DNA from: Sinomonas susongensis
Lineage (GTDB): Bacteria > Actinomycetota > Actinomycetes > Actinomycetales > Micrococcaceae
NCBI RefSeq assembly: GCF_005877005.1
Contig: NZ_SSNH01000009.1
Coordinates: 76,249-140,248 of the forward strand
Direction of reading: 5' to 3'
DNA length: 64,000 nucleotides
The position numbers were made by a program, and so were the translations under genes. Positions 1 through 64,000 of the stretch are shown in pieces. The notes below the pieces were generated by a model. That model was given only the letters and a program-made list of their open reading frames with translations. It ran no database searches and had not been told where the DNA came from. Within the stretch, counting starts at the first letter, position 1. Every line of letters starts with the position of its first letter.

Positions 1-1
1 C

Positions 2-1402
2 CGGATCCGCCTCGCCATGCTGCAGCCCCCGCGCTCGGGGCTCACGCCGTTCAGCGACGACGCGTTCAAGCTCTCGCGCTGGGGAACGGCAGAGACGCTC
101 GTGATGCTGGACGAGAACGGCGAGGCCCTCCCTCATCTCGCGACAGGATGGAAGCGCGTGGGCGAAAACGCCTGGGAGTTCACGCTGCGCGACGACGTCG
201 AGTTCCACGACGGGACCAAGCTGAGCGCTGCCGCGGTCGCGAACACGCTCACCCGCGCGACGAAGGCCGCACCCAAGCCCCGGATCCTCGATGGCGTCGA
301 ACTCACCGCCGCGGCAACCGGCCAGCTCACCGTGCGCGTCGCGACGGCCGCGGTCGATCCCCTCCTCCCCCAGCGCCTCTCGAGCCCCCAGCTCGCGATC
401 CTCGCCGAGAGCGCCTATCGCTCCGACGGCACGGTGAGCCCCGTGGGCACGGGGTCGGGGCCGTTCAGGCTCGTCGCCGTCAACGGCACGTCCACCGCGA
501 CGCTAGACCGCTTCGACGGCTACTGGGGAAAGCGTTCGACGGCGCCCGGCATCGACGTCTCGTTCGTGCCCGACGGCACGGCCCGCGGCGCGGCCCTCCG
601 CACAGGTTCCGCCGACGTGGTCGAGGCGATTCCGGTCTCCCAGGCGCCCCTTCTGGACGACAGCCTCATTCACGAGGTCCCGATGCCGCGGACGAACACG
701 CTCTACCTCAACAACGCGATGGGACCCTTCGCGGACTCCAGCCTCCGCGCGGCGGCGCGGAAGGCGCTGAACCCCGATGGCATCGTCAAGACGGTGTACG
801 AGGGGCGGGCCGACGTCGCGGCGGGGCTTCTCGGACCCGCACTGCCGTGGGCAGCGACCCTTCGCGCCGGAGGCGAGTCCGCCACGGCATCGGGCTCCCC
901 GGCGGGCGCACGGATTCGGCTCGGGACCTTCTCCGACCGGGCGGAGCTGCCCGAGGTCGCGGTGCTCGTGGAGCAGCAGCTCGAGGCGGCAGGCTTCGTG
1001 GTAGAGCAGGTGGTCCGTGAGTACGCGCACTTCGAGAAGGACATGCTCGCGGGCGCGTTCGACGCCGTCATCCTCTCCCGGGCCACGGTCCTCGACTCGG
1101 GCGACCCAGTCGCGTACATGTTCAGCGACTTCTCGTGCAAGGGCTCGTTCAACATTGCGCACGTGTGCGATCCGGAGATCGACCGAGCCCTCGCGAAGGC
1201 GTCGTCCGCGGAGCCGGGACCGGAGCGGAGGGCAGCGATCATGGCTGCCGAGGCGGAGATCCTCAAGCGGGACGCAGCGCTCCCGATGCTCCACGAGCGG
1301 GTGATCCAGGGCGAGGCGGCGGGCGTGTCCGGTGTCTCGCGCGATCCCAGGGAGCGCGCGCTCATCACGGGCGAGAGCGCGGCAGTGCGCGGGGAGCGCT
1401 GA
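2..1402 (+). CDS. ABC transporter substrate-binding protein, family 5 (peptide/nickel type), 5' end missing
   Basis: Solute-binding component of a peptide/nickel/opine-type ABC importer, acting outside the membrane. About 466 codons are visible. The frame is already open at base 2, before the first ATG at 17, and that ATG lies inside recognisable family sequence, so the signal peptide and true start lie upstream of the window. Family 5 hallmarks seen are the N-terminal WGTAETLV segment, the WEFTLRDDVEFHDGTKLSA block (nt 170-230) and a late AARKALNPDGIVKTVYEG block (nt 750-810). The stop is 2 bases before the ATG of the fused permease, so the two are cotranscribed. The substrate cannot be told from sequence; dipeptides, nickel or another small ligand are all possible. 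Confidence 0.88.
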   Translation, partial: RIRLAMLQPPRSGLTPFSDDAFKLSRWGTAETLVMLDENGEALPHLATGWKRVGENAWEFTLRDDVEFHDGTKLSAAAVANTLTRATKAAPKPRILDGVELTAAATGQLTVRVATAAVDPLLPQRLSSPQLAILAESAYRSDGTVSPVGTGSGPFRLVAVNGTSTATLDRFDGYWGKRSTAPGIDVSFVPDGTARGAALRTGSADVVEAIPVSQAPLLDDSLIHEVPMPRTNTLYLNNAMGPFADSSLRAAARKALNPDGIVKTVYEGRADVAAGLLGPALPWAATLRAGGESATASGSPAGARIRLGTFSDRAELPEVAVLVEQQLEAAGFVVEQVVREYAHFEKDMLAGAFDAVILSRATVLDSGDPVAYMFSDFSCKGSFNIAHVCDPEIDRALAKASSAEPGPERRAAIMAAEAEILKRDAALPMLHERVIQGEAAGVSGVSRDPRERALITGESAAVRGER

Positions 1403-1404
1403 GG

Positions 1405-3210
1405 ATGGGCCGCATCCCCGGGCGCGGGGATGGCGTACGACGACGCCGCACGCACCGGCGGAGCGCCGCATGGCCGCGAGCACACTCGGCTGTTGCCGCA
1501 GCCTCCCGATCCGTGACCGTCGCGCTCGTCGTGTTCCTGCTCGGCATCCTGCCGTGGCTCTCCTCGCACGACCCCGCGCTCGCGATCCTGCGCGCAAGGT
1601 CCGCCGAGCAGGAGGCGACTCCCGAGGCGCTCGGCGCGATCCGGCAGGAGCTCGGCCTCGACGCCGGCCCGTTCGCAGTCTTCGCGGGGTGGCTCGGGCG
1701 GGCGCTGACCGGCGATTGGGGTGTCTCCTGGGTCAGCGGAAGGCCCGTGCTGCCCGGTATGGTGCAGGCGATGCTCGTCTCGCTCGGGCTCATGGCCGCC
1801 GCGCTCACGGTCGCCCTCGTGGTCGCTGCAGCACTCAACGTTTCGGCCCTCCGCCGCGGCCTCGACGGGCGAACAGCCAGGACGTCCGGAGCCCTGGCCG
1901 CGGCGCTCACGTCCCTGCCCGAGTTCCTGCTCTCGGCCCTCCTGCTGGTGGCGGGCGCTGTCTGGCTCCGCTGGTTCCCGCCGTACGGGTGGTCTGGCCC
2001 GTCGTCGGCGGTGCTGCCGGCGCTGGCCCTCGGCGTCCCCGCCGGCGGCCTCCTCGGGAGGCTCGTCTCCGATTCCCTGGCCAGTGCCCTGAGTGAGCAA
2101 TGGGTGGCGACGTGGATCGTCTCGGGCTATTCGCGTCGCGCAATCGCCCTCAACGCGCTCCGCCGGAGCCTGCCGTCGGTCCTTCCGCAGCTCGCGCTCG
2201 TTCTCGTCGGACTCGTCGGCGGCGCCGTCGCCGTCGAACGCGTCTTCGCGATCCCGGGCATCGGCCGCGCGACCCTGGGCGGGGTGTCGGCCCAGGACGT
2301 CCCGACCATTCAGGCGGGCGTCATGCTGCTCATGCTGCTCTCGACGGCGCTCGGGGGCGCCGCGGGCCTCCTCAGACGGGTGCTGCTCGGGCCGGCGATT
2401 CGGGCCTCCGCCGTCCCGGCGCCCGCGCCCGTCCCCGCCGGCACACGCCGCACGTGGCTCGTCCCCGCCGCGTCCCTCCTCGCCCTCGCCGGCCTTGTCG
2501 CCGCAGGACTGCCGCGGGACCCGTACTCGACGGCGCACGGAAGGCTCGCACCGCCGTCGGTCGTCATTCCGCTCGGGGCGGACGCGAGCGGCCGCGACCT
2601 GCTGGCCCGCGTGGCACACGGTGCTCTGACGACCATCGGAACCGCCGCCCTCGTAACGTCGGTCTGCCTCGCCATCGGGCTCGCCCTCGGCCTGTGCGGG
2701 CGCGCCGCCCTAGGACCCATCGAGGTCGCGAAGGCGGTTCCGCCCGTGATCGCCGGGCTCGTCGTCGTCGCCCTCATCGGGGCGTCGGCAACCGGCGCGG
2801 CGATCGCCGTTGCGGCCGTCGGCTGGGCTCCGCTCGCGGCGCACACAGCGGCGCTCACCACCGAAGCACGCGCTCAGGCGCACGTGCAGATCGCACCTGT
2901 GCTCGGCACGGGCCGCGCACGCACGATGCTCGGCCACGTCCTGCCCGGAGTCGTCGGGCCTGTCGTCCGCCACGCGGCGCTGCGCCTGCCGGGCACGGTG
3001 CTCGCGCTCGCAGCGCTCGGCTTCCTCGGGATGGGCCCGCAGCCGCCGCATCCCGACTGGGGCCTGGTCCTCGCAGAGGGCATGGCCTACGTCGAGCGCG
3101 CGCCGTCCGTGGTCCTCGGGCCCCTCTGCGCGCTGGTGCTGCTCGCCGTCTCGGCTGTCTCACTGTCAGGGCTCTCCGCAGACCTCGGACGGAGGTCCGA
3201 GGCCGGGTGA
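1405..3210 (+). CDS. Fused ABC transporter permease (DppB-like + DppC-like in one chain)
   Basis: Transmembrane channel of the same peptide/nickel-type importer, 601 aa from ATG 1405. A GTG at 1513, right before the first membrane helix, is an alternative start. The N-terminal half is DppB-like, with an EAA-type loop followed by ERVFAIPGIGRATLGG near nt 2240. The C-terminal half begins around nt 2440 and is DppC-like: PLGADASGRDLL near nt 2570, then a second permease ending with FLGMGPQPPHPDWG near nt 3025. These are normally two genes of about 310 and 290 aa; here they form one reading frame with no internal stop. No ATPase gene follows before the next unrelated gene, so it is probably upstream or elsewhere. 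Confidence 0.85.
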   Translation: MGRIPGRGDGVRRRRTHRRSAAWPRAHSAVAAASRSVTVALVVFLLGILPWLSSHDPALAILRARSAEQEATPEALGAIRQELGLDAGPFAVFAGWLGRALTGDWGVSWVSGRPVLPGMVQAMLVSLGLMAAALTVALVVAAALNVSALRRGLDGRTARTSGALAAALTSLPEFLLSALLLVAGAVWLRWFPPYGWSGPSSAVLPALALGVPAGGLLGRLVSDSLASALSEQWVATWIVSGYSRRAIALNALRRSLPSVLPQLALVLVGLVGGAVAVERVFAIPGIGRATLGGVSAQDVPTIQAGVMLLMLLSTALGGAAGLLRRVLLGPAIRASAVPAPAPVPAGTRRTWLVPAASLLALAGLVAAGLPRDPYSTAHGRLAPPSVVIPLGADASGRDLLARVAHGALTTIGTAALVTSVCLAIGLALGLCGRAALGPIEVAKAVPPVIAGLVVVALIGASATGAAIAVAAVGWAPLAAHTAALTTEARAQAHVQIAPVLGTGRARTMLGHVLPGVVGPVVRHAALRLPGTVLALAALGFLGMGPQPPHPDWGLVLAEGMAYVERAPSVVLGPLCALVLLAVSAVSLSGLSADLGRRSEAG

Positions 3211-3356
3211 GCTGCTCCGACGAATATCGGTTCAGGGGCTCGCGCCCGCACGGTCGCCGTGCTGGACTGGGTCGGGCGGCAGAGGCCCACCCGGGCACTG
3301 CCGCCCATCGAACCGGCCGAGGGCGGCCGCGCCGCCCGGGAAGGACCAATAGGCCC

Positions 3357-3959
3357 ATGGCAACGTACAGGATCGGCTACCTCGTCGGCAGCCTTGCTTC
3401 TGCTTCCATCAATCGCACCCTCTCAAAGGCCCTCATCCGGTTGGCCCCGGAAGAGCTCGAGTTCGCCGAGATCCCCATCGGAAACCTCCCGCTGTACAGT
3501 TCCGACTACGACGCCGACTACCCGCCCGAAGGCCGCTCGTTCAAGGACGCGGTTGAAAGCTCGGACGGCATCCTGATCGTCTCCCCCGAGTACAACCGCT
3601 CGATTCCCGGGGTGCTCAAGAACGCGATCGACTGGGGATCCCGGCCGTGGGGCACCAATTCGTTCGCCCGGAAGCCCACGGGGATCATCGGGGCCTCGCC
3701 TGGCAACATCGGCACCGCGGTCATGCAGTCGTCGATGCGCGCGGTGCTGAGCTTCCTCGACGCGCCACAGCTGAACTCCCCCGAGGGCTACATCAAGTTC
3801 GACCGGGCGGTCTTCGGCAACGACGGCTCCGTCTCGGACGAACAGACCGAGAGCTTCCTGCGCCACTACATGTCGGAATACGCCGCCTTCGTGGCACGGG
3901 TCCTTGCCGCGGACGCACCCGGGCACATCGGCGACCGCGATCCGTACGCCCACGCGTGA
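3357..3959 (+). CDS. NADPH-dependent FMN reductase family protein
   Basis: Flavodoxin-fold flavin reductase of 200 aa, predicted cytosolic, that would use NAD(P)H to reduce FMN or a quinone/azo-type acceptor. The family signature SPEYNRSIPGVLKNAIDWGS is clear around residues 77-96, and GIIGASPGNIGTAVMQ follows. The N-terminus has the usual beta strand and phosphate-binding loop (IGYLVGSLASASINRTL). I chose ATG 3357 because AAGGA lies upstream and the protein begins directly with the first beta strand; the frame is open far upstream but that part is not protein-like. It is a single gene between the ABC operon and an SDR. Confidence 0.88.
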   Translation: MATYRIGYLVGSLASASINRTLSKALIRLAPEELEFAEIPIGNLPLYSSDYDADYPPEGRSFKDAVESSDGILIVSPEYNRSIPGVLKNAIDWGSRPWGTNSFARKPTGIIGASPGNIGTAVMQSSMRAVLSFLDAPQLNSPEGYIKFDRAVFGNDGSVSDEQTESFLRHYMSEYAAFVARVLAADAPGHIGDRDPYAHA

Positions 3960-4079
3960 CCCCTAGCCCGGGCGGCCGTCCCTGCAACCGGGTGTCACAA
4001 GCGCCCTGCGTCAAGCCGGCCGTCCGGGGTACACCTTCGATGTCCAAGCAACCACGTCGGACCATCTGAAGGAGAAGCC

Positions 4080-4877
4080 ATGAGTTTCGAACCGCGCACC
4101 GCCATCGTCACCGGCTCCGATTCCGGAATCGGTCAAGCGACCGCCGTCGCGCTCGCGGCAGCGGGAATGGACGTGGGCGTCACGTGGCACTCGGACGAGA
4201 AGGGCGCCCAGGAGACCGCCGAGGAGATCCGCAGGCACGGCCGGAAGGCGTACGTTGCCCAGCTGGACGTCGCCGACACGCCAGCCTGCGGTGACGTGAT
4301 CGACGATCTGGTCTCACAGCTCGGCGGCTTCGACGTCTTCGTGAACAACGCCGGCACGGGCGCGAACGAGCCGTTCCTCGACATGGAGTACGAGCGCTGG
4401 CGGGAAATCGTCGCCACCGACCTTGACGGGGCCTTCGTCTGCCTCCAGCGGGCAGCGCGACACATGGTTCAGGCCGGCAATGGCGGGCGCCTCATCGCAG
4501 TGACGAGCGTGCACGAGCACCAGCCTCGGGTCGGCTCGTCGGCGTACGACGCCGCGAAGCACGGCCTCGGGGGCCTCATCAAGACGATCGCCCTGGAGCT
4601 CGGCGAGCACGGCATCACGGCGAACTCCGTGGCGCCGGGCGAGATCGCGACGCCCATGACCGGCCAGGAGGACGAGGACCCGCACGGTGTCTCACGTCCC
4701 GGGGTCCCGCTCGGCCGCCCGGGAGACGCGCGCGAGGTGGCGGCCGTCATCGCGTTCCTTGCCTCGCCCGCTTCGAGCTACGTCACGGGTGCTTCGTGGC
4801 CCGTCGACGGCGGCATGCTGCAGATGGGTCCGCAGGGCGGCTCGCACATCACGGGCGACGACTGGCGGAAGGGCTGA
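4080..4877 (+). CDS. Short-chain dehydrogenase/reductase (SDR)
   Basis: Classical SDR oxidoreductase, 265 aa, cytosolic. Cofactor site TGSDSGIGQ is at residues 10-18, NNAG is near residue 90, and the catalytic Ser-Tyr-Lys set appears as a Ser in SVHEHQ and then YDAAK. The C-terminus has the usual YVTGASWPVDGGM cofactor/tetramer segment. GAAGGAGAAG immediately precedes the ATG. The substrate is not predictable; glucose dehydrogenase-like and 3-oxoacyl-ACP reductase-like SDRs look similar. It is convergent with the membrane-protein gene that ends 20 bases downstream. Confidence 0.9.
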   Translation: MSFEPRTAIVTGSDSGIGQATAVALAAAGMDVGVTWHSDEKGAQETAEEIRRHGRKAYVAQLDVADTPACGDVIDDLVSQLGGFDVFVNNAGTGANEPFLDMEYERWREIVATDLDGAFVCLQRAARHMVQAGNGGRLIAVTSVHEHQPRVGSSAYDAAKHGLGGLIKTIALELGEHGITANSVAPGEIATPMTGQEDEDPHGVSRPGVPLGRPGDAREVAAVIAFLASPASSYVTGASWPVDGGMLQMGPQGGSHITGDDWRKG

Positions 4878-4896
4878 GCGAGGGGGCTGCGAAGCC

Positions 4897-5418
4897 CTAA
4901 GCCGCGACCGTGAGCAGGCGGGCGCTGCCGTCCGCCTCGCCCACGAGGCGGACCCGCAGCCGCCCGAAGGAGACCTCGCCAGTCACGAGCAGCGCGAAGT
5001 ACCGGAACAGCTGCTCCTCCCGCGAGAGCGCCTGCAGGAGCGCGCCCGCGTGCTCGAAGAACGCCTCGGCCACGACGAGGCCGGCCACCGCCCGGTTCCT
5101 CACCGCCGTCATGAACGCGTCCACCCGCCGGAACAGGTCGGGCACGAACAGGAGCACGACGGCGAAGATCCCCGCAGCGACGACACTGATCCGATCCGTC
5201 ACGACCACGTACGCAAGCGCAAGGCCGACGACGACGACGAGGACGCGGCTGGCCACGTTCAGCACTCTGGCGAGGGTGCGGTGCGACTTCACCCGCTCGA
5301 GCACCGCGTAGTCTGCGGCGAGGGCGAGCCGCTGCCCGGCCGCGAGGATGGTCTCACGCACAAGGCGCGTCCCATCTGGAAGGAGTGTCCCTTGCGCTCC
5401 GAAAAGTTGGCGTGTCAT
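4897..5418 (-). CDS. Small membrane protein with two central helices, function unknown
   Basis: A 173-aa protein I cannot assign to a family with confidence. Two adjacent hydrophobic segments at about residues 57-74 and 78-96 form a hairpin across the membrane. About 55 residues precede them, including a cluster ERVKSHRTLARV, and a soluble C-terminal part of about 75 residues follows. This short N-part, two-helix, longer C-part layout is reminiscent of SLATT-type membrane proteins, but that is only a resemblance. The start ATG at 5418 has GAGGGG six or so bases upstream on the minus strand. Next upstream on the same strand is the TetR regulator, separated by about 150 bases. Confidence 0.7.
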   Translation of the reverse strand: MTRQLFGAQGTLLPDGTRLVRETILAAGQRLALAADYAVLERVKSHRTLARVLNVASRVLVVVVGLALAYVVVTDRISVVAAGIFAVVLLFVPDLFRRVDAFMTAVRNRAVAGLVVAEAFFEHAGALLQALSREEQLFRYFALLVTGEVSFGRLRVRLVGEADGSARLLTVAA

Positions 5419-5569
5419 CTGTCCCCTCGCGTTGCCCGGCCCGGTGAGTCGACTACTATTCTCCCACGCGCCGTCGACCGCGGGGCAAACTGCGACGTCA
5501 TGGCCCGACTCGCACGGTCCCGGCCGGAGCCGCCCGCGCCTGCTTACCCCTCGGGGTCAGCGCTCAGGG

Positions 5570-6436
5570 TCAGTTGCTGTCAACCCGACTGAGGGTCTCC
5601 CTGGTCTTTGCGAGTCGGCGGGGCCTGCCTTCCCGATGCTCCGCCTCGGCCGCCGCCTCCCGGGGCCGAAAAGGGGCCAGATGCTGCCCTCCGTTGCTGC
5701 GCAGGCTTTCGTCGTTGCTGCGCAGGCTTCCGCCGCGCGGATTCCGGTGGCTCTCGCTGCGCTGCCCGTCCTCGTGCCTGTTCCCGCCGCTGGACTCGTC
5801 CCCGCTCGCAACGCGATAACCCTGCCCCTGCTGTTGCCGCTGCCGGTGATGCTCTATGAGCAGGCGCGCCATGAGCCGGGCGCGCTCGGCGGCACGCGTG
5901 TCGCCCTCTGCGTCCGCGACCATCGCGCCCTTGATGAGGATGTGGCACGACCAGGCGAAGCCGTCCGGGTCGTCGAGCCCGGCCGCGATGGCGATCGCTG
6001 CGAGCTGGTCCCGCGTCCGGCTGAGGTATTCGATGCTGGCCTTGCCCAGAGGGTGGTCGGGACCCATCTCGATCATGACGTGGAGGAAGGCGCTTGCCTC
6101 GGCCTTCCCTCGGTGGAACCAGTCGTCGAGTACGCCGAACACCGCGAGCAGGGCCTCGTCGCGGCTGTCGATGCTCTTGGTGGCCGCCTCGACGGCGGCA
6201 CTCCTCGCAAGGAACCACCGGTCCAGATAGGCCAGGACGAGTGCGTCCTTGGATGGGAAGTGCCGGTAGAAGGTTGCCTTCGCAACCCCTGAGCGGCCGA
6301 TGATCTCATCCACACCGACGTCGCGGATACCACGCCGGGCGAAGAGCTCGTACGCAGTGTCCACTATTCTTTCGCGCGCACCAGGCTTTCTGCCCGTGGC
6401 CGCGCGAGCATCGCCCCGAGCGTCCATGCTGGCCAT
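5570..6436 (-). CDS. TetR/AcrR family transcriptional regulator with long C-terminal tail
   Basis: One-component repressor, 288 aa. The N-terminal helix-turn-helix is typical of TetR: RERIVDTAYELFARRG, then VDEIIGRSGVAKATFYRHF at about residues 20-60. The ligand-binding domain ends near residue 205. About 80 further residues are unusual: Gln, Gly, Arg and Ser rich, with a seven-residue tandem repeat (SLRSNDE/SLRSNGG) from a 21-bp DNA duplication. The start is taken at 6436 (MASMDARG; 6427 also possible) because two perfect operator-like palindromes lie just upstream, which makes the farther ATG at 6511 unlikely. Divergent from the small-gene run at 6558; autoregulation is likely. Confidence 0.88.
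   Translation of the reverse strand: MASMDARGDARAATGRKPGARERIVDTAYELFARRGIRDVGVDEIIGRSGVAKATFYRHFPSKDALVLAYLDRWFLARSAAVEAATKSIDSRDEALLAVFGVLDDWFHRGKAEASAFLHVMIEMGPDHPLGKASIEYLSRTRDQLAAIAIAAGLDDPDGFAWSCHILIKGAMVADAEGDTRAAERARLMARLLIEHHRQRQQQGQGYRVASGDESSGGNRHEDGQRSESHRNPRGGSLRSNDESLRSNGGQHLAPFRPREAAAEAEHREGRPRRLAKTRETLSRVDSN
5692..5733. repeat. 21-bp tandem duplication inside the TetR tail
   Basis: Two adjacent copies of a 21-bp unit beginning CGTTGCTGCGCAGGCTT; the second copy diverges only at its end. In frame it encodes a repeated seven-residue SLRSN-type unit in the C-terminal tail of the TetR protein. Confidence 0.9.
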
Positions 6437-6452
6437 CCTATCGCATTGACTG

Positions 6453-6468
6453 GACAGACAGGTCTGTC
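6453..6468. promoter_or_regulatory. TetR operator 1 (GACAGA-n4-TCTGTC)
   Basis: Perfect inverted repeat GACAGAC-AG-GTCTGTC, 17 bases upstream of the TetR start codon. It shares its half-sites with the second palindrome 39 bp away. This size and position are typical for TetR-family autorepression. Confidence 0.8.
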
Positions 6469-6490
6469 TACATGTAGAAAATTCTTGAGC

Positions 6491-6508
6491 AGACAGACCG
6501 TTCTGTCT
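6491..6508. promoter_or_regulatory. TetR operator 2 (AGACAGA-n4-TCTGTCT)
   Basis: Perfect inverted repeat with 7-base arms AGACAGA/TCTGTCT and a 4-base spacer, sharing the GACAGA half-site with operator 1. The centre-to-centre distance is 39 bp. It lies between tetR and the divergent gene at 6558, so it could control both. Confidence 0.8.
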
Positions 6509-6557
6509 CAACCGGGCCGACAGGGCGTCGGCCCTCCGCGGTGAGTAGGAGGACGCT

Positions 6558-6746
6558 GTGACTGAGCTGATGAGCCGGCTGCCCCTCGGCGGGGCCGCTT
6601 CCAGGGCTGTGTCCCCTTCAGCGGCGCTCGCGGGAGAGCGCGTGGACGAGGCGGAAGAACTGCGCGAAGTGGCGCAGTTGGCCCTGGCGATGGCTCTCCG
6701 CCGCTACCGAGAGGGTGCCGAGAACTCGCCTAAGGCCTGCGCGTGA
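6558..6746 (+). CDS. Small hypothetical protein
   Basis: A 62-aa protein from GTG 6558, with a perfect AGGAGG at 6547-6552 that fixes the start. It has a low-complexity Ala/Ser N-half and a predicted amphipathic helix (DEAEELREVAQLALAMALRRYREG) in the C-half. No family recognised. Its stop overlaps the GTG start of the next small gene (GTGA), so the two are translationally coupled. The operator pair at 6453-6508 is just upstream. Confidence 0.6.
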   Translation: MTELMSRLPLGGAASRAVSPSAALAGERVDEAEELREVAQLALAMALRRYREGAENSPKACA

Positions 6747-7015
6747 GGCAGCAACTGGACCCCAAGGGGGAAATGAGGCGCGCCCTCGCGGGCGACCGCA
6801 AGGTCATCGTCGACGGACGCAACGCCGAACTGCACTGCTACTTGGTGGCAGCTGGGGTGCAGTCGGCGCGCGTCGTGTGGACGACGGCGTCAGGGCGGCG
6901 CAGGCAGCGAATCGTTCAACTCGCGCAGGTCCGGCTTCCGGACCCGGCGACGCCGTGGGAGGGAGTGGAGATCTCCCCCGACCGGATTCCCTTCGCCTCC
7001 CCCGCCCGCCTCTGA
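6743..7015 (+). CDS. Small hypothetical protein coupled to the preceding gene
   Basis: A 90-aa protein starting at GTG 6743, overlapping the previous stop by four bases. It is basic overall, with a plausible beta-rich middle (KVIVDGRNAELHCYLV, ARVVWTTASGRRRQRIVQL). No recognised domain. The coupling and normal codon bias are the evidence that it is real; function unknown. Confidence 0.55.
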   Translation: MRQQLDPKGEMRRALAGDRKVIVDGRNAELHCYLVAAGVQSARVVWTTASGRRRQRIVQLAQVRLPDPATPWEGVEISPDRIPFASPARL

Positions 7016-7092
7016 GGCGTACAGCGAGGAGAGCGGGAAGCCCGACTGGGCCCCAGGGGCCGGACTCCGAGGAGCGGAGCGGCCTGTGGGTC

Positions 7093-7098
7093 TAGGCT
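7093..7098 (+). promoter_or_regulatory. Candidate -10 box (TAGGCT) of the GNAT-like gene
   Basis: TAGGCT fits the actinobacterial TAnnnT -10 pattern. It would start transcripts near 7105, either leaderless at GTG 7106 or with a 40-base leader to the better ATG at 7145. Confidence 0.4.
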
Positions 7099-7144
7099 CG
7101 GGCGTGTGGGCGACGCAGCCGGCGCTCGCTCGAGAGGGAGTTCC

Positions 7145-7786
7145 ATGGCCGAGCTCGATCCGCAGCGCCTGTCCTTCAAGTACCGCCTTGTGCAGGATGG
7201 CCTCCTCGACGCTGACGAGTCGCCGGAAGACTATCCGCAGGAGTGGTGCTTCTCCGTCTCGGCGACCGTCTACCACCGCTTCGACGACGACGGCCGCGAA
7301 CGCCGGGTCGGCCGCGGCCGCGTGTATGTCGTTCCGGATGCGACCGACATCGACCTCTTCGAGGTCCTCGACGCGCACAGCCAGGAGCTCGCCGACGTCG
7401 CGGCCATGCTTCTCACAGACCGTCCTGACCTCTTGGCTGCCCTCGCGGCGGGCACCCGCCACGACCTGATGTACGTCGCGGACCTCGAACTCCACCGGGA
7501 GTTCCGCGGGCAGGGGCTCGGGCGGAGCATCCTCCGCGCGCTGCTCGAGGCTGTGGGCCGCGGGGTGGGTCTCGTCATCCTTCAGGCCGCGCCCCAGCTG
7601 AGCGGCGAGCTGGACGACGACGGGGACGCCGGCATGGGCATCGGCCGGACCGGCAGAGTGGCCACAGGCGAAACTGGAATCGACGGCGCAGTCGCCCGCC
7701 GTCGTGCGAAGCGCTCCTTGGCGCGATACTGGCAAGCAGCAGGTTTCGAACGAGCTGCCGGCGACTACTACGCCCGGCTGGTCTGA
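7145..7786 (+). CDS. GNAT-family acetyltransferase-like protein
   Basis: A 213-aa protein with the acetyl-CoA binding motif A of GNAT enzymes, [21 protein letters not shown], near residues 118-138. A strand (LMYVADLEL) precedes it and a late block [20 protein letters not shown] fits the family's C-terminal fold. A Gly/Asp-rich insert of about 30 residues separates motif A from the end. The acceptor substrate is unknown. The start at 7145 is supported by GAGAGGGAG; a leaderless GTG at 7106 is the alternative. It lies 13 bases upstream of the gas-vesicle-like gene. Confidence 0.65.
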
Positions 7787-7799
7787 GGAAGCAGTCGAC

Positions 7800-8183
7800 A
7801 TGGACGATGTGGCACGGCCATCCGGGACACAACCGCGCAGCGGCGGCTATCTCGACCGCCCGCACTCGAGTTCGCTGGCCGACGTGCTCAACGTGATCCT
7901 CGACAAGGGCCTCGTCATCGACGCCTACGTGCAGCTCTCCCTCCTCGGTGTAGACGTCCTCACGGTCGACGCGCGCTTCGTGGTGGCGAGCGTGGACACC
8001 TATCTCCGCTACGCGGAGGCGACCAGCAGGCTGAACCTGGCGAAGCAGACCGAAGGGAAGGGACTCCCGGAGCTGGGCAAGAAGGCCATCGACCGCACCG
8101 TCGAGACCGTCGCCCACGAGGTCGCCCAGAGGAAGACCGAGGACTTCGTGGGAAAGGTCAAGGATTTCTTCACCCCGGACTGA
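7800..8183 (+). CDS. Gas vesicle structural protein family (GvpA/GvpJ-like), orphan
   Basis: A 127-aa protein whose residues about 26-76 ([18 protein letters not shown], then [27 protein letters not shown]) closely follow the GvpA/GvpJ core, an alpha-beta-beta-alpha unit that polymerises into gas vesicle walls. An N-terminal Gly/Ser/Arg tail and a charged C-terminal tail of about 50 residues flank the core; such tails are more typical of minor proteins (GvpJ/S-like) than of the short main shell protein. None of the usual companions (gvpF, G, K, L, N, O) is visible nearby, so alone it is unlikely to make a vesicle. Start ATG 7800 follows the previous stop by 13 bases. Confidence 0.8.
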
Positions 8184-8205
8184 CCTGTTCGACGTCGGGC
8201 CAGCA

Positions 8206-8211
8206 TAGGAT
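8206..8211 (+). promoter_or_regulatory. Candidate -10 box (TAGGAT) for a leaderless mRNA
   Basis: TAGGAT ends six bases before the GTG at 8218, and no Shine-Dalgarno sequence is present, the usual arrangement of actinobacterial leaderless genes. Confidence 0.45.
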
Positions 8212-8217
8212 CGCCCC

Positions 8218-8778
8218 GTGGACACGACACCTCCGCGCCTGGACGCTGCGACCCTCGCCCTGCACATAGAACGGAACCCGGAGCTCATCGGCGTCGGCAT
8301 GGCCGCACCGGTGGTCGTGCGCATCGTCCCGCACCCGGAACCCGACCGCTTCGCCGTCGTCCTCGCCGAGCCCGACGGCGGCGCCCGGCACGTCGTCGAA
8401 GTCCAGCTCGGCGAGGCGGACGAGGACCAGATGCTGCGCGCGCTCTCACACTGGGCCGTCGAGCGCCAGGCGCTCCCCGACGTCGAACACCACGCCGCGA
8501 TCGTTGCGGAGACTGTTCCCCCTCAGGTGGCGCGCGCCGTGGCCCTCGCCCGCCGCATAGCCCCCATCGAGGCGCTCGAACTCGAGGTCGGGCAGGGGCA
8601 CGGGGACCTGGCGCTGCATGCCGGGCCGGTCGAACCGCCCCCCAGCGCCGATCCGGAGGCCGAGCTCGCGAGCGCCCTGCGCCTGCGCCGTTTCCTCGAA
8701 TCGCTCGACCCCTCGGACCCGCTTGCGGCACGGGTCATGGGGCCGCGTCCGACGACCCTCGACCGAGGCGAGGGCTGA
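8218..8778 (+). CDS. Hypothetical protein, probably leaderless
   Basis: A 186-aa acidic protein without a recognised domain. The N-half has alternating strands (VVVRIVPHPEPDRFAVVLAEP, then a VVEVQLGEA strand) and the rest is mostly helical, ending in a Pro-rich segment. The GTG start at 8218 has no ribosome binding site but sits six bases after a TAGGAT box. No membrane segment or signal peptide. It follows the GvpA-like gene on the same strand, but with its own probable promoter. Confidence 0.6.
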   Translation: MDTTPPRLDAATLALHIERNPELIGVGMAAPVVVRIVPHPEPDRFAVVLAEPDGGARHVVEVQLGEADEDQMLRALSHWAVERQALPDVEHHAAIVAETVPPQVARAVALARRIAPIEALELEVGQGHGDLALHAGPVEPPPSADPEAELASALRLRRFLESLDPSDPLAARVMGPRPTTLDRGEG

Positions 8779-8888
8779 TTCGGGCCCGCTCCCCTTCCCG
8801 CCCGCTTCTTCCAGCCGTGGCCCGGTTGGCCGGCCGGCGGGCGGGTAACGCTGGGGGACGTGAAGGTCAGCGCCGTAAGGAGAGCATC

Positions 8889-9125
8889 ATGATCGAGCGA
8901 GGCAGCAACAAGCACGGACCGCAGCTGGACGACGAGATGAAGCACGAGGACCAGGGCACGATCCGCAGCGGGCGTCCCGGCCACGTCGAGGACTTCCGGC
9001 AGACCGAGCCCTTCCCCGACGATACCGACAGCCCGGAGACGCAGGCAGCGATGGGGCATGGACTCGGCGTGCCCGAGGGCGAGGAAGGCGGAGAAGGCGA
9101 AGATCTCGGCGGCGAACCCGAATGA
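8889..9125 (+). CDS. Small acidic hypothetical protein
   Basis: A 78-aa, very acidic, Gly/Glu/Asp-rich and probably disordered protein. Start ATG 8889 is preceded by TAAGGAG. The opening MIERGSNKHGPQLDDEMKHE resembles the first residues of a group of small actinobacterial proteins that I cannot name with certainty. Function unknown. Confidence 0.65.
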   Translation: MIERGSNKHGPQLDDEMKHEDQGTIRSGRPGHVEDFRQTEPFPDDTDSPETQAAMGHGLGVPEGEEGGEGEDLGGEPE

Positions 9126-9160
9126 TGTGACTGCTCCTCCGGCATGGGTAAGGAGCCGTC

Positions 9161-9526
9161 ATGGAGGTCCTGCCAGCGGAGCACATCTACGCGGAGATCC
9201 TTGCGCGGCTCACCGCCGCCAGACGCAGCGGTTCGCTGCGGGAGTCGGTTGAGGCGGAAGTCTGGGAGCCGGCGGCCGAGAGCCATCGGCCCTCGACTCC
9301 CCGGGTCGGCGATCCGTGCGAGGGCTGCGGCGAGCCATGGCCGTGTCCGGTGGTGCGGGACCTGCTCAAGTCGGGCGTCGTGGCCCCGCTCGAGGAGATC
9401 GCCTCAGCCCTGCCGCCTCCCCTAAGTGCGGCCGCAGCGGGACCCGCGGACCACCACGTGCTCCGCCGCCGTTGGGTGCCGCGGCACCGCCGCCGGCAGC
9501 CGCGCCGCTTCCCGCCGGCCTCGTGA
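9161..9526 (+). CDS. Hypothetical protein with a Cys cluster
   Basis: A 121-aa protein. AAGGAG at 9150-9155 supports ATG 9161. A central CEGCGEPWPCP motif (three Cys near residues 53-62) could bind a metal. The last 30 residues are strongly basic (RRRWVPRHRRRQPRR), which may be genuine or may mean the true end is affected by local GC bias. No family recognised. Confidence 0.5.
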   Translation: MEVLPAEHIYAEILARLTAARRSGSLRESVEAEVWEPAAESHRPSTPRVGDPCEGCGEPWPCPVVRDLLKSGVVAPLEEIASALPPPLSAAAAGPADHHVLRRRWVPRHRRRQPRRFPPAS

Positions 9527-9628
9527 CGCCACCCCGGGGCCACAGCCAGTTGAAAGGTGCCCCAAAGCCCGCGGACACCTGCCCCGAGGACAGTGGAACG
9601 TACACCCACTGGACCCGAGGAGGCAGGA

Positions 9629-9922
9629 ATGATCATCTACCGGCCCATTGCCCGGCTGGAGGTCGACGACGGCGGGCTGAGGTCTGCCTTGAAGGCCATG
9701 GCGTGGACGGCGCTGCTGGGCGCACCCCCTTGCGGTGATTCGCCTGACGGCGACTCACCCGAAGAAGACTCACCCGATGAGGCGAGGACGGTCAGAGGGG
9801 CGCAGGAACTGCAGCCTTGCGAACGGCGGCGAGCCGCTCGTCGTTCGTCAGAGCATGCGAGAACGGCGTCGCCCGTCGCAGCCGAGCACCCCGCTCACCC
9901 GGCGCGAGCATCGCATCGATAA
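9629..9922 (+). CDS. Doubtful small protein with DSP repeats, overlapping the HTH gene antisense
   Basis: A 97-aa frame from ATG 9629, with a very good GAGGAGG upstream. The first 50 residues look plausible and include GDSPDGDSPEEDSPDEA, produced by a 15-bp DNA repeat at 9752-9777. The last 43 residues lie antisense to the end of the HTH gene (9792-10511) and look like shadow sequence. Either this is a real small gene whose end overlaps its convergent neighbour, or a shortened remnant. No function assigned. Confidence 0.35.
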   Translation: MIIYRPIARLEVDDGGLRSALKAMAWTALLGAPPCGDSPDGDSPEEDSPDEARTVRGAQELQPCERRRAARRSSEHARTASPVAAEHPAHPARASHR

Positions 9923-10511
9923 GCGACTCAGCGTCCCCGTCGAGCAGCCGCGCCCACTCCGCATGCACGTCCTCGTGCATGTCCTCGGTGCAGACGCTCG
10001 CCGTGGATAGGGTCCCTGTGCTGACGGCTCCCGAGGGGACGGCTCCCGGGCTGACGGCCCCCGAGGGGACGGCTCCCGCAGATACCGTCCCTGCGGCCAC
10101 TCCCTCCAAGGCCATCTCCCCCGGGGACCCGTCAGCCATCTGGCTGGCCATCCCTCCTGTGCCGGCCAGCGGTGCCGCCGCAAGGTTCGCCCGGGCGGCG
10201 GCGAGGACCGGCCCCGCGTCATCGCGCAGCTTGTCCACGACCGCGCGGTGAAGCTCCCACGCGACGCGCTCGTCATGGCTCTCGAGGACGGGGCGCCTGC
10301 CCCGTGCCTGCTCTATGTCGTCCTGGACGGTCAACACGCTGCATCCGAGGATGTGGGCGATATCGCCGAGCGGGACGCCCGCCGCGTAGAGGCCGAAAAT
10401 CGACTCGCAGCGGTCCCCCTCGGGGATCGATGTGCCCTCGCCCGCAAGCAAGGGATCCTCGGACGAGGTGACAGCCTGCTCGAGCAGGGAAGCGATGAAG
10501 GGTCGCAGCAT
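9792..10511 (-). CDS. HTH-containing protein with decapeptide repeats, function unknown
   Basis: A 239-aa protein. Residues about 35-70 (CESIFGLYAAGVPLGDIAHILGCSVLTVQDDIEQAR) look like a sigma-region-4/LuxR-type helix-turn-helix. A helical stretch ERVAWELHRAVVDKLRDDAG follows, then a Ser/Gly/Ala/Val repeat (GAVPSGAVS, about three and a half copies) from a 30-bp tandem DNA repeat, and a C-terminal helical part (EWARLLDGDAESLIDAMLAPGERG). The start at ATG 10511 has no clear ribosome binding site and is uncertain. It is downstream of, and separated by a strong terminator from, the S53 peptidase gene. It may be a DNA-binding regulator; no known family matched. Confidence 0.55.
   Translation of the reverse strand: MLRPFIASLLEQAVTSSEDPLLAGEGTSIPEGDRCESIFGLYAAGVPLGDIAHILGCSVLTVQDDIEQARGRRPVLESHDERVAWELHRAVVDKLRDDAGPVLAAARANLAAAPLAGTGGMASQMADGSPGEMALEGVAAGTVSAGAVPSGAVSPGAVPSGAVSTGTLSTASVCTEDMHEDVHAEWARLLDGDAESLIDAMLAPGERGARLRRATPFSHALTNDERLAAVRKAAVPAPL
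10021..10080. repeat. 30-bp tandem repeat in the HTH gene
   Basis: Two adjacent 30-bp units starting CTGACGGC, differing at three positions, each made of two related 15-bp halves. Translated on the minus strand they give the GAVPSGAVS(P/T) decapeptide repeat. Confidence 0.85.
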
Positions 10512-10570
10512 GCCGGATGGGTACCCAGCTTCTGCGAAACCACGCCGAACGGCCCGCAGCTGAAACTGCC

Positions 10571-10623
10571 GCTCGAGAAGACGGCTGCTCCTGCCTGAAG
10601 CTGCTCGAGAAGACAGCTGCTCC
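10571..10623. repeat. 21-bp direct repeat with 32-bp period
   Basis: GCTCGAGAAGACGGCTGCTCC at 10571-10591 recurs at 10603-10623 with one change. The second copy's end forms one arm of the S53 terminator hairpin. It lies between the HTH gene start and the S53 gene end. Confidence 0.85.
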
Positions 10624-10663
10624 GCACCTTCCGCCGAGGGGTCGGAGGAAGGTGCGGAGCAGC
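10616..10663 (-). terminator. Strong hairpin after the S53 peptidase gene
   Basis: Perfect 17-bp inverted repeat (10616-10632 with 10647-10663) and a 14-base loop, beginning 23 bases past the stop at 10687. There is no long T run, which is common for high-GC terminators. Confidence 0.8.
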
Positions 10664-10686
10664 CGATTCGGAGGTGCGCCGGGTGC

Positions 10687-11934
10687 CTAGAAGGCCCCGA
10701 TGCCGTTAGGTGTCCCGAGACCCGTCGGGCCGTCCCAGCCGGTGCGGGCGGCGCACCACTGAGGCGTCGTGCACGTGCCGTTGCTGCCCGAGGTGACGTC
10801 GAAGAGCGACGCCGCGTGGGCATAGGGGATGCTGTTCGCGTAGGTCCCGCTCGCCTTCGACCCGGTGTTGCCGGACAGCGCGTACACGGAGGCGATGATG
10901 GGCGCAGCCTCGCTCGTGCCACCGAACTGGCCCCACGACGAAGCCGTGCTCGAAGTCGGGTAGAGGACCGCGAGGCCGCCGTTGTTCGGATCCGCGACCG
11001 CTGCGACGTCATTCATGGCGCGCTTTGCGCAGCCCGTTCCGACGTTCGCCGCAGCCGGGAGCGCTGCGTTGTACGACGAGCAGCCCGACCCAGTGCCGCT
11101 CCACACCGTCTCCGACCAGCCGCGCGCTGTCGAGGACTTGACGAGGGACGTACCCCCGACAGCCGTCACGTAGCTCGACGTCGCGGGGTACGCCGCGCCC
11201 TGATAGCCGTTGTCTCCCGCGCTCGCCGTGACCGCGATGCCGGGGAAGCTGTAGTACTTCCCGTACGTCGCATCCGAGGCGTCGGAGCCCCCGTAGCTGT
11301 TGGAGATGGCGACGACGCCGGGCTGCTTCGCGGCGGTCTGCTCGGCCGTGCCGAGGTCGGCGAACGAGGTCGAGGACGCCTGGACCACGACGATCTTGCA
11401 GTCCGGGCAGGACGCGGAGACCGCGTCCACGTCGAGGGCCTGTTCCTGGGCCCAGCCGACGTTGAACGCCGGCGCGGCCGTCCCGCCCGACTCGTTGAGG
11501 ACGCGCAGGCAGCCGGTGCTCGCCGTGCATGCCGGGAGGCCGAACTGCTTGCGGTAGTTCGCGAGGTCGCTCGCGAGGTTCGGGTAGCCGTAGGCGTCGA
11601 CGATCGCGACGGTGCGGCCGCCCGAGGCGGTGCCCGTGAGCTTGTACGCGTCCCGGAGCTGAGCCGGAGTGAGCGCGCTCGCCGGGGGCGTCGTCGTCGT
11701 CAGCGGCCGGCCCTTGGTGTCGGTCACGACGCGCGCGGTGCACGCCGCCTGGCCGGCGGCGGGAAGCGAGCACACCTTGGCCGAGTGCTCGAGAGCCTGT
11801 GCTGATGGTGCCGCCATGGCGGCGCTGGTGCCGGCGAGGAGCCCGACTGCGACAAGCAGCGCGAGGCCGACGGCGGAGAGCAGCTTCCTGATGGGTAACG
11901 CCCCCTTCGGGTCTGAGAGTCTGGGAGCTCGCAC
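10687..11934 (-). CDS. Secreted S53 (sedolisin-type) serine peptidase
   Basis: Secreted acid-type endopeptidase of about 415 aa. A signal peptide (LLSAVGLALLVAVGLLAGTSAAMAA) begins at about nt 11885. Catalytic Glu164 and Asp168 lie in WAQEQALDVDA, and Ser341 in GGTSEAAP. The Ca-binding end DVTSGSNG ... GWDGPTGLGTP is intact and the protein stops right after it. An N-terminal pro-part with VCSLPAAGQAACTARV precedes the domain. The start is unresolved: GTG 11934 is the nearest canonical in-frame start, but an ideal AAGGGGG sits 8 bases before an ATC codon at 11892 that opens IRKLLSAVG. A second S53 protein with SLH repeats is at 54058. Confidence 0.85.
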   Translation of the reverse strand: MRAPRLSDPKGALPIRKLLSAVGLALLVAVGLLAGTSAAMAAPSAQALEHSAKVCSLPAAGQAACTARVVTDTKGRPLTTTTPPASALTPAQLRDAYKLTGTASGGRTVAIVDAYGYPNLASDLANYRKQFGLPACTASTGCLRVLNESGGTAAPAFNVGWAQEQALDVDAVSASCPDCKIVVVQASSTSFADLGTAEQTAAKQPGVVAISNSYGGSDASDATYGKYYSFPGIAVTASAGDNGYQGAAYPATSSYVTAVGGTSLVKSSTARGWSETVWSGTGSGCSSYNAALPAAANVGTGCAKRAMNDVAAVADPNNGGLAVLYPTSSTASSWGQFGGTSEAAPIIASVYALSGNTGSKASGTYANSIPYAHAASLFDVTSGSNGTCTTPQWCAARTGWDGPTGLGTPNGIGAF

Positions 11935-12072
11935 TGCTGCAAGCTCGCCTACATCGACGCTAGGGGGAGGCCGCACCCGGACCGCCGCAATTGGGCAGAA
12001 GCTGCGGAAAGCCTTGCAAGGACCTCAGGCCAGCCCGCGGTCCGGACAATCTGGGACGCCGAAAGGGCACGG

Positions 12073-12104
12073 AAAAGGAGGGATTCCCTTCCGGGGACCC
12101 CTCC
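12073..12104 (-). terminator. Terminator of the cold-shock gene
   Basis: On the minus strand GGAGGG and TCCC pair with GGGA and CCCTCC around a 5-base loop, with one small internal mismatch, followed by TTTT. It begins 17 bases past the csp stop. Confidence 0.65.
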
Positions 12105-12120
12105 CTGTCCCGCTCTCTCG

Positions 12121-12324
12121 TCAGAGGGGGCGGATGCTCTGTGCCTGCGGGCCCTTCTGGCCCTGGCCGACTTCGTACTCGACCTTCTGGCCCTCTTCGA
12201 GGTTCTTGAAGCCGCGGCCTTCGATCTGCGTGTAGTGGGCGAACAGATCCGCCGAGCCGTCATCGGGGGCGATGAAGCCGTAGCCCTTCTCGCTGTTGAA
12301 CCACTTGACGGTGCCTGTAGCCAT
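12121..12324 (-). CDS. cspA: Cold-shock protein, CspA family
   Basis: A 67-aa single-domain RNA/DNA chaperone with an OB fold. RNP1 (KGYGFIAP) and RNP2 (DLFAHYTQI) are both complete and the length is exactly that of the family. It melts mRNA structure in cold or stress. ATG 12324 has AAGG eight bases upstream. Its promoter region is shared head to head with the PHP gene at 12458. A terminator follows. Confidence 0.97.
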
Positions 12325-12457
12325 GGTGCTGCCTTTCCCGGGCAGCGCCGTGGCCGCTCATGCGGCCGGATCCCACGCCGTCCTAGACGTAAGCCTAATG
12401 TGGGGGTGCGGCAGTGCCAAACGGTCAACTCGCCCGCGTGGCGGGCAATATGGGCCT

Positions 12458-13480
12458 ATGGATGCAGTCGAGGCTCTGAATGAGATCGCCTTCTGGCTCG
12501 AGCGCGAGCTCGCCCCGAGCTTCAAGGTCAAGGCGTTCCGCAATGCTGCCGCCGCAATCTCGGGCCTGACGGACGACGACGTCGCCGCCCGCGCGCGCGA
12601 CGGGCGACTCCGACGGACGAAGGGAATCGGGAACCGGACCTTCGAGGTGATCCTCCAGGCGACCGAGGGCGGGATCCCCGACTACCTCCAGGCGCTGCGC
12701 GAGCGGGCCAAGCAGCCGTTGGCCACGGAAGGCCGCGAGCTGCACTCGCTCCTGAAGGGGGACCTGCACAGCCACAGCGACTGGTCGGACGGCGGCTCCC
12801 CCATCGAGACCATGGCACAGGCCGCGAGGATCCTCGGCCGTGACTACCTCGCTCTCACCGACCACTCGCCGAACCTCACGATCGCGAATGGCCTGAGCAG
12901 CGAGCGCCTCTCGCAGCAGCTCGACCTCGTAGACGGCTACAACGAGACGGCAGCCGACGGTTTCCGCCTGCTCACCGGGATCGAGGTGGACATCCTCGAG
13001 AACGGGACGCTCGATCAGGACCCCGGGATGCTGGACCGCCTCGACGTCGTCGTCGCGAGCGTGCACTCGAAGCTTCGCTCCGAGGCGCGGGTCATGACAC
13101 GCCGCATGCTCGGCGGTATCGAAGATCCGCATACCGACGTGCTCGGCCACTGCACCGGACGGCTCGTCACGGGCTCACGCGGAAGCCGTCCAGAGTCGGA
13201 ATTCGACGCCGAGCGCGTCTTCGCGGCCTGCGCCGAGAACGGGGTCGCTGTGGAGATCAACTCGCGCCCCGAACGGCAGGACCCGCCCGACGACCTCATT
13301 CAGCGAGCGCTCGACGCCGGATGCCTCTTCAGCATCGACAGCGACGCCCACGCCCCCGGCCAGCTCGACTTCCTGCAGTACGGGGCGGCACGGGCCGCCG
13401 CAAACGGAGTCCCCGCCGACCGGATTGTGACGACCTGGCCGCTCGAGCGACTCCTCGAGTGGACCGGGCGGCGGCGGTGA
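12458..13480 (+). CDS. PHP-domain metal-dependent phosphohydrolase with N-terminal HhH region
   Basis: A 340-aa protein. The first 95 residues (EIAFWLERELAPSFKVKAFRNAAAAI, then KGIGNRTFEVI) resemble the 8-kDa/helix-hairpin-helix part of DNA polymerase X. The rest is a PHP domain with metal ligands in DLHSHSDWSDGG, ALTDHS, GIEVDI, EINSRP and SDAHAP. In bacterial PolX these regions flank a polymerase palm, which is missing here. Likely a nuclease or histidinol-phosphatase-like phosphoesterase; the substrate is unknown. The start is chosen at ATG 12458 because the open frame upstream overlaps the csp gene. Confidence 0.88.
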   Translation: MDAVEALNEIAFWLERELAPSFKVKAFRNAAAAISGLTDDDVAARARDGRLRRTKGIGNRTFEVILQATEGGIPDYLQALRERAKQPLATEGRELHSLLKGDLHSHSDWSDGGSPIETMAQAARILGRDYLALTDHSPNLTIANGLSSERLSQQLDLVDGYNETAADGFRLLTGIEVDILENGTLDQDPGMLDRLDVVVASVHSKLRSEARVMTRRMLGGIEDPHTDVLGHCTGRLVTGSRGSRPESEFDAERVFAACAENGVAVEINSRPERQDPPDDLIQRALDAGCLFSIDSDAHAPGQLDFLQYGAARAAANGVPADRIVTTWPLERLLEWTGRRR

Positions 13481-13556
13481 GCCTCCGGTCCGGTCGGGGC
13501 AGATCCGCCTCCGGATCGTGACATTCCGACACCCCTAGACGGCCGGGACGCCCTCC

Positions 13557-13562
13557 TATAAT
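13557..13562 (+). promoter_or_regulatory. Consensus -10 box TATAAT, leaderless promoter of the PBP gene
   Basis: A perfect TATAAT ends seven bases before ATG 13570. There is no room or sequence for a ribosome binding site, so transcription probably starts at or next to the start codon. No good -35 is visible. Confidence 0.6.
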
Positions 13563-13569
13563 CCGAGCC

Positions 13570-15762
13570 ATGGGCTTTGCCTCGAGTGCCGCGAGAGGGT
13601 TGGGGAAGCTCCTCGCGTTCTTCTTGGTCAGCGCGGTCTGCGGGGTGCTCGTGGCGGCGCTCATGGCCCCGGCTGTTGCGAGCGCGTGGGCCGCGGCCGA
13701 CGGCTCGGTCCAGTTCTTCAACAGCCTGCCCAGCCAGCTCACCGTGACGCCGCCGGACCAGGTGACGAGGATCCTCGCGGCAGACGGTTCCCAGATCGCG
13801 ACCCTCTTCGACGAGAACCGGACCTCCGTACCCCTGGACCAGATCTCCCCCACTATGAGGAACGCGATCGTCGCGGTCGAGGACTACCGGTTCTACGAGC
13901 ACGGGGGGATCGACACGACAGGCATCGCCCGCGCCCTCATCGCCGACTTCCGCGGCGACCGTCAGGGCGCGTCGACGCTGACGCAGCAGTACGTGGCGAA
14001 CGTGCTCAAGGAGAACGAGATCGCCCAGGGTACGAGCGCCGACGTCGTGCTCAACGGCCAGAAGACCATCGGGGACAAGCTGCGCGAGATGAAGCTCGCG
14101 ATTTCGCTCGAGCAGCGCTACACGAAGGATCAGATCCTCCAGGGCTACCTCAACATCGTGTTCTTCAACACCAACGCCTACGGGGTCGAGGCCGCGAGCG
14201 AGTACTTCTTCTCCGTCCATGCCAAGGACCTCACCCTCCCTCAGGCGGCCCTCCTGGCCGCCCTCGTGAACGGGCCGTCGGTGTACGACCCCACCGTGCA
14301 CCCCGACAACGCGGTCACCCGGCGGAACCTCGTGCTGGATGCGATGCTCCAGCACGGCTACATCGACCAGAAGCAGCATGACGACGCGGTCGCGACGCCG
14401 CTCCAGCTCAAGGTCAGCCCGCCCAAGCAGGGCTGCCCCTACGCAACCCAGGCCCAGTACTTCTGCGACTACGTCCTGCACGAGATCCTCAACGACCCTG
14501 CGTACGGCGCGACGCAGGCCGACCGCCTGCAGAAGGTCATGCGCTCGGGCCTCACCATCACGACGACGCTCGATCCCCGCCTTCAGGGGCCCGCCCAGGC
14601 GCAGGTCGACGCGACCGCCGGTGCCAACCCGGACAAGTGGGGCACGTCGCTCGTCACGGTCCAGCCCGGCACGGGTCGGATCCTCGCGATGGCGCAGAAC
14701 AGCCGCCTGCTCCCGGGGCAGGGCCTGAACTACGTCACGAGCTACAACTTCAACGTCGACAAGGCTGACGCGCACGGCAATCCCCTCGGAGGCGCCGGCG
14801 GCATGCAGCCCGGTTCCTCGATGAAGCCCATAACGCTCACCGCGTGGCTCACCGAGGGCAAGACGACGAACACCATCGTGGACGCATCGCACCGCGTGTA
14901 CCCGCTGAACTACCCTTGGAAGGACAGCTGCGGCAAGGTGGTTGGCGCCTACGACGACGCCGAGGTCAGCCTCGGTGCGGCGCCGAACCTGCAGAACGAC
15001 GAGCCCGGCTGGTACGAACCCATGACCGTCCGGGAGGGCGTGTACCAGTCGATCAACACGGCGACGTTCGCCTCGGCCGCCGCCCTCAACGACTTCTGCG
15101 ACATCCAGCGGGCGGCCAACGCCCTCGGCATGGAGGACGGCGGGGGCAATGGCCAGATGATCGACATGTCCACGCTCGGCGACCTCCTCGGCGGCATGAA
15201 CGTCGCACCCCTCACGATGGCCAACGCGTACGCCACGTTCGCCAGCAACGGCACCTACTGTGTGCCGATCTCCATCGCGAGCGTGACCGATGCGCAGGGC
15301 AAGAAGATCGGCGGACAGGCCCAGTCGTGCCGGCCCAACTCGATCCGTCCCGACGTGGCGAAGGCCGTGACAGACGTCCTACAGGACGTGCTCACGAAGG
15401 GTTCCGGGTACAACATCAAGGACAGCGCAGGCCACACCATCACGCTCGGCGTTCCCGACGCGGCCAAGACGGGCACCAATCAGTACAACAGCGAAACGTG
15501 GCTGATCGGCTACACGCGGGGCCTCTCGACGGCGTCGTACTTCGGTGAAGCGCTCGGCAACCCGGAGGACCATCTGGGCCGCAACGTGATCGTGAACGGC
15601 AGGTTCTGGCCCGTGATCGACGGCGCATACATCGCCGGGCCGCAATGGGCGTACTACATGCAGCATGTCCTCGGCCTGTACGACCACGGCCCGTTCGATC
15701 CGGCGCCCCCAAGCCTCATCGGACCGCCGGTTCCCCCAGTGCCCCAGGGCACAGGCCCGTAA
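13570..15762 (+). CDS. Bifunctional penicillin-binding protein (GT51 transglycosylase + transpeptidase)
   Basis: Class A PBP of 730 aa that polymerises and crosslinks peptidoglycan outside the membrane. One N-terminal membrane helix spans residues about 13-38. GT51 motifs are EDYRFYEHGG (catalytic Glu104), GASTLTQQYVAN and KLREMKLAISLEQRYTKDQI. The transpeptidase has all three motifs: SSMK (Ser416-Lys419), SIN (494-496) and KTG (633-635). A short Pro-rich tail (PSLIGPPVPPVPQGTGP) ends it. The length is normal for actinobacterial PonA-type enzymes. Probably leaderless from TATAAT. Convergent with the PRC-barrel gene across a strong terminator. Confidence 0.95.
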   Translation: MGFASSAARGLGKLLAFFLVSAVCGVLVAALMAPAVASAWAAADGSVQFFNSLPSQLTVTPPDQVTRILAADGSQIATLFDENRTSVPLDQISPTMRNAIVAVEDYRFYEHGGIDTTGIARALIADFRGDRQGASTLTQQYVANVLKENEIAQGTSADVVLNGQKTIGDKLREMKLAISLEQRYTKDQILQGYLNIVFFNTNAYGVEAASEYFFSVHAKDLTLPQAALLAALVNGPSVYDPTVHPDNAVTRRNLVLDAMLQHGYIDQKQHDDAVATPLQLKVSPPKQGCPYATQAQYFCDYVLHEILNDPAYGATQADRLQKVMRSGLTITTTLDPRLQGPAQAQVDATAGANPDKWGTSLVTVQPGTGRILAMAQNSRLLPGQGLNYVTSYNFNVDKADAHGNPLGGAGGMQPGSSMKPITLTAWLTEGKTTNTIVDASHRVYPLNYPWKDSCGKVVGAYDDAEVSLGAAPNLQNDEPGWYEPMTVREGVYQSINTATFASAAALNDFCDIQRAANALGMEDGGGNGQMIDMSTLGDLLGGMNVAPLTMANAYATFASNGTYCVPISIASVTDAQGKKIGGQAQSCRPNSIRPDVAKAVTDVLQDVLTKGSGYNIKDSAGHTITLGVPDAAKTGTNQYNSETWLIGYTRGLSTASYFGEALGNPEDHLGRNVIVNGRFWPVIDGAYIAGPQWAYYMQHVLGLYDHGPFDPAPPSLIGPPVPPVPQGTGP

Positions 15763-15782
15763 GGCTGCTGAAGCTCGCGCAT

Positions 15783-15822
15783 GCGGCGGTGCCGGGCCGT
15801 CGAAGGGGCCCGACACCGCCGC
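15783..15822. terminator. Bidirectional terminator between PBP and PRC-barrel genes
   Basis: 16-bp inverted repeat (15783-15798 with 15807-15822) with one mismatch and an 8-base loop, centred between two convergent stops at 15762 and 15841. No T run. Confidence 0.75.
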
Positions 15823-15840
15823 AGCGCTGGCTGAGGAAGG

Positions 15841-16713
15841 CTACCGCTGGCCCTCGACACCGTCGGCGTCGATGTGCTCCTTGGCGACCTCCTCGTTCAC
15901 GGTCTCCTGCCCAGTGGTGCTCTCCTTGCCGAGCCGGACACGCTCCACGGGAACCGTCTCCTTCTCCACGACGGGCCGCTCTTCATGGAGGACCACCTCG
16001 TGCTCCTCCTCGGAGAGCTCAGGACCGGCCAGGGCTGCGTCCCGGTTGGCCTCCGTGATGGGCTCGCGCTCAAGCCTGACCTCTTCCCGCTGGACCGGGA
16101 CCGTCTTGGTCACATTCTCCGTCGTGACGTACTTCCGCAGGCGGGCCCGACCCGTCTCCTGCTGCTCGGTGCCGACGTGGAGACGCTGCTCGGAACGAGT
16201 CATCGCATCATCGGTGCTGGGTCCGGACGTGTCGCGCCCAACGGTCCCGGGGGCGTCTTGGGCTGCCTCGCGCCCGCTTACGCCACCGCCGGTGGCCGCG
16301 TATCCCGTGCCTGTCGTCGCGGCGTCGGCCGTGGGAGTGTCCATCCCCTGGCCCTCGCCGACGGTGCGATCCGTGCCCGCACGGCCACCCGACCATCCGA
16401 GCCCTCGGTAGTACTCGTACAGCCGTGCTTCCTCATCGACTTCCAGGTGCCGGTCAGGATCGACCCGCGGCGCGTCCTTGACCTGCTCCTTCGTATAGGG
16501 CACGACGAGGTCCTCCCCTTGAAGCCGGGCCTCGTCAAGAGGCACGAAGGACTCATGCGTTCCGAAGAGCCCGGTCTTCACGGTGACCCAGTTCGGCTCG
16601 CCGGTTTCGTCGTCGAGGTAGAACTGCCCAATTCCCCCAAGCTTCTCGCCGTCGGGGGCGACGACATTTCCGCCATTGCTGATGAGACGATCAATGTGCT
16701 CCTTGGTGACCAC
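15841..16713 (-). CDS. PRC-barrel and DUF2382 (YsnF/AvaK-type) stress protein
   Basis: A 290-aa soluble protein. Residues about 1-85 form a PRC-barrel (HIDRLISNGGNVVAPDGEKLG, then FYLDDETGEPNWVTVKTGLFG). A Gly/Thr/Ala linker follows. The C-terminal DUF2382 domain has its usual opening MTRSEQRLHVGTEQQETGRA and three repeats of a charged strand pattern (VPVQREEVRLEREP, VVLHEERPVVEKE, VPVERVRLGKE). These proteins are common in soil actinobacteria and linked to stress or photosynthetic-reaction-centre-like barrels, but their biochemistry is not established. The start is GTG 16713, behind AAGGAGG; the longer frame upstream is not protein-like. Confidence 0.9.
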   Translation of the reverse strand: MVTKEHIDRLISNGGNVVAPDGEKLGGIGQFYLDDETGEPNWVTVKTGLFGTHESFVPLDEARLQGEDLVVPYTKEQVKDAPRVDPDRHLEVDEEARLYEYYRGLGWSGGRAGTDRTVGEGQGMDTPTADAATTGTGYAATGGGVSGREAAQDAPGTVGRDTSGPSTDDAMTRSEQRLHVGTEQQETGRARLRKYVTTENVTKTVPVQREEVRLEREPITEANRDAALAGPELSEEEHEVVLHEERPVVEKETVPVERVRLGKESTTGQETVNEEVAKEHIDADGVEGQR

Positions 16714-16849
16714 TGGTCCTCCTTGGATTGGTGCGTCGGATTCTTCTGTCGTGACGCCGTCCGGACGACGCTGTCGACGAGATACCCCCGCCCATGCACC
16801 GCAACCATCCAGTAACACGGCTCTCATTTCCGCGTCCAAGTCCCATGGA

Positions 16850-16883
16850 TGGCTCCAAGGACGATTGTTGGCTCCAAGGACGA
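16850..16883. repeat. 15-bp direct repeat, 19-bp period, in a divergent promoter region
   Basis: TGGCTCCAAGGACGA occurs twice with a 4-base gap (16850-16864 and 16869-16883) between the PRC-barrel gene and the membrane-protein gene at 16961. It may be a regulator site or simply a duplication. Confidence 0.8.
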
Positions 16884-16960
16884 GGACAGGCCCTCGCGTT
16901 ATGCTCTGCCTAGTGGGGGCGCGGGAGGTGCTCCGGGTACGCCGAGAAGGAGCACTCCGT

Positions 16961-17527
16961 ATGAGCGATCAGCTGAGCGACCAGCAGGGCCGCCCTCGTC
17001 CATGGCCGCCTGAGTCCGGCCTCGGCCGTTCGCCACAGCGTTCGCCCCTGCGTAACGGTGACGACCAGCTGGCGGCTCCGACTGGTCTCTCCCCGGAGGA
17101 CGCCGAGGCTTCCCGCCGCTGGCGCGTGGTCGTCGGCATCAGCTCGCTGGTCCTCGCTCTCGCCTGCGGCTTCTACGCGTTCACGAACACCATCGCGGTC
17201 GTCAGCGCTACGAGGGCCATTGAGGCGGCCGGCGGCTCGGTCCCGCAGAGCGCGATGGCCATGGCCGTCGCGATCATCGTGGTCTTCGGCCTGCTTGCCC
17301 TCGGCTACGCCGTGATCGGCATCTGGAACATCGTCGCCCGCACAGCGACGTCTGCTGCGCCCCTGGTGGCAGCGATCGTGCTCGCCGGAATCTCGCTCGT
17401 CCTCACCGTGCTCTACATGCTCAGCACGGGCTCGATCGGCCTCCAGGCAGTAGGCCTGGCCCTGAACGCGCTGGTCATCGTCCGGGCGGTCCGACTGCTC
17501 CGGATGAAGAAGGCCGCCGCCGTCTAG
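16961..17527 (+). CDS. Four-helix integral membrane protein, function unknown
   Basis: A 188-aa protein with about 55 hydrophilic N-terminal residues and four hydrophobic segments starting near residues 58 (VVVGISSLVLALACGFYAF), 92 (AMAMAVAIIVVFGLLALGYAV), 127 and 155. No family recognised; the pattern is that of small actinobacterial membrane proteins. The start ATG 16961 has AGAAGGA upstream. A possible -10 (TATGCT) lies at 16900. It precedes the dehydrogenase gene by 48 bases and may be cotranscribed with it. Confidence 0.7.
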   Translation: MSDQLSDQQGRPRPWPPESGLGRSPQRSPLRNGDDQLAAPTGLSPEDAEASRRWRVVVGISSLVLALACGFYAFTNTIAVVSATRAIEAAGGSVPQSAMAMAVAIIVVFGLLALGYAVIGIWNIVARTATSAAPLVAAIVLAGISLVLTVLYMLSTGSIGLQAVGLALNALVIVRAVRLLRMKKAAAV

Positions 17528-17575
17528 TCCTCAACGTGCCGGCCCCAGAATGAATCAGAAGGAAGGGGTTTCCGA

Positions 17576-18511
17576 TTGATCGACTACCTCACCGCCGTCG
17601 GGCAGGGAACGGTCCGATTGGACCGGGGTCCCCGGCCCGAGCTGGCGCCGGGGCACGTGCGGGTGCGCGTGGCCTTCGTCGGCGTGTGCCATTCGGACAC
17701 CGCCATGGTGAGGGAAGGCCAGGGCCCCTTCCCGTCACGCCTCGGGCATGAGGTCTCGGGCACCATCGTCGAGAGTCGCGACCCGCAGCTGCCCGAGGGA
17801 ACCAGGGTCGCCGCGTACATCAGCGACGGCTACGCCACAGAGGTGGAGGTTCCCTCGGAACGGATCATCCCGCTCCATCCAGGGTGCTCGCTCGCAGACG
17901 CCGCGCTCTCGGAGCCCCTCGCGTGCGCCATCGGTGGCGTGGAGATGCTCGATCTTGCCAGCACGCCGCACGTGGTCCTCGTCGGGGCCGGCTTCATGGG
18001 CCTGCTCGCGCTGCGCCTCATGGTGGGCCGGGGCCTGCAGGTCACGGTCGTCGAGCCGCGGGAGAGGACCCGTGGCATCGCCGCCCAGTGGGGTGCGGAA
18101 ACCACGTTGGCCCCCGGTGACGTCCCGGCCGAAATGCTCGCGAGCAACCCCGTCGTCGTCGAGGCCACGGGCTCGGCGGGCGGTCTTGAGCTGGCGAGCA
18201 GCCTCGTCCAGATCGCCGGGACCCTCGGCATCCTCGGCTACCACCAATCGAACCAGGGGCGGCGAACGGTCGACATGGAGAGCTGGAACTACCGCGCGCT
18301 GCGGGTCCTGAGCCTCCATCACCGGAATCCAGCGGACGTGATGCGGTGGATGGACCGGGCCCAACGACTCAGCGCACACGGCATCGTCGTCCCTTCGCAG
18401 CTCGTCGACCGGCGCATCGCATTGGCCGAACTCCCCGAGCTGTTCATGGGCGGGGAGCACGGAGACACCGTCAAGACCCTCCTCGACCTCGGTTCCGGTG
18501 TCACGGACTGA
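17576..18511 (+). CDS. Zinc-dependent alcohol dehydrogenase-like MDR enzyme lacking the structural zinc loop
   Basis: A 311-aa medium-chain dehydrogenase. The N-terminal GroES-like part has catalytic-zinc ligands in GVCHSD and GHE. The Rossmann part has VVLVGAGFMGLLALRL, a normal GxGxxG-type loop. The four-Cys structural zinc lobe found in many family members is absent, and the length is about 30-40 residues under the usual 340-350. Sugar or polyol dehydrogenases of this type exist; the substrate is not predictable. It starts at TTG 17576 behind AAGGAAGG. Followed by the aldo/keto reductase. Confidence 0.85.
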   Translation: MIDYLTAVGQGTVRLDRGPRPELAPGHVRVRVAFVGVCHSDTAMVREGQGPFPSRLGHEVSGTIVESRDPQLPEGTRVAAYISDGYATEVEVPSERIIPLHPGCSLADAALSEPLACAIGGVEMLDLASTPHVVLVGAGFMGLLALRLMVGRGLQVTVVEPRERTRGIAAQWGAETTLAPGDVPAEMLASNPVVVEATGSAGGLELASSLVQIAGTLGILGYHQSNQGRRTVDMESWNYRALRVLSLHHRNPADVMRWMDRAQRLSAHGIVVPSQLVDRRIALAELPELFMGGEHGDTVKTLLDLGSGVTD

Positions 18512-18541
18512 GCAGAAGAGCCTCTGGCTGCAGAAGAGCCT
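18512..18541. repeat. 12-bp direct repeat (18-bp period) upstream of the aldo/keto reductase
   Basis: GCAGAAGAGCCT occurs at 18512-18523 and 18530-18541; the second copy runs into the TATAGT -10 box. Its position would suit a regulator site. Confidence 0.7.
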
Positions 18542-18546
18542 ATAGT
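18541..18546 (+). promoter_or_regulatory. Candidate -10 box TATAGT of the aldo/keto reductase
   Basis: TATAGT lies eight bases before ATG 18555, with no ribosome binding site between, consistent with a leaderless or nearly leaderless transcript. Confidence 0.5.
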
Positions 18547-18554
18547 CGGTGAGC

Positions 18555-19541
18555 ATGGAAGAGCGCGTGCTGGGACGGACCGGCCGGAAGGTGTCCGCAA
18601 TCGGGTTGGGAACGTGGCAGTTGGGCTCGGACTGGGGTGACGTCGGCAGGTCCGAAGCGCTTCAGGTGCTCGACGCCGCCGCTGCATCCGGGGTGACCTT
18701 CTTCGACACTGCCGACGTCTACGGCGACGGTCGCAGCGAGCAGATCATCGGGGAGTGGCTCGCCGCGCATCCGAATGACGGCGTCATGGTGGCGACCAAG
18801 ATGGGGCGCCGCGTGCCGCAGCTGCCGGAGAACTACACGCTGGAGAACTTCCGCGGGTGGCTGGACCGTTCCCGCCGGAATCTCGGCCGGGACACCCTGG
18901 ACCTCGTGCAGCTGCACTGCCCGCCGACCCCCGTCTACTCGAATGACCGGGTCTTCGACGCCCTCGACCAGCTCGTCGAGGAGGGCGTGGTGCGCAACTA
19001 CGGCGTCAGCGTGGAGACAGCGCAGGAGGCGTTGACAGCGATCGCACGCCCGGGCGTTGCATCCGTCCAGATCATCTTCAACCCGTTCCGGCTGAAGCCG
19101 AAGGACGAGGTCCTCCCCGCCGCGCAGGCTGCCGGGGTCGGGATCATCGTGCGGGTGCCCCTTGCCTCGGGACTGCTCAGCGGCAAGTACAGCCGCGACA
19201 CCAGGTTCTCGGAGAACGACCACCGGAACTACAACCGCGACGGCTCCGCCTTCGACGTCGGCGAGACTTTCTCCGGGGTGAACTTCGAGCGCGGCCTCGA
19301 CGCCGTGTCAGAGTTCCAGGAGCTTGTCCCGGACGGTGTGACGACGGCGCAGGCTGCCCTTGCCTGGATCCTCGCCCAGCCCGGGGTGACGACGGTCATC
19401 CCCGGCGCGAGGAACACCGCGCAGGCGCAGGCGAACGCCGCCGCGGCCGACGCCGTCGGCCGCTTGGGCCCGGAGTTCGACGATGGCGTCCGGCGGATCT
19501 ACGAGAAGCACTTCCGCGAGGCCGTCCACCCGCGCTGGTAG
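18555..19541 (+). CDS. Aldo/keto reductase
   Basis: NADPH-dependent carbonyl reductase with a TIM-barrel fold, 328 aa. The tetrad is visible: Asp and Tyr in FFDTADVYGDGRSE (residues about 52-65), Lys in VATKMG, His in VQLHCPP. The C-terminal cofactor segment VIPGARNTAQAQANAAA is intact. The first residues EERVLGRTGRKVSAIGLGTW are typical of the YajO/Tas-like group. ATG 18555 is preferred to GTG 18549 because of the -10 box position. The stop is 13 bases from the convergent DMT transporter gene. Confidence 0.92.
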   Translation: MEERVLGRTGRKVSAIGLGTWQLGSDWGDVGRSEALQVLDAAAASGVTFFDTADVYGDGRSEQIIGEWLAAHPNDGVMVATKMGRRVPQLPENYTLENFRGWLDRSRRNLGRDTLDLVQLHCPPTPVYSNDRVFDALDQLVEEGVVRNYGVSVETAQEALTAIARPGVASVQIIFNPFRLKPKDEVLPAAQAAGVGIIVRVPLASGLLSGKYSRDTRFSENDHRNYNRDGSAFDVGETFSGVNFERGLDAVSEFQELVPDGVTTAQAALAWILAQPGVTTVIPGARNTAQAQANAAAADAVGRLGPEFDDGVRRIYEKHFREAVHPRW

Positions 19542-19554
19542 ACGCCGCCTGCCC

Positions 19555-20454
19555 TCATTCGAGGTCCTCCGACGTCTCCGGCTGGTGCACGGACATGATC
19601 CACACCCCGGCGACTGCCGCAGCTCCCGCCGCGACGAAACCGACAAAGGCCACCGGCGGGGCGCTGGCTGCCTCCCCGAGCACGGTGATCGCCAGCGTGA
19701 CCGCGACGAGCGGGTCGATCACTGTCAGCCCCGCCACTACGAGTTCATTGCTGCCGCTCGCGTGTGCCTTCTGGACAAGGCTCGTCCCGAGGGCCAGGGC
19801 GATGCCCAGCCCTGCCAGTCCCGCGAGCGCAAGCCATTCGAAGTCGCCTTGGACGATGCGCCCGATCACGGCCTTGGCGAGGGTTGCGACGAATCCGTAG
19901 AGGACGCCAGCTCCCGCCGTGGCGGCCGCCGCGCTCGGATGGCGGCGCGTCAGCACCCACACGACGAAGGCCGCCACGATGGCGCAGCACATGAGGATCA
20001 GCACCTCGAGCATGTGCTGCTGGTCGACTTGAATGTCCTCGGCCGAGAGCGCGGCTACAGCGACGAAGGCGCCGATGCCCGCGATGCAGAGGATGATCGA
20101 AAGGCTCTCCCGCTTGCCGGGCATCCGGTGGGAGCGCGCGCCGTTTGCCACTGCCGTCACGACCAGGGCGGCAGCGCCGATGGGCTGTACGACCATGAGC
20201 GGGGAGAATCTCAGTGCGGCCAACTGCAGGATGATGGCCGCACCTATCAGCCCCGTCCCGACGAGCCAGGCCCGCCGGCGCACGAGACCACGGAAGCTGG
20301 TCTCCTGCTCACCCTCGGCCTCGACACCCCGGCTTTGGTAGATCGTTCCGAGGGCGAGGAAGACGGCGCCGAGCAGCGCTATCGGGATACCCAGCCAGTG
20401 GGTGGAGGAGAAGACGCTCAGGCCCTCGGCCAACGCGACCCTGACCGTCAGCAT
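19555..20454 (-). CDS. DMT-superfamily (EamA/NIPA-like) membrane transporter
   Basis: A 299-aa inner membrane protein with nine or ten hydrophobic helices and the two-repeat layout of drug/metabolite transporters. It starts close to helix 1 (WLGIPIALLGAVFLALGTIYQSRG) and ends with VAGVWIMSVHQPETSEDLE. The Gln-Ser-Arg-Gly after helix 1 and the paired PLMVVQPIGAAAL and VIDPLVAVTLAI segments resemble actinobacterial NIPA-type members. The exported or imported substrate is unknown. Transcribed toward the aldo/keto reductase gene. Confidence 0.82.
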   Translation of the reverse strand: MLTVRVALAEGLSVFSSTHWLGIPIALLGAVFLALGTIYQSRGVEAEGEQETSFRGLVRRRAWLVGTGLIGAAIILQLAALRFSPLMVVQPIGAAALVVTAVANGARSHRMPGKRESLSIILCIAGIGAFVAVAALSAEDIQVDQQHMLEVLILMCCAIVAAFVVWVLTRRHPSAAAATAGAGVLYGFVATLAKAVIGRIVQGDFEWLALAGLAGLGIALALGTSLVQKAHASGSNELVVAGLTVIDPLVAVTLAITVLGEAASAPPVAFVGFVAAGAAAVAGVWIMSVHQPETSEDLE

Positions 20455-20563
20455 CAGCCGCTACCTCTCTGCGCTGCCACGCACGGGCCGCTCACACCGC
20501 CGGGATACCCGCGGGGTCCGACTCAAAACGGACGCGCCGCGGGCACCGGCCCGGCTCGCGCTT

Positions 20564-21667
20564 CTACGCGGGCATCTCGAGCTCCCAGTCCTTCACGTCG
20601 GCGAGCGGGGTGAAGATGCTTCCGTCGAGTTCGTCGAGGGCCAGATTGGCGCGGACGCGCGACGGCCAGTTGCGGTTCGCGAGCGCAGCCTTGCCGAGCG
20701 CGACGACGTCGGCCGTTCCTTGCTCGAGGAGGCGGGCGGCCGCTTCGGGGGCATCCAGATTGCCGTTCGCGATCACGGGCAAGCCGGAGTGGCGCCTGGC
20801 GAGGGCTGCCAGAGACTCCCCGCTGTCGCCGAACGCCGGGGCAGCAGCCCGGTACTCCGTCGTGTGGATGAAGTCGATTCCGGTGGAGCCCAAGGTGGAG
20901 AAGATGATCCGGGCTTCTTCGGCGCCGCCACTCCATTTGTGGTCGTTGTCGCTGACCTTGGCCTGGGAGATGCGGATTCCCACGGTCATCTCCGGCCCCA
21001 CGGCCGCACGGACAGCCTCGCAGACCTCGGCTGCGAACCGCACGCGGTTCTCCGGGGAACCCCCGTAGCTGTCGGTCCGCCTGTTGAGGTAGTCCGTGAG
21101 GAACTGGTCGATGAGATATCCGTTCGCGCCGTGGATCTCGATCCCGTCGAAGCCCGCTTCCTTGGCCCGCAGTGCGGCCATGGCGAAGCCTTTGCGGACG
21201 TCCTCCATCTGGCCGGGGGTGATCTCCGAGGGAACGGGAAAGGGGCCTTCACCGCGGTAGAAGCCCAGCTGCATTCCCTTGGGTGCGACAGCGGAAGGAC
21301 CGATGGTGGAGTCCCTGAAGCGGTTCCCCTGGGACTGGGCGCCGGCGTGCATGAGCTGGGCGAAGATCACCGCCCCGGCGGAGTGGACGCCGTCGACGAC
21401 CTTGGTCCAGGAGTCCGCCTGCTCGCCCGTGGCGATGCCGGGCTGGAACAGGTAGCCCTGGCTGTAGGCCGTGTCCGGGTAGATGCCTTCCGTGATCAGC
21501 AGACCGAAGCCGCCACGCGCGTAGGCGGCGTAGTAGGAGGCCATCCTTTCGGTTGCGAGACCTTCCTCGGTTGCGCTGATCCGTGTCATCGGGGCCAGCG
21601 CGACCCGGTTCCCGGCCTCGGTGGAGCCGATCCTGATGGGCTTCCACAGTGAGGGGAAGTTGGGCAC
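20564..21667 (-). CDS. NADH:flavin oxidoreductase, Old Yellow Enzyme family
   Basis: A 367-aa FMN-dependent ene-reductase with TIM-barrel fold. Seen: NRVALAPMTR near residue 20, FAQLMHAGAQ near residue 104, a GFDGIEIHGANGYLIDQFL block near residues 170-188 with the paired substrate-binding residues (His, Asn), RTDSYGGSPENR, and a C-terminal FMN phosphate site around PVIANGNL and ALGKAALANRNWP. It would reduce an activated C=C bond. It is the last gene of the seven-gene minus-strand operon that begins at 26919, which suggests it acts on an unsaturated intermediate of that pathway. Confidence 0.93.
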   Translation of the reverse strand: MPNFPSLWKPIRIGSTEAGNRVALAPMTRISATEEGLATERMASYYAAYARGGFGLLITEGIYPDTAYSQGYLFQPGIATGEQADSWTKVVDGVHSAGAVIFAQLMHAGAQSQGNRFRDSTIGPSAVAPKGMQLGFYRGEGPFPVPSEITPGQMEDVRKGFAMAALRAKEAGFDGIEIHGANGYLIDQFLTDYLNRRTDSYGGSPENRVRFAAEVCEAVRAAVGPEMTVGIRISQAKVSDNDHKWSGGAEEARIIFSTLGSTGIDFIHTTEYRAAAPAFGDSGESLAALARRHSGLPVIANGNLDAPEAAARLLEQGTADVVALGKAALANRNWPSRVRANLALDELDGSIFTPLADVKDWELEMPA

Positions 21668-21680
21668 TGATTTCTCCTTC

Positions 21681-22070
21681 TCATTCCTTCAGGACATGGA
21701 GGCGCGCGGCCTCGAGTCCCGCAGCGATCACTGCTTGCAGCAGCCGGTGCTCAGCCCGGCCGCCGTGTCGGCCCTCCTGCTCGTCGGGGAGGCCCTCCTG
21801 CTCGTCGGGGAGGCCGTCGAGGACGACGGCGCGGGCGGGCGCTGCCGCGAAGACCGCGGCCCACGCCTCGCCCACGGTGGAGCACAGCTCCTGCCGCCTG
21901 CCCGGCTGGGAGACGACGAATCCGTCAGCGTGCCCCCCGACCTTGACCCTCGGGGTGACGGACGAGCACAGCTCGTTGATCATCTGGGCCGCGATCAGGT
22001 TCCCCCGGAGGGTCCGCCCCTCGGGAAAGACGGGGTCGGCTGCCACGTGCCTTCCGCAGGCTCCGCACAT
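21681..22070 (-). CDS. Small CxxC protein of the asparaginase/OYE operon, function unknown
   Basis: A 129-aa protein with no recognised family. It begins MCGACGRHV (CxxC that may bind metal) and has a middle AAQMINELCSSVTPRVKVGG. Residues about 90-104 carry an exact seven-residue repeat, GLPDEQE twice, from a 21-bp tandem DNA duplication. It lies between the SDR at 22087 and the OYE gene at 21667, with gaps under 20 bases, so it is cotranscribed. It might be a small electron-transfer or scaffold component; this is speculation. Confidence 0.6.
   Translation of the reverse strand: MCGACGRHVAADPVFPEGRTLRGNLIAAQMINELCSSVTPRVKVGGHADGFVVSQPGRRQELCSTVGEAWAAVFAAAPARAVVLDGLPDEQEGLPDEQEGRHGGRAEHRLLQAVIAAGLEAARLHVLKE
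21771..21812. repeat. Exact 21-bp tandem duplication in the CxxC gene
   Basis: GCCCTCCTGCTCGTCGGGGA plus one G is present twice without any change. In frame it duplicates GLPDEQE. Perfect identity suggests a recent slippage event. Confidence 0.95.
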
Positions 22071-22086
22071 TCCGGTTCCTTTCGCT

Positions 22087-22809
22087 TCAGGGCATCACGT
22101 CGCCGGAGTTCGGCCCGAGGGTCTGCCCGACGAAGAGGTTCCCGCCCGGATCGCTCGCAAGGAGGACGGCAGTCGGTGCGACCTCCGCCGGCGTGCCGAA
22201 CCGCCCGAGCGGCAGTTCGGCGCGCTTTGCCCTCTTCCAGTCCTCAGAGATCCCGTCCACGAGGGGCGTCTCGATGGGTCCGGGCGCGATGCTGTTGACG
22301 AGGACGTTGTCTGCGGCGACCTCGAGCGCCAGGGCCTTGGTGAATCCGATGACGCCCGCCTTCGCCGCGCTGTAGTGGCCGAGCCCCACCCCGCCCTTGA
22401 TGCCCAGCTGGGATGCAACGTTGATGATCCTCCCCCAGCCCTGCTGGCGCATCGGCTTGAGGACTTCGCGGCTGCACAGGAAGACACCCGTGAGGTCGAC
22501 GCTGATGGTCTCATTCCACATCGCGAGGTCCATGTCCTCCACAGGAGACTCCGTCAGGAGTCCGGCGGAGTTGACCAGGACGTCGATCGTGCCGAACTGT
22601 TCGCGCACCGACGAGAACGCAGCACGCACCCGGCCCTCGTCCGCGACGTCCACCCCGATCACCCCTGGTGAGTCGGTCCGGTCGAGGACGGCGACGCGGT
22701 CGCCGTTCTCGCGGAACGCCTCGGCGATGGCCTTGCCGATGCCGCTCGCGCCTCCGGTCACCACCACGGTGCGACCGGAGGCGCGCCCGCCGCTGAGCGG
22801 CGCGCTCAT
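22087..22809 (-). CDS. SDR oxidoreductase of the asparaginase operon (1)
   Basis: A 240-aa classical [13 protein letters not shown] near residues 19-28, NSAG, and catalytic Ser and Tyr-Lys in [23 protein letters not shown]. FabG-like in length. The C-terminal [14 protein letters not shown] replaces the usual VDGG, so the cofactor/tetramer end is atypical. ATG 22809 overlaps the stop of the upstream SDR by four bases (ATGA). Probably oxidises or reduces a hydroxyl/keto group in the same pathway as its neighbours. Confidence 0.9.
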
Positions 22810-23570
22810 GCCCGCATCTTGACGGTCAGACCGCCGTCGACGACGACAGCCTGGCCGGTCACGTAGTTGGCGGCCGGCGAGGTGAGGAAGCCGATGACCT
22901 CGGCCACCTCTTCCGGACGGCCGACCCGCCCCCAAGGGATGTCGTCCCCGGCGCGCCTGAGGCCCTCCGGACCGAGCGAGTTCACCGGATCGAGCGACTG
23001 CGGGGTCTCGATGAGGCCCGGGATGACGGCGTTGGCCCGGATCTGCCGGGGGCCGAGCTCCACGGCGACGCTGCGGACCAGGCCCAGGACGCCAGCCTTC
23101 GCCGCAGCGTAGTGCGCGTGTTCCTCCCACCCGTACACGCCTCCGGCGATCGAGGACACCGCGACCATGGCCCCGCCGTCACCCATCCGGGACGCCCCGG
23201 CCCGCAGGGTGCGGAGGACGCCGGTGAGGTCGACGTCGAGCATGTCGTGCCAACGCTCGTCCGAGAGCTCGGCCAGGGGCGCGTTCCGGAGGATTCCGGC
23301 GTTGGCCACCGCGTAGTCCAGCCGCCCGAATTCTTCGACCGCGCGCTCGGCAAAGGCCTCCACCGAATTGGTGCTGCGCACGTCGACCTCATGGATCACG
23401 GCCTGGCCGCCGGCATCCTTCACCCGTCGGAGCGTCTCTTCAGGATCGTGGGGGTCGCCGGGGAACGTGCCAATCACGGTGCGGACGTTCCGTCCCGCGT
23501 AGTGGACGGCGAGTGCGCGTCCGATTCCGCTGGCCGCGCCCGTGACGATCGCTGCTTTCGCTTCAGGCAT
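22806..23570 (-). CDS. SDR oxidoreductase of the asparaginase operon (2)
   Basis: A 254-aa classical SDR with [10 protein letters not shown] at residues 10-19, NAGI, active-site Ser and Tyr in [23 protein letters not shown], and a normal [12 protein letters not shown] end. It overlaps the MFS gene upstream by eight bases and the next SDR downstream by four, so translation is coupled. Sequence differs clearly from the following SDR; they are not a recent duplication and may catalyse successive steps. Confidence 0.92.
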
Positions 23571-24945
23571 GGGGATGGTCCTCCAGGAGTGCTTCGACGG
23601 GCGGCTTCGCGGCGAGCATCAGGAGACCCGAGACGAGGGTGCCGAGGGCACCCACCCACAGGGCTGCGGTGCCGGTGCCCGAGCCCGCGGCGATGGCCGT
23701 GAAGAGGGCGCCGCCGATGATCGTGCCGGGCTGGCTCATGGCTCCGATGAACGAAGTCCCCGTCGCCCGGCAGCTGACCGGGTAGCACTCGGCCATGAAG
23801 TACTGGATGGCCGCATACGGACCGACCAGGAAGAAGAGCCCCGCGCCGTAGGTCAGGATGATGAGGAACGGGTTGGACGCGATCGGGCTGAGCATGACGC
23901 CGAAGGAGAGGCCCGAGATGATCCAGCCGATGATGATCGTCTTCTTGCGCCCGATCCTGTCGCCGAGCCATCCGTGGAAGACGTACCCGAAGTAGGCGAG
24001 CAGGTTGATGACGATGAGCATCCAGAACGCGTCCGAGAGCTCGACGCCCTTGGCGTTCTTCAGGACAGAGCTGCCCAGGACGCTGAAGATCGCGATGCCG
24101 AAGAAGTTGATGATCCAGGCGAGCGAGAACACGATCGTGTTGCGGCGCAGGTGCGGCTCCCAGAGGCGCTTGAGGGGCGCCGTGGAGGAGTGCTCGACGC
24201 CGTACGTGGCGGCGAGGGCGTGGGCCTCCTCGGGCCTGCCCTCCTTCTCGAGCTCGGTGAGCTTCCGGTGCAGCTCGAACTGGGGCGTCTCCCTGAGCTT
24301 GCGCGCGATGAGCCACACGATGATGGCCGCGGGAACAGCGGCCATCACGTAGAGGCCCCGCCAGCCGGCGGTGGGTAGGAACGCGAGGGCGAGGGCGCTC
24401 GAGAGGAGGAATCCGAGAGGCCAGCCGCCCTGGATGAAGGAGTAGTGGAAGCCGGGGCGCTTGCGCCTCTTCTCGTCCTCGGTGACCTGGTAGACCTCGT
24501 TCATGTAGGTCGCGTTCACCGCCTGCTCCGAGAAGCCGAGGCCGCCGAAGGAGCGGACCACGCTGAGCAGGACGTTGCTGGCGGCACCCAGGCCGGTCGG
24601 AAGGACCGCAGTGAGGGTGGAGACGACGGCGGTGCCGCCGATCGTCGTCATCATGCCCTTGCGGCGCCCGAGGCGGTCGATGACCGGCCCGATGGCGAAG
24701 CACACCACGGCCGTTCCGACGGCGATCCAGGTGTTGATCGCGTATGCCTCCGAGGCGCTCCAGCCGAACGATTCCTGCATCGCGGGCAGGAGCGTGCCGA
24801 AGAGGCCGTAGTCGAACACGGCAATCGTCCAGGCCAGGAGGGCGAGAATGGTCGCCGTGCGAGTGGCGCGCTTCGAGAACGTCGGGAACCGACGCTTCTC
24901 GTTGACGGCCGGAGCCGACAGGTCGATCGTTGAACGGGTGCTCAC
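23563..24945 (-). CDS. MFS transporter (sugar/acid symporter type)
   Basis: A 460-aa inner membrane carrier with twelve predicted helices. Seen: the first helix [22 protein letters not shown], the loop 2-3 motif [12 protein letters not shown] and its repeat LGDRIGRKK, and a long central cytoplasmic loop (residues about 200-245). The pattern resembles metabolite:proton symporters of the aromatic acid/sialic acid groups. Within the operon it is the likely uptake system for the pathway substrate. It starts at GTG 24945, which overlaps the preceding stop (GTGA). Confidence 0.9.
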
Positions 24946-25832
24946 TTCGAGGTTTCCTTCCGGGGGCTGCGGGCGAGGAACGAATCGGCGATCTGGTCGA
25001 ACGTGAGCCAGCTGACGCCGTCGTGGCTGTTGATGTGCTCGATGAGGCGCTCGAGCATGAGGAGGACCTGCGGACGGCCGGAGACGTCCGGGTGGATGGT
25101 CATGGTGAAGACGGCCTGGTCCATCTCGCGGTAGACCCAGTCGAACTGGTCACGCCACATCTGCTCGATGTCCCTCGGGCTCACGAAGCCGTGGGAGTTG
25201 GGCGAGGCCTTGATGAACATCATGGGAGGCAGGTCGTCCAGGTACCAGTTCGCGGGGATCTCGACGAGGTCGGTCTCCTCGCCCCGGACGAGCGGCTGCA
25301 TCCACGTCTCGGCGGGCTTGGTGTAGTCGATCTTGTCCCAGCTGTCCCCGACGCGGACGTAGTACGGCTCGAAGTCGCGGTGCATGAGGGAGTGGTCGTA
25401 CTTGATGCCGCGCTCGAGGAGGATCTCGTTGGTCACGGGCGAGAACTCCCACCACGGGGCCACGTAGCCGGTCGGCCGGCGGCCGGAGACCTTCTCGATG
25501 AGCTCGATCGAGCGGTCGAGGATCGCCGTCTCCTGCTCGCGCGTCATCGCGATGGGGTTCTCGTGCGAGTAGCCGTGGGCGCCGATCTCGTGCCCTGCAT
25601 CCACGATCATGCGGGTGAGGTCGGGGAAGGTCTCGATCGAGTGCCCGGGGACGAACCACGTGGCCGGCAGCGAGTATTTCTCGAAGAGGCGGAGCAGTCG
25701 GGGGCCGCCTACCTCGCCGCTGAAGAGGCCGCGCGAAATGTCGCACGGCGAGTCCTCGCCGCCGTAGGAGCCGAGCATGCCGGCGACAGCGTCGACGTCA
25801 ACGCCGAAGGCGACCTGGATGTCTTTCGTCAT
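24942..25832 (-). CDS. Polysaccharide deacetylase family hydrolase (PuuE/imidase-like)
   Basis: A 296-aa cytosolic metal-dependent hydrolase; no signal peptide. It has the NodB-like fold with Asp in FGVDVDA, the His pair in [10 protein letters not shown] and the later [10 protein letters not shown]. It follows the PuuE/HpPgdA layout rather than a secreted chitin deacetylase. Known relatives hydrolyse cyclic amides (allantoin, imides) or unidentified substrates. The operon (asparaginase, SDRs, ene-reductase) and lack of export favour opening of a cyclic imide or lactam over a sugar deacetylation. Confident about fold, not about substrate. Confidence 0.88.
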
Positions 25833-25896
25833 GGTTGGGCCTTTCTGGATGGGTGGAACCGGAGGGTGGGGAAAGCTGTGTGCTCAGCGGAACGGA

Positions 25897-26919
25897 TCAG
25901 GGGTTGCCTCCTCTCGCTGCGAAGGACTCGGCAATCTGCTCCGGGGACCTGCCCAGTCGCAGGAGGAGGGACAGGAGCACCAGCGACTGTGAAGGGCGGA
26001 GGAGGCCCGACGGGATGGCTCCCGCGGCGAGCAGGTCCTTCCCGCCCCCTGCGCCGTACACGGGAAGCACTGGTCCGGCGTGCACCCGTGTGCTGGTGAC
26101 CACGACGGTCCCGCCTGCCGTTGCCTCGCCAACCGCCCGGCAGAGCTCGGGGTTCGTGTTCCCGCTGCCCGTGCCTTGGAGGACGATCCCGTCGGCACCG
26201 GCCGCCAGTGACGCACTGAGGTGCGCGGCGTCGGCGCCTGGGTACGACGCGACGACGTCGACACGGCAGGTCTGCCCGGCAGCGTCGTCGGGCAGCGGCA
26301 GCGGCTCACGATGCGCGGCCGGGGCCGCGGCGAGCTTGACCTCTCCGCCATCGCCCACGCTCCCAGCGGAGCCGTAGTCGGGATTGCTGAAGGCCTGCTG
26401 GCGGACGGTCTCCGTCTTGCGCACGCCGCGAGCGGGGAACACGTCGCCCGCGAAGGAGACCAGCACTCCACGCCCGCGTGCCTCGGCCGACCCGGCAAGG
26501 GCGATGGCCCGCGCCAGGTTGCCAGGGCCGTCGGGGTCCTCGGAGTCCGCTGCCCGCTGGGCGCCGGTGAAGACCACGGGGCGGGGGTCAGCATGCACGA
26601 GGTCGGCGAGGAACGCCGTTTCCTCCATGGTGTCGGTGCCATGGGTGACGACGATGCCGACGACGTGCGGGTCCAGGAGCACCTCCTGGATGCGCCTGCA
26701 CACGAGGAGCATGTCGTCGAAGTCCAGGGCGTAGGAGCCGAGGCGAAGGACATCGACCACTCGGACCGGGAACAGGTGTCCCTCGCCCGCGCTGCGCAGC
26801 AGCTCATCCGCTCCGTCGGACGCGACCGCTGCCCCTCCGAGATCCTGACGGGTCCGGGAGGAGATCGTTCCGCCGGTCGCGAGCAGCACGAGGTGCTCGT
26901 CGGACGGGCTCGTTGTCAT
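25897..26919 (-). CDS. Asparaginase/glutaminase family amidohydrolase
   Basis: A 340-aa type I/II asparaginase-fold enzyme releasing ammonia from a carboxamide. The first Thr motif is LLATGGTIS (residues about 13-21); the second is VVTHGTDTMEETA near residue 90. A late GIVLQGTGSGNTNPEL is also typical. There is no signal peptide, so it is cytosolic. ATG 26919 is chosen because AGGAGC lies at good spacing; the frame extends 14 codons further. First gene of a seven-gene operon. Operator-like sequences lie between it and the divergent lacI, so it is probably under that regulator. Confidence 0.92.
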   Translation of the reverse strand: MTTSPSDEHLVLLATGGTISSRTRQDLGGAAVASDGADELLRSAGEGHLFPVRVVDVLRLGSYALDFDDMLLVCRRIQEVLLDPHVVGIVVTHGTDTMEETAFLADLVHADPRPVVFTGAQRAADSEDPDGPGNLARAIALAGSAEARGRGVLVSFAGDVFPARGVRKTETVRQQAFSNPDYGSAGSVGDGGEVKLAAAPAAHREPLPLPDDAAGQTCRVDVVASYPGADAAHLSASLAAGADGIVLQGTGSGNTNPELCRAVGEATAGGTVVVTSTRVHAGPVLPVYGAGGGKDLLAAGAIPSGLLRPSQSLVLLSLLLRLGRSPEQIAESFAARGGNP

Positions 26920-26956
26920 TCTTGCTCCTGCTTCTGCGTCTCGCGGCTGCTCGTGG

Positions 26957-26970
26957 CCCAATCGTTTGGG
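26957..26970. promoter_or_regulatory. LacI operator candidate A (CCCAATCGTTTGGG)
   Basis: Near-palindrome related to the perfect site at 27065, 38 bases before the asparaginase start. It shares an 11-base core (CAATCGTTTGG) with the site before pxpA at 32525. Confidence 0.7.
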
Positions 26971-27064
26971 TGGGCCCGAGCGTAGCGAGGCGATGTTTCG
27001 TGGAAAGGCTGGGATCGGTTTCGGCAGGGTTACTTCCAGAGGGAGGCAGCTTCCCGCATCGAGC

Positions 27065-27088
27065 GCTTACCCAATCGATTGGGTAAGC
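27065..27088. promoter_or_regulatory. LacI operator candidate B, perfect 24-bp palindrome
   Basis: Arms GCTTACCCAATC and its exact reverse complement meet at a central CG. It lies in the divergent asparaginase-lacI region, about 118 bases before the lacI start. LacI-family operators typically have this central CG and length, so autoregulation is likely. Confidence 0.85.
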
Positions 27089-27205
27089 TTCGATTGACTT
27101 TACGATGTGGTCCCGATCACGGTCAAGGTCCTCTTGGAACATGACTTCGGGGACGGGACAAGAGGTTGCCGTGCAGAATGGAAGGCGAACGGAGAGAGCT
27201 GGGGC

Positions 27206-28225
27206 ATGGACAACAACACGAGCGAGAGGGCGGTGACCCTCAAGGATCTGGCGCGGGAGCTGGGCATCCACCCGTCCACGGTCTCCCGCGTGCTGCACTC
27301 TGACGCGGAGTCGGCGAGGGGCGCCGCCTCCGAGGCCACGGCACAGCGGATCCGCGAGCTCGCAGCGGAAGTCGGCTACTCCCCGGACCCCCAGGCCACG
27401 AGCCTCCGGACCCGCAGGACCAAGCTGCTCGGCGTCGTCGTCCCCCGCCTCTCCGACCTCGTGCTCGCCATCATGTACGAGGGAATCGAGGAAGCGGCCG
27501 CCCGGATCGGCTACTCCGCCTTCGTCACCAACTCCCGTGACGACGTCGACGAGCAGCGCCGCAAGGTGGAGATGATGCTCGCCCGCAGGGTCGACGGGCT
27601 GATCATCGGCGACTCGCACCTCGACGGGGACGTCCTGCCCGACCTCAAGCGCCGGGCCATCCCCTTCGTGCTCATCAACCGACGTCATCCCGGCTTCCCC
27701 TCCGCGACCTGCGACGACACGCGGGGCGGGGAGCTCGCTGCCGAACACCTCTGGGACAAGGGCCATCGGCGGGTGTCGGTGATAGCAGGCGAACCGTATG
27801 CGAGCACGGCCGTGGACCGCACGTCCGGTTTCGTGGGCCGCTGGCGGGCCCTCGGCGGTGACATCACGGATGACTCCATCGTCTGGTCGCGATTCGATAC
27901 CCAGGGCGGGCGAGAGGCGGCGGAGAAGATCCTGGCCGCAGGCCCTGCACCGACGGCCATCTTCGCGGTCAACGACTTCGCGGCCATCGGAGCGATGGGC
28001 ACCCTCCGGACCCACGGGATGATCGTGGGTCCGGACTGCGCCGTCGTCGGGTACAACGACACATCGCTCGCCGCCGAGCTGCCCATTCCGCTCTCGTCCG
28101 TCCGCTCCCCCATGGCCGAGATCGGCCGCAGCGCCGTCCGGCTGCTCCAGGACACGCTCCGGGGCAAGCCGGTCGAGTCGGTCCGGCTCGAGCCGACCCT
28201 GCAGGTGCGCGAGAGCAGCGCCTGA
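27206..28225 (+). CDS. LacI family transcriptional regulator of the asparaginase/pxp region
   Basis: A 339-aa repressor. The N-terminal HTH (TLKDLARELGIHPSTVSRVLH, residues about 11-31) is followed by the hinge and a periplasmic-binding-protein-like ligand domain (LLGVVVPRLSDLVLAIMYEGIEEAA). The usual end IPLSSVRSPMAEIGRSAVRLL is present. ATG 27206 has GGAGAG upstream; the frame is open further but would run through the promoter. Two operator-like palindromes lie upstream and a similar one lies before pxpA, so it likely represses both operons. The inducer is unknown. Confidence 0.92.
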   Translation: MDNNTSERAVTLKDLARELGIHPSTVSRVLHSDAESARGAASEATAQRIRELAAEVGYSPDPQATSLRTRRTKLLGVVVPRLSDLVLAIMYEGIEEAAARIGYSAFVTNSRDDVDEQRRKVEMMLARRVDGLIIGDSHLDGDVLPDLKRRAIPFVLINRRHPGFPSATCDDTRGGELAAEHLWDKGHRRVSVIAGEPYASTAVDRTSGFVGRWRALGGDITDDSIVWSRFDTQGGREAAEKILAAGPAPTAIFAVNDFAAIGAMGTLRTHGMIVGPDCAVVGYNDTSLAAELPIPLSSVRSPMAEIGRSAVRLLQDTLRGKPVESVRLEPTLQVRESSA

Positions 28226-28235
28226 GCGCTGACGC

Positions 28236-28273
28236 GTCGGCGCCTTGCCTCTAAGTCGGCGCCTTGCCCCTAG
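28236..28273. repeat. 18-19 bp tandem duplication between lacI and pxpC
   Basis: GTCGGCGCCTTGCC(T/C)CTA occurs at 28236-28253 and from 28255. It fills the short gap between the convergent lacI and pxpC stops; the second copy includes the pxpC stop codon. Confidence 0.8.
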
Positions 28274-29247
28274 GCCTCGGCCAGAGAGGTCAGCGCACGA
28301 TCGCGGTACGCGGCGCGCTCCCTGCGTGCCTCCAGCGCCTCCTCGAGGCTCACCTCGACGAAACGCGTCGCGGTGCCCGGCGCTGCCCGGGCAAGCAGGT
28401 CCATGTCGGCACTGATCACGGTCGCGACCATCGCGTAGCCGCCGCCGGAGACTGCATCGCGGTGGAGGATGATCGGCTGGGTGCCGCCCGGGATCTGGAT
28501 AGAGCCCACGGCATAGCCGGCGTCGACGATGTTGGACGGATCAGAGCCTGCCCCGAAGGGCTGCTCCCGCTCCTTCCACTCGACCCCCGGTCCCGAATAG
28601 CGGATCCCCATGCGGTCGGCGACGGGCGTCACCTTCCACTCGCTCGACAGGAGGCTCTCGCGCCCCGCCTCGGTGAGCCGGTGGTCGTAGAGGCCCATCA
28701 CGATCCGGACGGACTGCTCCTTGGCGAAGGTGGGGCGGAACTCCTCGGGCAGGGTTCCCGCGCCCGGGGGCTCGGTCTCCGACGTCCCGATCGGGACGAC
28801 GTCGCCTGCCTCGAGCTTGCGTCCGTTCACCCCTCCAATCCCGCCGAGGATGTAGGTGGACCGGCTGCCCAGGACCTCCGGGACATCGATTCCCCCGGCG
28901 AAGGCGATGTAGAAGCGCGTGCCGCCACCGAGCGTGCCGAAGCTCAGTTCGTCGCCCGCCTCCAGTGCCAGGCGCGTCCACCCTGGGCGTTCCTCGCCGT
29001 TCACCTTCACCGGGACGGGCGCCCCGGTCACCGCGATGGTTGCCGCCTCGGTGAGGCGGAGGACGGGCCCGAGATACGTGCACTCGAGCACCGCAGCCTC
29101 GGGAGGATTCCCGACCAGGGCGTTGGCCAGCTCAGCGGAGTACCGGTCCATCGACCCGCCTTCTGGGATGCCGACGTTGTAGTAGCCCGGCCGACCGCGG
29201 TCCTGCACCGTGGTCGAAAGCCCCGGGCTGATGACCTCACATGCCAT
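28270..29247 (-). CDS. pxpC: 5-oxoprolinase subunit C (KipA-like, biotin-dependent carboxyltransferase family)
   Basis: A 325-aa subunit of ATP-dependent 5-oxoprolinase, which converts 5-oxoproline (pyroglutamate) to glutamate. Family features are VISPGLSTTVQDRGRPGY at the N-terminus, GIPEGGSMDRYSAELANALVG, and the AFAGGIDVPEVLGSRSTY block near residue 120. The cyclophilin-like fold is shared with allophanate hydrolase and urea carboxylase parts. ATG 29247 overlaps the pxpB end by 11 bases. Last gene of the operon. Confidence 0.94.
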   Translation of the reverse strand: MACEVISPGLSTTVQDRGRPGYYNVGIPEGGSMDRYSAELANALVGNPPEAAVLECTYLGPVLRLTEAATIAVTGAPVPVKVNGEERPGWTRLALEAGDELSFGTLGGGTRFYIAFAGGIDVPEVLGSRSTYILGGIGGVNGRKLEAGDVVPIGTSETEPPGAGTLPEEFRPTFAKEQSVRIVMGLYDHRLTEAGRESLLSSEWKVTPVADRMGIRYSGPGVEWKEREQPFGAGSDPSNIVDAGYAVGSIQIPGGTQPIILHRDAVSGGGYAMVATVISADMDLLARAAPGTATRFVEVSLEEALEARRERAAYRDRALTSLAEA

Positions 29248-30142
29248 TGAGGGCCTCCAGGAGTTCTCGGTTGTAGCCCTCGGGATCCTCGAGGGCCCTG
29301 CGCAGCTCGAAGGCGACCGGGGCCTGCCGATACCGGAAGGTCCCGTTCTCGACTTCCGTCTGGATCGCGTTGTACTCCTGCTCGTCGAGAGGCTTGAACT
29401 TGACGATGTCGCCCGGCCGGAAGAAGACCATGAAGTCCTTGAAGTCGGCGAGTTCCTGCGCGGGGTCGTAGATGGGAGCGGCAGCGATGCCGAACATCTG
29501 GTACCCGCCCGCACCGCGCACTGAGTAGATGGCGCCGAAGCAGCCGCCGTGGCCGACGGTCAGCTTCGGGGTGTCGGTGCGCGGGCTGAGGTACTTCGGG
29601 ACCTCGAGCTGATTCTTGCGGTCCACGAGCTGGAACAGGAACGGCAGGCCTGCGACGAACCCGACCATGGACACGAGCCAGGGCTGCTCGTGGTGGCGCC
29701 GGATGAATTCGGCGGCATCCTTGAGCCCGTTGACCTTGGCCGCGTATTCGAGGTCGCTGCCTTCGGGTTCCTGGTGGAAGCCTTCGCGGAACCGCTGGGC
29801 CACCTCGGCTGTGAAGGGGTCGTCGTACCAGACGGGCACCTCGATGATGCGGGTCTCGAGCGTGTCCGCGCCGCCGGCAGCCGCCTCCTGCTCGAACGTC
29901 CGCACGGCTGCCTCGAGCTCCGCGGGAGGAAGGACGTCCGGGTCGAAGCGGATCAGGAGGGACGCGTTCGCCGGACAGACGTCCGTCACTCCGGGCAGCC
30001 CGGCCTCCGCGAGCTTCGACGCGATGGTCATCACTTTGAAGTTGGCCGCGAGGCTCATGGCCTCGTCGACCTCGACGAAGAGGAATTCGTCGCCGCCCCA
30101 CGTGTAGCGGGCCTCGCGCCGTTCCAGGATCGGGGTGCTCAT
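29237..30142 (-). CDS. pxpB: 5-oxoprolinase subunit B (KipI-like)
   Basis: A 301-aa partner of PxpC in ATP-dependent 5-oxoproline hydrolysis. The C-terminal allophanate-hydrolase-1-type domain is clear: FIRRHHEQPWLVSMVGFVAGLPFLF, then VPKYLSPRTDTPKLTVGHGGCFGAIYS. At about 300 aa it is longer than B. subtilis KipI/E. coli PxpB (about 220-240) because of the N-terminal part and a tail (FRYRQAPVAFELRRALEDPEGY). It starts at ATG 30142, overlapping the biotin carboxylase stop (ATGA). Confidence 0.93.
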   Translation of the reverse strand: MSTPILERREARYTWGGDEFLFVEVDEAMSLAANFKVMTIASKLAEAGLPGVTDVCPANASLLIRFDPDVLPPAELEAAVRTFEQEAAAGGADTLETRIIEVPVWYDDPFTAEVAQRFREGFHQEPEGSDLEYAAKVNGLKDAAEFIRRHHEQPWLVSMVGFVAGLPFLFQLVDRKNQLEVPKYLSPRTDTPKLTVGHGGCFGAIYSVRGAGGYQMFGIAAAPIYDPAQELADFKDFMVFFRPGDIVKFKPLDEQEYNAIQTEVENGTFRYRQAPVAFELRRALEDPEGYNRELLEALNGM

Positions 30143-31491
30143 GGCGTCTCCAGCAGGTCGGGAGCGGTTTCGATGAACTTGGAATGATGGCTCACCCGTG
30201 CGAACTCCGGGCGGGACAGGAGCCTGGAGTGCAGGGGGATGGTCGTTTTGACGCCGCTGATCTCGGTGCCCTCGAGCGCCTCGAGGATCCCCGCGACAGC
30301 CGAGGCCCGATCGGGAGCGTGCACGATGAGCTTGGCGAGCATCGAGTCGTAGTAGGGCGTGACGGTCGAGCCTTCCTCGACCCCACTGTCGACCCGGATG
30401 CCCGGCCCGTGCGGCCAGCGGAGGTGCTGGATCAGGCCCGGGCTGGGGAAGAAGTTCCTGTCCGGGTCTTCCGCGTTGATCCTGCATTCGATCGCGTGCC
30501 CGTTGAACGTGACCTGCTCCTGGGAGAGGGACATCGATCCTTCGTACGCGATCAGGAGCTGCTCGCGCACCAGGTCGACGCCCGTGATCTGCTCCGTCAC
30601 GGGGTGCTCCACCTGGATGCGGGTATTCATCTCGATGAACGCCGCCTCCTCGCGGACCGGGTCGTAGAGGAACTCCACCGTGCCTGCGCCCGTGTAGCCG
30701 CACTGGCGCGCGAGTTCGACCGACGACTCGCGGATCGTCTCGCGGACGGCGTCGGGCAGCTCGGGCGCGGGGGCCTCCTCGATCATCTTCTGCGAGCGGC
30801 GCTGCATGGAGCAGTCGCGGTCGCCGAGGTGGACGAACCTCGTCCCGTCGCCGAGGACCTGCACCTCCACGTGGCGTGCGGACTCGACGAAGCGCTCGAG
30901 GTAGACAGCCGGGTCCCCGAAGACGGCCGCGGCTTCGCCCCGCGCCATCTCGATGGTCGGGAGGAGCTCGGACTCGTCGTGGATGAAGCGGATGCCGCGA
31001 CCTCCGCCGCCAGCCGAAGCCTTCACCACGAGCGGGTAGCCGATCTCCCGGGCGGCCTCGACGGCATTCGCGGAAGGGTCGAGCTGCCCGTCAGTCCCCT
31101 TGAGGATCGGGACGCCAGCACGGCGTGCTGCCTCGCGCGCCTGAGCCTTGTTGCCCATCGTCTCGATGGCCTCGGCCGAGGGCCCAACCCAGATGAGGCC
31201 GGCTGCGGCAACCTTCCGGGCGAAGTCGGCTTTCTCCGAGAGGAAGCCGTAGCCGGGGTGGACGGCGTCGCAGCCCGTTTCGAGGGCCGCCGCGACGACC
31301 GCGTCCTGGTTGAGATAGCTTGCGAGCGCCGGTGCCGGTCCGAGGACGACGTGCTCGTCAGCGGAGTGGGCGGCGAGCGAGTCGACGTCGGCCTCGCTGA
31401 CTCCGACCACGGTGGCGATGCCCATTTCCTTGGCGGTCCGGGCGATGCGGACCGCGATCTCGCCGCGGTTGGCGATGAAGAGCTTCCTCAT
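30139..31491 (-). CDS. Biotin carboxylase embedded in the 5-oxoprolinase operon
   Basis: A 450-aa AccC-like ATP-grasp enzyme that would carboxylate biotin on the adjacent carrier. Seen: the start MRKLFIANRGEIAVRIARTA, ATP loop ASAGGGGRGIRFI, GDRDCSMQRRSQKMIEEAPAP, EMNTRIQVEHPVTE and the C-terminal HAIECRINAEDP. All catalytic motifs are intact. Coupled by four-base overlaps to the carrier upstream and pxpB downstream. In fatty acid synthesis AccC pairs with a carboxyltransferase; here the only partner is the PxpBC pair, whose fold is related to urea carboxylase transferase domains. Confidence 0.94.
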   Translation of the reverse strand: MRKLFIANRGEIAVRIARTAKEMGIATVVGVSEADVDSLAAHSADEHVVLGPAPALASYLNQDAVVAAALETGCDAVHPGYGFLSEKADFARKVAAAGLIWVGPSAEAIETMGNKAQAREAARRAGVPILKGTDGQLDPSANAVEAAREIGYPLVVKASAGGGGRGIRFIHDESELLPTIEMARGEAAAVFGDPAVYLERFVESARHVEVQVLGDGTRFVHLGDRDCSMQRRSQKMIEEAPAPELPDAVRETIRESSVELARQCGYTGAGTVEFLYDPVREEAAFIEMNTRIQVEHPVTEQITGVDLVREQLLIAYEGSMSLSQEQVTFNGHAIECRINAEDPDRNFFPSPGLIQHLRWPHGPGIRVDSGVEEGSTVTPYYDSMLAKLIVHAPDRASAVAGILEALEGTEISGVKTTIPLHSRLLSRPEFARVSHHSKFIETAPDLLETP

Positions 31492-31733
31492 GCGGTGGCC
31501 TCACGGACGACGACGAGGGTGTCGCCGGGATTGACCATCGCCCCGTCGTCGGCCTCGAAGGACTCGATGACGCCGGCGGTGTCGGACTGGATCTCCGTGA
31601 ACTGCTTCATGATCTCCACAATCCCGATCGTCTGGCCGGCCTCGACGGCGTCTCCCACCTCGACGAACGGGTCCTTGCCTGGACCCGGCTTGCGGTAGAA
31701 GATCCCGGGCAGCGGCGAAATGACGGTAGCCAT
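31488..31733 (-). CDS. Biotin carboxyl carrier protein of the 5-oxoprolinase operon
   Basis: A compact 81-aa biotinyl-lipoyl domain with no N-terminal extension. The biotinylation site is Lys43 in IVEIMKQFTEI, preceded by GDAVEAGQTIG. It differs from the usual EAMKM core but keeps the Met-Lys and hairpin. The neighbouring carboxylase overlaps by four bases. AccB of fatty acid synthesis is about twice as long, which supports a dedicated role here. Confidence 0.92.
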   Translation of the reverse strand: MATVISPLPGIFYRKPGPGKDPFVEVGDAVEAGQTIGIVEIMKQFTEIQSDTAGVIESFEADDGAMVNPGDTLVVVREATA

Positions 31734-31760
31734 GCAATTCCTGCTTCCTGCTGAGCGTGC

Positions 31761-32510
31761 TCAGCGCTGGGTGAGTACTTCGCGGACCGCCGAGGCGACC
31801 GCGACGGAGTTCGGGGCGTCCGAGTGGACGCAGACGCTGCTGAACGTGATGCTGAGGGGCGAGCCGTCGACCGCGAGGACTGGCTCGCCGTCGATCGCCC
31901 GGCGGACACGGTCCGCGGCAGCCTCGGGGTCAGTGGGCTCCGGGCGACGCTGGATGAGCAGCTGGCCTTCCGGCCCGTAGTTCAGGTCGACGTAGAGCTC
32001 GGGAACGAATTCCACCCCGGCCGCCCGGCACACCGACTCATGGAGGGTGCCAGCGAGGCCGTAGAACGGTACGCCGAACTGCTTGGCCACGGAGGCCGCA
32101 GCCACCATGAGCTCCTCGTTGCCGGCCAGCATTCCGTAGAGCGCACCGTGGGGCTTGATGTGGCTGAGTTCGAGGCCGTGCTTGGAGAGGAAGGCCGTCA
32201 GCGCGCCGACCTGGTAGAGGATGATCGATTCGACCTCCTCCGGGGCGAGCGCCATGCGACGGCGGCCGAAGCCGGCAGGATCCGGAAGACCGGGGTGGGC
32301 ACCGACCGCAACGCCGTTCTCGGCGGCGAGGGCGACGGTGCGGTCCATCACGTCCGGGTCGCCGGCGTGGTAGCCGCAGGCGACATTGGCGACGTCGATC
32401 AGCTTCATCAGCTCGGTGTCGTTCCCGAACTCGTGGAGCCCGAACCCCTCGCCCATGTCCGAGTTGAGCAGCACGCGCCGTGACGTGCCAGAGGTCACAT
32501 TGTTTGGCAT
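31761..32510 (-). CDS. pxpA: 5-oxoprolinase subunit A (LamB/YcsF family)
   Basis: A 249-aa subunit that carries the ring-opening chemistry of 5-oxoprolinase. Family motifs LNSDMGEGFG (residues about 15-24), NVACGYHAGDP, VGAHPGLPD and HIKPHGALY are all present. The start is ATG 32510, as no earlier start is plausible. First gene of pxpA-BCCP-biotin carboxylase-pxpB-pxpC. A LacI-type operator half-conserved with the asparaginase site lies 15-25 bases upstream, and the divergent PucR gene starts 112 bases away. Confidence 0.95.
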   Translation of the reverse strand: MPNNVTSGTSRRVLLNSDMGEGFGLHEFGNDTELMKLIDVANVACGYHAGDPDVMDRTVALAAENGVAVGAHPGLPDPAGFGRRRMALAPEEVESIILYQVGALTAFLSKHGLELSHIKPHGALYGMLAGNEELMVAAASVAKQFGVPFYGLAGTLHESVCRAAGVEFVPELYVDLNYGPEGQLLIQRRPEPTDPEAAADRVRRAIDGEPVLAVDGSPLSITFSSVCVHSDAPNSVAVASAVREVLTQR

Positions 32511-32524
32511 GTCATTTACCCTAG

Positions 32525-32535
32525 CCAAACGATTG
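32525..32535. promoter_or_regulatory. LacI operator candidate C before pxpA
   Basis: CCAAACGATTG matches 11 consecutive bases of operator A read on the other strand. It lies 15 bases upstream of the pxpA start codon, within the divergent pxpA-pucR promoter region. Confidence 0.6.
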
Positions 32536-32621
32536 TGCGAGCAGGAACTGGTCCGAACGCCGAACAACTGGTCCCGGTCTATGCTGTTTGCACAATCTCG
32601 CCAAGCACGTGAGGGAATCCC

Positions 32622-34067
32622 ATGCGCCTCTCGGCCCTCGCCGATCTCCCCGATCTGGACATCTGCCTTCGCGTGAGGGGATCCGACGAGCGGCTCTCGA
32701 GGCCCATCGCCTGGTGCGCCCCCACGGAGCACATGGATCCGACGCCGTTCCTCTCAGTGAACGCACTTGTGCTCACGAGCGGCATGGGGCTGAACGTCAA
32801 GGACTATCGCATCTGGGACGCCTACGTGGAGCGTCTCGCGTCCGTGCCCGTCGCGGGGCTCGTGTTCGGAACGGGCAGCGCCCACCGGGAAATGCCGGAC
32901 GGGCTCATCAAAGCGTGCGAGGCACACGGCGTGCCCCTCTTCGAGCTTCCGCCCCACGTCCCTTTCATCCTCGTCATGCGCCACGTCGAGCAGACGCTCG
33001 CGACAGAACGGTACGACGAGCTCCGGCGCGGGTGGGACCTCGCCGACGAGTGCACGCGCCTCGCCGCCCAAGGCCGCTCACTCGTCACTGTGCTGGACCG
33101 CGTCGCGGAAGCGATCCGGGCGCGCGTCGCGGTGACGGACCAGACTGGATTCGAACTCGTCAGCGCCGGGCGGGCGCAGGCGGGCGCACCCCGTTCCAGC
33201 CTGCGCCTCCCCAGTGGCGAGCCGCATTTCTTCCGCCTCCAGATCCAGGGGGTCAAGAGCAACGTTCTGCTCCAGCCGCTCTTGGGTCCCGTGGCCGCCG
33301 TCCTCGCCGTCCAGCTCAGCTATACCCTCGGCTCGAGAACTCCGCTTCATTCACGCGAGGCGTCACGGTTCATGGATGCCCTGTACGACGACCAGCCCGT
33401 GCCGGAAGGGACACTCGAGCGCCTGGCCACGGAGACGGGATTCAAGCCGCATGAGGCCTGGGGTGCCCTCCTCATCAAAGCGACCGAAGGGACGGACCGC
33501 TTCCGGCTCCGGGCACTGGCGTGGCGCGCCCGCGTCCGACTCGAGGAAGTCTTCGCCACAGTGCGGTTCATGGAGGAACCCCTCATGACCACGCTCCTCG
33601 TCCAAGAGCCGACCGACAATGTGAGCCTCCAAGACCAGGCACGTTCCCTCTTCGCCGACACCCCCGGACTCTCGATCGTCGTCGCCGAAGCTGGAACCTT
33701 CGACGAGCTGCCCCTCTCGCTCAAGCTGGCCCGACGCCAGACAGGCAGACCCGGCCTCACCGCTGCCCCCGCGGCAGACCTCACCTCGATCGTCCAAGGA
33801 CTGCCGCGCCCAGGACTCGTCGCGCTTGCCGAGAAGATGCTCGCTCCGCTCGACGCCGCGGATCCCAAGGCAGCCCTCCGACAGACCCTCGAGTCCTATC
33901 TGCGGAACGCCGCCAATTCGCGAGCGGTGTGCAGTGAGCTCTTCATCCACCGCAACACCCTGTCCTACCGCCTCCGCCGCATCGAGGACTTGCTGCAGGT
34001 CGACCTGTCCGACGGCGAAGTCCGCACGACCTGCATGCTCGCCCTCCGCGTCCTGCGGCAGGACTGA
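32622..34067 (+). CDS. PucR family transcriptional regulator, divergent from pxpA
   Basis: A 481-aa regulator. The N-terminal PucR domain (residues about 1-125) is followed by a central GGDEF-like/CdaR-type region. The C-terminal HTH_30 is clear: ALRQTLESYLRNAANSRAVCSELFIHRNTLSYRLRRIEDLL. Members control purine, allantoin, amino-acid or proline use. Its position back to back with the 5-oxoprolinase operon suggests it activates that operon with 5-oxoproline or a related compound as signal; this is inference. Confidence 0.92.
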   Translation: MRLSALADLPDLDICLRVRGSDERLSRPIAWCAPTEHMDPTPFLSVNALVLTSGMGLNVKDYRIWDAYVERLASVPVAGLVFGTGSAHREMPDGLIKACEAHGVPLFELPPHVPFILVMRHVEQTLATERYDELRRGWDLADECTRLAAQGRSLVTVLDRVAEAIRARVAVTDQTGFELVSAGRAQAGAPRSSLRLPSGEPHFFRLQIQGVKSNVLLQPLLGPVAAVLAVQLSYTLGSRTPLHSREASRFMDALYDDQPVPEGTLERLATETGFKPHEAWGALLIKATEGTDRFRLRALAWRARVRLEEVFATVRFMEEPLMTTLLVQEPTDNVSLQDQARSLFADTPGLSIVVAEAGTFDELPLSLKLARRQTGRPGLTAAPAADLTSIVQGLPRPGLVALAEKMLAPLDAADPKAALRQTLESYLRNAANSRAVCSELFIHRNTLSYRLRRIEDLLQVDLSDGEVRTTCMLALRVLRQD

Positions 34068-34186
34068 GCGCTCCCAGCACTGACTGTCCTGTGCATCGCG
34101 TGTTTCCTGCGTGTTCACGTGCGACCGCTATGACTTTGCGGAAGCATTCGACATCGGAAGCAATTCACCATCGGGTGAGGGGACGC

Positions 34187-35047
34187 ATGCGTGAAGGTAG
34201 TGGCGGCGAGATGCCGTCGCGGCGCGCCGCGCTGGCAGCTTTGGGCGCGGGAGCCGTTGGCCTGGCCATGGCGGGGTGCGGGTCGTTCGGGACATTGCCG
34301 GGCGACGGCGGGGAGGCTCCGGGCACGGCGAAGGGGAGCTCAGCCGCGCCGAGCAGCACGCCGCTGCGGACGACAGAGGCAGAGGTTCCGACTGCGGCTC
34401 CGGTCGTTGCCCCGGCTCCCGCACCTTCCTTCGCCTCCGACTTCACTGTCCCGCCCATCCGAGGCGGTCTCGTCCCGGTCATCACCCGGATCACCACCGC
34501 CCAGCCGGTTGTCTTCCTGACGATCGACGACGGCATCACCAAACGCCCGGAGGCCATCGCCCTCCTCAAGGCGCACGGCTATCCGGTGACGATGTTCCTG
34601 ACGAAGAACTTCGTCCAGGACCAGCCGGACTACTTCCGGGACCTGATGCGCGAGGGCGACTTCGTCGAGAACCATACGGTCAGCCACGACACCCAGATGT
34701 GGTCCAAGTCCTACGCATACCAGCTGGCGGAGATCACAGGCATGCAGGACTACGCCCAGACCACCTACGGTCGACGCCCCACCCTCTTCCGACCGCCCGG
34801 TGGAGCGTACTCTGCCACGATGCGGAAGGCGTGCGCCGACGCGGGCCTCAAGGCCATTGTGGATTGGGAGGCGAAGTCGAACGCGGGCCACATGGACTAC
34901 CAGGCCGGCAACGCGCTGCGGCCCGGCGATATCGTGCTCATGCACTTCCGGCCGGAGTTCGCGTCAGACCTTGATGCCTTCCGATCTGCCCAGCTCAGCG
35001 CCGGACTCACGGTGGTCAGCCTCGAACGGTTCATCGGCGCCGAGTAG
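34187..35047 (+). CDS. Polysaccharide deacetylase lipoprotein
   Basis: A 286-aa exported NodB-type deacetylase. The twin-Arg/lipoprotein signal SRRAALAALGAGAVGLAMAGC ends at Cys31 (lipobox AMAGC). A Ser/Pro/Ala linker of about 60 residues follows. The NodB domain has FLTIDDG, the zinc His pair in NHTVSHD, RPPGGAYS and a C-terminal IVLMHFRPE. It likely deacetylates a surface polysaccharide or peptidoglycan on the outer face. Near cellulose/c-di-GMP genes, which may be functional. Its last 84 bases overlap the convergent GGDEF gene. Confidence 0.88.
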   Translation: MREGSGGEMPSRRAALAALGAGAVGLAMAGCGSFGTLPGDGGEAPGTAKGSSAAPSSTPLRTTEAEVPTAAPVVAPAPAPSFASDFTVPPIRGGLVPVITRITTAQPVVFLTIDDGITKRPEAIALLKAHGYPVTMFLTKNFVQDQPDYFRDLMREGDFVENHTVSHDTQMWSKSYAYQLAEITGMQDYAQTTYGRRPTLFRPPGGAYSATMRKACADAGLKAIVDWEAKSNAGHMDYQAGNALRPGDIVLMHFRPEFASDLDAFRSAQLSAGLTVVSLERFIGAE

Positions 35048-36826
35048 GCCGGTCGCCGGTTCGGCGAGCCGGTCCGGGAGGGAATCAGGAGCCAGTGGGG
35101 CGGAGACCAGCGGGCCCGACGCCTCGCTGACCCCTAGGCTGCCCAGCGTGAGGAGCTGGCCCTCACGTTCGACGCCGTCGCACGACACGAGCATGTCGAG
35201 CGCACCCGCCGTGTGGACAACGGACGCGACAAGGCCGGCCCCTTTAGGGTCTGCATCGACTTCGGCGATCAAGGCGGGCGCGATGTTCAACATCCCGAAA
35301 GGCAGGGACCACAGGTCCAGCAGGCTCATCTGATGGCCTCCGTAGCCATCGAGCGCGGTCTCGATGCCCGCCTCCCGGAGCCGGAGCAGTTCCTCTCTCG
35401 CATGGCCGAGCCCGGAGGAGGGGATCTGGCCGACGAAAGAGACACGCAGCCACGCCGCTGGGATCTCGTGGGCGGCCAAGGACGCAATGATGTGGGCCGC
35501 GAACGGTCCATCATGCAGCCAGGCCGAGGAGATCCTGATTCCCACTTTCCACGGGAATCCCTGCTCGATCCAAGTGCGAGCCTGACGGCAGACGTGTTCC
35601 AGCTCCCATCGCCCGATCGCTGCGAGCTGCCCTCCCCGCTCGGCCACCGGGATGAACTCGTCGGCCGTGATTCGGCCGAGGCCCGGCGCGTCCCACCTGA
35701 GGGCCGCCTCGACCCGGTTGCAGGTGCCGGTGCGCAGGTCCAGGATCGGGCGGTAGACAAGGGTGAACGCGTCCTCGTCGAGCGCGGTCAGAAGCCGACG
35801 CTGGACCATCGCGCGCCGGGCGAACGGATCCACCCGGCCGGCGGGGGCCCGTTGGACGCGCTGCTTGCCGGACTTCTTTCCGGCCAGCATGGCCCCGTCG
35901 GCGTGCCGCAGGAGGACGTCGAGGGGGCTGAGCTCCTCGTCCTGGGCGATGTCGGCGGCCGTGGCCACCCCTATGGTGGCCGAGACCTGCAGGCTGTGAC
36001 CGGCCTGATCGAAAGGCAGTGACGTGGCCTCGAGTACCCTGGCGGCCACCGCCTCCGCCCCAGCTCCGGTCGCACCTAGGAGGATTGCGGCGAATTCGTC
36101 CCCGCCGAGGCGCACCGGTATGTCCTGGTCGCGCAGGCAGACGCGGAGGCGCCGGGCGAACTCTGCGAGCAGCGCGTCCCCCGCCTCATGCCCGTAGGTG
36201 TCGTTGACGACCTTGAAGTTGTCGAGGTCGATGTAGAGGATGGCGGTCCGCTGGGGGTCCGACTTCTCCAGCAGCAGCGGGCCGCGGTCTGCGAGCCATC
36301 GCCGATTCGCCAACCCCGTGAGTCCGTCATGCCACGCTGCATGCCTGAAGGAGGCGGAGAGCTGTTCGAAGACCTCAGACACCGTGATCAGCTGAGGACC
36401 GGTGGGGGCCAGGATCAGCATGTCTTCATACCTGCTGGATTCCGGACGGTTCAGGGCGAGATCTGCTGCTGCGTCAAGGCTCATGTCCTCGGCCAGGACG
36501 AGCGTCTGCGGAGGGAGCAGGTCTGCGGCCGCGCTGCGGGCGTGCAGGGCCCGGCCGTAGCCCAGGCGGCCGGAGAAGTGGAATTCCGTCCTCTGGCGGG
36601 TCAGAAGGCCGGGTCCTCCGGGGCCGTCCAGTACGGCGACCCCCCGCAGCTCCGGGCTCATCCTGAACAGCCCGTCCACCTCGGCGGCAGGCGTACCCGC
36701 AGGCACAGATGGGACAGGACGGCCCAGCCGCCGGACCCCCGCCAGATCGGATGGAGATCCGCTGCGGACGGGGGCGTCTTCGCCCCCCACGGCGCCTCCT
36801 CCGAGCACGGGTTCCCTCTCAGGCAT
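34964..36826 (-). CDS. GGDEF-EAL protein with active-looking GGDEF and degenerate EAL
   Basis: A 620-aa cytosolic c-di-GMP protein. An N-terminal region of about 160 residues of unclear fold is followed by GGDEF with DGLTGLANRR, DLDNFKVVNDTYGHEAGD and RLGGDEFAA, plus an I-site RDQD five residues before GGDEF. So a diguanylate cyclase with product inhibition is likely. The EAL half is decayed: EAL is EAA, the Asn position reads RISSAW, ELTE reads RVSFVG, DDFG reads LDGYGG, and the final Gln is lost. It may serve as a c-di-GMP/GTP sensor. No membrane helix. ATG 36826 has GGAG upstream. Confidence 0.92.
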   Translation of the reverse strand: MPEREPVLGGGAVGGEDAPVRSGSPSDLAGVRRLGRPVPSVPAGTPAAEVDGLFRMSPELRGVAVLDGPGGPGLLTRQRTEFHFSGRLGYGRALHARSAAADLLPPQTLVLAEDMSLDAAADLALNRPESSRYEDMLILAPTGPQLITVSEVFEQLSASFRHAAWHDGLTGLANRRWLADRGPLLLEKSDPQRTAILYIDLDNFKVVNDTYGHEAGDALLAEFARRLRVCLRDQDIPVRLGGDEFAAILLGATGAGAEAVAARVLEATSLPFDQAGHSLQVSATIGVATAADIAQDEELSPLDVLLRHADGAMLAGKKSGKQRVQRAPAGRVDPFARRAMVQRRLLTALDEDAFTLVYRPILDLRTGTCNRVEAALRWDAPGLGRITADEFIPVAERGGQLAAIGRWELEHVCRQARTWIEQGFPWKVGIRISSAWLHDGPFAAHIIASLAAHEIPAAWLRVSFVGQIPSSGLGHAREELLRLREAGIETALDGYGGHQMSLLDLWSLPFGMLNIAPALIAEVDADPKGAGLVASVVHTAGALDMLVSCDGVEREGQLLTLGSLGVSEASGPLVSAPLAPDSLPDRLAEPATGLLGADEPFEADHRESGAELGRSEGIKV

Positions 36827-37013
36827 GCGGCATCTCCGGGTCTCAGGATGGCAATGGCAGGCACAGGGATGTCCCCGCCCATCGAGTGGAACAGTCACGG
36901 TGCCCGGCGTGAGTCTAGCCCCGGGCGGCGCCTCCCAGTCGAAGCCTGCTCCAACAGCTGGTGAACATCTGTTGCTGCTTGGAGCTTGTTCCGAACCTGG
37001 CTCACGCTTTCAG

Positions 37014-37241
37014 CTACGCTCCCGGCACAGTGGGAAGAGGCTGATGATGGGCCCGGACGGCGAGCCGGTCGCGTGCTGTGTGCTCCACCAGCAGCGGGAC
37101 GTAGTCCCGGATCGGGCCGGTCATCTCGGCCTGGGCCGTCCGGACGGCGGCGGCGACGACCTCCTGGTCCAACTCCGGAAACCGTCCCGCCAAGCGAGCC
37201 TGAACATCGGCCAGTGCCTGATCCTCAGTGCGCTCCTGCAT
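37014..37241 (-). CDS. Small three-helix-bundle dimerisation-domain protein
   Basis: A 75-aa protein. QALADVQARLAGRFPELDQEVVAAAVRTAQAEM with a following GPIRDYVPLLVEHTARDRL matches a small actinobacterial three-helix bundle family often found singly. It may form dimers; the role is unknown. It lies between the two c-di-GMP genes. Confidence 0.75.
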   Translation of the reverse strand: MQERTEDQALADVQARLAGRFPELDQEVVAAAVRTAQAEMTGPIRDYVPLLVEHTARDRLAVRAHHQPLPTVPGA

Positions 37242-37443
37242 TCACCGATGTTGCCACACGCTGCCCGTCAGGGCCAGAGGATCCGAGAGCCCGCGGAGCT
37301 GTCCATTCACCGGCCGGTCGGTTCCCATTAACCGGCATCACGTACACCTCATGCTCGGATCGGCTGGGGCCGCGCCCAGCGCCCCGCGCCCGGCGGCCCA
37401 CTGCCGAGAGGCCCCGCACGCCCTGACTCCTCGAACGGACTTC

Positions 37444-38751
37444 ATGACCTGGATGACTTACCCGACCGTGGCGGCAGAGACCATCCAGTTCCTCGATGAA
37501 GTCGGAGCAGCAGCATCGTGGGCGGCCCGGAGCGGCGGCGGGCAGTCTGTCCTGCTGCTGCTGGACACCGGTTTCTCCGGGTGCGGCCCCTTCGGGCTCG
37601 GCGCGGTGCCGCTGCAGCGGTCCCTCGAGGTCGTCGAAGAGTGCATCCACGGCACCGTCGGCGAAGAGAGGGTCCTCGTGGCCTTCGCCGGAGGCAAGCT
37701 GGCCGTGCTGGTCCGGCGTTTCGGACCCCGCAGGGCCGCTGCGCTCGCCCGCAGAATCCAGCAGTCCCTCGCCGCCGCCCGAGGTGTCGGCGGCATCGTG
37801 CCGGCACCCCTCGGCAGCGTCGGCGTCAGGACCGTCGAACCCGGAACCGCGCCGGAGGACGTGCTGGAGGAGGCCTGGATCGCTCTGGAGGAGGCGCGCA
37901 CGCTGGGGCCGGGCTCGGTCCAGGTCTTCGATCCGGAGATGCTCAGGCGTCGACGCCGCCGCAGCGCCCTCGCCGAGGATCTGGAGGCCTCGATCAGGAC
38001 TTCCCAGGTCCAGCTTGCCTACCAGCCGATCGTCAGGCTTCCGACTGGCGCCGTGTCCGGAGCCGAAGCGCTCGCGCGCTGGCGCCACCCCGTGCTCGGG
38101 TCCATCCCGCCTCTCGAGTTCATCCCCCTCGCCGAGGAATTCGGCCTCGGCCCGGAACTTGCCCAGCTCGTGGTCACGACCGCCCTCGGGCAGCTGCGGG
38201 CCTGGACGGATTCCCGTTCCGTCGGGCCGGGTTTCACGCTCTCGGTGAATGCCAGCAACAGCCAGTTGGCGTCCATTGTCCAGACCGATGCCCTCCGGCA
38301 CGTCCTGTCGACTACAGGGATCGACCCGGAAAGCTTGGCGGTCGAACTGACCGAGGAGTCGTTCGTGTCCGGAACCGAAACCGACACGGCGGCCATGCGG
38401 AGGCTGCGTGCCCTGGGCGTAGGACTGCACATCGATGACTTCGGGTCCGGGTATTCCTCCATCGGCTACTTGAGCCGCCTCCCGGCCACCTTGGTCAAGG
38501 TCGACCGGACCCTCTTGGGCGACCCCGCGGGAAATCCGCGGGACCGCAGGCTCGTCGCGGCGGTCCTGGACATCGTCGGCGCCTACGGCCTGGAAGCCGT
38601 GTTCGAGGGGATCGAGAACGCGGGCCAGGCGGAGGAGCTCTGGCGCCTGGGGGCGGTCATGGGGCAGGGCTACCACTTCAGCGTGCCACTCCACCGGGAA
38701 GCGATGACCGCCTTCCTCCGGAGGCGGCATCTGCCGACGCAGGGCCATTAG
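37444..38751 (+). CDS. EAL phosphodiesterase with degenerate GGDEF
   Basis: A 435-aa protein, the mirror of the gene at 34964. The N-terminal half keeps GGDEF fold features but has AFAGGKLAVLV in place of GGDEF, so it cannot make c-di-GMP. The EAL half has every key site: EALARW, SVNAS, ELTEE, DDFGSGYSS, KVDRTLL, EGIE and QGYHFSVP. Likely a c-di-GMP hydrolase, perhaps controlled by GTP in the dead GGDEF. The start at ATG 37444 is the first one within family-like sequence. It is followed by cellulose synthase 157 bases later. Confidence 0.9.
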   Translation: MTWMTYPTVAAETIQFLDEVGAAASWAARSGGGQSVLLLLDTGFSGCGPFGLGAVPLQRSLEVVEECIHGTVGEERVLVAFAGGKLAVLVRRFGPRRAAALARRIQQSLAAARGVGGIVPAPLGSVGVRTVEPGTAPEDVLEEAWIALEEARTLGPGSVQVFDPEMLRRRRRRSALAEDLEASIRTSQVQLAYQPIVRLPTGAVSGAEALARWRHPVLGSIPPLEFIPLAEEFGLGPELAQLVVTTALGQLRAWTDSRSVGPGFTLSVNASNSQLASIVQTDALRHVLSTTGIDPESLAVELTEESFVSGTETDTAAMRRLRALGVGLHIDDFGSGYSSIGYLSRLPATLVKVDRTLLGDPAGNPRDRRLVAAVLDIVGAYGLEAVFEGIENAGQAEELWRLGAVMGQGYHFSVPLHREAMTAFLRRRHLPTQGH

Positions 38752-38908
38752 CCGGAGCCGGGCACCGGGGCCCGAGCTCCAGCGCGAGAGCGGCTCGTTC
38801 CGTTCATCGTCGCGTTGCCAGCGGTAAAGGTCCGAGTCCTAGCCTCGGGGTGGCTCCCGCTCCCGGCGGCGCATTTGCTGCGGGGCACCAGAGGGTAGGA
38901 GGCAGTGG

Positions 38909-41032
38909 ATGACCATCGAGGCACCGGCGATGCCACCCGCCGCCCCGGCTGAGGCACCGCCAACGGCTCCCGCGGCCTCTCCTGATCCCCCCAGAGCCCC
39001 TCGCGCTCCAGTCCCGGGCCTTGGGCGGTCCCGCACTCGGCGCGGGCCCCGACCGCGCGGTGGCGAGGGCCGACGCCGTCGTGCGAGCCTCGCGGATCTC
39101 CGCCGCGCCGGCATCGCCGGATGGGCAGCGCATCTTGGTGCACCGACCGCCGAGGAGGTCTGGACACGCCGCATGGCCCGGGTCGGAGGGGTCGTGGCAG
39201 CCGCCGCGCTCTGCTTCTATCTCGTGTGGCGGATCGTGTTCACCCTGCCCACGGATCCCTTGGACGAGGTTGCAGCCTGGTCCATGGTCGTGTTCGAGTC
39301 TCTGCCGCTGCCCGGCATGATCCTCAACACCGTCACGTGGTGGAACATCGACGCCAGTGCGCCGCCGCCGAGCGGGAAGGGCGGGGGGCGGACCGTCGCC
39401 CTGCTGATCCCCACGTACAACGAACCGGCCGAGGTCCTCGCCCCGACAGTGGCCGCTGCCTGCGAGCTGGAGCCCGCCCACGAGACCTGGGTTCTCGACG
39501 ACGGGGACCGCTCGTGGGTCTCCGACCTGTGCCGCGCCTACGGCGCCCGGTACGTGAGACGCGACGTGCACGATCACGCCAAGGCCGGGAACATCAACCA
39601 CGCGCTCGGCCTCATGGAGCGCGAGGCCGCAGCCGGTGCCGTGGCCGTCGACATCATCGCGGTGCTGGACTGCGACCACGTTCCACTCCCGACCTTCCTG
39701 AGCTCGACGCTCGGATGGTTCGGGGACCCTGACATCGCCCTCGTCCAAGGGCCCCAGTCCTTCTACAACAGCGGCGCGTTCGACGACGACGGCGTCACCG
39801 GCGAGCAGGGGCTCTTCTTCAACGTGCAGATGCGGGCGCGCAACGCGGCCGGCGCAGGCTCGTTCTGGTGCGGATCCACCTCACTGCTGCGTGTCGAGGC
39901 CCTCCGCGAGGTGGGCGGAGTGGCGACGGAGACCATCACCGAAGACATGCACACCACCCTGAAGCTCATCCGGCGAGGGTGGAGGACGGTCTACCACCAC
40001 CAGACCCTGGCGCTGGGCCTCGCGCCCGCAACCCCGGAGCAGTACCTCCTCCAGCGCAGGCGCTGGGGAATGGGGGCCATGCAGATCCTCACCCACGAGA
40101 AGCTGTGGGCGGCGAAGCGGTGGATGTCCTGGCGGAACTTCCACGAGTACCTCAATGGGACGCTCTGGTGGCTCGAGGGGATCGGGACCCTCTTCGCCTT
40201 CCTCATCCCGGCGCTCGCGCTGGTCTCGGGTGCGCAGACCTCGACGGCCGACCCCCTGACGTTCTCGGCCGTGTTCGCAGTGACGTTCGCGGCTCGCCTG
40301 TGGGGAGCGAAGCGCCTCATGCGCCACCAGATCCACTGGCCCACGGCCTTCGCCCTGAGGATCTTCCGCATACCGATCGGCATCGCGTGCGTCTGGTGGC
40401 TGGCCACACGACGGCACCTCCGCTTCGAAGTGACCCCAAAGGGCGCAGCGGACAGTCGGGCCCGAGGAGCTCTGCCCCCCATCCTGATGGTGCTCGCGCT
40501 GGGGATCGCCTCGCTCGTCCTGTACTGCGGTCTGGGCCTCGCCGGAGTGATTGCCTGGAGGGCCACGCTCTCCTCCACCGTCGCCGCCGGCGCGTGGCTG
40601 CTGCTCTCGGCCGCCGTGATCGCGCTCGGTGTCGCCAGGATCCGTTCCGAGAAGTTCGCGACCTCCCGCAGGAACGCCCACCGCGTCGCCGTCTCCGCCG
40701 CGGTGACGGTGAACGGGGTCGACGGGCAGCTGATCGACATCTCCGTGGGCGGGGTGAAGGTCCACCTGCCCGTGGCCGTCCTCCCGCCCGAAGGGCAGGC
40801 GAAGCTCACGCTTCCTGAAGCGCCCGCCGTCGAGCTCGAGACGGTGAAAGTCTCAGCCGACGGTGACGGCGGGCAGACCGCATCACTGCGGGTGCGCCCC
40901 GGCGACTGGAACGCGCACAAGGTCCTGTCCCTGTGGCTCTTCCACACCCCTCCGGGTGCCGTGCCCGGCCTAGGCCATGGCATCCCCGCCATCGCCTCCG
41001 TCGCCCGAGCGCCAGGTCCCGCGTCCCGCTGA
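38909..41032 (+). CDS. bcsA: Cellulose synthase catalytic subunit with PilZ domain (BcsA-like)
   Basis: A 707-aa inner-membrane glycosyltransferase of family 2 that would polymerise UDP-glucose and export the chain. An N-terminal Pro/Ala-rich tail of about 85 residues precedes the first two helices. Catalytic residues: DDGDRSW, DCDHVP (DxD), TEDMHTT and QRRRWGMGAM. About five more helices follow. The C-terminal PilZ part begins with RRNAHR near residue 588 (RxxxR) and DISVGG, both needed for c-di-GMP. A good TAGGAGG precedes ATG 38909. No bcsB, bcsZ or bcsC follows, so the product might be a simpler beta-glucan. Confidence 0.92.
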   Translation: MTIEAPAMPPAAPAEAPPTAPAASPDPPRAPRAPVPGLGRSRTRRGPRPRGGEGRRRRASLADLRRAGIAGWAAHLGAPTAEEVWTRRMARVGGVVAAAALCFYLVWRIVFTLPTDPLDEVAAWSMVVFESLPLPGMILNTVTWWNIDASAPPPSGKGGGRTVALLIPTYNEPAEVLAPTVAAACELEPAHETWVLDDGDRSWVSDLCRAYGARYVRRDVHDHAKAGNINHALGLMEREAAAGAVAVDIIAVLDCDHVPLPTFLSSTLGWFGDPDIALVQGPQSFYNSGAFDDDGVTGEQGLFFNVQMRARNAAGAGSFWCGSTSLLRVEALREVGGVATETITEDMHTTLKLIRRGWRTVYHHQTLALGLAPATPEQYLLQRRRWGMGAMQILTHEKLWAAKRWMSWRNFHEYLNGTLWWLEGIGTLFAFLIPALALVSGAQTSTADPLTFSAVFAVTFAARLWGAKRLMRHQIHWPTAFALRIFRIPIGIACVWWLATRRHLRFEVTPKGAADSRARGALPPILMVLALGIASLVLYCGLGLAGVIAWRATLSSTVAAGAWLLLSAAVIALGVARIRSEKFATSRRNAHRVAVSAAVTVNGVDGQLIDISVGGVKVHLPVAVLPPEGQAKLTLPEAPAVELETVKVSADGDGGQTASLRVRPGDWNAHKVLSLWLFHTPPGAVPGLGHGIPAIASVARAPGPASR

Positions 41033-41080
41033 CGTCATCGCGGGCTCGCGAGCCGCACGACCCGGGAACGCCGAACCTTC

Positions 41081-42232
41081 TCAGCCCCCCTGGTGGCGGA
41101 CCGGCGTGAGCGGAACATCGTTGGGCGGGGGCAGCGTCCCGCCGCCGCGGAGGACGACAGGTCCCACCGGCTTCGAGGCAGGGACGGGCGGAGGCGGAAG
41201 GGGAGCCGGCTTTCGAGGAGGATTCGGAGCGGGAGGGATGTCCGCCGTCGTTCCGTAGGACGGCGGAGCCGGATTGTGCACGGAGGGGTCGACGAGGTCC
41301 GCGAGCCCGTGGTCGCTGTCCACCCTGTCCACCCCCAGTTGCGGCAGCCCGAGCAGCTGTATCACCGTCCGCGGGACGGTGGCGTGGTTGGACCACCTGC
41401 TGTCGATCCCGGCCTTGACCGGGCCGCCGAACATGAGCAGCGGGACCCTGGGGCCGTAGGCGAGCTGGACGCCGTCGGGCGTGTGCTCCACGTTCGGGGT
41501 GGCGACATGGTCATCCCAGCCCCCCCAGTCGTCCCACGTGAGCATGAACACCGTCTCGTCCCAACCGCCGGACTTCACCACTGCGTCCACGCCCTCCCAG
41601 ACCTTGTTCATCCCGATCGTGACGTCGGCGGGCGGGTGCTCGTCTTGGGGTGAGTCGTGCCACAGGTAGACGAGCGGCGGCAGGCTGCCGGCCGCTGCGT
41701 CGGATACGAACCGGGCGTTCGGCAGGAGGTTCGGAGAGCCGTGGAGCTGCGGGTAGAACCCGGCCGGGTAGCTGTTGCTTCCGGTGTAGCAGCGCCATGC
41801 GATGCCGGCTTCCTCGGCGAGGCCCGGGACGGACGGCATATCCCACAGCGGGGGCGGCTGGGTCCGCGACGGGTTGCGCAGCGTCGGGGACTGCCCTCCG
41901 AGCAGCAGGAGGTGGTTCGGCGTCGAGTTGGTCCCGAACCCGCTGCAGTGGTTCTCGAGGAAGGCCCCGGTCAGTGCCAGATGGGCATAGAAGGGCAACA
42001 CCGCCGTCGTGTCGAACTGGGTATGCGTCGCGGCGTGGTGGCCGGTGAGCCAGTCGTGGTAAGCGCGCCGGTCGTGGGGCTGGTCGGACGAGGGCGGGTT
42101 GGGCTGGATCGGCCAGTCGGCGACGACGTTCGCCCCGTACGGAGCGAGTCCTCGGAAGTAGTTGTCGGTCGTGTGGTTCTCCTGCACCATCACGATGACT
42201 CGCTTCACCCTGCTGTCCGCCATGATTCCCAT
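41081..42232 (-). CDS. Phosphoesterase family protein (phospholipase C/acid phosphatase type)
   Basis: A 383-aa enzyme of the alkaline-phosphatase-like phosphoesterase family. It opens VKRVIVMVQENHTTDNYFRGL; the ENHT(F/T)DNYF motif at the start is the family signature. It later has LTWDDWGGWDDHV with metal ligands, GPRVPLLMFG and WSNHATVPRTV. There is no signal peptide before the domain, unlike most secreted relatives. The last 60 residues are Pro-rich and likely disordered. GGAGGGG precedes ATG 42232. Confidence 0.9.
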   Translation of the reverse strand: MGIMADSRVKRVIVMVQENHTTDNYFRGLAPYGANVVADWPIQPNPPSSDQPHDRRAYHDWLTGHHAATHTQFDTTAVLPFYAHLALTGAFLENHCSGFGTNSTPNHLLLLGGQSPTLRNPSRTQPPPLWDMPSVPGLAEEAGIAWRCYTGSNSYPAGFYPQLHGSPNLLPNARFVSDAAAGSLPPLVYLWHDSPQDEHPPADVTIGMNKVWEGVDAVVKSGGWDETVFMLTWDDWGGWDDHVATPNVEHTPDGVQLAYGPRVPLLMFGGPVKAGIDSRWSNHATVPRTVIQLLGLPQLGVDRVDSDHGLADLVDPSVHNPAPPSYGTTADIPPAPNPPRKPAPLPPPPVPASKPVGPVVLRGGGTLPPPNDVPLTPVRHQGG

Positions 42233-42432
42233 CCTCTCGACCCCTCCGGACCTGCGTTCTCTGGCGATTCTTCTCCCGCCCTCGCCGCGCCGTCACCGGT
42301 TGGCGCTCGGCTTTCACGGCATGTTCATCCGCTGGCCAGCTGCCTCATGTGTGGGCCCGTCGTGCCCGGGTACCAACCGCGTGGCACCCCAACCGAAGCG
42401 GAACGTGCTTCGGATCGTCGAAAGGATCCCCC

Positions 42433-43434
42433 ATGCGAGCAGCGCAGATCAGCTCCCCCGGCGCCGACCTCGAACTCGTCGAGCGCGACATCCCCGATGT
42501 GCCTCGCGGCCACGTTCTGGTCAAGGTCGCGGCCAACGGCATCTGCCACAGCGACTCCATGCCCGCGGCCGGCATGGCCTCCTCCTACCCCCGCATCCCC
42601 GGCCACGAAGTCGCCGGAACCATCGAGACCCTCGGTGAGGGCGTCACCCAGTGGGCACCCGGCCAGCGGGTCGGCATCGGATGGTTCGGCGGAGCTTGCT
42701 TCGAGTGCGACTCCTGCCGCCGCGGTGACTTCGTCTCCTGCCACGTCGGCAAAGTCACCGGACTCACCTCCGACGGCGGCTACGCCGAGTACCTCGTCGC
42801 CCCGGCCGACGCCCTCGCCGCCATCCCCGACGAGCTCGGCTTCGCCGAGGCCGCACCCCTCATGTGCGCCGGCGTCACCACGTTCAACGGCATCCGCTCG
42901 AGCGGTGTCCGCCCGGGCGACCGCGTCGCAGTCCTCGGCCTCGGCGGCCTCGGCCACCTCGGCGTCCAGTTCGCAGCCAAGCTCGGCTTCGAGACCATCG
43001 CGATCGCCCGCGGAGCAGAGAAGGCCGACTTCGCCCGCGAGCTCGGTGCCGACCACTACATCGACAGCACCACCTCGGACGTCGCCGCGGAACTGAAGGC
43101 CCTCGGCGGAGCCGACCTCGTCCTCGCGACCGTCACCGACGCCGACTCGATGTCTGCCACGATTCCAGGGCTCGCGGCCCGCGGCCGCCTCGTCGTCCTC
43201 GGCGTCCCGCACGAGCCCCTCGCCGCCAACGCGGGCGAGCTCGTCCAGGGCGGACGCACGGTGGCCGGTCACGCCTCCGGCACTGCCAAGGACTCCGAGG
43301 ACACTCTGCGCTTCGCGGCCCGCACCGGGGTGCGCCCCCTGATCGAGACCTACCCCCTCGAAAAGGCCGCCGACGGCTTCGATCGCATGATGTCCGGCAA
43401 GGCTCGCTTCCGCGTAGTCCTCACCACCGACTGA
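42433..43434 (+). CDS. Zinc alcohol dehydrogenase (MDR, with structural zinc)
   Basis: A 333-aa alcohol dehydrogenase converting alcohols and aldehydes with NAD(P). Catalytic zinc ligands are Cys38 (GICHSD), His58-Glu59 (GHE) and a later Cys. The structural zinc Cys89, 92, 95 and 103 are all present. Rossmann loop is VLGLGGLGHLGVQFA. AAAGGA supports ATG 42433. A single gene closed by a strong terminator at 43443-43480, so it is not part of the downstream operon. Confidence 0.94.
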   Translation: MRAAQISSPGADLELVERDIPDVPRGHVLVKVAANGICHSDSMPAAGMASSYPRIPGHEVAGTIETLGEGVTQWAPGQRVGIGWFGGACFECDSCRRGDFVSCHVGKVTGLTSDGGYAEYLVAPADALAAIPDELGFAEAAPLMCAGVTTFNGIRSSGVRPGDRVAVLGLGGLGHLGVQFAAKLGFETIAIARGAEKADFARELGADHYIDSTTSDVAAELKALGGADLVLATVTDADSMSATIPGLAARGRLVVLGVPHEPLAANAGELVQGGRTVAGHASGTAKDSEDTLRFAARTGVRPLIETYPLEKAADGFDRMMSGKARFRVVLTTD

Positions 43435-43442
43435 CTCCTCGC

Positions 43443-43480
43443 GCCGAGCAGTGTGCACTAAGCACCCTGCTCGGCCTTTT
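43443..43480 (+). terminator. Rho-independent terminator after the alcohol dehydrogenase
   Basis: GCCGAGCAG pairs perfectly with CTGCTCGGC (43467-43475) around a 15-base loop, followed by CTTTT. Located 8 bases after the stop. Confidence 0.88.
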
Positions 43481-43560
43481 CAGTGCACCATGCATATGTG
43501 ATCCGTACCTCAACCTGAATAGCCTGACGGTCATCAGCCCATCTTCTTGGAAGGACCACG

Positions 43561-44901
43561 ATGGCTAGCCAGGTTCACTCTGATGACTTCGCTCTCTCTC
43601 GGGTGACGCCCGGGGCCCGGAAACCGTGGTTTGGCATCGCGGTCCAGCGCTTCGGGCAGGTCTCCGCACTCTCGCAGTTCCTTTTGGGCGCAACGCTCGG
43701 CTACAGCATGACCTTCGGCGAGGCGGCCCTGGCGCTGCTGCTCGGTTCCGTCATCCTCGAGGTCATCATGTGCATCGTGGGCATCATCGGTCAGAAGGAG
43801 GGCCTGAACACGGCACTCCTGGCCCGATGGACAGGCTTCGGGGAAATCGGCGCATCGCTTGTCGGCCTCGCGATAGGCATCAGCCTCATCGGATGGTTCG
43901 GGATCCAATCCGCTATCTCGGCGCAGTCCCTCGACGCGCTCATGCCGGGCGTCCTGCCCGCCTGGGTCTGGAGCCTCCTCTTCGGACTCGGAGTCACCGC
44001 AATCGTAGCCTTCGGCTTCGTCGGCATGCAGTGGCTCGCCAACATCACCGTGCCGCTGTTCCTGATCCTCGTCGGCTGGTCCGTGCTCAGCGAGTTGACC
44101 CGCCACGACTTCGGGACGCTCCTCACCGGCCCCGCACCCGGGCCGGCCATGAGCGTGTGGCAGGGCACCGGGATCGTCGCGGGCGGTCTGATCGTCGGTG
44201 CGATCATCACGGCCGACATGACCCGCTTCAACCGCTCCAAAGCCGATGTGGTGAAGCAGACCGTCGTCGGCGTCAGCCTGGGCGAATTCGTGATCGGGCT
44301 CGCAGGCGTGCTCCTGGCCCACGCGGCGGCAACAGGTGACATCGTGGCCATCGTCACCTCTTCCATCGGCTTCGTCGGTCTCGTCATCGTCATCACCGGC
44401 ACTCTCAAGATCAACGACTGGAACCTCTATTCCTCCACACTCGGGCTGGTCAACTTCATCTCGACCGCGTTCGGCAGGAACCTGCACCGCATGTCCGCCA
44501 CGATCGTCTTGGGCGTCGTCGGATCGATCCTCGCCGCAGCGGGCATCCTCTCCCAGTTCGCCGGGTTCCTCATGATCCTCGGGGTCGCATTCCCTCCCAT
44601 CGCGGGAATCATGGTCGCCGAATACTTCGTCGTGAAGCGGTGGCGCGGCGAGCTCGACGCCACGCGTGCCACAGGTGCCCTGCCTGCCACCGCCCCTCGG
44701 ATCGTCCCGGCCACCATCGTCGTCTGGCTCGCTTCCGCCTTGGTGGGCTACTTCACCACCTGGGGGATCCCTCCCCTGCTCAGCCTGCTGCTGTCCATGG
44801 TGCTCTACATCGGTGCCGGGAAGCTCGGCTTGGTCCGCGGCCTCGGGGCCGCCGTCACGAAGCAGGCCCCACCCGCCGTCGTCGCTGACGCAGCAGCCTG
44901 A
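43561..44901 (+). CDS. NCS1-family permease (cytosine/hydantoin/allantoin type)
   Basis: A 446-aa inner membrane carrier with about twelve helices. It opens with FGIAVQRFGQVSALSQFLLGATLGY, and has GLNTALLARWTGFGEIGA and DMTRFNRSKADVV typical of CodB-like NCS1 members, which import cytosine, allantoin or 5-substituted hydantoins (Mhp1). First gene of the locus with hydantoinase and DUF917 proteins, which points to a hydantoin-like substrate. The ATG 43561 has GGAAGGA at good spacing. It lies 80 bases past the terminator of the preceding gene. Confidence 0.92.
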   Translation: MASQVHSDDFALSRVTPGARKPWFGIAVQRFGQVSALSQFLLGATLGYSMTFGEAALALLLGSVILEVIMCIVGIIGQKEGLNTALLARWTGFGEIGASLVGLAIGISLIGWFGIQSAISAQSLDALMPGVLPAWVWSLLFGLGVTAIVAFGFVGMQWLANITVPLFLILVGWSVLSELTRHDFGTLLTGPAPGPAMSVWQGTGIVAGGLIVGAIITADMTRFNRSKADVVKQTVVGVSLGEFVIGLAGVLLAHAAATGDIVAIVTSSIGFVGLVIVITGTLKINDWNLYSSTLGLVNFISTAFGRNLHRMSATIVLGVVGSILAAAGILSQFAGFLMILGVAFPPIAGIMVAEYFVVKRWRGELDATRATGALPATAPRIVPATIVVWLASALVGYFTTWGIPPLLSLLLSMVLYIGAGKLGLVRGLGAAVTKQAPPAVVADAAA

Positions 44902-44933
44902 CACAGACCCCATCCAACGAGAAAGCGAGAATC

Positions 44934-46481
44934 ATGCACATCGGCATCGACGTCGGCGGCACCAACACAGACGCTGTCCTCATGGAGGGCACCCGAGCAA
45001 TAGAGGGGGTCAAGCACTCGACCACTCCCGATGTCACCTCCGGCATCGTGCAGGCCATCGAGGACCTCCGAGCGAGGCATCCCTTCCAGGACACCCAGAT
45101 CGACGCGGTGATGATCGGCACGACCCACTTCATCAACGCCCTCGTGCAGGCCAATCGCCTCGCACCCACAGCGGCCCTGAGGCTCGGGCTCCCTGCGACC
45201 AAGGCCCTCCCCCCGCTTGTCGACTGGCCGGAGGCGCTGAGCAGCGCCATCCAGGGCCGAAGCTATCTCGCCCACGGGGGCTACGAGTTCGACGGGCGCC
45301 CCATCTCGCCCCTGGACCCAGAGGAGCTGCGGAAGCACGCGGCGGACATGAAGTCGAACGGCATCCGCTCTGTCGCGGTTTCCTCCGTGTTCAGCCCTGT
45401 GAACCATGATCTGGAGGTCGAGACCGGCCGAATCCTGGCCGACGAGCTGGGCCCGGAGGTCGCCATCTCGCTCTCCCACGAGATCGGCCGGATCGGGCTG
45501 CTCGAGCGCGAGAACGCAACGATCATCAACGCAGCGCTGCGGGAACTCGCCTCGGAAATCGTCGACGGCCTCACGGCCGCCGTCCGAGCCGAGGGGATCA
45601 GCGCTCCGATCTTCCTCAGCCAGAATGACGGGACGCTCATGGACGAGGACTACGTCCGCCTCTACCCCGTGGCCACCTTCGCCTCAGGCCCCACAAACTC
45701 CATGCGCGGGGCCGCCGTCACGAGCGGGCTCGCGACCTGTGCGGTTGTAGATATCGGAGGAACGACAACCGATATAGGCCTTCTCATCAACGGGTTCCCC
45801 CGTGAGACCGCCAATGAGGTGAAGGTCGCAGGCATCCGAACGAACTTCCGCATGCCGGACGTGCTCTCCATCGGAATCGGCGGCGGGAGCATCGTCGATC
45901 CCGTATCGGGTGAGGTCGGCCCCGAGTCCGTGGGCTACAGGCTCACGACGGAGGCGCTCGTCTTCGGCGGATCGACCCTGACAGCGACAGACATCGCCGT
46001 GGCAGCGGGGCGTGCCGACATCGGTGACCCGTCGAAGGTCGCTCACCTCGATCCGGATTTCATCCGCCGGGTGCTCGACCGGATCGCCGAGCGGATCTCG
46101 GAGGCGGTAGACCGGATGCGCACCTCGCCTGATCCCATCCCCGTGGTCGCGGTTGGAGGGGGTTCGGTCCTCCTGCCTGACCGGTTGCCGCTCTTCGGCA
46201 CAGTGCACCGGCCGGAGAACTACGCCGTTGCCAATGCGATCGGCGCCTCGATCGCACAGGTCGGCGGCGAGATCGACAAAGTGTTCGCCGTCGAACCCGG
46301 GCACCGTGAGGAGACCCTTGCCCAGGTGCGGGCCGAGGCCTCGGACAAGGCGGTAGCTGCCGGCGCCAAACCCTCCACGGTCATGATCGTAGACTTCGAC
46401 GAGGTGCCCCTCCCCTACCTTCCCGGCAACGCCACGCGCATCCGCGTCAAGGCCGTCGGCGACCTCGATATGGGGGCGTGA
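44934..46481 (+). CDS. Hydantoinase/oxoprolinase family protein (HyuA-like, short form)
   Basis: A 515-aa ASKHA-fold ATP-dependent amidohydrolase-like protein. Phosphate-1 loop is GIDVGGTNTDAVLM at residues 3-16, phosphate-2 loop is VVDIGGTTTDIGLL near residue 275, and the adenosine motif is VVAVGGGSVLLP near 405. It lacks the C-terminal part of about 180 residues that takes classical HyuA to around 700. Would cleave a five-membered cyclic amide with ATP. No hyuB partner is nearby. The stop is one base from the first DUF917 gene. Fungal proteins fuse this domain to DUF917 (from memory), supporting a joint complex. Confidence 0.92.
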   Translation: MHIGIDVGGTNTDAVLMEGTRAIEGVKHSTTPDVTSGIVQAIEDLRARHPFQDTQIDAVMIGTTHFINALVQANRLAPTAALRLGLPATKALPPLVDWPEALSSAIQGRSYLAHGGYEFDGRPISPLDPEELRKHAADMKSNGIRSVAVSSVFSPVNHDLEVETGRILADELGPEVAISLSHEIGRIGLLERENATIINAALRELASEIVDGLTAAVRAEGISAPIFLSQNDGTLMDEDYVRLYPVATFASGPTNSMRGAAVTSGLATCAVVDIGGTTTDIGLLINGFPRETANEVKVAGIRTNFRMPDVLSIGIGGGSIVDPVSGEVGPESVGYRLTTEALVFGGSTLTATDIAVAAGRADIGDPSKVAHLDPDFIRRVLDRIAERISEAVDRMRTSPDPIPVVAVGGGSVLLPDRLPLFGTVHRPENYAVANAIGASIAQVGGEIDKVFAVEPGHREETLAQVRAEASDKAVAAGAKPSTVMIVDFDEVPLPYLPGNATRIRVKAVGDLDMGA

Positions 46482-46482
46482 A

Positions 46483-47574
46483 ATGGCCTGGACAATGACA
46501 GCGGGCGACGTCGAGAACGTCGCCCGGGGCGCAGCCGTCCTGGGCACCGGTGGGGGTGGAGATCCCTATATCGGGGCGCTCCTGGCGACCCGCGCGCTTC
46601 AGGAACACGGGGAAATCCCCGTGGTGACGCTCGAGGAGCTCCCCGAGGACGCGCTGGTGCTCACCGTCGCGATGATGGGCGCACCCACCGTCATGGTCGA
46701 GAAGCTCCCAAGCCTCGAGGAGGTCATCGCCCCCGTGCGTGAACTCGGCGCGTACCTCAGCCGACCCGTGACTCACATCGCGTGTGCCGAAATCGGTGGA
46801 GTCAACTCCACGATCCCCGTCGCGGCCGCAGCCGCCCTGGGGCTGCCGCTCCTCGACGCCGACGGCATGGGGCGGGCATTCCCCGAGCTGCAGATGGTCC
46901 TTCCCACGCTCTACGGTGTGACCGCTTCCCCACTGGCCTTCGGAGACGAGAAGGGCAATGTCGGCGTCCTCCAGACTGTCGACAACAGCTGGACGGAGCG
47001 CATCGCAAGGGTCGCATGCGTCGAGATGGGCTGCTCCGTCATGATCTCCGGCTTCCGGATGACCGGTTCCCAAGCCCGGGAATCGCTTGTCGAGGGCTCG
47101 CTTTCGAGGTGCATCGCGATCGGAAAGGAGATCGTCCGGGCACGCGCGGCAAAGTCCGACCCCGTGGCGGCCGCCGTCGAGCTCCTGGGCGGCCGCGAGC
47201 TGTTCGCGGGCAAGGTCGCCGACGTCCAGAGGGCTACGACGAGAGGCTTTGCCCGCGGGCAGGCTCGAATCGACGGGCAGGACGCAGTCCTCATGCTCTC
47301 GTTCCAGAACGAGCATCTTGTCGCGGAATCCGACGGCAGGATCCTCGCCACGACTCCGGACCTCATCATCGTGCTCGAACACGAGACCGGCGAACCCATT
47401 ACAACCGAGGGCCTCCGTTACGGGCAGCGCGTCCGCGTGGTCGCAGCACCTTCGGACGAACGGTGGCACACGTCCGCGGCCCTGGCCATGGTCGGTCCCG
47501 GCTATTTCGGCTACGACCACCCTTCCTACCGTTTCGACGGCTCGGTGGAAGACCTGGCGGAGGCGATCGCGTGA
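46483..47574 (+). CDS. DUF917 family protein, copy 1
   Basis: A 363-aa member of the DUF917 family, which I recall Pfam now naming after S-methyl-thiohydantoin desulfurase. Seen: LGTGGGGDPYIG at residues about 21-32, MGAPTVMVEKLP, EIGGVNSTIP, DADGMGRAFPEL, FQNEHLVAE and TGEPITTEGLRYGQRVRV. All motifs recur in copy 2, so this is a duplicated gene. It overlaps the next by four bases (GTGA). The reaction here is not proven. Confidence 0.9.
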   Translation: MAWTMTAGDVENVARGAAVLGTGGGGDPYIGALLATRALQEHGEIPVVTLEELPEDALVLTVAMMGAPTVMVEKLPSLEEVIAPVRELGAYLSRPVTHIACAEIGGVNSTIPVAAAAALGLPLLDADGMGRAFPELQMVLPTLYGVTASPLAFGDEKGNVGVLQTVDNSWTERIARVACVEMGCSVMISGFRMTGSQARESLVEGSLSRCIAIGKEIVRARAAKSDPVAAAVELLGGRELFAGKVADVQRATTRGFARGQARIDGQDAVLMLSFQNEHLVAESDGRILATTPDLIIVLEHETGEPITTEGLRYGQRVRVVAAPSDERWHTSAALAMVGPGYFGYDHPSYRFDGSVEDLAEAIA

Positions 47575-48677
47575 GCTGGCAGCTGAGAGCGTCCGACCTC
47601 CCCGATCTCGCGCGCGGCGCGACGCTTCTTGGGACCGGAGGCGGAGGCGACCCCTACATCGGAAGGATGCTGGCCGAGCGGGTGCTCGGGGACCGGGCTA
47701 TCACGGTCCTCGACCCGGACGACCTCGCAGACGAAGCGTTCGTCATCCCGACCGCGCAGATGGGCGCACCCACCGTCATGGTCGAGAAGATCCCCGCCGG
47801 AACCGAACCCACTCTCGCCCTTCGGACACTCGAGGAACACCTCGGCAGGAAGGCCGACGCGACGATGCCGATCGAATGCGGAGGCATCAATTCGATGATC
47901 CCGCTCATCGTCGCAGCCGAGACCGGGCTCCCCGTGGTGGATGCCGACGGCATGGGCCGGGCATTCCCCGAGCTCTACATGGAGACGTTCGCTGTCTACG
48001 GCGTTCACGGCTCCCCCCTTGCCATCGCCGGAGAGCGCGGCGAGCGGGTTGTCATCGACACGGGTGACGACGACCGGCAGATGGAATGGCTCGCCCGGGG
48101 GATCACCATCCGACTCGGCGGCGTGGCCCACATCGCCGAGTACGCGATGACCGGGGCCGAGGTCAAGCGCACAGCAGTGCCTCGGACCCTGTCCATGGCA
48201 CTGTCGCTGGGGCGCTCGATGCGCTTGGCCCGCGAAGAGCACCGGTCTCCGTTCGACGCCATCGCCCTCACCCTGGCAGGGACTCAGTACGCTCATGTCC
48301 GCGAGCTCTTCGTCGGCAAGGTCACGGACGTGGAGCGCCGAACCACGGACGGCTTCGCGAAGGGGCGGGCCGTGATCTCCGGCACGGGGGACGGGGAGGA
48401 CTTCGAGATCGAGTTCCAGAACGAGAACCTCATCGCGCGCCGGGGCGGGGAAGTGGTGGCCATCGTGCCAGACCTCGTCTGCGTCGTCGACCACGAGTCG
48501 GCGGAGCCGATCACCACGGAAGGACTCCGTTACGGCCAACGGGTGCGCGTCCTCGGAATCTCCACTCCCGAAATGATGCGGACGCCCGAGGCCCTCGAAG
48601 CATTCGGGCCGTCGTCCTTCGGTCTGAAGGAGGACTTCGCACCCGTCGAGGGAGCGGCCGTGGCACTCCGCCCGTAG
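47571..48677 (+). CDS. DUF917 family protein, copy 2
   Basis: A 368-aa paralogue of copy 1, starting at GTG 47571. It keeps LGTGGGGDPYIG, MGAPTVMVEKIP, ECGGINSMIP, DADGMGRAFPEL, QNENLIAR and AEPITTEGLRYGQRVRV; the changed Cys (ECGG versus EIGG) is notable and could affect a metal or nucleophile site. About half the residues look shared with copy 1. The two may form a heteromer. Its stop overlaps a TAGGCT box that likely starts a transcript for copy 3. Confidence 0.9.
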   Translation: MSWQLRASDLPDLARGATLLGTGGGGDPYIGRMLAERVLGDRAITVLDPDDLADEAFVIPTAQMGAPTVMVEKIPAGTEPTLALRTLEEHLGRKADATMPIECGGINSMIPLIVAAETGLPVVDADGMGRAFPELYMETFAVYGVHGSPLAIAGERGERVVIDTGDDDRQMEWLARGITIRLGGVAHIAEYAMTGAEVKRTAVPRTLSMALSLGRSMRLAREEHRSPFDAIALTLAGTQYAHVRELFVGKVTDVERRTTDGFAKGRAVISGTGDGEDFEIEFQNENLIARRGGEVVAIVPDLVCVVDHESAEPITTEGLRYGQRVRVLGISTPEMMRTPEALEAFGPSSFGLKEDFAPVEGAAVALRP

Positions 48678-48680
48678 GCT
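48675..48680 (+). promoter_or_regulatory. Candidate internal -10 box (TAGGCT)
   Basis: TAGGCT lies on the stop codon of DUF917 copy 2, six bases before ATG 48687, with no ribosome binding site between. This fits a leaderless promoter for copy 3 and pucR. Confidence 0.45.
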
Positions 48681-48686
48681 GACAGC

Positions 48687-49724
48687 ATGGCCAGAACCCT
48701 CGAACGGCCCCAGCTGCCTGCTCTCGCCCGGGGATTCGCACTTCTGGGGTCCGGCGGTGGCGGTACTACCACAATGCTCGAGCTGATGCTCGGACGCTCC
48801 CGCGGTTGGCCGATCGCCATCGCCGGACCGGAAGAGTTGGATCCGACGACGCCGTGCCTCGCCGCGGCGTTCGTCGGTTCGACAATCCTGCTCGGCGAAC
48901 GCCTGCCCGGCGACGCACCGTTCGAGCCGCTGGTCCACGCCGTCGAACGATGGTTGGGCATCCGCGTCCCCGCGGTGTGCTCCCTCGAGGGCGGCGGGCT
49001 CAACGGCCTGGTTCCTCTCACCTTCGCGCCCGACCGCATCGTCGTGGATGCGGACTGCACCGGTAGGGCCGTCCCGGGACTTGACCAGATATCGTTGTTC
49101 GTCGACCGCCTCCCAGGCATCGTCGCCGCGTGCGACACCGGGGCTGGTGGGGCAATGCTGGTCAGCACCGACCGGGCCATAGACGCCGAGCGCGTCATCC
49201 GTTCGGCGATCATCCAGGCCGGGGGTGCAGGCGGGGCGGTCTTCGCAGGGTTCACAGTCGGAGACCTCATAGAGCACGCGATTCCAGGTCACCTCGACGT
49301 GGCGCTCCGGCTCGGAAGCGCATACCTGAGCTCTGCCCATTGGCCTCCGGCAGCGCTGGCTGGCGCCCTGGGCGGACGGCTCCTGGGGCACGGGCGGATC
49401 ACCTCCGTCGACACCGATGACCGGGATCCCTTCGTGAGGACCGTTGAATTGGCCGGTGTCAACGGCGAGGTCCACCGGATCGTCTCGCGGACAGAGACCC
49501 TTGCGTTCATGACCGACGGCCGGCTCGAGGCGTCCGCGCCGACCGTCATTGCCCTGCTCGATGCGGTGTCCCGCGAGATCCTCGAGGTCACCGACCTGAC
49601 CCTCGCCCGGCACATCGTGGCGATCGAGCTGCCGGGCCCTGCGTGGTGGCACGCCTCACCCCACAGGCTCCGACGGGTCCAGCCCTCGGCCTACGGACTG
49701 ACAGAACTGGACGCGATCACGTGA
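48687..49724 (+). CDS. DUF917 family protein, divergent copy 3
   Basis: A 345-aa relative of copies 1 and 2. It keeps the opening ARGFALLGSGGGGTTTMLEL, SLEGGGLNGLVPL (for E-GG-N) and DADCTGRAVPGLDQ (for DADGMGRAFPEL), but lacks DPYIG, MGAPTVMVEK and the C-terminal EPITTEGLRYGQRV. So the fold is probably the same but the active site is changed; it could be regulatory or act on a different compound. The stop overlaps the pucR start (GTGA). Confidence 0.8.
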   Translation: MARTLERPQLPALARGFALLGSGGGGTTTMLELMLGRSRGWPIAIAGPEELDPTTPCLAAAFVGSTILLGERLPGDAPFEPLVHAVERWLGIRVPAVCSLEGGGLNGLVPLTFAPDRIVVDADCTGRAVPGLDQISLFVDRLPGIVAACDTGAGGAMLVSTDRAIDAERVIRSAIIQAGGAGGAVFAGFTVGDLIEHAIPGHLDVALRLGSAYLSSAHWPPAALAGALGGRLLGHGRITSVDTDDRDPFVRTVELAGVNGEVHRIVSRTETLAFMTDGRLEASAPTVIALLDAVSREILEVTDLTLARHIVAIELPGPAWWHASPHRLRRVQPSAYGLTELDAIT

Positions 49725-51235
49725 CCGCGGAGCAGCTCACGCTTGAGGCTCTGCTCGCCCACCCCGCGAATGGCGGACTCCGCATGATCGTGGGGTCGGG
49801 CTCCACTGTCTGGGACCAGGCCGTCGTCGAACAGGACGAACCCGGACTGCCCAGCAGCGGGCGAGGCCAGCTGGCCATCCTCACCACGGCCCTGTCCTCA
49901 GCCCCTTGGCAGCAGGACGCCCTCATGCGCCGCGTCCACGAGCGTGGATTCCCAATCGTCGCCCTCCCCCGGGCCGAACGGCTCAGCGCGGGCGCCCGGC
50001 AGATCGCCGAACGCCTAGGGCTAGCCGTCCTCGACGTCGACCGCCCCATCGACCTCACCAAAGCCTGCTGGGAACTGTCCGAGGCCGGGGACGCCCTCAC
50101 TCTCAGGTATGTGCGCAGAGTTGCACAGTCATTCGCGTACTCGGCCGAGGATCTGGCTGGCCTCCTCCGCCATCTCGCCGGAAACGTGGGCCATGGCCTC
50201 GCCGTCGTCGACGCCTCTGGTGTACTCCATGAAGCAGGCGGCCATCTCGAGGACAGCCTGCGCAAGGACATCCGTTTCGACGCCTGGCTCGACGTCGCCC
50301 GATCCGGATCCTCCAGCGCCGTCTCCGTCCGCATCGAGAGCCCCACCCACACGGGCCTACGCCTCGTCCTTTTCGGACAGGGGCTCAGCAGCGCTCAGCT
50401 CAGGGCTCTCTCCGCAGCCGCCGAGATAGCCATGCCCGCCATCGCGGCACGCATCCTCATCGACGATGTCGCCGCCGTCAACGACGCCGCGGCCTCATCG
50501 GGACTGCTCAGGGACTTCCTCGACTTGCGCGGCGGGTCCGATCCCGAGGTCGAACGGCGGATGCTCGAGCACGGGTGGAAAACTGCCGGATACCACCTCG
50601 GGTTCCGGGTGATCGGTCGTGGTCGCGTCGATCCCTTCCAGCTGCTGCGCCACGTCGCTCAGGGTTTGGGCCGCCTCGGCACCGACTCCCACGCGACCAC
50701 AAGCGGCCGAGGGGTCACCGGATGGTTGAGCTTCCCTGACATGCCCCCTCCGAACCAGGTGGAGAAGGCAGTGTCGGCACTGCGCGAGCTCCACACCCAG
50801 ACACGCAGATCCTTCAACATCGCCACCGGCGTCGGATCGATGCAGCACGGATCACCCGGCCTGGCTTCGACGCTCGGTGAGGCCGCGGACGCGGCACGCA
50901 TTGCCGCCGACCGGGCATCCACTGGATGGTTCCTCCGCGTGGACAGCCTCGGCCTCGATCAGCTGCTCCTCGCATGGACCGGCAGCGACACATTCATCCC
51001 GGCAGCCGAGTCCCTGCTCGCTTCGCTCCGCAAGGACCGAAACGAACTCCTCACGACCCTCTCGGCCTACCTCGACCACGAATCGAACATCGTCGCCACC
51101 GCGACGGCCCTCAACCTCCATCGCAACACCGTCGCAACCCGAATCCACCGGGCGCAGGAGATTCTCGGCATCGACTTCTCGGACCCCGAATCCCGGCTCG
51201 CGCTCCATCTGGCGTGCAGAGCCCTGCTCAGATGA
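49721..51235 (+). CDS. PucR family transcriptional regulator of the hydantoinase/DUF917 locus
   Basis: A 504-aa regulator starting at GTG 49721. The N-terminal PucR-type domain (LTLEALLAHPANGGLRMIVG) precedes a helix-rich region and a CdaR/GGDEF-like part. The C-terminal HTH reads LSAYLDHESNIVATATALNLHRNTVATRIHRAQEILGID. PucR proteins are autoregulators of purine and nitrogen-heterocycle use. Its coupling to the DUF917 genes makes it the probable local regulator. Confidence 0.92.
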   Translation: MTAEQLTLEALLAHPANGGLRMIVGSGSTVWDQAVVEQDEPGLPSSGRGQLAILTTALSSAPWQQDALMRRVHERGFPIVALPRAERLSAGARQIAERLGLAVLDVDRPIDLTKACWELSEAGDALTLRYVRRVAQSFAYSAEDLAGLLRHLAGNVGHGLAVVDASGVLHEAGGHLEDSLRKDIRFDAWLDVARSGSSSAVSVRIESPTHTGLRLVLFGQGLSSAQLRALSAAAEIAMPAIAARILIDDVAAVNDAAASSGLLRDFLDLRGGSDPEVERRMLEHGWKTAGYHLGFRVIGRGRVDPFQLLRHVAQGLGRLGTDSHATTSGRGVTGWLSFPDMPPPNQVEKAVSALRELHTQTRRSFNIATGVGSMQHGSPGLASTLGEAADAARIAADRASTGWFLRVDSLGLDQLLLAWTGSDTFIPAAESLLASLRKDRNELLTTLSAYLDHESNIVATATALNLHRNTVATRIHRAQEILGIDFSDPESRLALHLACRALLR

Positions 51236-51305
51236 CGCCCTGCGGCTCTCATCCGCCCGTCTGATTCCCCCAGGAAGCCGGGGGCAATCGGACGCAGCCG
51301 AGGCG

Positions 51306-52736
51306 CTAGGACCGCGCCCCGCGGAATCTTGAGACGACGCTGCGGGCTGCGCGCCGCAGGGGGTCCGGACTTGAAGGAGACGCGCCGGCGGCATTGTCGC
51401 GTTCGGCCCGCAGTTCGCCTTGGAGCCAGTCGACGTGCTGGAGGAGGTTTCCGATGGCGAGCTCATTGCCTGCGTTCAATGGCCCAGCCCAGCCTTCCGA
51501 ACCAGCGGCCAGCACACCGGACCCGTCCTGCCAGATCGGAGCCTCGGGCAGAGCGGTAGGGCTCGCCGGCTGCCCTCGGAGGGCCGAGGCCGCGGCGTCC
51601 CACCAGCGGCCGTGGGCCTCGGCCATCTTCGGGTGCAGTCCGTCGAGGTGGCTGGCGAGCCTCCCCCGGGTCTGGAGAGCCGCCTCGGTCCAGGCATCTT
51701 CCTCAGATCCCCCGAGCTGGCGCAGGGAGCGGAGGAGACCCCGGGCGCCCCAGTTCTCGAGCGCGCCGCCGATCCTGACTTCACCGTAGAGGTCCACAGC
51801 CACCGGCATGACCGGCACACCGGCCCCCAGGGCGAAGACCACGGGGTGGTACCTCGTCGAGAGGACGAGGGAGGCGTCGACGGTGGCCTGCGAGGTCTCC
51901 AGGGCGTTCTTCTGCGACAGGACCTCTGCTTCGACGCCGTCGAGCAGCGCGGCCACGGCCCTGTGGACCTCCGTATCGCCGTCGTCCTGGCCGAAGGTCG
52001 AAACGTGCGGGACGAAGAGGGCCGGGAGCCCGGATGCCCGGGCGGCCCGCGTGACGAGCCGCGCCATGGTCTCTATGTAGTCGCTGCGGCCCATGGCTCC
52101 GCTCCCGGGGGCCAGGGTGACAGCCAGGTAGCCCCCGTCTTCCGAGCGCTGAGTCAGGAAGGACGCGTCGTCGAGGACCCAGGCCGAGGGCACGCCGAGG
52201 TCGTCCAGCAGCTCCTTCGACTCTCGTTCGCGTGCACCCACGAGCCGGGCGTCGGCGAGGACGGGACCAAGATGGGCGGCGTCCGGGGCGGTCAGGACCG
52301 GACCCACGGTCTGCCCCGACACCACGACACGTATCCCCTGCTGGGCAGCGAGGTGCATGAAGGCCATCCGCTCGAAGAGCAGTCCTCCGTACTGGGAGGT
52401 CAGATTGCCTCCCCCCGCAAGGAGGAGTGCCTCGCACCCTTCGAGGGCTCCGAGGATCGCGGCGCGCAGTGCGCGGGTTCCTTCCGAGGCGCTCCGGCCG
52501 GAGGGGTCGAGCAGCTCTTCGAAGGCCCGATGGCGCTCGAACGCGTTCCAGGGGACCTGGGGCCTCAACCGGGCGGGCTTCCCGTATTCACGTTCGGATT
52601 CGCTCGGATCCCGGGTCAGGATGACCAGGTCTTCGATTCCGCGGGCCTCGAGCTCGCGGGCTGCTGCGTGCGCCATGGCTTCATCGCCCACGTGGTACTG
52701 GGTCTGGCCGACGTCGCCGAGCACTGCCGTCTTCAT
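51306..52736 (-). CDS. Polysaccharide pyruvyl transferase family protein
   Basis: A 476-aa enzyme that would move pyruvate from phosphoenolpyruvate onto a sugar, as a ketal. Seen: AVLGDVGQTQYHVGDEAMAHAA, LLLAGGGNLTSQYG, VVVSGQTVGPV, SLVLSTRYHPVVFALGAGVPVMPVA and VLDDASF. It is longer than CsaB (about 360) because of a C-terminal part of about 110 residues with a predicted helix (LLQHVDWLQGELRAERDN). It follows a glycosyltransferase (four-base overlap). SLH-type proteins downstream may bind the pyruvylated glycan. Confidence 0.9.
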   Translation of the reverse strand: MKTAVLGDVGQTQYHVGDEAMAHAAARELEARGIEDLVILTRDPSESEREYGKPARLRPQVPWNAFERHRAFEELLDPSGRSASEGTRALRAAILGALEGCEALLLAGGGNLTSQYGGLLFERMAFMHLAAQQGIRVVVSGQTVGPVLTAPDAAHLGPVLADARLVGARERESKELLDDLGVPSAWVLDDASFLTQRSEDGGYLAVTLAPGSGAMGRSDYIETMARLVTRAARASGLPALFVPHVSTFGQDDGDTEVHRAVAALLDGVEAEVLSQKNALETSQATVDASLVLSTRYHPVVFALGAGVPVMPVAVDLYGEVRIGGALENWGARGLLRSLRQLGGSEEDAWTEAALQTRGRLASHLDGLHPKMAEAHGRWWDAAASALRGQPASPTALPEAPIWQDGSGVLAAGSEGWAGPLNAGNELAIGNLLQHVDWLQGELRAERDNAAGASPSSPDPLRRAARSVVSRFRGARS

Positions 52737-53779
52737 GCGTTCCTCCCCCGATCAGAGGCCGGAAGGGCGGCTTTCAGGCGGGCTGCCAGGCTGCGGACGG
52801 CGCGGTGGCCCCGGCGGAGGCGCCACGTGCCAGGAAGAGTGGACTCCCGGACCATGTCCTTGAGGTCATGCAGCTCTCGCTCGACTCGATCAAGGTGCTC
52901 GTGCAGCCGATGCATCTCGAAGCCAAGGAGCTCCCTCTCGTACAGGAGTGGGCCGAGCCCGTTGGCCTGGGCGTGCTCGCGCAGGAGCCGGTCGCGGACC
53001 TGGAGCGAGAACGCATGGTGGTCGGCGAGTCCTGCGATCATGCTGTTCGCTTCCGAACCGCTCGCGTCACGGCGCTGGTTCCAGAAGGCGAGGGGCCTTC
53101 CCTTGATGAAGCCGACGCGGTGCTGGACGACGAAGCGGAGGTGGAATTCCCAGTCGCCGACGACGGGAAGGCTCTCGTCGAAGCCGCCGAGAGCCTCGTA
53201 CGCCTCCCGCCGGAACAGGAAGGAGATCGGGACGAACCTGTTGTAGTGCAGCAGGTCCACCAGCGTGATCGCCTGCATGTTCGGCTCCAGCGGGACCCGT
53301 TCCTGGACTTCGCGTCCGTTCTCCGTGAGCTGCTCGAAGACGATCTCGGTCTGAACGGTCACCCCGCCGTCCTCGGGGTGGGCGTCGAGATAGGCGACTG
53401 TCTCGGCCAGGAACTCCGGCGCCCACTCGTCGTCGTCGTCATGGATGGCGACGTACGCGCCCTCCGAGGCTCGGATTCCCTGATTAGATGCTGCTTCCAT
53501 GCCGCTGCTGTCCTGATTGTGCAGCACGCGCACCCGCCCGGCGAGCCTGTCCGCGTGCTCGGCGAGGACCTCCTCGACCTTGTTCGGATCACCGCCGTCG
53601 TTGACGACGACGAGCGCCCAGTCCCGGAACTCCTGGGCCAGAATGCTTCTGAGCGCGCGCTGCAGCAGGCGCGGCCGGTCTTTCGTCCGGGTGATGATCG
53701 CGACGCGCGGCTGACTCTCAGAAGACAAACTTCGACCTCGTAAATGGCAGGGTGAGCGCCCCTCAGAACCAGGGCGCAT
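52733..53779 (-). CDS. Family 2 glycosyltransferase
   Basis: A 348-aa GT-A-fold transferase. VAIITRTKDRPRLLQRALRS and VVVNDGGDPNKV at the start, IHDDDDEW (DxD) near residue 115, EALGGFDESLPVVGDWEF near residue 194. A C-terminal helical part (HRLHEHLDRVERELHDLKDMV) may form a coiled coil. The start is uncertain: ATG 53779 has no ribosome binding site and TTG 53728 is an alternative. First gene of the two-gene unit with the pyruvyl transferase; probably adds the sugar that is then pyruvylated, though the order is inference. Confidence 0.9.
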   Translation of the reverse strand: MRPGSEGRSPCHLRGRSLSSESQPRVAIITRTKDRPRLLQRALRSILAQEFRDWALVVVNDGGDPNKVEEVLAEHADRLAGRVRVLHNQDSSGMEAASNQGIRASEGAYVAIHDDDDEWAPEFLAETVAYLDAHPEDGGVTVQTEIVFEQLTENGREVQERVPLEPNMQAITLVDLLHYNRFVPISFLFRREAYEALGGFDESLPVVGDWEFHLRFVVQHRVGFIKGRPLAFWNQRRDASGSEANSMIAGLADHHAFSLQVRDRLLREHAQANGLGPLLYERELLGFEMHRLHEHLDRVERELHDLKDMVRESTLPGTWRLRRGHRAVRSLAARLKAALPASDRGRNA

Positions 53780-53969
53780 GACGTGACTGGACCGCCCGAA
53801 CAGCGGCCAGCTGCTCAGCCATTCTATCGGGACCGGCCCCGGGCTTTTCGGCTACATGGATACCTGCCTGCACCGCCCCATTCTGGCGCGCGCGGCTTTG
53901 ACGGATCCGTCATGTTTCAGACTGGGGGATGAAAGGGTATGACTGGAAACGGGTTGTCCTGTCAGACTT

Positions 53970-54020
53970 CAGGAAAGACTGTTCGTGCTCCAGGAAAGTC
54001 TGTTCGTGCCGCAGGAAAGC
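53970..54020. repeat. 21-bp repeat, about 2.4 copies, upstream of the S53-SLH gene
   Basis: CAGGAAAG(A/T)CTGTTCGTGC occurs at 53970-53988 and 53991-54009, with a partial third copy from 54012. The frame is open through it and would encode RKDCSCS-RKVCSCR. It lies 40-90 bases before ATG 54058, so it is either leader DNA or an N-terminal extension. Confidence 0.85.
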
Positions 54021-54057
54021 CGCCTCCGCGGTGATTGGCATGCATCAGGAAGAAGGA

Positions 54058-55887
54058 ATGCCGTTGAAGTCCTCTCGTCTGCTCACTTTGCTGCTCGCGA
54101 GCGCACTCTTCGTCCTCGGCGCCGTCCCCGCTCCCGCCTCGGCTGCGGAGGTCCCAACGGCGGCGGGGGCAGCAGTTCCAGCCAGCCACGTCGCGACCGG
54201 CAAGTCTCCGAATCCCCACGGCGCCCAGGTCCCGGACCAGCTGAAGGGCCATCGGCATGCCAAGGTCTGCCAAGCCCCGAAACCCGGCCGCATGGCCTGC
54301 AATGCGGTGGCCGACCTGGACGTCAGCGGACAGGTCGCTCCGAACGCGCTCCCCTACGGCTACTCCCCCGCTGACCTGCAGTCGGCCTATCAGCTGCCCG
54401 GGGGCAGCGCTGGTACGGGGCGCACCATAGCGATCGTGGATGCCTACGACCAGCCCAACGCGGAATCAGACCTTGCCACCTACCGGAGCAAGTACGGCCT
54501 CCCACCCTGCACCTCGTCGAGCGGCTGCTTCACCAAGCTAGACCAGCGCGGAGGAGCAAAGTTCCCTGCCGCGGACGCGGGCTGGGCTCAGGAGATCTCG
54601 CTGGACATGGAGATGGCCGCAGCAGGGTGTCCGAACTGCAGGATCCTGCTCGTCGAGGCGGACAGCGCTTCGATCGACGATCTGGGGACCGCAGTGAACA
54701 CCGCAGTCGCCCACGGCGCGGACGCGGTGTCCAACAGCTACGGCGCCCCCGAGTTCAGCGGCCAGAACACCTACGACAGCGCGTACTTCGACCATCCTGG
54801 GGTCGCTGTCACTGCCAGCAGCGGCGATCAGGGCTACGGCACGGAATACCCGGCGGCCTCGCCGAAGACCATAGCCGTGGGAGGAACGAGCCTGCTACAG
54901 GACGCCGCAACCGGCGCGTGGAGCGAGTCGGCCTGGCAGTACGGCGGAAGCGGCTGCTCAGGCTATGAGGGAAAGCCTGCGTGGCAGAAGGACAACGGCT
55001 GCGGCGCACGGACAGAGGCGGACCTTGCCGCGGTCGCAGACCCCTCCACCGGAGTAGCTGTCTACGACAGCGTCCCGGGCCCCAACGGCCTGAGCGGCTG
55101 GCTCGTCATGGGCGGCACCAGCGCCGCGGCACCTCTCGTCGCCGCCGCCTACGCAATGGCGGGCAAGCCCACCACCGACTATCCCGGCAGCCTCCCCTAC
55201 TCGGCCCCCACCGGGCTCTTCGACCCTGCTTCGGGGAGCAACGGCACCTGCAGCGTGGCGTACCTCTGCTCGAGCCTGCCGGGCTATGACGCACCCACCG
55301 GCAATGGGACCCTCCGGGGGCTCAGGGCCATCGCCCCGCGCCAGTGCGGGTTCACCGATGTCCTGACCGTGGACCAGTTCGCCTCCGATATGTGCTGGAT
55401 GGCATCGGCAGCAATCTCCACCGGCTACCCCGACGGCACGTACCGGGCCACTGCCCCCGTGACCCGCGACGCCATGGCGGCCTTCCTCTACCGGCTCAAG
55501 CACTCCCCCGCGTTCACGCCTCCTGGCACGTCCCCGTTCACGGACATCAGCCCGTCCACCCAGTTCTACAAGGAGATCACCTGGCTGGCCTCGACCGGCA
55601 TCACCACCGGCTACCCGGACGGGACGTACAGGCCCCTCGCCTCGGTCAACCGTGACGCGATGGCGGCCTTCCTCTACCGTGCCGCCGGATCCCCTGCCTT
55701 CACGCCGCCCGCCACGTCTCCGTTCACGGACATCACGCCGTCCACCCAGTTCTACAAGGAGATCACCTGGCTGGCCTCGACCGGCATCTCCACCGGCTAC
55801 CCGGACGGCACCTTCCGGCCGGGAGCCGCCGTCACCCGTGACGCGATGGCGGCGTTCATGCACCGCTATTCGACTTACCTTGGCTGA
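54058..55887 (+). CDS. S53 (sedolisin-type) peptidase with three C-terminal SLH repeats
   Basis: A 609-aa exported protein. Signal peptide is SSRLLTLLLASALFVLGAVPAPASAA. An N-terminal pro-part is followed by an S53 domain with Glu179 and Asp183 in QEISLD and Ser355 in GGTSAAAP. The Ca end is altered (DPASGSNG, GYDAPTGNGT). From about residue 440 come three SLH repeats ending in (T/N)RDAMAAF(L/M); the second and third are almost identical in DNA. So it may be a protease held on the cell wall. ATG 54058 follows AGGAAGAAGGA; ATG 54040 and 53929 are alternatives. Confidence 0.9.
   Translation: MPLKSSRLLTLLLASALFVLGAVPAPASAAEVPTAAGAAVPASHVATGKSPNPHGAQVPDQLKGHRHAKVCQAPKPGRMACNAVADLDVSGQVAPNALPYGYSPADLQSAYQLPGGSAGTGRTIAIVDAYDQPNAESDLATYRSKYGLPPCTSSSGCFTKLDQRGGAKFPAADAGWAQEISLDMEMAAAGCPNCRILLVEADSASIDDLGTAVNTAVAHGADAVSNSYGAPEFSGQNTYDSAYFDHPGVAVTASSGDQGYGTEYPAASPKTIAVGGTSLLQDAATGAWSESAWQYGGSGCSGYEGKPAWQKDNGCGARTEADLAAVADPSTGVAVYDSVPGPNGLSGWLVMGGTSAAAPLVAAAYAMAGKPTTDYPGSLPYSAPTGLFDPASGSNGTCSVAYLCSSLPGYDAPTGNGTLRGLRAIAPRQCGFTDVLTVDQFASDMCWMASAAISTGYPDGTYRATAPVTRDAMAAFLYRLKHSPAFTPPGTSPFTDISPSTQFYKEITWLASTGITTGYPDGTYRPLASVNRDAMAAFLYRAAGSPAFTPPATSPFTDITPSTQFYKEITWLASTGISTGYPDGTFRPGAAVTRDAMAAFMHRYSTYLG
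55527..55808. repeat. Near-identical SLH repeat units in DNA (186-bp period)
   Basis: About 96 bases at 55527-55622 recur at 55713-55808 with only four or five changes. Matching segments (for example CAGTTCTACAAGGAGATCAC) occur again near 56420 and 56620 in the next gene, so recombination between them is possible. Confidence 0.85.
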
Positions 55888-55962
55888 GGTCCAACTGCCA
55901 TGGCTGGGGGCAGACGTCGAAGCCTTCTGTTGCCCGAAACGACTGGCGCTGGCTAGGGTTCA

Positions 55963-55988
55963 AGAGCCGGTGCCTGAGTGCCGGTTCT
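55963..55988 (+). terminator. Possible terminator after the S53-SLH gene
   Basis: AGAGCCGG pairs with CCGGTTCT (one G-U pair) with a 10-base loop. There is no T run; weak evidence. Confidence 0.35.
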
Positions 55989-56031
55989 CTGGGCGGGTCT
56001 TTCCGTCCAACGAGCGGAAGGGCCCGGTGCG

Positions 56032-57471
56032 ATGCTCCGTGGTGTGGTGGCGCGTGTCCTAGTCTGCGCGGCCGTGGTGGTGGCTGGCGTGTTGGGCACC
56101 CCCTCGGGCGCCCTGGCCGCAACGCCGGCTGGATCGGCGTCGTCCGTGGCCCGGGCGCTTGCAGTGCCGGCGACGACGCCCACATCGTCCGGCTCCTTCG
56201 CGGACGTGCCGTCGGGGTCGCAGTTCTCCACAGAGATCCAGTGGCTTGCGGATCAGGGGATCTCCACCGGCTGGATCATGCCCGACGGCACGAGACAGTA
56301 TCGGCCGCTGCTGCCGGTGGCCAGGGATGCGATGGCAGCGTTCATGTACCGCCTCGCCGGGTCCCCGGCCTTCACCCCGCCGGCAGATTCCCCGTTCACG
56401 GACATCACCCCGAGCGCGCAGTTCTACAAGGAGATCACCTGGCTGGATGCCCAAGGCATCAGCACTGGGTGGCAGATGCCCGACGGGACCAGGCAGTACC
56501 GTCCGCTGGAGCCGGTGGGACGGGACGCGATGGCCGCCTTCATGTACCGCCTCGACGCCTCCCCGGCCTTCACCCCGCCAGCAGATTCCCCGTTCGCAGA
56601 CATCACGCCTGGCACCCAGTTCTACAAGGAGATCACCTGGCTGGCCACCAACGGGATCAGCACCGGATGGACGGAAGCAGACGGGTCCAAGACCTACCGG
56701 CCGCTGGACGCCGTGGCGCGGGACGCGATGGCTGCGTTCATGTACCGGTTCTATCAACTCACCCACCCGCAGGCGGCCGTCGTCGGCAACGACGTGTCCT
56801 GGCCGCAGTGCGGTGCCACCATGCCGAGCGGACAGGCGTTCGCCGTCGTCGGCGTCAACAATGGCACGGCCTCCAGCACCAACCCGTGCCTGGCCTCAGA
56901 GCTGTCCTGGGCGTCCACCTCGGCAGGGGGCACGAGCCAGCCTCGGGTGGCCCTTTACGTGAACACCGCCAATCCGGGCACGGCGGGCTCATGGTGGCCG
57001 TCGAGCAACACCTACGCCGGGACCCCTGTGTCCAATCCCTACGGCCTGTGCGCCGGCTTGGAGGACGCGGCCTGCTCCTACATGTACGGCTACGCCAAGG
57101 CGTACGACGACGTGACGAGCCGCGGAGTGAGCAGCCCTGCCTCCTACACGTGGTGGCTCGACGTCGAGACCAGCAACAGCTGGTCGACCGACCCTGCGGC
57201 GAACACGGCCGACCTCGAAGGCATGGCCTACTACTTCAACAGTATTGGGGCCCGGATCGGGATCTACTCCTCGAGCGCCCAGTGGGCGCAGATCGTCGGG
57301 ACTGTGCCGTCGACCAGCAGCCTCTACTCCCTCAGCAGCTGGCTCGCAGGGGCATCGACCCCGGCAGCCGCGCAGGCGGGCTGCTCCGCCACCCCGCTCA
57401 CGGGCGGCGGCAAGGTCGCCCTCACGCAGTACATCTCCGGCGCCTACGACTACGACCACTCCTGCGTCTGA
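56032..57471 (+). CDS. Secreted protein with three SLH repeats and a GH25-like/DUF1906-like domain
   Basis: A 479-aa exported protein. Signal peptide VLVCAAVVVAGVLGTPSGALAA, then three SLH repeats (residues about 50-245) each with FYKEITWLxxxGISTGW and RDAMAAFMYR. The C-terminal domain (NDVSWPQCG, AFAVVGVNNGTASSTNPC, WWLDVETSNSW, IGIYSSSAQWAQIVG) has the TIM-barrel pattern of GH25/DUF1906 glycan hydrolases, with acidic Asp/Glu in DVET as candidates. It may cut cell-wall glycan while anchored. The SLH order is N-terminal, the reverse of the neighbour. GGAAGGG precedes ATG 56032. Confidence 0.85.
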   Translation: MLRGVVARVLVCAAVVVAGVLGTPSGALAATPAGSASSVARALAVPATTPTSSGSFADVPSGSQFSTEIQWLADQGISTGWIMPDGTRQYRPLLPVARDAMAAFMYRLAGSPAFTPPADSPFTDITPSAQFYKEITWLDAQGISTGWQMPDGTRQYRPLEPVGRDAMAAFMYRLDASPAFTPPADSPFADITPGTQFYKEITWLATNGISTGWTEADGSKTYRPLDAVARDAMAAFMYRFYQLTHPQAAVVGNDVSWPQCGATMPSGQAFAVVGVNNGTASSTNPCLASELSWASTSAGGTSQPRVALYVNTANPGTAGSWWPSSNTYAGTPVSNPYGLCAGLEDAACSYMYGYAKAYDDVTSRGVSSPASYTWWLDVETSNSWSTDPAANTADLEGMAYYFNSIGARIGIYSSSAQWAQIVGTVPSTSSLYSLSSWLAGASTPAAAQAGCSATPLTGGGKVALTQYISGAYDYDHSCV

Positions 57472-57579
57472 GCCCGCGAGAGGCGAGGCACCGACGAGCG
57501 GCGCCGGATGGCCCAGGGCAAAGCCCGATTGCGCGAAATTGCTCGATGCTGTCAAGACAGGACAGCCCCTCGGGATCGA

Positions 57580-57591
57580 GTTACCGGTAAC
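57580..57591. promoter_or_regulatory. LacI operator GTTACCGGTAAC before the galactosidase regulator
   Basis: Perfect 12-bp palindrome, 38 bases before the lacI start. It shares the GTTAnCGnTAAC consensus with the two sites before the ABC operon. Confidence 0.8.
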
Positions 57592-57629
57592 CTAGAGGGG
57601 GCAGACAGTCGAGTCAGGTCAGGGAGAGC

Positions 57630-58652
57630 ATGAGCAATGAGTCGAAGGGCCGACCGCCGACCATCTATGACGTCGCCGCCCTTGCAGGCGTCTCCCATCA
57701 GACCGTGTCGCGATTCGTCAAAGGCCATACGAACATTCGCCCGGAAATAAGAGACCGGGTTGAGTCTGCCGTGAAGGCTCTCGACTACAAGCCGAACGGT
57801 GCCGCTCGAGCCCTGGCGACGAGCCGGGGAAATCGCATCGGTGCGCTTGTGTACGAACTGATGGAGGTCGGACCGAACAAGATCATCCACGGGGCGAGCA
57901 TCCGGGCCCGAGAGGCTGGATACCTGTTGGACATCGTGAGCCTAGACCCAAATGACGACGCTGCCATCGTCCAGGCAATAGGCCTGATCAACCAGCACGA
58001 CCTCGCAGGAGTGATGGTGTTCGCACCCACGGACCGGGTCATTGACGCCGTCGGCAGAGTGCGATTCACCGTTCCCGTGCACGTTGAGTCAGACATGCCG
58101 CCGCAAGGTTCCGCGACCCCCGCGGCCAACGAGGTGGGGGCTGGCATGCTGATGGACCACTTGGCAGCACTGGGCCACCGCAGGTTCTTCCAGATCGCCG
58201 GCCCCCCGGACTGGCCTTCGGCCCGCGCTCGGGCCGCCGCTTACGACTCGGCACTTGAAAACCTCGCGGACACCACCACCTCCGCAGGTACCGTCCACGG
58301 CGACTGGACGGCGGCATCCGGATACCGGGCAGCGATGGAGATGCCCTTGGATGCCGGGGTGACGGCGCTTGTTGTTGGGAACGACCAGATGGCTCTGGGC
58401 GCATTGGCTGCTCTCGGCGAACGAGGCGTCCGGGTCCCGAATGAGGTGAGCGTTGTGGGCTTCGACGGCATCCCCGAGTCGGAGTTCTACCGACCCTCCC
58501 TCACCACCATCCGCCTAGATCTCGAAGGCCTGGGCGCCTCGGCGATCGACCGTCTCCTCTCCATGGGAGTGGAGGCGGCAGCACCAACGCCCGCTGTGCC
58601 CGCTCCTCCTCGGCTGATTGTGGGTCATTCCACGGCAGCCCCGGGAGCCTAG
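57630..58652 (+). CDS. LacI family transcriptional regulator of the GH42 operon
   Basis: A 340-aa repressor with N-terminal HTH TIYDVAALAGVSHQTVSRFVK (residues 11-31), hinge YKPNGAARALATSRGN, and a ligand-binding domain ending in PSLTTIRLDLEGLGASAIDRLL. AGGGAG supports ATG 57630. Operators with one consensus lie before itself and before the ABC/beta-galactosidase operon, so it should repress both; a galactose-containing sugar is the probable inducer. Confidence 0.93.
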   Translation: MSNESKGRPPTIYDVAALAGVSHQTVSRFVKGHTNIRPEIRDRVESAVKALDYKPNGAARALATSRGNRIGALVYELMEVGPNKIIHGASIRAREAGYLLDIVSLDPNDDAAIVQAIGLINQHDLAGVMVFAPTDRVIDAVGRVRFTVPVHVESDMPPQGSATPAANEVGAGMLMDHLAALGHRRFFQIAGPPDWPSARARAAAYDSALENLADTTTSAGTVHGDWTAASGYRAAMEMPLDAGVTALVVGNDQMALGALAALGERGVRVPNEVSVVGFDGIPESEFYRPSLTTIRLDLEGLGASAIDRLLSMGVEAAAPTPAVPAPPRLIVGHSTAAPGA

Positions 58653-58687
58653 GCCTCCAGAGGCAAAGAAGTCCGCCCCAGACTCTT

Positions 58688-58699
58688 GTTACCGCTAAC
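58688..58699. promoter_or_regulatory. LacI operator GTTACCGCTAAC before the sugar ABC operon
   Basis: Near-palindrome of the GTTAnCGnTAAC type. It is 42 bp from the next one, which allows cooperative binding. Confidence 0.8.
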
Positions 58700-58729
58700 A
58701 CAGAGGCGTAGGGTGATGCCAGCGTTCAA

Positions 58730-58741
58730 GTTAGCGCTAAC
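58730..58741. promoter_or_regulatory. LacI operator GTTAGCGCTAAC before the sugar ABC operon
   Basis: Perfect 12-bp palindrome, 135 bases before the binding-protein start. With 58688 it brackets the probable promoter. Confidence 0.85.
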
Positions 58742-58876
58742 ACAGACGGCCTCCTGCAGCCCCCGATGGGCAGCCGAGGGGCGGGGCACGGAACTTCGCG
58801 GCGGCCGCCTAGTTCTCCACCCGCGCCGGGGCGGGAGTGATCGTCACATCGGAGTGACCGACCATAAGGAAGACCG

Positions 58877-60235
58877 TTGAAGAGAAATCGACTTGCCTCC
58901 GCATCAGCACTGGGCGCGGGGATGCTTGCAGGGGCCATGGTTCTGACAGGCTGCGGAGCGGGAGCGTCGCCTTCGTCGTCCCCGTCAGCCTCTGCCGTGT
59001 CACAGGCGGATATCGACAAGGCCATGCAGACCCCCACCACCCTCACTTTCTGGTCATGGACACCGAAGATGCAGGACGAGGTAGACCTGTTCGAGAAGAA
59101 GTACCCCGCCATCAAGGTGAACCTGCAGAACGTCGGGCAGGGCGCCCCGCACTACGCCAAGATCCGGACTGCGCTGAAGGCTGGTCAGGGAGCGCCGGAT
59201 GTGGTGCAAATGGAGTATCAGGAGACGTCGTCCTTCGCCCTGACCGACAGCCTGTTGGACCTGGCCCCGTATGGCGCCGGAGATCTCAAGGGAGACTACG
59301 TCCCGTGGGTGTGGAATCAGGTCGACCAGGGCGGGAAGGTCTACGGCATTCCTCAGGATTCGGGCCCCATGGGGAACCTCTACCGCACTGACCTCTTCGC
59401 CAAGTCAGGGATTACGAACGCTCCCGCGACCTGGGACGAGTACGCCAAGGACGCGCAGGCCGTGAAGTCCTCCACCGGTGCCTACATGTCAAATCTCGCC
59501 CCGAATGACCCCGGGCAGCTGATGGGACTGTTCTGGCAGGCCGGGCTGAAACCATTCGGCTACGACGGGAACAAGACAGTCACAGTCAACGTAGCCAGCC
59601 CGCAGGCGAAGAACGTCGCAGCGTACTGGCAGAAACTCATCCAAGGTGGCCTCGTGTCAGTCGACCCCGACTTCACGGACCAGTGGTACCAAGGCTTGGC
59701 CAACGGAAAGTACGCAGGATGGCTAACTGCAGCCTGGGGGCCGGTTTTCCTTCAGGGTACAGCCGCCTCGACGGCCGGGAAGTGGAATGCCGCCCAGCTG
59801 CCCCAGCAGAACGCCGGCGAGCAGAAGGCGGGCAACTGGGGAGGTTCGGCGGACGCCGTCCTGAAGACGACCAAGAACCCGATCGCGGCGTATGAATTGG
59901 CCAAATTCATCAACAACGACGCGACCTCGACAAACCAGCTGGCCACGAAGCAGTTCCTCTTCCCAACGGACACGACCGTGCTGAAGGACCCCTCCTTCGT
60001 CGACCAGAAGTCTGACTTCTACGGCGGACAACAGGTCAACAAGCTCTTCGCCGGCATCTCGAACAACGTCGACACGACCTTCCAATGGCTGCCTTACATG
60101 GACTACGCCTACTCCAGCTTCAACGACACGGTCGGCAAAGCGATCGCGGACAAGTCGGACATCTCCGCGAGTTTGGACGCGTGGCAGAAAGAGCTGAAGG
60201 ACTACGGCACCCAGCAGGGATTCACCGTCCAGTAA
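58877..60235 (+). CDS. Sugar ABC transporter substrate-binding lipoprotein
   Basis: A 452-aa family 1 binding protein anchored by lipid at Cys26 (MVLTGC). Seen: LTFWSWTPKMQDEVDLFEKKYP, GAPDVVQMEYQE, YGIPQDSGPMGNLYRTDLF and late AWGPVFLQG. Delivers an oligosaccharide to the permeases; with the GH42 enzyme downstream the sugar is probably a beta-galactoside. It starts at TTG 58877 with AAGGAAG upstream. No ATPase gene in the operon. Confidence 0.93.
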   Translation: MKRNRLASASALGAGMLAGAMVLTGCGAGASPSSSPSASAVSQADIDKAMQTPTTLTFWSWTPKMQDEVDLFEKKYPAIKVNLQNVGQGAPHYAKIRTALKAGQGAPDVVQMEYQETSSFALTDSLLDLAPYGAGDLKGDYVPWVWNQVDQGGKVYGIPQDSGPMGNLYRTDLFAKSGITNAPATWDEYAKDAQAVKSSTGAYMSNLAPNDPGQLMGLFWQAGLKPFGYDGNKTVTVNVASPQAKNVAAYWQKLIQGGLVSVDPDFTDQWYQGLANGKYAGWLTAAWGPVFLQGTAASTAGKWNAAQLPQQNAGEQKAGNWGGSADAVLKTTKNPIAAYELAKFINNDATSTNQLATKQFLFPTDTTVLKDPSFVDQKSDFYGGQQVNKLFAGISNNVDTTFQWLPYMDYAYSSFNDTVGKAIADKSDISASLDAWQKELKDYGTQQGFTVQ

Positions 60236-60332
60236 GACCCCCCAATCCAAACCGGTCCTTGGGAGGGACCCACGGTCCCCCCAAGGGCCCTCACAAGTCC
60301 GCCCAGATGCGGGAGCATCACAAGGAGTTGTT

Positions 60333-61277
60333 ATGGCCAGCACGATCGCAGCCCGTCCCCGGTCCAGGACAGGCGACAAGCACCGTCTCCGGCCTGGAAG
60401 CACCAGACGCCGACAGCACGCGGCCGCCTACCTGTTCGTCCTTCCCTTCTTCGCCGTGTTCGTGGCCATGCTGATCGTGCCCCTCTTCTACTCGGGCTAT
60501 CTCAGCTTCTTTCAGACCAGACTCGTGGGCGGGGTCAGCTTCGTCGGATTCGCCAACTACCTCCACGCGTTCACCGACACGGCGTTCTTGGGAGGAGTTG
60601 CGAGAATGGCGCTCTTCCTCGTGATCCAAGTCCCGGTCATGCTCGCGCTGGCCCTGTTCTGCGCCCTCGCGCTCGACAGCGGCTGGGTCCGTGGGAGCAA
60701 GGTGCTCCGGCTCCTGATGTTCATCCCGTACGCCGTCCCGGGCGTTGTAGCAACGTTGATGTGGGGCTACCTCTACGGCAACGATTTCGGACCCATCGCG
60801 CAGACCCTCCGGGCCATCGGGCTAGGCGCCCCGGATCTGCTCTCACCCGAAAACGTCCTCGGTTCCCTGATGAATATCGTCACCTGGGAGTTTGCGGGCT
60901 ACAACATGATCATCATGTACTCGGCCCTTCGGTCGATCCCCGGGGAGCTCTACGAGGCGGCGGAGATTGACGGCGCCAGCCAATGGCGCATCGCCTGGAG
61001 CATCAAAATCCCTGCAATCCGCCCCGCGATCCTCCTGACCATCATCTTCTCGGTCATCGGAACCTTCCAGCTGTTCAACGAGCCGAGCCTGCTCCACAAT
61101 CTGGCACCCAACGCGATAAGCAACTCCTTCACCCCCAATTTCTACGCGTACAACCTCGCCTTCGTCGACCAAAACGTCAACTACGCCGCCGCAGTGGCGT
61201 TCATCCTCGGCATTGTCATCATGATCGTGTCCTACGTGGTGCAGCTGAGCACCCAGAAGCGGGAGAAGAACGCATGA
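60333..61277 (+). CDS. Sugar ABC transporter permease 1 (MalF/UgpA type)
   Basis: A 314-aa inner membrane subunit with six helices. The N-terminal basic tail is followed by AAYLFVLPFFAVFVAMLIVPLFYSGY, and the EAA loop is LYEAAEIDGASQWRIAWSIKIP near residue 207. AAGGAG precedes ATG 60333. Coupled to the next permease by ATGA. Confidence 0.94.
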   Translation: MASTIAARPRSRTGDKHRLRPGSTRRRQHAAAYLFVLPFFAVFVAMLIVPLFYSGYLSFFQTRLVGGVSFVGFANYLHAFTDTAFLGGVARMALFLVIQVPVMLALALFCALALDSGWVRGSKVLRLLMFIPYAVPGVVATLMWGYLYGNDFGPIAQTLRAIGLGAPDLLSPENVLGSLMNIVTWEFAGYNMIIMYSALRSIPGELYEAAEIDGASQWRIAWSIKIPAIRPAILLTIIFSVIGTFQLFNEPSLLHNLAPNAISNSFTPNFYAYNLAFVDQNVNYAAAVAFILGIVIMIVSYVVQLSTQKREKNA

Positions 61278-62203
61278 GCGCCATCCCAGCTACCCGCACT
61301 CGTGCCGAGCGGCGCACAACGCCCGGTGTCCGAATCGGGAGGCGCAGGAAAGGACGCGAGGAGCGCCGGAGCAGTCTGCTGACGCTCCTGCTGTGGGTTT
61401 GCGGCCTCTACTTCGCCTTCCCGCTGGTGTGGCTCGTGGTCGCGTCCACCAAGGACAACGCTGACCTGTTCACAAGCTTCGGACTTTGGTTCGGGAAGAG
61501 GTTCAGTCTCTTCGACAACCTCGCCACCGTCTTCAGCACCCAGAACGGCATCTACCTCCACTGGGCGCTCAACACCGTCCTCTACGCAGGAGTCAGCGCA
61601 GTCGGCGCGTCCCTGCTGGCCACCATGGCCGGCTACGCCTTCGCCAAATACGACTTTCCGGGAGGGAGGGCGCTCTTCAGCGTGACCCTGGGCGCCATCA
61701 TGATCCCGCTCACTGCCCTTGCCATCCCCACCTATCTGCTCTTCAGCTCGGCAGGGTTGACGAACACTCCCTCGGCCATAATCCTCCCTTCGCTCGTGAG
61801 CCCGTTCGGCGTCTTCCTGATGAGGGTCTACGCCGCGGACGCGATCCCGGACTCGCTCATCGAAGCGGCGAGAATGGACGGAGCTGGCGAGTGGCGAATC
61901 TTCTGGCAGGTGGGCCTGCGTCTGCTTGGGCCTGGCGTGGTCACAGTCTTCCTCTTCGCACTGGTGGCGACCTGGAGCAACTATTTCCTTCCCCTGATCA
62001 TGCTCAACAGCTCGGGCCTCTATCCCCTGACGGTGGGGCTTGCCCAACAGCAGGCGGCCAGTGCTGCCGGTGGCGGAGCCCAAGCCCTGTTCTCCACCGT
62101 AATCACGGGATCGGTCGTCTCCGTCGTGCCGCTCATCCTGTGTTTCCTCTACCTCCAGCGCTACTGGCAGACCGGTCTCGCAACCGGCAGCACCAAGGGC
62201 TGA
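61274..62203 (+). CDS. Sugar ABC transporter permease 2 (MalG/UgpE type)
   Basis: A 309-aa inner membrane subunit with six helices. Start ATG 61274 overlaps the previous stop. The EAA loop is LIEAARMDGAGEWRIFWQVGL near residue 195. A basic tail RAERRTTPGVRIGRRRKG leads into the first helix. It pairs with permease 1; a shared MsmK-type ATPase elsewhere is needed. Confidence 0.94.
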   Translation: MSAIPATRTRAERRTTPGVRIGRRRKGREERRSSLLTLLLWVCGLYFAFPLVWLVVASTKDNADLFTSFGLWFGKRFSLFDNLATVFSTQNGIYLHWALNTVLYAGVSAVGASLLATMAGYAFAKYDFPGGRALFSVTLGAIMIPLTALAIPTYLLFSSAGLTNTPSAIILPSLVSPFGVFLMRVYAADAIPDSLIEAARMDGAGEWRIFWQVGLRLLGPGVVTVFLFALVATWSNYFLPLIMLNSSGLYPLTVGLAQQQAASAAGGGAQALFSTVITGSVVSVVPLILCFLYLQRYWQTGLATGSTKG

Positions 62204-62263
62204 GCCGCACCCTCCGTCTCCTGTGCGGATCGATCTCCGCATGCTCCCATCTGAAAGAAGACC

Positions 62264-64000
62264 ATGTCTGCAAGCCCACGCAAAGTACTCTTCGGCGCCG
62301 CGTATTACCACGAATACCAGCCTTCGCCCCGGCTCGAGGAAGACCTCGACCTCATGGTCGCGGCCCACATGACCGTCATCCGGGTGGGCGAATCGACTTG
62401 GTCCCAGTGGGAGCCCGAAGACGGCCGGTTCGACCTCGAATGGATGACGCCGGTCCTCGACGGCGCCCACCGGCGCGGTATCTCTGTAGTCCTCGGCACC
62501 CCAACCTATGCGGTCCCCATGTGGCTGGCCCGCCGCTATCCGGAGATCGCGGCTGAGACCCGCACCGGCAAGCCACTCGGGTGGGGGGCCCGCCAGGAGG
62601 TCGACTACACCCATCCAGCCTTCAAATTCCACGCCGAGCGGGCCATTCGCACGATCGTAGGCCGTTTCGCCGGACATCCCGCGGTCATCGGCTTTCAGGT
62701 CGACAACGAACCGGGCCTGCTCAGCTTTCACAATCGCGGGGTCTTCGAGCGTTTCAAGGACGAACTGCGCCACCAGTACGGAACCGTCGAGAACCTGAAC
62801 AAAGAATGGGGCCTGGTCTACTGGTCACACCAGCTTTCCACGTGGGCAGACCTGTGGACTCCAGACAATAACGCCCAGCCCCAGTACGATCTGGCCTGGC
62901 GGCGCTTCCAGGCACGCCTCACCACGGAATACCTGGCTTGGCAGACGGCCATCGTGAAGGAATACGCGTCTCCCGAACAATTCGTCACCACGTGCATCGC
63001 CTACGACCGCCCCTCTCAGCACGACGAAGAGCTGACTCGCGCATTCGACATCACCGCCGGGAACCCGTACTACGCCATGCAGGAAGCATTTGCAGCGGGC
63101 AGGGCGACCACCGAACCACAGGGCTGGGCCACCGCAGGGGCTTGGACGCTCTTCCAGAGCGGGGACAGGATGTACTCCTCCAAGCAGGCTCCCTTCCTGG
63201 TCACCGAGACCAACGCCGGGGCGATCGGCGGATCGGCGATGCATTATCCCGCCTTCGACGGGCAATGGCGGCAAGCCGCGTACGCCCTTATTTCCCGTGG
63301 AGCCGAGATGATCGAGTACTGGCACTGGGCCACGAACCACTATGGCGCGGAGACCTACTGGGTGGGGGTCCTCCCCCACGATCAGAAGCCCGGACGCGTC
63401 TACCGCGAGCTCGCCCGCATCGGCAAGGAACTGGACACGGCTGGCAGCGTCCTGACCGGGCTAGTTCCGGATGCCAGCATCGGGATGGTCTACTCCAACG
63501 AGTCGAAATGGGGCCTCGCCTGCCAACCCTGCTTCCACGTCGAGCACCAGCCCATGGAGGGAGACGAGCGCTCCTACCAGAAGATCTTCGAGGCCTTCTA
63601 CCGCGGGGCCCACAAAGCGGGGGTCCCGGTCAGGATCCTCCACGACACCCAGATCACTTCCCCGGAAGGCGGTCTCGACCCGCAGCAGGTGGCGGAGGAG
63701 CTTCCCGTGCTAATCGTGGCCGGCCTCTACATTGCCGACGACGGGCTCCTTGACTGGCTTCAGGCGTACGCCCAAGCGGGCGGTCATCTCGTCTTGGGCA
63801 TGCGCTCGGCTTACGCTGACCACGAAGCCCGTGCCCGAAGGGAGACCAAGCCGGCTAGGCTCCACGCCGCAGCGGGAATGAGCTACCAGGAGTTCTCCCA
63901 GCTCGATGCTCCGCTGGAACTCGTGGCCACCGGGAGCCTCACGCTGTCCGAAAAGGCCCGCGCCACCCGCTGGGCGGAGTACGTCGAACCCGGAGAAGCA
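62264..64000 (+). CDS. GH42 beta-galactosidase, 3' end missing
   Basis: Glycoside hydrolase family 42 enzyme, 579 codons visible, continuing past the window end; family length is about 650-690. The A-domain starts LFGAAYYHEYQPSPRLEEDLDLM. Acid/base Glu149 lies in QVDNEPG and nucleophile Glu315 in LVTETNAG. A trimerisation-like domain begins near residue 395. No signal peptide, so it hydrolyses imported galacto-oligosaccharides in the cytosol. ATG 62264 follows AAAGAAG. Last visible gene of the LacI-controlled operon. Confidence 0.94.
   Translation, partial: MSASPRKVLFGAAYYHEYQPSPRLEEDLDLMVAAHMTVIRVGESTWSQWEPEDGRFDLEWMTPVLDGAHRRGISVVLGTPTYAVPMWLARRYPEIAAETRTGKPLGWGARQEVDYTHPAFKFHAERAIRTIVGRFAGHPAVIGFQVDNEPGLLSFHNRGVFERFKDELRHQYGTVENLNKEWGLVYWSHQLSTWADLWTPDNNAQPQYDLAWRRFQARLTTEYLAWQTAIVKEYASPEQFVTTCIAYDRPSQHDEELTRAFDITAGNPYYAMQEAFAAGRATTEPQGWATAGAWTLFQSGDRMYSSKQAPFLVTETNAGAIGGSAMHYPAFDGQWRQAAYALISRGAEMIEYWHWATNHYGAETYWVGVLPHDQKPGRVYRELARIGKELDTAGSVLTGLVPDASIGMVYSNESKWGLACQPCFHVEHQPMEGDERSYQKIFEAFYRGAHKAGVPVRILHDTQITSPEGGLDPQQVAEELPVLIVAGLYIADDGLLDWLQAYAQAGGHLVLGMRSAYADHEARARRETKPARLHAAAGMSYQEFSQLDAPLELVATGSLTLSEKARATRWAEYVEPGEA

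Follow-up and report, generated by a model that had tools for sequence, protein, structure and literature searches.

A conserved actinobacterial operon with a short HyuA, three DUF917 proteins and a PucR-type regulator: a predicted ring-opening system with a possible co-sensor

Described HyuA and DUF917 systems and the Sinomonas gene block

ATP-dependent oxoprolinases, hydantoinases and caprolactamases combine HyuA with HyuB, and the caprolactamase CapAB is one such HyuA + HyuB-type system (PMC8453981). DUF917 proteins are described in PMC11055893 as a family that is not characterised and for which its authors suggested a hydantoinase-like role; the loci presented there combine DUF917 with a cyclodipeptide oxidase, a racemase and AroM. 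Biochemistry on any member was not found in our literature search, which weighs against the model favoured here. The locus described in this study lies in the window, i.e., the whole 64,000-nucleotide stretch of Sinomonas susongensis DNA that was analysed. It shares with the loci of PMC11055893 the placement of DUF917 alongside hydantoin-type genes, but contains an NCS1 permease and a PucR regulator, with no cyclodipeptide oxidase or racemase among its six proteins.

The block consists of an NCS1 permease, a short HyuA, three DUF917 proteins (D1, D2 and D3) and a PucR regulator, all encoded on one strand (Table 1) and separated, from permease to PucR, by 32, 1, -4, 9 and -4 bases. This bears out the six same-strand genes and the junction spacing given in a preliminary description of this DNA, and Pfam matches agree with its family calls (NCS1, hydantoinase/oxoprolinase, triple DUF917 and PucR).

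Table 1. Positions of the genes and of the operator-like dyad copies in the window
Feature	Position	Strand	Domains	Remarks
Operator-like dyad copy 1, GTGCACTAAGCAC	43453-43465	.		1 mismatch to GTGCRNNNYGCAC; 108 bases upstream of permease ATG
Operator-like dyad copy 2, GTGCACCATGCAT	43483-43495	.		1 mismatch; 30 bases past copy 1, 78 before permease gene
NCS1-family permease	43561-44901	+	PF02133	ATG start
Short HyuA	44934-46481	+	PF05378 + PF01968	515 aa
D1, DUF917 / S-Me-THD-like	46483-47574	+	PF06032 + PF20906	With family motifs
D2, DUF917	47571-48677	+	PF06032 + PF20906	With family motifs; GTG start; overlaps D1 by 4 bases
D3, divergent DUF917 paralogue	48687-49724	+	PF06032 + PF20906	PucR-adjacent lineage; proposed co-sensor
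PucR-type regulator	49721-51235	+	GGDEF_2 + HTH_30	GTG start, chosen by us (longest frame begins at 49643); overlaps D3 stop by 4 bases

The last gene encodes a PucR regulator according to its HTH_30 and GGDEF_2 domains (75.6 and 38.1 bits, respectively), while its long N-terminal part gave no match to the N-terminal PucR domain PF07905 up to an E-value of 0.1. In one other locus (L191), the PucR match lies in the frame 3256-5553. An alcohol dehydrogenase gene upstream of the block (42424-43434) is outside the conserved gene order.

Conservation of the gene set and absence of HyuB

Similarity to D3 was used to gather 80 named actinobacterial loci, a selection that counts against our interpretation; 73 of them contain all six genes. 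Order and strand were identical in all 73 of these six-gene loci, which is beyond chance and identifies the block as a conserved unit of many related soil bacteria; a search for the same gene order across actinobacterial genomes, proposed in the preliminary description, thus found the set kept together. Median bit ratios to the window proteins were 0.86 for NCS1 and HyuA, 0.76 for D1, 0.84 for D2 and 0.60 for both D3 and PucR in 52 loci, and in 21 loci 0.17 (D3) and 0.18 (PucR) compared to 0.58-0.68 for the other four proteins. However, the rank correlation of D3 bit ratios with those of PucR (0.81) was not better than with those of the enzymes (0.84-0.87), which argues against a sensor role of D3.

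In HyuA, the domains Hydant_A_N and Hydantoinase_A were matched and both ATP phosphate motifs (DVGGTNTD and DIGGTTTD) are present, so that the N-terminal and core domains of HyuA/HyuB hydantoinases and oxoprolinases are found together with their phosphate-binding motifs, as in the ATP-dependent systems exemplified by CapAB (PMC8453981). In contrast to those systems, however, HyuA is short here, without a match to Hydant_A_C, and the HyuB domain PF02538 was unmatched across the whole genome. Furthermore, where full-length HyuA carries GP.SAG..PGP, the short HyuA has GPESVGYRLTTEALVFGG-like letters; since its adenosine motif is unlike that of full-length HyuA, we infer its use of ATP, and this difference speaks against our model. 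PF02538 was likewise unmatched in 6 of 10 genomes with such a block or a variant of it (including the present genome; 1 of the 6 is 85% complete), and a single-query phmmer search (E-value 1e-10) detected HyuB in none of the 80 named loci. Neither hyuC nor a dihydropyrimidinase is encoded among the six proteins. Short HyuA proteins with both motifs were also found in 17 of 20 stretches picked from PF06032 matches, and in an alignment of 126 distinct HyuA sequences, 4 failed both motif tests, each of which lies beside DUF917 and PucR.

A PucR-linked DUF917 lineage and a tandem dyad

Although the three DUF917 genes, which had initially been regarded as alike, belong to one Pfam family (PF06032 and PF20906 bit scores of 189 and 214 for D1, 197 and 217 for D2, and 94 and 81 for D3, all over the gathering cut-off of 27), D3 falls into a separate PucR-linked lineage in two trees. 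For both trees the rows were hand-chosen, the tree searches were quick and long branches were flagged, which counts against our model. In a tree of 85 DUF917 rows, the 25 PucR-adjacent rows form one side of one branch (SH-aLRT 96). PucR adjacency required a single change on this tree, compared to a mean of 21.8 for shuffled labels, and none of 500 shuffles was as low; this holds for labelling by the nearest upstream DUF917, introduced after a cruder label had given 7 changes. After addition of 20 PF06032-derived stretches (107 rows), which contributed only one new PucR-adjacent case, 23 PucR-adjacent rows were found on one side of one branch (SH-aLRT 97).

Among the 25 PucR-adjacent rows, typical letter changes (D1 numbering) are M138 to Q (24), K244 to R (22) and P68 to T (21), and R316 is retained in just 1. 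Other polar residues are largely kept: D125, D127, R131 and E277 in all 25, E73, N108 and R176 in 24, and E103 and E172 in 23. The fold of 2o3i was found for both D1 and D3, and D3 is under purifying selection with the whole fold retained. Since fold, selection and most invariant polar residues are preserved, D3 may still be an enzyme. Based on lineage, genomic context and letter changes, D3 may alternatively be a pseudoenzyme, i.e., a DUF917 paralogue turned regulator partner that possibly acts as a co-sensor for PucR.

Upstream of the NCS1 gene, 66 of 75 loci carry two copies of the dyad GTGCR-N3-YGCAC, 30-31 bases apart. Pairs with at most 3 mismatches occurred in 66 of the 75 upstream regions and in 28 of 2250 random windows, but one set of upstream regions served both to define the dyad and to count it, which weakens this comparison as support for our model. 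The operon's pair, 43 bases in all, is the sole 2-mismatch pair in the present genome. In genome-wide searches of six genomes, it was the best match in three (G000, G581 and G461), was among the 3-mismatch matches in G013, and was not found in G076 and G151; the reversed pattern, used as a control, gave more matches than the dyad pattern in each of the six, which again counts against a regulatory reading.

Proposed mechanism, alternative explanations and meaning

The operon probably imports and opens a small nitrogen-containing ring. In the model that we put forward, with an even chance of being correct, it is locally regulated and its predicted substrate class is a small nitrogen heterocycle, namely a cyclic amide or a hydantoin-, lactam- or thio-analogue. 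The CodB-like NCS1 permease would bring the ring compound into the cell; HyuA, in its short form an ATPase of the ASKHA type that lacks its usual partner HyuB, would activate the ring using ATP; and D1 and D2 would stand in for HyuB in opening it. D3 would bind the substrate or an intermediate and, through contact with PucR, relay the signal to the regulator, which would act by binding the tandem dyad upstream of the permease gene.

A substantial, if less than even, probability is assigned to the explanation that D1, D2 and D3 all belong to a single catabolic complex, either as its subunits or as enzymes acting one after another, with D3 preceding PucR merely as the last operon gene. Against this stand the single lineage of PucR-adjacent DUF917 proteins and loci in which the sequence retrieved around D3-PucR contains neither HyuA nor D1 nor D2 (L143 and L165) or in which D3-PucR lies on the strand opposite to HyuA-DUF917, either divergent (L076) or facing it from approximately 4 kb away (L077). 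Furthermore, gaps of at least 250 bases separate D2 from D3 in 14 of the 73 loci, whereas none was found at HyuA|D1 or D1|D2; however, 13 of these 14 gaps lie in L144-L163, on the Amycolatopsis-Saccharopolyspora side, and therefore reflect few independent events, which lessens their weight for our model.

The nature of the substrate bears on two further explanations. That a nucleobase-like compound is imported and used, with HyuA and DUF917 opening a pyrimidine or related ring instead of a hydantoin, is unlikely, although among solved NCS1 carriers the permease is nearest to CodB (84.7 bits, compared to 25.8 bits for Mhp1, which had been suggested as its model) and the regulator is of the PucR type, which has a purine role in Bacillus. 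The permease reaches only 157 bits against the cytosine permease model PRK11017 (NCBIfam; cut-off 326), and no deaminase or other nucleobase enzyme is among the six proteins. Still less probable is the reading of the preliminary description, in which the operon degrades a compound of the thiohydantoin or S-methyl-thiohydantoin type, e.g., one derived from ergothioneine. The Pfam family is named S-Me-THD, and one Streptomycetaceae plasmid carries a variant of the operon whose two DUF917 genes flank those for an OsmC protein and for a member of the 'PLP-dependent cysteine synthase family'; yet such sulfur genes were seen in this one variant, and neither cysteine synthase nor OsmC was among ten neighbour proteins scanned. 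While D1 and D2 share the Pfam family of the desulfurases and align over nearly the whole model, D1, D2 and D3 score 129, 94 and 32 bits against the S-methyl thiohydantoin desulfurase model NF058532 (NCBI equivalog cut-off 450), and D1 and D2 score 96 and 69 bits against the thiohydantoin desulfurase model NF058529 (cut-off 440), with D3 matching the former partly and the latter not at all. Scores this far under the cut-offs lower the claim of membership, leaving room for a related reaction. As for ergothioneine, the single aromatic-lyase gene of the genome (PF00221) lies within approximately 1 kb of the single urocanase gene and thus most likely encodes HutH; a dedicated ergothionase beside a histidine ammonia-lyase was not found in the genome. 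From the original overall reading, a conserved catabolic-type set distinct from HyuA + HyuB is supported, and Mhp1 as a model, thiohydantoin desulfuration and ergothioneine are not.

If D1 and D2 replace HyuB, as our favoured model has it, enzymes that open rings at the expense of ATP would come in a second architecture. More tentatively, one family of PucR regulators may sense its signal through detached non-catalytic copies of the enzymes under its own control (mostly D3, in some loci DUF917 together with a HyuA copy without ATP motifs) set beside an intact HyuA/HyuB or HyuA/DUF917, while a working DUF917 would have replaced HyuB beside the short HyuA. In yeast, the galactokinase copy Gal3/Gal1 senses for its own pathway; the proposed conversion of an enzyme copy into a co-regulator would follow a like logic, but in bacteria, encoded in an operon and acting with PucR. 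If D3 is a co-sensor, bacteria would have made duplicated catabolic enzymes into distinct sensor subunits that serve a common family of regulators, and D3-PucR with the tandem dyad would constitute a compact, testable switch.

Gene set, distribution and conserved order

Between 43561 and 51235, six genes on one strand encode an NCS1 permease, a short HyuA, three DUF917 proteins (D1, D2 and D3) and a PucR-type regulator, with junctions of 32, 1, -4, 9 and -4 bases. Pfam backs the family of each, and the gene set and tight spacing of the preliminary description are thus borne out. PF06032 matches were found in 3/15 genomes of the genus and 17/296 of the phylum sample (the window's genome counted in both), and D3-like matches in 14/295 family and 44/394 class genomes.

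Scanning genome contigs with a D3 alignment yielded 85 relatives, the best 80 of which were retained (the genera include Sinomonas, Agromyces, Plantibacter, Microbacterium, Mycetocola, Leucobacter, Brevibacterium, Galactobacter, Specibacter, Nakamurella, Amycolatopsis, Saccharopolyspora, Prauserella and Nonomuraea). The search for this gene order across actinobacterial genomes, proposed earlier as a check, recovered the complete set in 73 of these best 80 of 85 loci, in one order and strand in all 73. In the incomplete loci, contig ends interrupt the set (L103, L133, L134), D2 (L130) or NCS1 (L162) was not seen, the locus starts within the operon with approximately 6 kb from D2 to D3 (L142), or D3 and PucR stand by themselves (L143). 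Since all 80 were gathered via D3, the frequency of the enzymes without D3 cannot be read from this set.

Gaps of at least 250 bases occur at D2|D3 in 14/73 loci (13 of them within L144-L163), at D3|PucR in 3, where an imprecise start of the PucR match is the probable cause, and once at NCS1|HyuA; HyuA|D1 and D1|D2 show none. A short-chain dehydrogenase sits between D2 and D3 in L147 (9225-9965), L157 (9154-9948) and 7 further named loci, and a relative adjoins NCS1 divergently in L102, L105 and L116.

The operon's surroundings include, at 38909-42232, a cellulose-synthase-like glycosyltransferase that matches PilZ weakly (22.4 bits against a cut-off of 22.5), together with a phosphoesterase-family protein on the opposite strand. 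At 51306-55887, a polysaccharide pyruvyl transferase and a family-2 glycosyltransferase, both on the minus strand, are followed by a subtilase-type protein that carries three SLH domains.

Tandem dyads before the permease gene

An operator-like pair of GTGCR-N3-YGCAC dyads precedes NCS1 in 66/75 regions (at most 3 mismatches in total; spacings of 29-32 tried), a count to be read knowing that the motif was derived from the same regions and that many loci are closely related. The start-to-start spacing is 30 bases in 48 loci and 31 in 18, and the first copy starts between -126 and -106 in 65/66. The pair turned up in 28/2250 random windows drawn from these loci; in some cases the window may overlap the actual dyad. 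At 4 mismatches, no pair was found in seven regions, including those of Galactobacter.

In the window's genome, at spacing 30, the pair at 43453-43495 is the only copy with 2 mismatches, 7 others having 3; a reversed control gave 12 matches. The operon's pair is also the top match in genomes G581 and G461, is among the 3-mismatch matches in G013, from the window's genus, and was not found in the searches of G076 and G151. Visual inspection places the first dyad within a hairpin loop at 43440-43480 (CCGAGCAG...CTGCTCGG, TTTT after). This hairpin, unlisted in the terminator scan, may end the upstream dehydrogenase gene. In L190, four single dyads with 1 mismatch each, two of them overlapping, lie between 10865 and 11127, directly preceding the full-length HyuA gene.

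D3 and its association with PucR

DUF917 immediately precedes PucR in 76/80 named loci, and in the remaining 4 the contig stops in or before PucR. In a tree of 85 rows picked out of 293 DUF917 rows (36 loci), the 25 rows with PucR as the next same-strand partner form one side of a single branch (SH-aLRT 96), a result obtained after PucR-adjacency had been relabelled. After addition of 20 PF06032 stretches, a second tree (107 rows, 53 loci, simpler model) again placed the PucR-adjacent rows, here 23, on one side (SH-aLRT 97); L190, the sole new PucR-adjacent case, falls in the same lineage. The PucR-adjacent proteins retain most invariant polar residues, with M138 replaced by Q in 24/25 rows, K244 by R in 22/25 and P68 by T in 21/25, and R316 present in only 1/25.

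HyuA-like proteins also occur near PucR (Table). Those of the three cassettes have roughly 440 residues, the absence of ATP motifs in L191 being judged by eye. In L080, DUF917, a motif-less HyuA and PucR are consecutive; in L079, DUF917 and a HyuA that has lost one ATP motif and deviates by a single letter in the other are divergent from PucR. In both trees the DUF917 proteins of L079 and L080 fall outside the PucR-adjacent lineage, so the association would have arisen more than once.

Table. Cassettes of a HyuA-like protein without ATP motifs, DUF917 and PucR
Locus	Position	Also in stretch
L190	4601-8482	HyuB, full-length HyuA
L082	6598-10581	HyuB
L191	1665-5553	HyuB, full-length HyuA

Median bit ratios to the window proteins are similar for D3 and PucR (0.60/0.60 and 0.17/0.18 in two locus sets) and higher for NCS1, HyuA, D1 and D2 (0.76-0.86 and 0.58-0.68). 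Across 14 close pairs, the dN/dS of D3 ranges from 0.06 to 0.23 and ranks first of the six genes in 10, second in 2, third in 1 and fourth in 1. The rank correlation of D3 ratios is 0.81 with PucR and 0.84-0.87 with the enzymes. Read from sequence, D3 could act as a co-sensor, a role we regard as possible but somewhat doubtful; we lowered our estimate a little because D3 ratios track those of PucR no better than those of the enzymes.

The HyuA-DUF917 enzyme block

Both ATP phosphate motifs are kept in 120/126 distinct aligned HyuA sequences; 4 pass neither motif test, and in 2 just the first motif is missing, one of these explained by a late frame start. The window's short HyuA has no Hydant_A_C match in Pfam, and its group differs from full-length HyuA in the adenosine motif. 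Of 10 genomes tested that carry the block or a variant, 6 have no HyuB match; the window's genome is one of the 6, in agreement with the initial claim that hyuB is missing from the locus.

Outside this locus a short HyuA often adjoins DUF917: the arrangement was found in 17/20 stretches picked out of PF06032 matches (15 of the 16 other matching genomes of the phylum sample supplied 19, the genus sample 1) and in five annotated plasmid regions examined. HyuB is additionally present in 5 of the 20, and HyuA/HyuB and short-HyuA/DUF917 systems can therefore be neighbours. Other arrangements include consecutive NCS1, DUF917, DUF917 and HyuA in the actinobacterial loci L174, L176, L178 and L180, where a PucR match is absent, and, on a Haloferax mediterranei plasmid (L168:3129-7957), ABC transporter genes, DUF917, HyuA, DUF917 and DUF917, annotated without PucR.

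By analogy with caprolactamase, D1/D2 would stand in place of HyuB. In caprolactamase, phosphorylation of the ring is ascribed to one subunit and its opening to the other, which bears the metal (PMC8453981). A 12-row DUF917 alignment contains no invariant His or Cys; the chemistry would thus differ from that of HyuB.

The proposed thiohydantoin or sulfur substrate was not upheld: its basis is the family name and one plasmid variant, and NCBIfam cut-offs were not reached. In that variant (L170:3907-12177, Streptomycetaceae), OsmC and a PLP-dependent cysteine-synthase-like protein lie between the D1-like and D3-like DUF917, a possible sulfur clue. That the six genes constitute a catabolic operon we consider likely.
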